A stretch of DNA of 21,055 nucleotides, taken from assembly GCA_002964805.2 (NCBI GenBank), contig PUDQ02000127.1:1-21055 (forward strand), in the 5' to 3' direction. The notes below the pieces were generated by a model, which was not told the origin of the DNA, made no database searches, and saw only the letters and a program-made list of their open reading frames with translations. How positions within the stretch are numbered: the stretch's first letter is position 1; every line of letters begins with the position of its first letter. The DNA comes from Trametes villosa. Its lineage: Eukaryota > Basidiomycota > Agaricomycetes > Polyporales > Polyporaceae. Made by a program: the position numbers and the translations under genes. Shown in pieces: positions 1 through 21,055 of this stretch.

Positions 1-1781
1 TTCCAGTCATTTGCGAGGCGGGTCGGGGCCCGCTTGTTACGAGATGGGCGGAGGGGAAGACCAATCCCGAGAGTACTCGGAGGACAACACCGAGCCCGCA
101 CGTTGGCGGACCAACCAGCGCGCGACACGGAAAGCTGAAGGAGACGGAGTCAGCGGGAAGAGGTGCGCACGGACGCACCGCGAGAGGAACAATAAGACTT
201 ACGCGGTGCAGAACGTTTCACGGCGTGGTCCCCGAGCGAACATTTGGACGCGGTCGCTTCGGCGGATATTGGGCGCTCGGTACGCGAGTACTCAGGAACG
301 AAGGTCCTCGTCTTGAGCGGGCGCAGGCACTGCCCCGATCGCTTGAAGTGTGCTATGCCGAAGGGTGGGTTGTCTCCGTGGAAGCGGAAACGAGAGGGCG
401 TGCGGGGAGGCGGGTTGCTGCTTGTGGGGACTCGGAGAGGTGCAGTGCAAGTGCTGAGGTTCCCGACTTGCCCTGCAAAGTTAGTGTAACGCCCATGTGT
501 ATGATACCATATCCCATCGAGCTGGAGCTGCATACCGGTGAGGCGGCGCGAAGCGCATGAGCGGAATAGGCGAACACGGCGATGATGCTCTTGCCGTGCA
601 GCTCGTCTCAGCACCCGGACCGTCGGGCAGGGCAGCGCAAAGCGTGCTGGGGGTGGAAACAACGCTTCGGGTGGCAGTCAGACCCGCGAGTCGTTCACAA
701 GCACAGAAGGCCGGCGGCAGGTCCAGAGCGCCGCCGTGGATCGAACGCGTGAGGGCTGGGCATGTGGCACGGCATGTAGTACTGTCTAAATACACAGCTG
801 CGGACCCTCCTCGCCCGGTATACAACCTTGCAGCACGTTATCAGCACCTGCACGCAATTTTGGGATGATACTAAGAGCAAACACAAACCCCGTAGTGAAA
901 TCCGCATTGTGGCTCTCGGCATCCACCCTCCCAGGCCCCATGCGGTTTCTATTCTGGGCACGAGATCGTCTACGAATGTTCGAGTTGTGCACGACCTTAC
1001 GTGTTTGGGTGCGCGTGCTTCGCGGGGTGGCGTAGTATTCCGCGAGCTGCCTATCTTCTCCGAGCGGGACCCTTGCGAGCAGATCTCGATATTCCGCCAC
1101 CAAGCCGGCAATGCGCGCGTGGTCCTGAGCACCACTCTGTCGGTTTACAGAGATCCACTCACGCTGGATCTGATCGTTCTGGGGCAGGCGGAGGTGGCGG
1201 ACAGGCGCGAGCCTGAGCGTCGAGCGGCGAGCTTAGCGTACAGAGCCAGGTCGGTAGCCAAGATCTAGCTTCGCGCGATCTCCAGGGTGCGCGCTGTTCG
1301 TGCCTAGCCAGATAAACCGAGTCGCAGGCATAGAGAAAACAAGCCAAAAGCAGCCAAACCGAGCTGAGCACCGTTTGACGATGGAGGTAGTGGTGAACGC
1401 GTGCAGCTCGCAGCTCGAGGTGCGGCGGCGGCTTCGAACGTTGTTACCGCAATAGGCAGGCGCCTGTGCTCATTCACACACGCCGTCTCCGCGCGCACTC
1501 ACGCCTTGAGCCTCAACCACGACGTCGATGGCTGCGGAAATTTGGGAGAACGTCTGCGAGGAGGCCAAGGCGGCGTTGAGTAGAATTTGGCGAGATCGGG
1601 GCGCGAGCGCGTGGGCGTATCTCGACCGGCGCAGGGTCAGGCGCGAGCGCCCGCCCGCCGGGTGAATAGCCGTGAACCTTCGTCTTGCGTCCCTCCGTCG
1701 CGGGCCTTCGTTCCGCGGCCATAAAATAATATTCACCTCTACATAAATGCCAGAGTACCCTAAGATGTGCCAAACAAAGGG
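1..1781. other. GC-rich stretch without a supportable gene
   Basis: I see no protein family, RNA gene or mobile-element signature here. Several short open frames overlap on both strands, as expected in GC-rich DNA with few stops. The most protein-like is a minus-strand frame at roughly 786-1250. It reads through a glutamine/arginine-rich stretch containing AGLVAEYRDLLARVPLGED, but has no recognisable domain and no clear start or introns. It may be the remnant of a fungal gene or transposon ORF. Confidence 0.5.
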
Positions 1782-1861
1782 CAGAAGTGGAGGAGATTGG
1801 GAATAAAGGTGTGAGGAGCAGGCTGCTGCTCACACCAGTATTCCTACTCCCTCCACTTCTG
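1782..1861. repeat. 80-bp near-perfect inverted repeat (long hairpin)
   Basis: The left arm at 1782-1821 and the right arm at 1823-1861 are reverse complements at about 33 of 39 positions, with essentially no loop. The outer 11 bases (CAGAAGTGGAG and its complement) pair perfectly. The inner GGTGTGAG-N-AGCAG stem pairs with one mismatch. No ORF explains it. It could be a MITE-like relic or the precursor of a small RNA; the sequence alone does not decide. Confidence 0.8.
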
Positions 1862-3354
1862 AGTGGACGGGTGTGTGATCGAGAGAGCGCGGTCCAGAGC
1901 GCGAAGGCTGGGCGTGGAGCCGGTGTGATCAGAGAAATTACGCAGCTGTAAAAAGGGTCAGTTTCATGGGTGTCCCATTGTCGGAAGTGAGTCAGAGCCC
2001 GTACTAAGATGCAATAAGCCCATCCTGAAGTTCATTGGCTCTTGGCGAACACACGGGCCAGGCAATGATATTTGAAAGAGCTAATTATTCTACTGATACA
2101 TTACAGGGGTTCCCACACGGGCGAGGCGGCGAGGACAGGCGGATTGGAGCGGCAGGCGTCCCCATCGCGCTCGCCTAAGTCTCGCGTGCGGGACGGCGTG
2201 GCGCCGCACAGACTCACCCTGCCGTCTGGGCCGGATGCAGTCAGGGCCGCCCGCATCCTCCGCCGGTCTGCACGCAATCAGCTCCGGACGCCCTGCGTGC
2301 TCCGCCCGGTCATCCATGCACATCCGCGGCATAGGGAGCATCGAGGGCCGGACACTACCACCCTTGCGGCGCTGAGAAGCGGACGGTACCGTGTACATGG
2401 ATTTCCTGGCCACGCCGAGGCCCCCGGCTAACCCCATCAGCGTTAGAGACAGGCCTCCGGCGCACCTGCGGAGCATGCGCAGGCGAACGGAGGCCGCAGC
2501 TACGCGACGGAAGAAGCAGCCGCGACAAGGCCGCAAGAGGCAGGAACAGCCTCTCGCATCCTCGCAGATGCGGGCGGCCGGTCCTACACTATCTTGCGAC
2601 CTCGTCGCTTGCCCTTCCATCTCCCCCGCATGCTCGCTCCTCCCGCTCCTCCCGCTCCCCCGCTCCTCGAGGACCGCCCGCGCACGGTATCACCGGCGGC
2701 GCGAACATCCGCCCCACGTCCTGAATGCGCTCGCATGTCAGTACGGCTGCACCGACGTCGCGAGGACACCCCCACCTTTCCAAACGGGCTGCAGGTATGC
2801 TCCAGGTCCATGTCCTGCATCTTCGGGCTGCGCGCTGACCCGTCCGTTGCAGAATCGCGTATCCGGCACTCTAGCACACAAGGCGGCGTCGATGTGGCAC
2901 CACGCCATCGGACGGCAGTCGCGAGGAAGGTTGCGGGTGCAAGCGGGAGCGTGAGCGCGGCAGGGAGTGCGGGGAGCCGCTGCATTCGCACGCGCTGCTC
3001 CGGCATCCGTCCCGACGCACACCGCGTGGAAGCAGTTCGACGCCTTGCACGGTACGCCCATCTCTCACATACACCCTCCGCGGTGCGCTCATTCGTTCAT
3101 GATAGAAGCCGGGGACATGCGCCCGCCGCGCCGAAGCAAGTGTTAGTATTCGTCGCTCCGGAGACGAGGTTCGTACCGAAATCACTCGTTTGCAGCCTCG
3201 AGCGTCCGGCTGACCGCGTGGCTGGGCACCCAGGCTCTCATCGTGTTGGGGACGCCGCTGCAAGCTCAGTGTGCGCGCCGACTCAATTTCCGGAGCACGC
3301 GCGAACGAGCAGGGAGGAGCGGCGGACGTGGGCGGGAGGAAGCACGTCGCGGCG
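1862..3354. other. GC-rich stretch without a convincing gene
   Basis: Open frames up to 314 codons exist on the + strand (2594-3538) and 176 codons on the - strand (2090-2620). Their translations are Arg/Pro/Ser/Ala-rich, overlap each other and show no domain. The only gene-like signals are intron-like GT-AG blocks on the + strand at 2795-2852, weaker ones at 3140-3195 and perhaps 2391-2452. These fall at roughly the spacing of the intron-like blocks in the array that follows. Confidence 0.5.
2795..2852 (+). other. intron-like GT-AG block
   Basis: The donor is CAG/GTATGC, a branch-like GCTGAC lies at 2834-2839 and the acceptor is GTTGCAG, giving 58 nt. Length and signals match fungal introns. 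No reading frame that I can identify uses it. It lies 345-770 bp upstream of similar blocks in the array beginning near 3355. Confidence 0.45.
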
Positions 3355-3560
3355 CGAGCCCGAAGTCTCGCGCTCGAGCTTCGTCGGTTTAGGCGCCCAC
3401 GCCCATCGCCCGCCACAATGTCCCTCGCGCGCGGCTTCGACTCTTCCTCCAGTTCCGCCGGCCGCGACTTCGCTCTCCCGCCTCACGCCGCTCATTCTCA
3501 AGCCTCAAGTCTGCTCGAGAGTGGCTTACCGTCGATGAAAGACTCCGGGGCGGCATATTA

Positions 3561-3624
3561 GTACGTACTGAGTTGAGACTCCTGACCGATTCCGACGGGT
3601 GGCTGACTTGCTGATTGGTTGCAG
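3561..3624 (+). other. intron-like GT-AG block, array block A
   Basis: The block is 64 nt: donor GTACGT, branch-like GCTGAC at 3602-3607, acceptor GGTTGCAG. It lies 137 bp before the AATAAGCGCC box at 3761. Confidence 0.45.
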
Positions 3625-4075
3625 ATCGCGGGCTAGTGTCAATGCGACCTACCGTTTTAAGCAAGCGTAATGTCGCGCGGTGCAAGAGGGAGGAGACGGC
3701 GGCTGGACGAACTTCGCGGCGGCGCGAAGTTGGAGACTTTGCAGTTTTGAGCGGTGTCGGAATAAGCGCCGGCGACTGCCCCGGAGCGCGAACCTGCCGC
3801 CGACTCGCTCCCCCCATTCCCGCCTCCACTTGAGTACTGGCGAGAGCCGATCATCCCCTCCTCGCCTCATTCCTCCACCTTTCGGGGCTTCAAGAGCCGG
3901 AACTTAGCTGTACGGCCGCTCGCCGGGGCCTGGCTCCTTCGAGCACTTGCACCCGGCCGCTCGGAGCCCGCGGAATCGAGAAGTGCGGCAGGGACGCACC
4001 TCAAGAGCGTCCTCGTGCGGGTTTTTCGGCGTACAAGTGCCATTCACGGCGGGAAACAGGCGGAAGGAGGAGCAG

Positions 4076-4138
4076 GTACGTACCTTTTCGGAGTACTCAT
4101 GTCCAAGTTCCCACTGACCTTTCTCTTTGCATACGCAG
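4076..4138 (+). other. intron-like GT-AG block, array block B
   Basis: The block is 63 nt: CAG/GTACGT donor, CACTGAC branch-like site near 4112-4118, pyrimidine-rich TTTCTCTTTGC, acceptor ACGCAG. It is the best intron look-alike of the array and lies 103 bp before the AATAGGCGCC box at 4241. Confidence 0.55.
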
Positions 4139-4486
4139 GAGGGCGGGGACTCGATCGGGCATCGCGCACGAGTAGACGAGGACGAGGGCGAGCGACAAGT
4201 CGAAGCCGGCGCGGGACTTTGCAGTTTCGAGTCGCGTCATAATAGGCGCCCGTGGTGGCTGAATCCGCGAACTCGTTTCTCACTCGGCCAACGCCCTCCT
4301 GCGCGCGGCGCGCGGCGGGAGAGTGCTCCTACGCCCTCCCTCGTCGCCCGCATCCACTTCCCGGACTTTGCGAGCGGGCTCGACCTCGCCGACGCCGGCG
4401 CGAGACGGCGTTCGCGCGGACGCTCTCTGAGCGCGTGGCGAGCGTTCGAGCGCGTCGCGCGGCGGGATCAAGCAGCCGCAGACGAG

Positions 4487-4546
4487 GTGCGTACGCAGTC
4501 GGCCTACCCCGTCTGCAGATACTCACCGACTTTCTCCGCCACGCAG
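4487..4546 (+). other. intron-like GT-AG block, array block C
   Basis: The block is 60 nt: GAG/GTGCGT donor, a CTCACCGAC region near 4523-4530 that could hold the branch site, acceptor CACGCAG. Its length is a multiple of three, so the surrounding + frame stays open whether or not it is removed. Confidence 0.45.
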
Positions 4547-4935
4547 GTTGCGCAAGGGGCGAGAGGCCGGCGCGGACAGCCGAGGGGGCACGCGGGTGGG
4601 AGAAGACAAGTCGCGGGTGGGACGTCGACGGCGGCGCGAGCCTTCGCAGCTTCGCGTCGCGTCGAAAATAGGCGCCCACTGACGGGCGAGTGCGCGAAGT
4701 CGGCGAGTGACTTTGCGCTCGCCTTCCGCCCGCTGTCTCGCGACTGCGACGCCGCCGGCCACTCATAACCCCATCCGCGCGTTTCCCGGCCGTCTCAGCC
4801 GGTACAAGACTCTCTGCGACGCCGGGGCGAAGTCCGCGCTCTTATCTCGCCGGAGCGTGGCACGGAAGGACGTGTGCACCCGCGGCGCCGAGCCGTGTCC
4901 GGCGCGCCTCTAGACGTCTAACCGAGCACCTGCGG

Positions 4936-4992
4936 GTAAGTGCCCACCTCGCCTTGCACCCGGCCTCCCTGCTGACCCGCTCGAGCTCGCAG
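4936..4992 (+). other. intron-like GT-AG block, array block D
   Basis: The block is 57 nt: donor GTAAGT, GCTGAC branch-like site at 4971-4976, acceptor CTCGCAG. It precedes the last, weakest box (AATAAGCGCC at 5117-5126) by 125 bp. Confidence 0.5.
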
Positions 4993-5165
4993 ATGGCGGA
5001 TTTGCGGAGGCGCGAACGGCTGACGCGGGATAGGGGAGACGGGAGGGGACGGGCGACAGCGGCAGAGCACGAACAGAGCCACAGCGGAGACTCTGCCCGT
5101 TCGCGCAGATCGTCAGAATAAGCGCCCGTTGCGCGAACGCGGACTTCGGCCGCTCGCAGCTCGGA

Positions 5166-5572
5166 GTACTCGTCGTAGTTTCCCTGAGCGTGCCCCAGTA
5201 GTACTGTGTACGGTCCACTTGAAATCTAGTGTTTCCGAGCCGTACAAACCGAGTGCCCGCCCCTCCTCCTGAGTCCCTCCTCCCCCCACTCCCGCCAGCG
5301 TTAAACTACCTCACAAATTCGACGTCCAGCGTTAAACTAGACACTGTTTTCGACGCAGAGGTCAGAATTGCATCAGGGAGATCTGTGCATTCCCCGAGAG
5401 GTTCACGGGGACGGCACCGACTCCTCCTCCCGCCGGCTCGCCAACGCCCGCCCCCCACACAGCCACCCCCGCGTCGCCGCCCCGCGCACCGCCACCCGCG
5501 AACACACACGCAGCTCGAGCGCACGAAATATATTCGCTGTCTACCACACGCCTGACTGCCGCGCCGCCCGCG
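5166..5572. other. non-homologous DNA at the purine-gene breakpoint
   Basis: No gene is recognised. The minus frame of the adjoining gene stays open to 5306, but its translation becomes Arg/Gly-rich low complexity with no similarity to the enzyme. A 13-bp direct repeat, CCAGCGTTAAACT, lies at 5295-5307 and 5326-5338. Confidence 0.5.
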
Positions 5573-6703
5573 AATGAGGAGGTTCGAGACCGTAAAGCCC
5601 GCCAGACCGGCTTTGGGCTTCGAGCCGCGCCCGACGGCCCCTTCGTCGCGGATCTCGCCGCCGGAGCCCGTCGCGGCACCGGGGTACGGCGAGACGGCGG
5701 TAGGATGATTGTGTGTCTCGACCTTGATGAGCACAGGCATATCCTCGACCTCGCTGTGGTAGAGGTGCTTGATTCCCGGGTTGGCATCGCTGCTGGCGGT
5801 GTACGACACGCCGAACCGGGGAGCGCGATGGCCTTCGAACACGGCGGCGTTGTCAGAGTACGCAGAGATGGTTCCGGTGCCATTCAGCTTCTCGGTGTTG
5901 CGGATCATCTGGAAAAGAGACGTGTCCTGGGCCTCCCCGTCGATCGTCCATGACGCGTTGAAGATCTTGTGGCGGCAATGCTCCGAGTTGACCTGCGCGA
6001 ACATGAAGAGCTCGGCGTCGGTGGGATTGCGGCTCATAGGCGCAGCTCCGGTCACATAGGCGGCAATGAGGTATTCAATCTCGTCGGAGGAAAGGGCGAG
6101 ACCCAGCTCCTTGTTCGCAGCGATGAGCTTCTGGCGGGCAGCCTCGCCATCGGTGTCGGAGACGAGATCGATCGTCCGGAGGGGGCTGGCTGCCTTGTGT
6201 GCGAAGATGGCCTCGGACTCGGGGATCGAAAACTGGACGACTTGAGTCATACGGTCGTGGATGAGGGGTGCGATACGATCCAGGACCTCTGGGGTGATGC
6301 TCGATCCGTCACTGGTGGTGAAAGCATACGCGAAACCGCGCTCAAGACGTTCCACCTGGTCTCCGATCTTGCATATTCTAGCAATGTCCGTCGCCTTGCT
6401 AGACCAAGGGGAGACTGAGCCCGGGCGGGGGAGCACGAAGACGACGTTCTGGCGCGACTGCAAGGCGGATGTCGTGCTTGGGAGCTCAATGTGATCACCG
6501 TACTCGAGGAGGCGTTCGAGGATACGGCGGTAGGGCGAGTCATGCTTGGAAAGCTCTGCCTCTGTGGATGGTGTTCGGCAAGCGACGAGGTGGATGTAGA
6601 CTGCATCTACGGATAAGATGTGCGGGCACGTCTTCTGGATGTTCCCGAGAATGACGTCCCGCTTGGACTCAGAGACAGAAGAGCCTCCTGGAATGACAAG
6701 CAT
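5573..6703 (-). pseudogene. ADE6: truncated phosphoribosylformylglycinamidine (FGAM) synthase, N-terminal ~377 codons
   Basis: The intact enzyme converts FGAR, glutamine and ATP to FGAM in step 4 of purine synthesis, in the cytosol, and is a single chain of about 1300-1350 residues in fungi. The fragment starts MLVIPGG at 6703; an in-frame ATG at 6724 is an alternative. It shows the N-terminal domain ending in SVSPWSSKATDIARIC and VERLERG, the linker with PTDAELFMFAQVNSEHCRHK and NASWTIDG, and the start of the synthetase domain with KVETHNHPTAVSP, PGAATGSGGEIRDEG and GRGSKPKAGLAGFTVSNLLI. No frameshift or stop is visible. Family similarity ends abruptly after SNLLI at 5573, where relatives continue with a PG..QPWE segment. 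The remaining ~950 residues, including the glutaminase domain with its catalytic Cys, are absent from the window. Loss of a functional enzyme is inferred; another full copy would be needed for purine synthesis. Confidence 0.85.
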
Positions 6704-7453
6704 TGTGATCTGCGTTGGGCTCATGTTAATGTACAGCGTCCCCTCGAGGAGCAGACTTCTCACCCGAGATCCGCTGCAGATGGCTCTATCTCGACCTCCA
6801 AGCCGGTGGGAGCCTGAGTTGCGCACCTAGCATGCCCAATGAGCGTGCATATTCGCTGCATTTCGGATGCTACTCACGACGCGCAGCGGTCAACAGAGTT
6901 AAGCGTGCAGTGGTCGACATCGAGAAAGAGATGGTCAGGAAATTTCTTGCAAAGAGACCGGGGAAATCTTATCTAATCTGTGGTAAGTCCGTACAGATCG
7001 GACTGCTCTGATTAAAGGGGAGATGCCCGATGGATCTCAAGGGAGCCAATCAAAGTGGACGCGGGGTCATACGGGCCTGGGCGTCCGACGGGACTCAGGC
7101 AGTCCTCGTTCTCCTCCACCTTTTGAAGCCGTCTATCCATAATGTTGCTTCTTGCTATTATGAGGGCTTTGAAGGCGAAATTGAAGACTGCGCCGCGGTG
7201 AGCAACAGCGTGGATGCTCAAGCACTGCGGCCGCCGCGCAGCTTAATGATCGCTCGGGGGCGAGGGCGATCTCGTCATTGCCGTTAATGCAATGGAGCAC
7301 ATGGCTCACTCGCGCGTAGCCGTCCTTGACGGTGATAGCTGCGCTCGGCGTGCGACTGCGTACAAACTCCTCTTCCGGTCCCACTCGGATATATAAAGAG
7401 TTCCGACCAGTTCACAAGACCGCTCGTTCTCACACCCACACTCTCACTGCGCC
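6704..7453. promoter_or_regulatory. divergent promoter region between the purine-gene fragment and the hydrolase gene
   Basis: This ~750-bp spacer lies between the two divergent starts. It contains a CCAAT pentamer on the + strand at 7046-7050 and one near 6836-6840, plus the hydrolase TATA box at 7390. Short open frames overlap here but none is convincing. Confidence 0.5.
7390..7397 (+). promoter_or_regulatory. TATA box of the hydrolase gene
   Basis: TATATAAA lies 64 nt upstream of the ATG at 7454, leaving a short 5' leader of about 30 nt. The start codon sits in GCGCCATGGAC, a strong eukaryotic initiation context. Confidence 0.7.
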
Positions 7454-9628
7454 ATGGACGCGAACGGCGGCAAGTCCGGGAGGCAATATGTGCCCTACGA
7501 ACCCCTCGTGACAAATCCCCAGCTCGCAAAACCCGCTTCCCTCTCGGGGCGAAGGCTCAGGGTTGTACTGGTCTTGCTCATTGCGGCGCTGGGCACCAGC
7601 CTGAACCTCTGCTGGCCCGCTGCGCAACCACACCGCTCTCCGGCACATGCAGTTGAGCCCGAGTTTGATTGGAATGCGGTAAGTCGCCATCTGAATCACA
7701 AGTCACGAGGCTGCGACGGACTCCTGTGAGTCTCCAGAGCTTTACCTATATGCGAGCTTCAGGGGTATGCATATAGCTGCCTCGGTGCTGGCAGATAGGC
7801 TCAGGGCCAGCGGTGAGCCCGAATTCCAGATGCTTGGCCAGTTGTGGATGTCTATGGCTCGCCGCGTAACTCGTAACACCTAAAACTGCATGGATGGTTC
7901 AAGGGGGTCCTTTGCTCATCGCACGAAGTTCCTCGTGATGTCTCGCAATGACCCGTTTTGAAAATACGAGGTTACTGACTTAAATATGTTTTCTCCCCTT
8001 CACCAGCTGGAGCCCTCTAAGACTATTCAGTGGACAACATGCTATTCCGACCAGAAGTGCGCTCGGCTGCTCCTTCCTCTAGACTACGGTACCCCCGACG
8101 GACCCACCACCGCCATCGCGCTGCGTCTGCTTCCTGCGACAGACAAAGAGAACTACAGAGGCCCCATCCTGATCAACCCCGGCGGACCCGGAGGCTCCGG
8201 CACATCTCTGCTCGAGCGCGCGGGTAAGAACATCTCGCGCATCGTCGGACCCTCCTTCGACATCCTCGGCTTCGACCCGCGCGGGATCGGCGCGAGCATG
8301 CCCTCGGCAGACTGCTTCGACACGGACTCGCAGAGGCAACTCTGGCACCTGCAAGATGATCGCCGTCTGCTCAACGTGACTGACGACTCCGTGGAGATCG
8401 CGCGCGCGAGACACAAGCTGGTTGCTGAACGATGCGAGGAGAAAATCGGGGGCAAGTGGGGCATCGCGCGGTTCATGAGCACGCCTGACGTCGCTCGGGA
8501 CATGCTCGAGATTTCGAAGCAGCTCGGTCAAGAAAAGCTGCAGTACTGGGGCTTTGTAAGTGTGCCACTTTGATTCGTCAACACACCCACTGACGTCGGG
8601 GACAGAGCTACGGGACTATCCTGGGCCAGTACTTCTCGGCGATCTACCCCGACAAGGTCGGTCGCGTCATCATCGACGGCGTCTACGACGCGCACAACTA
8701 CCGCGCCGCGCTCTGGAACTCGAACCTGCTCGACACCGACGCCGTCATCGACTCCTTCTTCCACTTCTGCCACCAAGCCGGCCCCTTGAAGTGTCCGTTA
8801 TACGAGTCCACCCCCGAGAAGATCCGCGCGCGCTACTTCGCCGTGCTGCACGCCGTCGAGGCCGAGCCGATCATCATCCCGAACGCAGAGCCGCCCGCCT
8901 TCGTGACGCGCAAGGTGCTCCAGGGCCGGCTGTTCGAGGCCTCGTACAAGCCGCTCAGCGCATTCACCACCATCGCGGACACGATCCACGCGATCGAGAG
9001 CCGCAACCAGACCGCGCTCACCGCGCTCGCGCCCAAGATCGTACCTCCCACCGAGTGCCAGTGCTCGTCCCCCGACCCGTGGCGCGCCGCAAACGAGGCG
9101 TTCACGCCCATCGCGTGCGGCGACGGTGACGCGCGCACCTTCGACCGCGCCGTCTACACCAAGTACTACGAGAGCCTCGCGGCGGACTCCGCGCTCGCCG
9201 CACCGCTCTGGGGCCAGCACTACCTCAAGTGCGCGACGTGGAACGTCCGTCCGAAATGGCGCTGGACGGGCCCGCTCGCCGCGCAGAACACGTCGCACCC
9301 GCTGCTCATCGTGCAGCCGCGCTACGACCCGGTGTGTCCCCTGCGCGACGCGCGCGCGGTGCAGAAGCGGTATGGTGGCGCGGGGCTGCTCGTGCAGAAT
9401 TCGTACGGCCACTGCTCGCTCGCGGCGCCGTCGCTGTGCACGGCGAAGCATGTGCGGGCGTACATGGAGAACGGGACGCTCCCGGAGGCGGGCACCGAGT
9501 GCGAAGCGGATGAGCTGCCGTTCGTGGGGTCTGTGAACGATATACGTACGTTATCAGTGGAGGACACGGAGTTGCTGGAAGCCATGAAGGGCTTATCGGC
9601 GGTGGTACCCATGTTCGGCGCATTGTGA
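7454..9628 (+). CDS. membrane-anchored TAP-like alpha/beta-hydrolase (serine hydrolase/peptidase), 3 exons
   Basis: Exons 7454-7678, 8007-8555 and 8606-9628 join in phase 0 to give 598 residues. The introns are 328 nt (GTAAGT...TACTGAC...CACCAG) and 50 nt (GTAAGT...CACTGAC...GACAG). Residues 37-54 form one hydrophobic segment after a basic RR stretch, suggesting a signal anchor with an exported catalytic domain. The fold is marked by the oxyanion-type loop NPGGPGGSG (132-140), FDPRGIG, the nucleophile elbow GFSYG with Ser259, an acid at Asp499 in QPRYDPVCP, and His527 in SYGHCS. This layout fits the fungal/actinobacterial hydrolases with a TAP-like C-terminal domain, some of which are tripeptidyl aminopeptidases; the substrate cannot be read from sequence. 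Cysteines in the catalytic domain and several N-x-S/T sites fit secretion. Intron 2 falls exactly between the Phe and the catalytic Ser. Intron 1 is unusually long for this genome and might hide a small exon. Confidence 0.88.
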
Positions 9629-10560
9629 AAGGTTTTGTACCTTCTGCTCGCGAATGCAGTTCTCATATGGTTAGGCTTCCTTCCAAGTGGGCTGGCTGGC
9701 TTCGATCCGGAACTGCAATCATCGCCGCGCGTAGTCTCCTGTAGTCTCCTGTGACTTCTCACGTTACAGCGACGCTCGAATCGCCAGGACATTCCCGTTT
9801 CTCCCCGGGTATGGGATTGCAGCGAATTGTCGACGTGAGTGCCTTTGCAGCCATACTGGGAGTCAGGTCTTTTGAACTAATGATGTTTGGCCGCTATTTT
9901 CCCCGCGCTCTCTTGAACAGACCAACCTGCCGCATGTGAACTGCGGTCACGGAGGCATTAATGGGGGAAGATACTCCTCCCAAGCCCCGCGATGTCAACG
10001 TCATGAGCCAGGCGGGATACCTGTGTGCCATATATACAGTTCACCGCGGTAAGTCTCCAAGCCATAGCTTTCCAAACTTCGTCCCGCGCGTGTCTCGCCT
10101 CCGCACGTATACAATGCCAGCAAGAAAGCAGCCCGTTATGTCCTGCCGCATGCCGACGCCCGAACCTGAGCAGTCTGCCACTGCTCCGGCATGCGCTCTC
10201 TCTGACGATGCGACTACCGATGACAACAAACGTAAGGACTCCCACCACCTTATAACTGTGCGGTGTACCATAAATTCAATGCACCACTAGACGCATGGCG
10301 TTAGAACAGTGCGCGTAGTGAGGAAGTACGCCTATGCAGCACGACGGGTGAGAGACAGGTCAGGCCGAGCGGACGCGGTTGTAATACTCAGGGGGGTGCA
10401 CTCTATAGCGCATAGTACCTCTATGACGTAGGATGTATGTCAAACTGGAGAGTTCCGAGGACAGAGTCCTTGGATCGCCGCGGACATAGGGTGAGGTTTT
10501 GATCCAGTAAATCTGACGACTATGATACACACATATTTCGGCGAACGGTCCCAACGCGCG
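9629..10560. other. intergenic region downstream of the hydrolase
   Basis: No complete gene is seen. A 10-bp direct duplication (TAGTCTCCTG twice) lies near 9731-9750. A TATA-like CATATATAC at 10029-10037 precedes a possible small first exon, listed separately. The rest is AT-richer than the coding neighbours and shows no domain. Confidence 0.5.
10114..10231 (+). pseudogene. possible orphan first exon of an unknown gene
   Basis: From the ATG at 10114 (context ACAATGCC), 39 codons plus one base run to a donor C/GTAAGG at 10232. The peptide is short, Pro/Asp/Thr-rich, begins MPARKQPVMSC and ends DDATTDDNK. A TATA-like element lies about 80 bp upstream. A possible acceptor at 10309 opens a frame of about 40 residues that stops near 10430, shortly before the repeat-rich segment at 10561. 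I cannot identify the product. It may be a chance ORF, or the head of a gene broken by the repeat-bounded segment downstream. Confidence 0.25.
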
Positions 10561-10605
10561 CTGGGTATAAGGCCCAGTGAGAATCGACAAGATCCAATGG
10601 GATCC
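10561..10605 (+). repeat. left copy of a 45-bp inverted repeat with a palindromic core
   Basis: The palindromic core CTGGG-TATAAGG-CCCAG at 10561-10577 is followed by a 28-bp flank (10578-10605). The flank is the exact reverse complement of 11686-11713. The core is not inverted relative to the right copy. Confidence 0.85.
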
Positions 10606-11685
10606 AGATAAATCCCACGCGATTTAGAGTGAACGCCTGTGGGGGATCCCGCCGGATGTAAATGGATCCCAAAACCGTTCGAGGGATCTTTTTCCTTTAG
10701 GTCCAATTAGATCCAGTTGTGTCTATGTACGTCCATTGGATTCTGGCAGGTTTCGTTCAAATCCGAATCCATTGGATCCCGGAAGCTCCAAAATCTACTG
10801 TACATTGCATCCCGGGCGCCGCCGGGTGGTACCCTGGTCCCGGTCGACACGCTCTTGCGCCAATGCGCCCCTTCCCTGCGCCCCCTTCGTCGTCCTCTGC
10901 ACGCCCTCCCCGTCCTCCCCGCCCTCCCCGCACCGCCCGATGGCCACTGTCTGCTGCCCGCGCTGCGCGTTGTCGCTTCGCGAGCCGCAAGCGTCTTGAC
11001 GTTGCGACACCTACCTGTAGTCGAGCCTATTGCGTCACTGGTACCACCCTCACCCTGCGTCGCAACAACCCGCCTCGACGGACACTCACCTCCGTATATG
11101 CTGCCCAAACATAGCCCGGGACTCCCTGCTTCGCGTCTGGACGAATCTTCCGAAAGCTATCACTCACCTCATTCTACAACGAAGCTCCCGGTCTCGGCGA
11201 TCTGAGCTGCAGTTCTTGGCCGAGGTGAACCTATGTCGAGACACAGGCTATCCGTGCCTGTACCGTTAGCATAGAGGCGCTCATCTGAGGAAAAGTACTC
11301 ATCGCGAGAGGCGGTAGAGTCGCTGTAGACAGCGAGCGCTATGCCGCAGAGTCCCCAGAAGACGGTGGTGGTAAGAGGAAGAAGTCGGTTGAGGTGTATG
11401 TTATCGCCACTCGCAGGCTATATACTTTGCTGAGCGAACGTCTGTGAAGAAGGTGACGGGATTCAAAACTATCAACCTAACTTGCAAACGCCGACGAAGG
11501 TCGTTCAATTTGGCAAGTTGCGTAGTGGATTCCTGCATCGGACGCGAAGGCGAGCAGACGTCAAAGCAGAGCGATGTCCGTCAAAACCGACGGGAAAGCA
11601 AGAATTTGTGCGAAGGAAGCCCTGGTACTCGTCCGAATTTGATTTGAGATCGCACAGGATCCAGTTGGATCTTTTGGAACTTTTT
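10606..11685. mobile_element. segment bounded by inverted repeats, possible non-autonomous element
   Basis: About 1.1 kb lies between the two inverted-repeat copies. The outer parts on both sides are rich in GGATCC/GGATCT motifs, with CCATTGGAT near 10732 and 10771. The middle (about 10800-11060) is Pro/Ser-codon-rich and GC-rich. The open frames are low complexity and share no domain with known transposases. The border structure suggests a mobile segment, but no target-site duplication was identified. Confidence 0.35.
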
Positions 11686-11730
11686 GGATCCCATTGGATC
11701 TTGTCGATTCTCACTGGGTATAAGGCCCAG
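11686..11730 (-). repeat. right copy of the 45-bp inverted repeat
   Basis: 11686-11713 matches the reverse complement of 10578-10605 at 28 of 28 positions. It is followed by CTGGG-TATAAGG-CCCAG at 11714-11730, with the 7-nt loop in the same orientation as in the left copy. Confidence 0.85.
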
Positions 11731-12206
11731 CGAGAAACGCTCCTTTCCGGACGGATCTGTACATATCTGTAGAGCTTCCCTCAAAATATATACGTGTAGA
11801 ACAATGTAGATCAACAAATGTCCTATAGATCAACGAAAAAAAAATCTGCGCATTTCCGCGCTGATACGCATCGTTCTGCATATATCCGCAACAGTGGATC
11901 CATTGGGATATGTACAGAAATACATGTAGGCTGGAGCTACTACTACGCGTCCCGAATCCCCCCGCGCGCGGTTCCGAAGAATCCCGCCTGCCCACTCCCC
12001 GCACTGCTTCCTGCCGGCGTGTGACGTGCGCGAGATTGATGGCTTGAGGGGGACGAATTGCGGGAGGCGGGGGCCGGGGCCGAGGCGGACAGATCAGGCG
12101 CAGACGCGAGGCGGAGGGGGCGAGATGGCAGGAGGCAGCAGGGACGTAGAGAGCGAGGAGCACGGGGGAGGGGCGAGATCAGATGGAGGCACCAGGCAAG
12201 ACCACG
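11731..12206. other. AT-rich then purine-rich intergenic DNA
   Basis: 11760-11930 is AT-rich with a run of nine A, repeated TGTAGA/TGTACA words and another CCATTGGGAT motif near 11900. From about 11990 it becomes GC-rich and purine-rich on the + strand. No gene is recognised. Confidence 0.5.
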
Positions 12207-12300
12207 GCGCAAGAGGAGACCGAGGCGGGCGCAAGAGGAGACCGAGGCGGGTGCAAGAGGAGACCGAGGCGGGCGCAAGAGGAGACCGAGGAGAGTGTCA
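12207..12300 (+). repeat. 22-bp minisatellite, about 4 copies
   Basis: The word AAGAGGAGACCGAGG recurs starting at 12211, 12233, 12255 and 12277, an exact 22-bp period. Degenerate partial copies follow to about 12330. Because 22 is not a multiple of three, all three + frames translate into the same Glu/Arg/Gly-rich pattern. The long open frames here therefore reflect the repeat rather than a gene. Confidence 0.85.
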
Positions 12301-12422
12301 GGAGACCGAGGCGGGCGGGCGAGGAGACGAGACGAGGTCGAGAAGACAGGCACGGGCAGCTGCGCGGGGTTGGCGAGTCACGGAGGCGTGCACAGCGGAG
12401 GGCGAGCCAGGGCGAGCGAGGC

Positions 12423-14227
12423 TCAGGTGCTCGCTGCGCTTCCTTTCGGGGCGGCGTCAGGTTTTTCGGGGACCTCCCAGCCCCCGGTAGACATGTAGAC
12501 CTATGTAGAGCGTGTTAGTATACGTGTAACGTAGTCGCGCGTACTCACAATCCGTTTGTTCCGGTTGGTCTCCTTGTACCATTCGTCGTACTCCTCGCGC
12601 GTCCTTGTAGGGTTCCTGCCCGCCCAGACGCGAGCACATATATCCCTACGTCGAAACAATGTCAGTCAGTACTGTTCGAATAACAAAGACGAAACCCACT
12701 TAGGCTTCATGTGGGCAGCGTCGTCCGGAGGTGGCCACGGCTTGGCAGCGGCGGGAGCGGCAGCCTTCCGGGGCTTGCGGGTCTTCTTCTTCGGAGCTTC
12801 CGAGTTAGCGTCCTCACCGGTGGGAATGACGGCGGGACTGGGGGTGACAGCGGACGTGGACGTGGACGACGCCGGGGCGGTGGAGGCGTTCTCCGGGGCG
12901 GTGGAGGTCTTCTCTGGGGCGGTGGATGTTTTCTCCGAGGCGGCGGAGATCTTTGCGCTCTTGCGGGGCGCGGGCTCCTTCTTCGATGCCGCCAAGGTAG
13001 AGGGTATTGTTGTGCTTTCTGGAGCTTCCGGATCGTCCCAGGTCATGTTGGCCCTGGAGTATGGGAGAATAAGTAAATCAATTCGGTGACAAGGTGCGAG
13101 AGTGGGAGACTTACAATGCCTTACGGAACGTCACCTGATGGTACGACCGTTAGCCACTGTGTGAGACTGAGTAGAGCAGTCACCGACCTTAGCAGGCGCT
13201 TTCTTCTGCGCGGGGGCGGGGGTGTTCGCTGTGGGGGCGGGAGCGGGGACGTTCGCCGCGGGGGTAGAGGCCTGGGTGTTCGCTGTGGGCGCGGAGGTGT
13301 TGGTCGTGGGCGCGGCGGCCTGGTTGTTCGCTGTGGGGGCGGGCCCGGCGGGGTCGTTCGCCGTGGGGATGGGGGTGTTTGCCGTCCGGGGCATGGCGGC
13401 AGGGAGCGGCAGGTCTTGCCCAAGTGCCACGGGGGCGAGCGGGTTTTGCACGGGGGAGGGCGGATTCAGCTCGAGCCCGGGGTCGCCCTGTGCAGGCCTT
13501 GGGGAATCATGTTCAGGACCGGAAATGTCGTTCCCTGTCATAGGGTCGTCGAGGTACTCGATGGAGGGCGAGGGACTGGGCGCGCGAGAAGGGATGGAGG
13601 GAGCGGGAGAGGAAGTTCGACGGCGCTTGGCGCTCGGCTCCTCGTCGTTCTCATCCGGCGAGTCCTGCGCACGCGAAGACGCACCCACTCCGGAGGTGTC
13701 CGCCGAGATGCGGAAGGGCGCATGGGCGAGGACGTCCCCGACGACTGCCGCTCCGGCCAGATCTTTTTCGTGCTCGATCTGGTCGGCGGTTTTCGCTGCC
13801 CAGCACATCAGCATCTGATGTAGCATAGCTACTAGCACGTACCTGTCGCCTTGCTCTTCCCCTTTTGATCCTTCTTCTTGGCTGCCTTCGCCGCCTTAGC
13901 CAAGCGGGCCAGTCGAGCTTCGTACTTTTTCTTCCACTGCGAGTAGTTGGATAGAATCGCAACCTTGTCGGCTTTCCAGTCATTGTCGCAGAGCTGGAGT
14001 TCAAAGCATTGTGTGCGCATCCAGTGGCGGTACTGGAGCGCAATCTGTGCATCGCTGCCCTGTTGCCATGTCGCCGGCGCCCGTTTGTCTTGATGCAGGT
14101 ACACGCAGAACTCGCGGAACCTCCGGCGGATGGTCTTGGCGCGGTCACCGTCAACAATGTTACCTTCGGGGTCCGTGTAAAACTCACGGGTGTCGGGCAC
14201 TTCTGATGCCCGCAGTCTCCAAGTACT
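12423..14227 (-). CDS. uncharacterised low-complexity protein, six exons, 5' end missing
   Basis: Exons, in transcription order, are 14227-13843, 13795-13188, 13134-13115, 13053-12700, 12645-12549 and 12500-12423. They sum to 1542 nt, 513 codons plus TGA. Introns are 47, 53, 61, 54 and 48 nt with GT-AG ends; branch sites GGCTAAC (intron 2) and TACTAAC (intron 5) are near ideal. The N-terminal ~115 residues look folded and basic, with TREFYTDPEG, RRRFREFCVYL and SQWKKKYEARL, then a Lys/Ala-rich stretch that could be a nuclear signal. The middle is disordered: Ser/Pro-rich, then Pro-Thr-Ala-Asn repeats and a TAPEKTS repeat. The C-terminal part contains REEYDEWYKETNRNKR. I do not recognise the family. 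No ATG opens the first exon: upstream the frame meets TAG, and CAG at 14228-14230 reads as an acceptor (TAG at about 14240 is an alternative). The true start must lie beyond the retroelement LTR or be lost. Confidence 0.7.
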
Positions 14228-14278
14228 CTGGTCCGGGCTCTATTAGGGCTCGGCGTACTCGGGAGATGGTGGGGCAGT

Positions 14279-14463
14279 TGTAGAAGGCTGCCCTCACCAG
14301 ACGCGCGGGCTCCGAATACCCGCGCGTCGTACGCGTCTATCTACTACATGATATCTACGCGGTATCTTATCCTAGCGCAACTAGCGCTAGGTACTGATCG
14401 CGACATAGCGCAACTAGCGCTATGTCCTACAAGAACCCGTAACGACCGCGGAGGGTCGTTACA
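14279..14463 (-). repeat. 3' LTR (about 185 bp)
   Basis: On the minus strand the LTR opens with TGTAACGACC immediately after the polypurine tract. The left boundary is inferred from the matching TTCTACA end at 14279 (TGTA...TACA). The LTR is largely a string of hairpins: 14439-14462 (arms of 9), 14403-14425 (arms of 9), 14371-14391 (arms of 8) and 14300-14328 (arms of 10). The right boundary is firm; the left one is a best guess because the other LTR is not in the window. Confidence 0.6.
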
Positions 14464-14475
14464 CTCTCCCCCTCT
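14464..14475 (-). promoter_or_regulatory. polypurine tract priming plus-strand DNA synthesis
   Basis: AGAGGGGGAGAG on the minus strand directly abuts TGTAAC of the LTR, the expected position for the retrotransposon polypurine tract. Confidence 0.8.
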
Positions 14476-14933
14476 AGACCCGTTGTACGGGTCTACAATA
14501 GAATATTATAATAAAAGGAACGACTGCTGATATTTGCAGTCATAGCACTATATGATACAAAGAGTTGCGCATAGTGCGTGCGCAACTCATATATACAATG
14601 AGTCAGTGAGCCAAGTAGGCTCACAGGGTGGTCACAGCAGTGCAGTGGGATATATACACGACTGCAGATAGTAGCAGTCATACCACTACACTACCATGAT
14701 ATGGTAGTGTTTTTGTTTTTGGGTTATTGATGCGCGCACCGTGGGGTGCGGCTATGTACATTAGTACCGCAGCTATGGCGGACGAACCGATCAATTTTTG
14801 ACGCAGATCGGTTGCGTTATGCCCGAGGAGACGATAATATCGTCTCCTACAGGGACTGCAAATATTTGCAGTCATACCGTCGTGGTATACGACGAGTGCA
14901 TGACGGATGCACTCGAAGGTTGTGATTAGACAC
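14476..14933 (-). other. hairpin-rich non-coding tail of the retroelement
   Basis: These ~460 bp between the second ORF and the polypurine tract code for nothing recognisable. Perfect inverted repeats lie at 14562-14588 (arms 10), 14688-14710 (10, loop 3), 14826-14848 (10, loop 3), 14854-14873 (20-bp perfect palindrome) and 14893-14915 (9). One at 14929-14945 (6) overlaps the stop codon of the ORF. Confidence 0.8.
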
Positions 14934-17501
14934 CTACGCGGTGTCGTCGTGTGGCGATGACGGGGTGAGAGGGGAGGATCCCTGCTCACCCGTCGCGTTC
15001 TCGCTCTCGTCGTGCCTGTCGCTAGCAGCGGCAGGCGGTTGGGAAGGCCCGGCGACGGGTGCCTCCTGCACGTCCTCCATCGCGCGAGCGGGGGAGTATG
15101 GCGGAGGTGGGACTCCGTCATCGGGATGGGTACCCGCCACTACGTGTGACGGGGTCGAGGCAATGCTCGACGGTTCGGCGACCGCAGTTATGGCGGTCGC
15201 GGCGGTGGTAGTGGACGCGTCGGTCATGTCGACGTCGTCGGTGGTAACGGCAGGCACCTCGGGCGCCTGCGGGGGTGCTGGTGCGGGTGCGGGTGCTGGT
15301 GCGGGTGCGGGCGCGGGCGCAGGTGCGGGCGCGTTGGGGGGCGGCAGTGGGCCGCCTGTGGCGACTGGTCCCAAGTCCCGCGAGCTGGGCACGACTCCGA
15401 CGTCGAGAGTCGAATTCGGGCCGCCATCCATTTGAGGCAGCAGCGACCGAAGGTCGCGCCCGTTCCGCTCGTTGCGGCACAGTCTCGCGAGCGGCAGGAA
15501 CCGCTCCGCAGCCGTCGGGGTAAGACCGCGCGCCGCAAACCAGCGCGCTAGATGGAACAACGTCGTGCTTGCGACGTCGTTGGGGTAGGGGCCCGGGTGG
15601 TAGCTAGTACCTACGGGGTACTGCCCCTGCTCTACCACGTAACGGTAGAGCCCTGGCACTGAGAACAGCCAGTGGGCGAGGGTCACCCAATGACCTCGCG
15701 GTCCCAGTGGCGTGCCGCGCGGCAGCATCGCTCGAACGGCAACGTGGTACTCCACGCTGCGCGTCGTAGGAAGCCCATTTGGCTCCCGCTCCATCCACTG
15801 AGGGATACGGCGCTCATCGACGCCATACCAAGCCTGCCACACAGCAGGCGGGTCACTGAAGCTCGGCTGGTTTGGGGCCGGCGCCATGCGCTGGGCACGC
15901 AGCTTCAGTTTGACCTCCCGCCACTCGGCGGGCGTCCGCTTGCGCGAGAGGGTCGACGACGGCGGCGGCAAGTGCGCCGTCGACGCGTGCTCGAGTCCAG
16001 GGGGAGTGTTTCCCCGGGAGTCGGCTCGTTGAACCGCCGCGATCAGCGGCGGCGGCGCCTCTCGACGCCACGACGACTGTAGCTGGTTAAGACCAGCCAC
16101 TCCTGTGTACTCTGAGCGGGAGTTCACCTGACCGATGAGGTCACGTATGCGGTGAGCTGCCTCACCCGTATCACGGCGAGCAGCCATGATAATGTTGTTG
16201 GCGTCCGCGACGGACACCGGCACGTAGTTGTACCAGTGCCCCGCGAGACGCGGGTCCGAGTCGGTGGGGAGGGCCAACAGGTGGTACGGCCACCCGGGGA
16301 CCCTCGCCACATCCGTCGCTGGTTGCGGCGGAGGTTGCGTGCCAAACGGCGCGCCCTGACCCGGAGCATGTGCCGGGCCAGTGTCGCGACGAGCACGACG
16401 ATACCGGTTTCGAGAGACGAGTCTCTCGATCCGCCTCTCGTCGATGTCGTCGTCCTCGTCGCTCGTCGCGTTCTCCCAGTCCACCATAGGGTGGTCCCGG
16501 TCCGCGGATGTCGACGAGGTCGGCATCGCCGTCGAGTTCGACGGTCCTGCCACATTTGGCGTCGTCATCTGCGACGCTCCAGTCCTCGATGGTCCTGCCC
16601 CGCTGGGCAGCGACACGATCGGCATCAAGCTGGGCCCAGCGGACGGCGCTGAGCTCCTTGATGTCGACGCGAACGACCTATCGTTCGCAGTATCCCTCCT
16701 CCGAGGGCTGAGTTCCCTCGGGTCGCGTCGTCGTTCGTCGCGCGGAGGCGACGCCCTCCTGTGCCGAGCCCGACTGAGCTCAGCCTCCAACTGCGAGCGC
16801 ACTTCATCGCGCTCGCGCTCGTACTCGTCGCGCTCCTGGCGAGCGGCCTCGCGCTCGCTCCGGTACCTGTCCCGGATCGACTTCGTCTCGTCGACGAGCT
16901 CCTTCATCTTCTGGAGCTTCGCCTCGAGCTCCGCGATCCGATCGCGGCTCCTCCCCTCCTCCACCCTCTGGTGCTCCTCGAAGTGCCGCCAGAACCGCTG
17001 CTGCAGTTCTGACTGGACGCGCGTCTGCGCGTCCCGGAACGTCGAGTCCGACGCCGCCGAATTGTAGTGGCGGACAAAGTCCGCGCACACAGCGCAGTTG
17101 TCGCTGTGCGCGACCAACAAGTGTTGGCCCGCTACGGGCGCCCAGGTCATGCTCGAGAAGGGCATGAGGGGGATGCCACCAGTCTGTGGCATCGGCACGC
17201 TCGAACTGGGCGCGCTCTGGAATGCAGGACCCGCTTGATGCGGGAACTGGAAGCCGCCGCCGTACGGAAACCCGTAGGCGGGCATGCCCTGCGAGAAGGC
17301 ATGCGGGAACTGCTGGGGGTGGGTTACCCCCGGCATGGACGAGAACGCGGGAGCTGCCGCTTGTTGCGGCAGCAGGAACTGCGAAGGTTGGGGGAAGGGG
17401 ATGTTTTGTTGTTGAGGGGCCGCAGGTTGCGACCCCTGTTGCTCCGAGGCTTGCTGCCCGGAGCCGCTGGCTTGCGTGTTGTCTTGCGGGGCGTCGTTCA
17501 T
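14934..17501 (-). CDS. post-pol ORF of the chromovirus, 855 aa, unknown function (env position)
   Basis: It starts at a real ATG (17501) 247 bp after the pol stop and ends before the polypurine tract, so it is an internal gene of the element. Residues 1-130 are Gln/Pro/Phe-rich. HSDNCAVC (about 132-139) followed by H could bind a metal but is not a CCHC knuckle. Residues ~155-250 are a charged, heptad-like coiled coil, followed by an Arg/Ser-rich disordered stretch. From ~400 to ~690 it looks folded, with GWPYHLLALPTDSDPRL, PPAVWQAWYG, WVTLAHWLFSVPGLYRYVVEQ and LFHLARWFAARGLTP. An Ala-Pro repeat follows near 724-745, and PPPPYSP near 800 contains a PPxY motif of the kind bound by Nedd4/Rsp5 ubiquitin ligases. 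I see no signal peptide or membrane helix, so a classical envelope protein is unlikely. It could be a displaced structural (Gag-like) protein or a chaperone or accessory factor. Its role is unknown. Confidence 0.75.
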   Translation of the reverse strand: MNDAPQDNTQASGSGQQASEQQGSQPAAPQQQNIPFPQPSQFLLPQQAAAPAFSSMPGVTHPQQFPHAFSQGMPAYGFPYGGGFQFPHQAGPAFQSAPSSSVPMPQTGGIPLMPFSSMTWAPVAGQHLLVAHSDNCAVCADFVRHYNSAASDSTFRDAQTRVQSELQQRFWRHFEEHQRVEEGRSRDRIAELEAKLQKMKELVDETKSIRDRYRSEREAARQERDEYERERDEVRSQLEAELSRARHRRASPPRDERRRDPRELSPRRRDTANDRSFASTSRSSAPSAGPSLMPIVSLPSGAGPSRTGASQMTTPNVAGPSNSTAMPTSSTSADRDHPMVDWENATSDEDDDIDERRIERLVSRNRYRRARRDTGPAHAPGQGAPFGTQPPPQPATDVARVPGWPYHLLALPTDSDPRLAGHWYNYVPVSVADANNIIMAARRDTGEAAHRIRDLIGQVNSRSEYTGVAGLNQLQSSWRREAPPPLIAAVQRADSRGNTPPGLEHASTAHLPPPSSTLSRKRTPAEWREVKLKLRAQRMAPAPNQPSFSDPPAVWQAWYGVDERRIPQWMEREPNGLPTTRSVEYHVAVRAMLPRGTPLGPRGHWVTLAHWLFSVPGLYRYVVEQGQYPVGTSYHPGPYPNDVASTTLFHLARWFAARGLTPTAAERFLPLARLCRNERNGRDLRSLLPQMDGGPNSTLDVGVVPSSRDLGPVATGGPLPPPNAPAPAPAPAPAPAPAPAPAPPQAPEVPAVTTDDVDMTDASTTTAATAITAVAEPSSIASTPSHVVAGTHPDDGVPPPPYSPARAMEDVQEAPVAGPSQPPAAASDRHDESENATGEQGSSPLTPSSPHDDTA

Positions 17502-17748
17502 GGCGCGGGCGTCGTTGTTGGTGGTGGTGGTGAGGTGGCAGAGGTCAGTTATGACCCTGCACTCGCGAGGTCGCCGTCTTAAAGCGCCGGCGGAGTCCGA
17601 ACGCGTCGGTGGCTGCCTCGCGCACGCGAGCCTGCACGTGACGTACTACTTCACGGTCACGCGCTCTCTGCGCGTGCTCTGTCCTTCACCACGACTACTC
17701 AATCGGGTAGTCTTGACCACGAAGCGCATGTTGCGCTTCGTACATCCG
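17502..17748 (-). other. spacer between pol and the second ORF
   Basis: This 247-bp stretch contains no LTR-like TGTAAC end or polypurine tract, which argues against two tandem elements. It carries a perfect hairpin at 17719-17741 (arms 10, loop 3). How the second ORF is translated (separate or spliced RNA, or re-initiation) is not visible. Confidence 0.6.
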
Positions 17749-20700
17749 CTATGTCTTGGCGGATGTTTTCTTGGGCAACGCGCGCCAAGATGACACGCCC
17801 ATTAGACGACAATACTCGTCTAATGCTACGAGCTCCTTGCAGTGCTCGTAGGGTTCCCATGTATGGTCCCCCATCGTCCACCGCACGTGGAACTGGCACT
17901 TATTGCCATTCCACTCGTGGCCGATAATCTCTTCCACCAACCATTCGGTGGAGTCTTCATTGCCGAAGTCGTAATACGACTTCGCCTCACGATGCGGAAA
18001 TACCGCATCGTCGTTTGGCTCATAGCGTCGTAATAGCGACGCGTGGAACCGAGGGTGTATCCTTCGGTTCCGGAGTTCTTCTGGTAACTCCAGTACGTAG
18101 TTTGACGTACTGGGTATGCTCTCAATTATAGCATACGGTCCGATGTATTTGGGCACGAGCTTTCGTGCCCGGCCCTTAGGTATCGACAAATTCTTTGTCG
18201 ATAGGTATACCTTGTCCCCGACCTCAAAGTCGGGTTCGGCTTGCCTATGCTTATTCGCATAGTGTGTCTGGCGCACTCGCGCCTCGATGATGGCATCATG
18301 CGCCATCTCCAAGTTCGCCTTGGCTCTGAGTGCGAACTCTCGCACTCCTCGAAACGGAGTATCCGTTCCGATTCCGTTCATGGAACGCGGGAGGTACCCG
18401 TAGTTCAACTCGAACGGAGCGAACCCTGTGGTAGAACTTACCGCAGAGTTGATAGCGAACTCCGCTATCGGTAGCTTCTCATACCAGTCCAACTGGTCAG
18501 GAGCTACCAATGCACGGAGTATCTGCGACACTGAGCGTATACTACGCTCAGATAATCCATCCGTCTGTGGATGGAACGACGTGGACATAAGCAGCTTCGC
18601 CCCCATAAGACGATGCAGCTCCTTCCAGAACTTGGAAGTGAACTTCGAGTCTCTATCAGAGACTATGGAGTCCGGTAGCCCGTGTAGACGGACTACTTCC
18701 CTGAAGTAGACCAGCGCCAGGTCTGACGCTGTGTCGGTTGTCTTGATGGGTATGAGGTGTACCATCGAGGTCAACCGACAGACTACAATCCATATGTAGT
18801 CATATCCGTGCGAGGGCGGAAACGGACCGAAGAAATCCATGGACATAGACGTCCATGGCACCGTAGGTATCGGTAGCGAGTGTAACAGCCCTATAGGGGG
18901 CTGTGTACTTATTTTCGTGGTGTGGCACACGCCGCACGAAATGCAGAACTTGTCCACATCTTTGCGTAACGCGGGCCACCAAAACCACTTGCGCACGTAC
19001 TCTGACGTGCGCTGAGGTCCAAGATGTCCAAGCGCGCTATGCGCTTGGTCTAACACGAGCTCCTGAAGGGCCCGTTTCCGATACAGACCACGAGGTATAC
19101 ACAATACTTCGTCGCCTTCACGGTTCTTGGTGTATATCACACCCTCGCGCATTACGAATGCGCGATGCTGAGTAGGCCGTTCCAGTATTTTCTGGAACGT
19201 CGGGTCATTAACATAACCTGACTTGACGGCTTTCAGGAAGCCGTCGTCTCCTTCTACCCAGACACGCAAAGAGGGACCCGCAGATAGCGAGTCCGACAGC
19301 GTCACATTGTCGCTGTCCGGGGTTGCTGCAGTCACCGAGATAGGTGCGTGTGCAGCGTAACGAGCCGACTCTACGACTCGTTCCTCTATTGGTTCTTGCA
19401 CGCGTGTAGCGTGCGCGTTGTCTGTCTCTAGCTGCGCGAGTTTCCGCGCAGATCGACGCAACACTCGAGCTGCGCGTAGCTCGATGAGTCGGGAGAAGGG
19501 GAGATCATCCCCTTCAGGATCTAGCCGCAAATCGGCGTTAACATAGTCGAAATCTTCGGCTAGTTCCTCTATGTCGTCGTGCTCAAAGTAGCGGGACAAA
19601 CAGTCCGCTACTTTGTTCAGTTTACCTGGAATATAGGTAATCGTCTTGTCGAACCTCGACAAGAATTCGTACCACCGTATCTGACGGTGGTTAGGACGCT
19701 TGAGTCCCTCAAGGAACTCGAGAGCTCTATGGTCGGTGACTATATTGAGCTTTCGTCCTATGAGCTTGTCCTCCCACTTGAACAAGCCTTCCATGATGGC
19801 GAGGGCTTCTTGCTCATAGGTGCGATACGCCCGTTGTGCGGACGTAAATTTCTTCGACAGGAACCCGGCTGGCCTGCAAGTTTGCCAGTCGGGTCCTTGC
19901 CCGTATAACGCTCCGAGTCCATACACGGACGCATCACAGATCAACCAAATGGGATCTGTGGAAGCCGGATCTATCGGCTTCAGTATGGGCACCTTACACG
20001 CGAGTGCTTTGATAGATTCAAAGCACTTGTCGTGCAGTGCGCGCCATACGAACGGACGGTCGTTATGGACCATGTCCGATAACGGCGATGTGTACGCCGT
20101 TACATCTGGCATAAAATGTGCCAGATAGTTTACTAGCCCGAGGAACCGCTGCACCTCGTTATACGAGCGAGGTGTTCGCCAGTTCCTGATACGGCTCATC
20201 TTATCCGTATCGGCGTGTAGTCCCTTGTCATCTATTCGGTGACCGAGACAATCCAAGTCTTTGGAGTATAAGTCGCACTTGCTGCGGCTTAGGAAAAGCT
20301 TCGCCTCTCGAAGCTTTTCGAACACTATCCTTAAGTGTTCTTCGTGCTCCTCCTTGGAGTCCGAAAATACGAAAATGTCGTCCAAATAGACATGGACGAA
20401 CCTTCCGATACAGTCACGGAATATGGCTGTCATTAGACGTTGGAATGTGGACGGGGCGTTGGTGTCGCCCTGTTGCATGACCTCGCTCACGAACGTCCCG
20501 TAAGGCGTCGCGAACGCGGTCTTCCACACGTCCTCCGCAACTATGCGGATCTGTTCGTATGCGTCGGACAGATCAATCTTCGAGCGATACTTCGCTCGAG
20601 CAACGTCCATCCGGATCTGGTCTTGATCCGGAAACGGTGTCAGATCGTGCACCGTGTTCTGGTTTCGTTGTCGCGCATCGAGTACGGTGCGCAGCTTGCC

Positions 20701-21055
20701 ATTCTTCTTGGCAACGCACAGCAGAGGCGCTGCTTGCGTGACCGTTACCGGTCGCCACCAGCCTGCCTTCACATAGCGATTGATTTTCGCTATGAGCTCG
20801 GGCTTCACCACGTCCGCGCAACGTGGGAGATGATAGCGATATTTCTTCGCTTCATCGATGAGCGGAATGTGGTGATTGATCTCCCGGAACGGCGGGAGAT
20901 GCTCCGGCGCAGGACGCATAATGTCCTCGGTGGCCGCATACCAGCGGTCACGAAGAGCTTTCAGCTCCTCCTCTTCCTCGTCTATGACGAACCCAGCGTG
21001 GGTTCGTCGGATCTGTTCGTCTTCCCACTGCTCCTTGGCTATCTTGTCCAAGAGC
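17749..21055 (-). CDS. pol: Ty3/gypsy chromovirus Pol: reverse transcriptase, RNase H, integrase, chromodomain (5' partial)
   Basis: The frame is open to the window edge. The first in-frame codons are Leu, so this is the C-terminal ~1100 residues of a longer polyprotein. Counting from 21051: RT spans about 80-310, with Asp160 in KIDLSDAY and the catalytic YLDD at 222-225. RNase H has Asp373 in LICDAS, a Glu in TYEQEA and Asp440 in TDHRALEFL. The integrase zinc finger has HSALGH (671-676) and C706-x2-C709. The catalytic core is Asp739, Asp799 and Glu835, with exactly 35 residues between the last two. A chromodomain at about 1033-1080 (EWLVEEIIGHEW ... WTMGDHTWEPYEH) ends the protein and in this clade is thought to guide integration to marked chromatin. 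All catalytic residues are present and no stop interrupts, so the enzyme appears functional. The coding sequence is packed with short hairpins. Confidence 0.95.
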   Translation of the reverse strand, partial: LLDKIAKEQWEDEQIRRTHAGFVIDEEEEELKALRDRWYAATEDIMRPAPEHLPPFREINHHIPLIDEAKKYRYHLPRCADVVKPELIAKINRYVKAGWWRPVTVTQAAPLLCVAKKNGKLRTVLDARQRNQNTVHDLTPFPDQDQIRMDVARAKYRSKIDLSDAYEQIRIVAEDVWKTAFATPYGTFVSEVMQQGDTNAPSTFQRLMTAIFRDCIGRFVHVYLDDIFVFSDSKEEHEEHLRIVFEKLREAKLFLSRSKCDLYSKDLDCLGHRIDDKGLHADTDKMSRIRNWRTPRSYNEVQRFLGLVNYLAHFMPDVTAYTSPLSDMVHNDRPFVWRALHDKCFESIKALACKVPILKPIDPASTDPIWLICDASVYGLGALYGQGPDWQTCRPAGFLSKKFTSAQRAYRTYEQEALAIMEGLFKWEDKLIGRKLNIVTDHRALEFLEGLKRPNHRQIRWYEFLSRFDKTITYIPGKLNKVADCLSRYFEHDDIEELAEDFDYVNADLRLDPEGDDLPFSRLIELRAARVLRRSARKLAQLETDNAHATRVQEPIEERVVESARYAAHAPISVTAATPDSDNVTLSDSLSAGPSLRVWVEGDDGFLKAVKSGYVNDPTFQKILERPTQHRAFVMREGVIYTKNREGDEVLCIPRGLYRKRALQELVLDQAHSALGHLGPQRTSEYVRKWFWWPALRKDVDKFCISCGVCHTTKISTQPPIGLLHSLPIPTVPWTSMSMDFFGPFPPSHGYDYIWIVVCRLTSMVHLIPIKTTDTASDLALVYFREVVRLHGLPDSIVSDRDSKFTSKFWKELHRLMGAKLLMSTSFHPQTDGLSERSIRSVSQILRALVAPDQLDWYEKLPIAEFAINSAVSSTTGFAPFELNYGYLPRSMNGIGTDTPFRGVREFALRAKANLEMAHDAIIEARVRQTHYANKHRQAEPDFEVGDKVYLSTKNLSIPKGRARKLVPKYIGPYAIIESIPSTSNYVLELPEELRNRRIHPRFHASLLRRYEPNDDAVFPHREAKSYYDFGNEDSTEWLVEEIIGHEWNGNKCQFHVRWTMGDHTWEPYEHCKELVALDEYCRLMGVSSWRALPKKTSAKT

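Follow-up and report, generated by a model that had tools for sequence, protein, structure and literature searches.

Short perfect hairpins throughout a Ty3/gypsy retrotransposon of Trametes villosa are probably kept by selection for local folding of the genomic RNA

The window, which is the whole stretch of 21,055 nucleotides of Trametes villosa DNA analysed here (contig PUDQ02000127.1), contains the 3' portion of a Ty3/gypsy retrotransposon designated family A (Table 1). The original prediction had placed the element between positions 14279 and 21008. The extent needs correction, as the element continues past the window end at 21055 and carries hairpins in gag as well. In one copy (C3:3930578-3940997), the distance from LTR to LTR is about 10.4 kb, with a 185-bp LTR at each end. 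The extent of the LTR is backed by DNA matches, 14 of 40 of which cover the LTR part alone, and the adjoining purine run (approximately 14464-14475) is, by its position, a putative polypurine tract. According to Pfam, pol encodes a reverse transcriptase, an RNase H, an integrase and a Tf2-1-like SH3 domain, together with a weakly matching chromodomain, and the domain order is that of Ty3/gypsy elements (RVT_1 115-274, RNase H 366-468, then integrase 661-828). In gag (copy L037), a CCHC zinc knuckle scores above the cut-off and aspartyl protease profiles match below it. The ORF2 protein, rich in proline and glutamine, matched no Pfam family. A coiled coil is predicted in it, and its structure is predicted with low confidence (mean pLDDT 46), a long helix being the single notable feature. 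The reverse transcriptase, RNase H, integrase, SH3_Tf2-1 domain, gag zinc knuckle, protease and LTRs are common to this element and the Ty3/gypsy elements (Metaviridae), of which Pfam points to the Tf2-1-like branch, whereas the third ORF after pol and the hairpin-built sequence are additions. No DNA relatives outside this genome were found in the viral contig and genome contig collections scanned.

Table 1 Features of the family A element in the window and selected hairpins
Feature	Positions	Strand	Remarks
3' LTR, 185 bp	14279-14463	-	Sense strand TGTA...TACA; four hairpins with arms of at least 8
3' non-coding tail, dense in hairpins	14464-14933	-	Sequence, hairpin count, folding
ORF2, 855 aa	14934-17501	-	Third ORF, downstream of pol; 10 hairpins with arms of at least 8
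Spacer between pol and ORF2	17502-17748	-	One 10-bp hairpin (17719-17741) directly after the pol stop
pol, cut by the window end	17749-21055	-	Pfam, hairpin count, shuffles
Example hairpin, tail	14826-14848		Arms 11, loop 1
Example hairpin	19584-19615		Arms 11, loop 10
Example hairpin	20293-20319		Arms 11, loop 5
pol hairpin intact in family B	18837-18858		pol offset 2196-2217
pol hairpin intact in family B	20580-20599		pol offset 455-474

Perfect, non-overlapping hairpins with arms of at least 8 and loops of 1-11 were counted in the window. The portion of pol within it contains 30, ORF2 10, the spacer one and the 655 bp of LTR and tail 10, while the 14.3 kb outside the element (positions 1-14278) contain two, both outside the hydrolase gene (7986-9628). 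These counts agree with the original prediction of at least 27 hairpins in pol, nine in the LTR and non-coding tail and no such density in the hydrolase gene, which has none; moreover, the eight examples that it listed for pol and the six for ORF2 were all recovered with identical coordinates and arm lengths. Its chance expectation of about 0.6 for pol was slightly low, as synonymous shuffles preserving protein, codon counts and dinucleotides gave a mean of 1.17 hairpins (n=200, sd 1.05). The native count was never reproduced by these shuffles, a control that the prediction itself had named, the maximum of the 200 being 6. For ORF2, the same procedure gave a mean of 1.32 and a maximum of 4 in 200 shuffles. 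Likewise, gag (870-aa frame) contains 13 hairpins versus 0.8 in shuffles. In a family A composite of 9,941 bases, of which the 5' part is copy L038 and the remainder the window, 60 hairpins with arms of 8-11 bp and loops of 3-9 were found, compared with 1.15 in dinucleotide shuffles. When stems of at least 6 are included, the composite holds 158 non-overlapping stems, or about one per 63 bases. An origin by chance, or by a bias of codons or composition, is thus refuted by the shuffles (30 hairpins versus at most 6) and has practically no likelihood left.

The predicted folding of the family A genes is far more stable than that of shuffled sequences, with z values of -13 for gag, -19 and -21 for pol (two frames) and -13 for ORF2. 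In windows of 350 bases, the gain in folding energy over shuffled sequences amounted to 34.9% in gag, 36.7% in pol, 18.1% in ORF2 and 53.9% in the tail, and all 28 family A windows fold better than shuffled ones (range 12.2 to 62.8%). In windows of this size, two other Ty3 elements reached -2.4% and -1.0%, and the values of four host stretches lay between -1.5 and 2.0%. In the predictions, the share of paired bases is nearly equal in native and shuffled RNA. However, 77-79% of the native pairs in gag and pol lie within 32 bases versus 49-52% in shuffled RNA, and the positional entropy of the predicted pairing is about half that of shuffled RNA. Native pairs are therefore predicted to be local and well determined rather than more numerous.

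Copies of the element allow the arms to be compared with their surroundings. Among 18 copies of pol, 17 of 204 third codon positions were variable in arms, 16 of 56 in loops, which show no protection from change, and 146 of 842 outside hairpins. Arms are thus about half as variable as all other sequence (162/898), and none of 1082 circularly shifted masks gave a value as low. Similar differences were observed at four-fold sites of the pol copies (8/112 in arms versus 68/412 elsewhere) and at third positions of family B (5/72 versus 222/1023). The codon register of the hairpins (11/7/12 for arms of 8 and 16/9/20 for arms of 7) was too weak a signal to rely on. The window was also compared with an old copy, L039, whose upstream neighbour (L043) matches neither the element in the window nor L036-L038. 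In arms of at least 7, 17 changes led to G-U, 4 to A-C and 5 from one Watson-Crick pair to another, with 3 others, the corresponding control shares being 0.352, 0.355 and 0.017. Relative to this old copy, paired changes as well as intermediates with G-U are overrepresented. Because the shuffles fail to reproduce the hairpins, arm sites are conserved without their loops and paired and G-U changes are in excess, selection on RNA folding, a possible role named in the original prediction, is supported. We consider it likely (probability of roughly 0.7) that the short perfect hairpins throughout the genes and ends are kept by selection for local folding of the genomic RNA, in which each piece would pair with its neighbour.

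Only 2 of the 30 hairpins of family A pol are intact in the sister family B (B_C28) and 28 are broken. Single changes in arms between the two families led about equally to G-U (32) and A-C (31). At this longer range, an outcome that the original prediction had named as refuting it is observed, as the arms of families A and B have diverged mostly uncompensated. This divergence counts against functional stems that stay fixed, but it is no argument against selected local folding generally, and selection appears to act on local folding as such. When the changes between A and B were polarised with family C, many sites were ambiguous and third positions saturated. An upper limit on stem length gained no support, since the two related family B loci hold three 12-bp stems between them.

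Perfect stems whose positions turn over would also fit a mutational process in which RNA folding is unselected and template switches, made by the reverse transcriptase or during DNA replication, repeatedly perfect palindromes. Template switching is a known source of hairpins, and such mutations are reported to generate hairpins and to maintain them, with perfect stems and paired changes like those found here (PMC8794818). Moreover, G-U and A-C are about equally common in static imperfect stems (31 and 24 in six sets). The conservation of arms but not of loops speaks against a process of this kind. In contrast to template-switch hairpins, the hairpins here mostly differ from the old copy by a single pair, with G-U favoured in that comparison: 12 of 13 changed window hairpins are one pair away from L039, but in the reverse direction, among the 5 changed hairpins of L039, 2 are one pair away and 3 are two pairs away. 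G-U is also favoured in the pooled data. At the control rate, about 31 changed pairs were expected; 15 were seen, 3 of them compensated, whereas by our estimate, if repair were self-templated and unbiased, roughly half of the missing changes should have remained as compensated pairs. Furthermore, amino-acid changes are not enriched in arms (50/219 versus 194/874 codons), and the hairpins are missing from two further Ty3 elements of this genome. The palindrome-perfecting reverse transcriptase suggested earlier is disfavoured by the mostly single-pair changes, the few compensated pairs and the unchanged amino-acid variation, and we regard a mutational origin as improbable.

Selection could also act on DNA, if hairpins mattered in single-stranded cDNA or as cruciforms and both strands were alike. 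Relative to shuffles, ORF2 folds better as sense than as antisense strand (z -6.5 and -4.2 in two analyses), which argues against this explanation, as does the preference for G-U in the comparison of the window with L039. The strand difference of pol was -1.0 to -2.7 in one analysis and +0.46 (A) and +0.13 (B) in another, in which family A pol is equally stable on both strands; in an unstructured host stretch the difference reached -2.6. The pooled odds ratio of G-U to A-C was 1.94 (p 0.004) for arms of at least 7, 1.76 (p 0.04) for 8 and 1.57 (p 0.01) for 6, where the family B row leaves out the poorly aligning copies C14 and C67 and the p-values are guides, since columns recur among the control pairs and the copies are related to one another. 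Taken alone, family A pol and family B had no compensated pair, and at arms of 8 their preference for G-U was not significant (p 0.41 and 1.0); for A pol, the preference was also not significant at arms of 7 (p 0.03 at 6), as a DNA-level effect would have it. Within the whole-locus comparison of family B, which takes in unrelated flanks, B71 to B_C28 gave 0 G-U and 6 A-C; our reading rests on the L039 comparison and the pooled odds ratios. Imperfect stems with A-C and with G-U are both in excess in family A (30 vs 8.6 and 43 vs 4.4) and in ten pooled sets (186 vs 81 and 132 vs 51); in these counts, as in those of static imperfect stems above and in the loop listing and spacing counts below, 246 bases of pol were entered twice from two copies. 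We tentatively infer that it is mainly the sense RNA that is under selection, the strand tests being clear in ORF2 and weak or absent in pol, and DNA-level selection appears improbable.

What the local folding of the RNA might be good for is a matter of candidates. Self-folded RNA would be a poor partner for pairing with small RNAs, with antisense transcripts or with sister copies of the element, and would thereby feed silencing by the host Dicer and Argonaute less; the host genome encodes Argonaute, RdRP and Dicer domains. Reduced silencing is our own, tentative choice of benefit. Open 8-mers are no rarer in gag, ORF2 and family B pol, and in family A pol their number falls within the range of the shuffles. 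This result counts against a silencing benefit, and the idea that open sites are closed to the seeds of small RNAs is not supported. That other Ty3 elements of the genome do without hairpins also weighs against our preferred explanation. Alternatively, selected local hairpins could help the zinc-knuckle gag to gather and pack the RNA in particles. The CCHC zinc knuckle, the presence of hairpins all along the element and the non-coding end as its most structured part are in line with packaging or compaction, but spacing is irregular (CV 0.74 and 0.79 versus 0.67 at random) and inspection of 70 listed loops revealed no shared motif. Regular spacing as a packaging ruler was rejected, as the spacing is slightly more irregular than random, and we consider packaging somewhat unlikely. 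Rather unlikely, if far-reaching, is the idea that the whole genomic RNA was recoded at synonymous sites into a chain of local hairpins blocking pairing with any other RNA, as a sequence-wide counter-defence against silencing whose strength would rise and fall from one sister family to the next within the genome.

RNA structure that extends over the whole genome has been investigated in RNA viruses, and its cause there is a matter of debate. The available part of a study of GORS-like structure describes many consecutive local stem-loops through coding regions, folding energies far lower than in shuffled controls, little conservation of pairings among relatives and lower variability at paired than at unpaired sites (PMC3950689), all of which apply to the element as well. 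In contrast to that system, the carrier is a fungal LTR retrotransposon and short perfect hairpins dominate. Genome mean energy differences of 7-9% for hepatitis C virus and 15% for SARS-CoV-2 have been reported, with 23.4% as the highest genome mean then recorded in vertebrate RNA viruses and local peaks above 50% (PMC7642675). The mean of family A, about 32% by our average of 28 windows, is above the published virus genome means compared, although the shuffling differs there. A feature that certain RNA viruses also show is predicted to be unusually strong here. The RNA of the yeast LTR element Ty3 has been mapped by SHAPE and also has stable regions in POL; the available part of that study describes individual hairpins and stable regions rather than a genome-wide excess over synonymous controls (PMC11381356). 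Among the open-licence literature matches listed for retrotransposons together with RNA structure, judged by titles and the starts of abstracts, none concerned an excess of hairpins across the genome of an LTR element.

A retrotransposon as carrier offers many near-identical copies, and related families with much, some or almost none of the structure inside one genome; within the clade, the folding gain of pol ranges from 37% to 5.5%. This variation provides a natural comparison for the benefit of global RNA folding, by small-RNA profiles, packaging and transposition. In the comparison with other Ty3 elements that the original prediction had named, L040 and L041 have the same pol domains without hairpins. 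A trait common to all elements or to the whole genome is not supported by these two and the four host stretches. Mild structure is present in the copia-type frame of L034 (5.0%, z -4.8).

Perfect inverted repeats (arms of at least 8 nt, loops of 1-11 nt, non-overlapping) were counted in the Ty3/gypsy element, and all hairpins listed as examples in the original prediction, which described an element saturated with such structures, were found in the window sequence. The recount yielded 30 hairpins in pol, 10 in the second open reading frame (ORF2), one in the spacer between them and 10 in the LTR plus tail, and two in the 14,278 bases of the window outside the element. The number in pol is not reproduced by 200 synonymous shuffles preserving protein, codon counts and dinucleotide counts (mean 1.17, sd 1.05, maximum 6), and such shuffles of ORF2 gave a mean of 1.32 and a maximum of 4. 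Moreover, a census of stems with loops of 3-9 bases in 9,941 bases of family A, the window's own family (5' part from the copy L038, remainder from the window), revealed 84 stems of 5 bp (51 expected), 65 of 6 bp (13), 43 of 7 bp (3.6), 34 of 8 bp (0.85), 15 of 9 bp (0.25), 10 of 10 bp (0.03) and one of 11 bp (0.02). The loops of stems of at least 8 bp chiefly comprise 3-7 bases (246 bases counted from two copies).

Pol contains reverse transcriptase, RNase H, integrase and Tf2-1-like SH3 domains and a chromodomain match below the cut-off. Polypores make up most of the named organisms among the protein matches, with Trametes sanguinea, T. coccinea and T. versicolor nearer and Phanerochaete and Phlebia more distant, from which the host is presumed to be related to Trametes. 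Copies were searched in the window's own genome (46.7 Mb, 140 contigs). The 3' 655 bases gave 40 DNA matches: 24 have the full span (one without the last base), two are partial and 14 cover the LTR alone, from which the LTR boundaries were placed. Among the 42 pol matches scored out of 226 candidates, the top 18, window included, constitute family A (98-100% amino-acid identity), while the sister family B and a group C share 76-78% and 57-61% with the window, respectively. In the copy L037, gag (870 aa; zinc knuckle, protease) precedes pol. The ten A, B and C loci analysed that reach beyond pol all have a third ORF (684-938 aa) behind it; this ORF recurs in the window (ORF2), L022, L027-L029 and L031-L034. 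It is rich in proline and glutamine and has a predicted coiled coil, and a search with the window's sequence gave just two protein relatives. The window's version lacks a Pfam match, and those from four other loci gave no family above the cut-off (for one of them, among 25 of 47 weak matches).

Features of the window and of related loci
Feature	Position	Strand	Remark
FGAR-AT N-terminal and linker domain gene	5306-6826	minus	purine synthesis
57-nt inverted repeat	10559-10615 / 11676-11732		84% complementary, arms 1060 nt apart; possibly ends of another mobile element
Tandem repeats	12206-12328, 12872-12953, 13210-13375		21-27 nt units, G-rich, adjoining element
Flank and LTR end	14175-14344		98% match to L027:9184-9353 in C140
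LTR	14279-14463	minus	
Tail	14464-14933	minus	
ORF2	14934-17501	minus	
Spacer	17502-17748	minus	
pol	17749-21055	minus	cut by window end
Copy, LTR to LTR	C3:3930578-3940997		about 10.4 kb
LTR copy L042	C3:2179062-2179908		lacks stretch of window 14390-14405
Pol-end fragment	L034:9253-9447		195 nt, 98% identical to window's pol end, beside family C element

The hairpin arms are maintained and the loops are without protection. In a comparison of 18 pol copies of family A, in which a hairpin of any copy was taken into account, the variable third codon positions were 17/204 in arms, 16/56 in loops and 146/842 outside, and no circular shift of the arm mask (0/1082) reached so low a variation rate. 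The same holds for four-fold sites (8/112 in arms vs 68/412; p 0.015) and for third positions in six family B copies (5/72 vs 222/1023).

Individual stems are not conserved over longer distances because only 2/30 hairpins of A pol are intact in the family B copy B_C28, one-sided pair changes are balanced (G-U 32, A-C 31) and 8/23 doubly changed cells are Watson-Crick. Paired substitutions, proposed as a check on related copies, did appear at closer range: between the window and the old copy L039 (ORF2 and tail, arms of at least 7), 17 pairs changed to G-U, 4 to A-C and 5 from one Watson-Crick pair to another, besides 3 other changes, with control shares of 0.352, 0.355 and 0.017 for the first three classes. 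In the one-way comparison, 20/210 arm pairs (9.5%) had changed vs 18.8% of control pairs. When these changes are combined with those of A pol and B, the odds ratio of G-U to A-C amounts to 1.94 (p 0.004). Taken separately, A pol reaches significance at arms of 6 only (p 0.03) and family B at no arm length examined, and compensated pairs were found in neither. A palindrome-making mutational process as the origin of the hairpins is a less likely explanation: a single pair separates 12/13 of the changed window hairpins from L039, although 3/5 changed L039 hairpins differ by two in the reverse direction. Furthermore, compensated pairs look too few, by our estimate, for unbiased self-templated repair, and the arms show no surplus of amino-acid changes between the two families.

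Sense folding of ORF2 beats antisense relative to shuffles (z -6.5 and -4.2 in two analyses). The difference is -0.7 to -2.7 for the other A and B frames in one analysis, and +0.46 for A pol and +0.13 for B pol in the second; in a further analysis, an unstructured host stretch gave -2.6. Among imperfect stems, both A-C- and G-U-containing ones are in excess. We read this as selection acting mainly on the sense RNA with moderate strictness, possibly with a DNA-level or mutational share.

The selected trait seems to be local, well-determined folding rather than extra pairing. In predicted folds of A pol, the paired-base share is 0.645 (shuffled 0.610), 77% of the pairs span at most 32 bases (49%), the median span is 17 (33.5) and the positional entropy 0.52 (0.93). 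The pattern of gag is similar and that of ORF2 weaker; C140, a family C member, is within the shuffled range save for slightly longer stems. Open 8-mers are not reduced in gag, ORF2 or B pol, and those of A pol are within the shuffled range.

Local folding against codon- and dinucleotide-preserving shuffles gave z values of -13.3 (gag), -18.6 and -20.6 (two pol frames) and -12.6 (ORF2) in family A, and of -12.8, -15 and -7.8 in family B. Within family C, the values are -5.3, -10.1 and -5.6 for C1, -6.2, -8.0 and -1.5 for C45 and -1.2 to -4.8 for C15; C35, C140, C77 and the Ty3 frames of C92 gave -0.1 to -4.1. The energy difference in 350-base windows against dinucleotide shuffles is 34.9% for gag, 36.7% for pol, 18.1% for ORF2 and 53.9% for the tail in family A, and for pol 29.7% in B, 20.9% in C1, 15.9% in C45, 10.2% in C15 and 5.5-7.2% in C35, C140 and C77. 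The comparison with other Ty3 elements of the same genome sets family A apart, as two elements with the same pol domains have no folding excess (L040 -2.4%, L041 -1.0%); a copia-type frame in L034 gave 5.0% and four host stretches -1.5 to 2.0%. Since the pol tree pairs C1 with C45 and C35 with C140, the level of structure is partly inherited and shifts inside the clade. In the pol frame of L028 (C35), stems of at least 6 bp are rarer than chance (4 vs 9.1), the opposite of family A.

As to the benefit, the possibility we favour is that locally folded RNA would be a poor annealing partner for antisense transcripts, for sister copies and for small RNAs; domains of Argonaute, RdRP and Dicer are present in the genome. 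A benefit in packaging or compaction comes close to this in likelihood. The element resembles the genome-scale ordered RNA structure of RNA viruses, the carrier being new: among the open-licence papers listed for retrotransposons together with RNA structure, no earlier report of such an LTR element appeared. Its mean is above the genome means found in PMC7642675, where a different shuffling gave 7-9% (hepatitis C virus) and 15% (SARS-CoV-2), the then-highest mean of any vertebrate RNA virus on record was 23.4%, and local peaks exceeded 50%; short perfect hairpins dominate in the element.

The C140 match of the flank points either to a flank that is a repeat in its own right in C140 or to duplication of the insertion. 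In L042, the missing stretch is flanked by two near-repeats of one hairpin sequence; hairpin repeats may prompt deletions.
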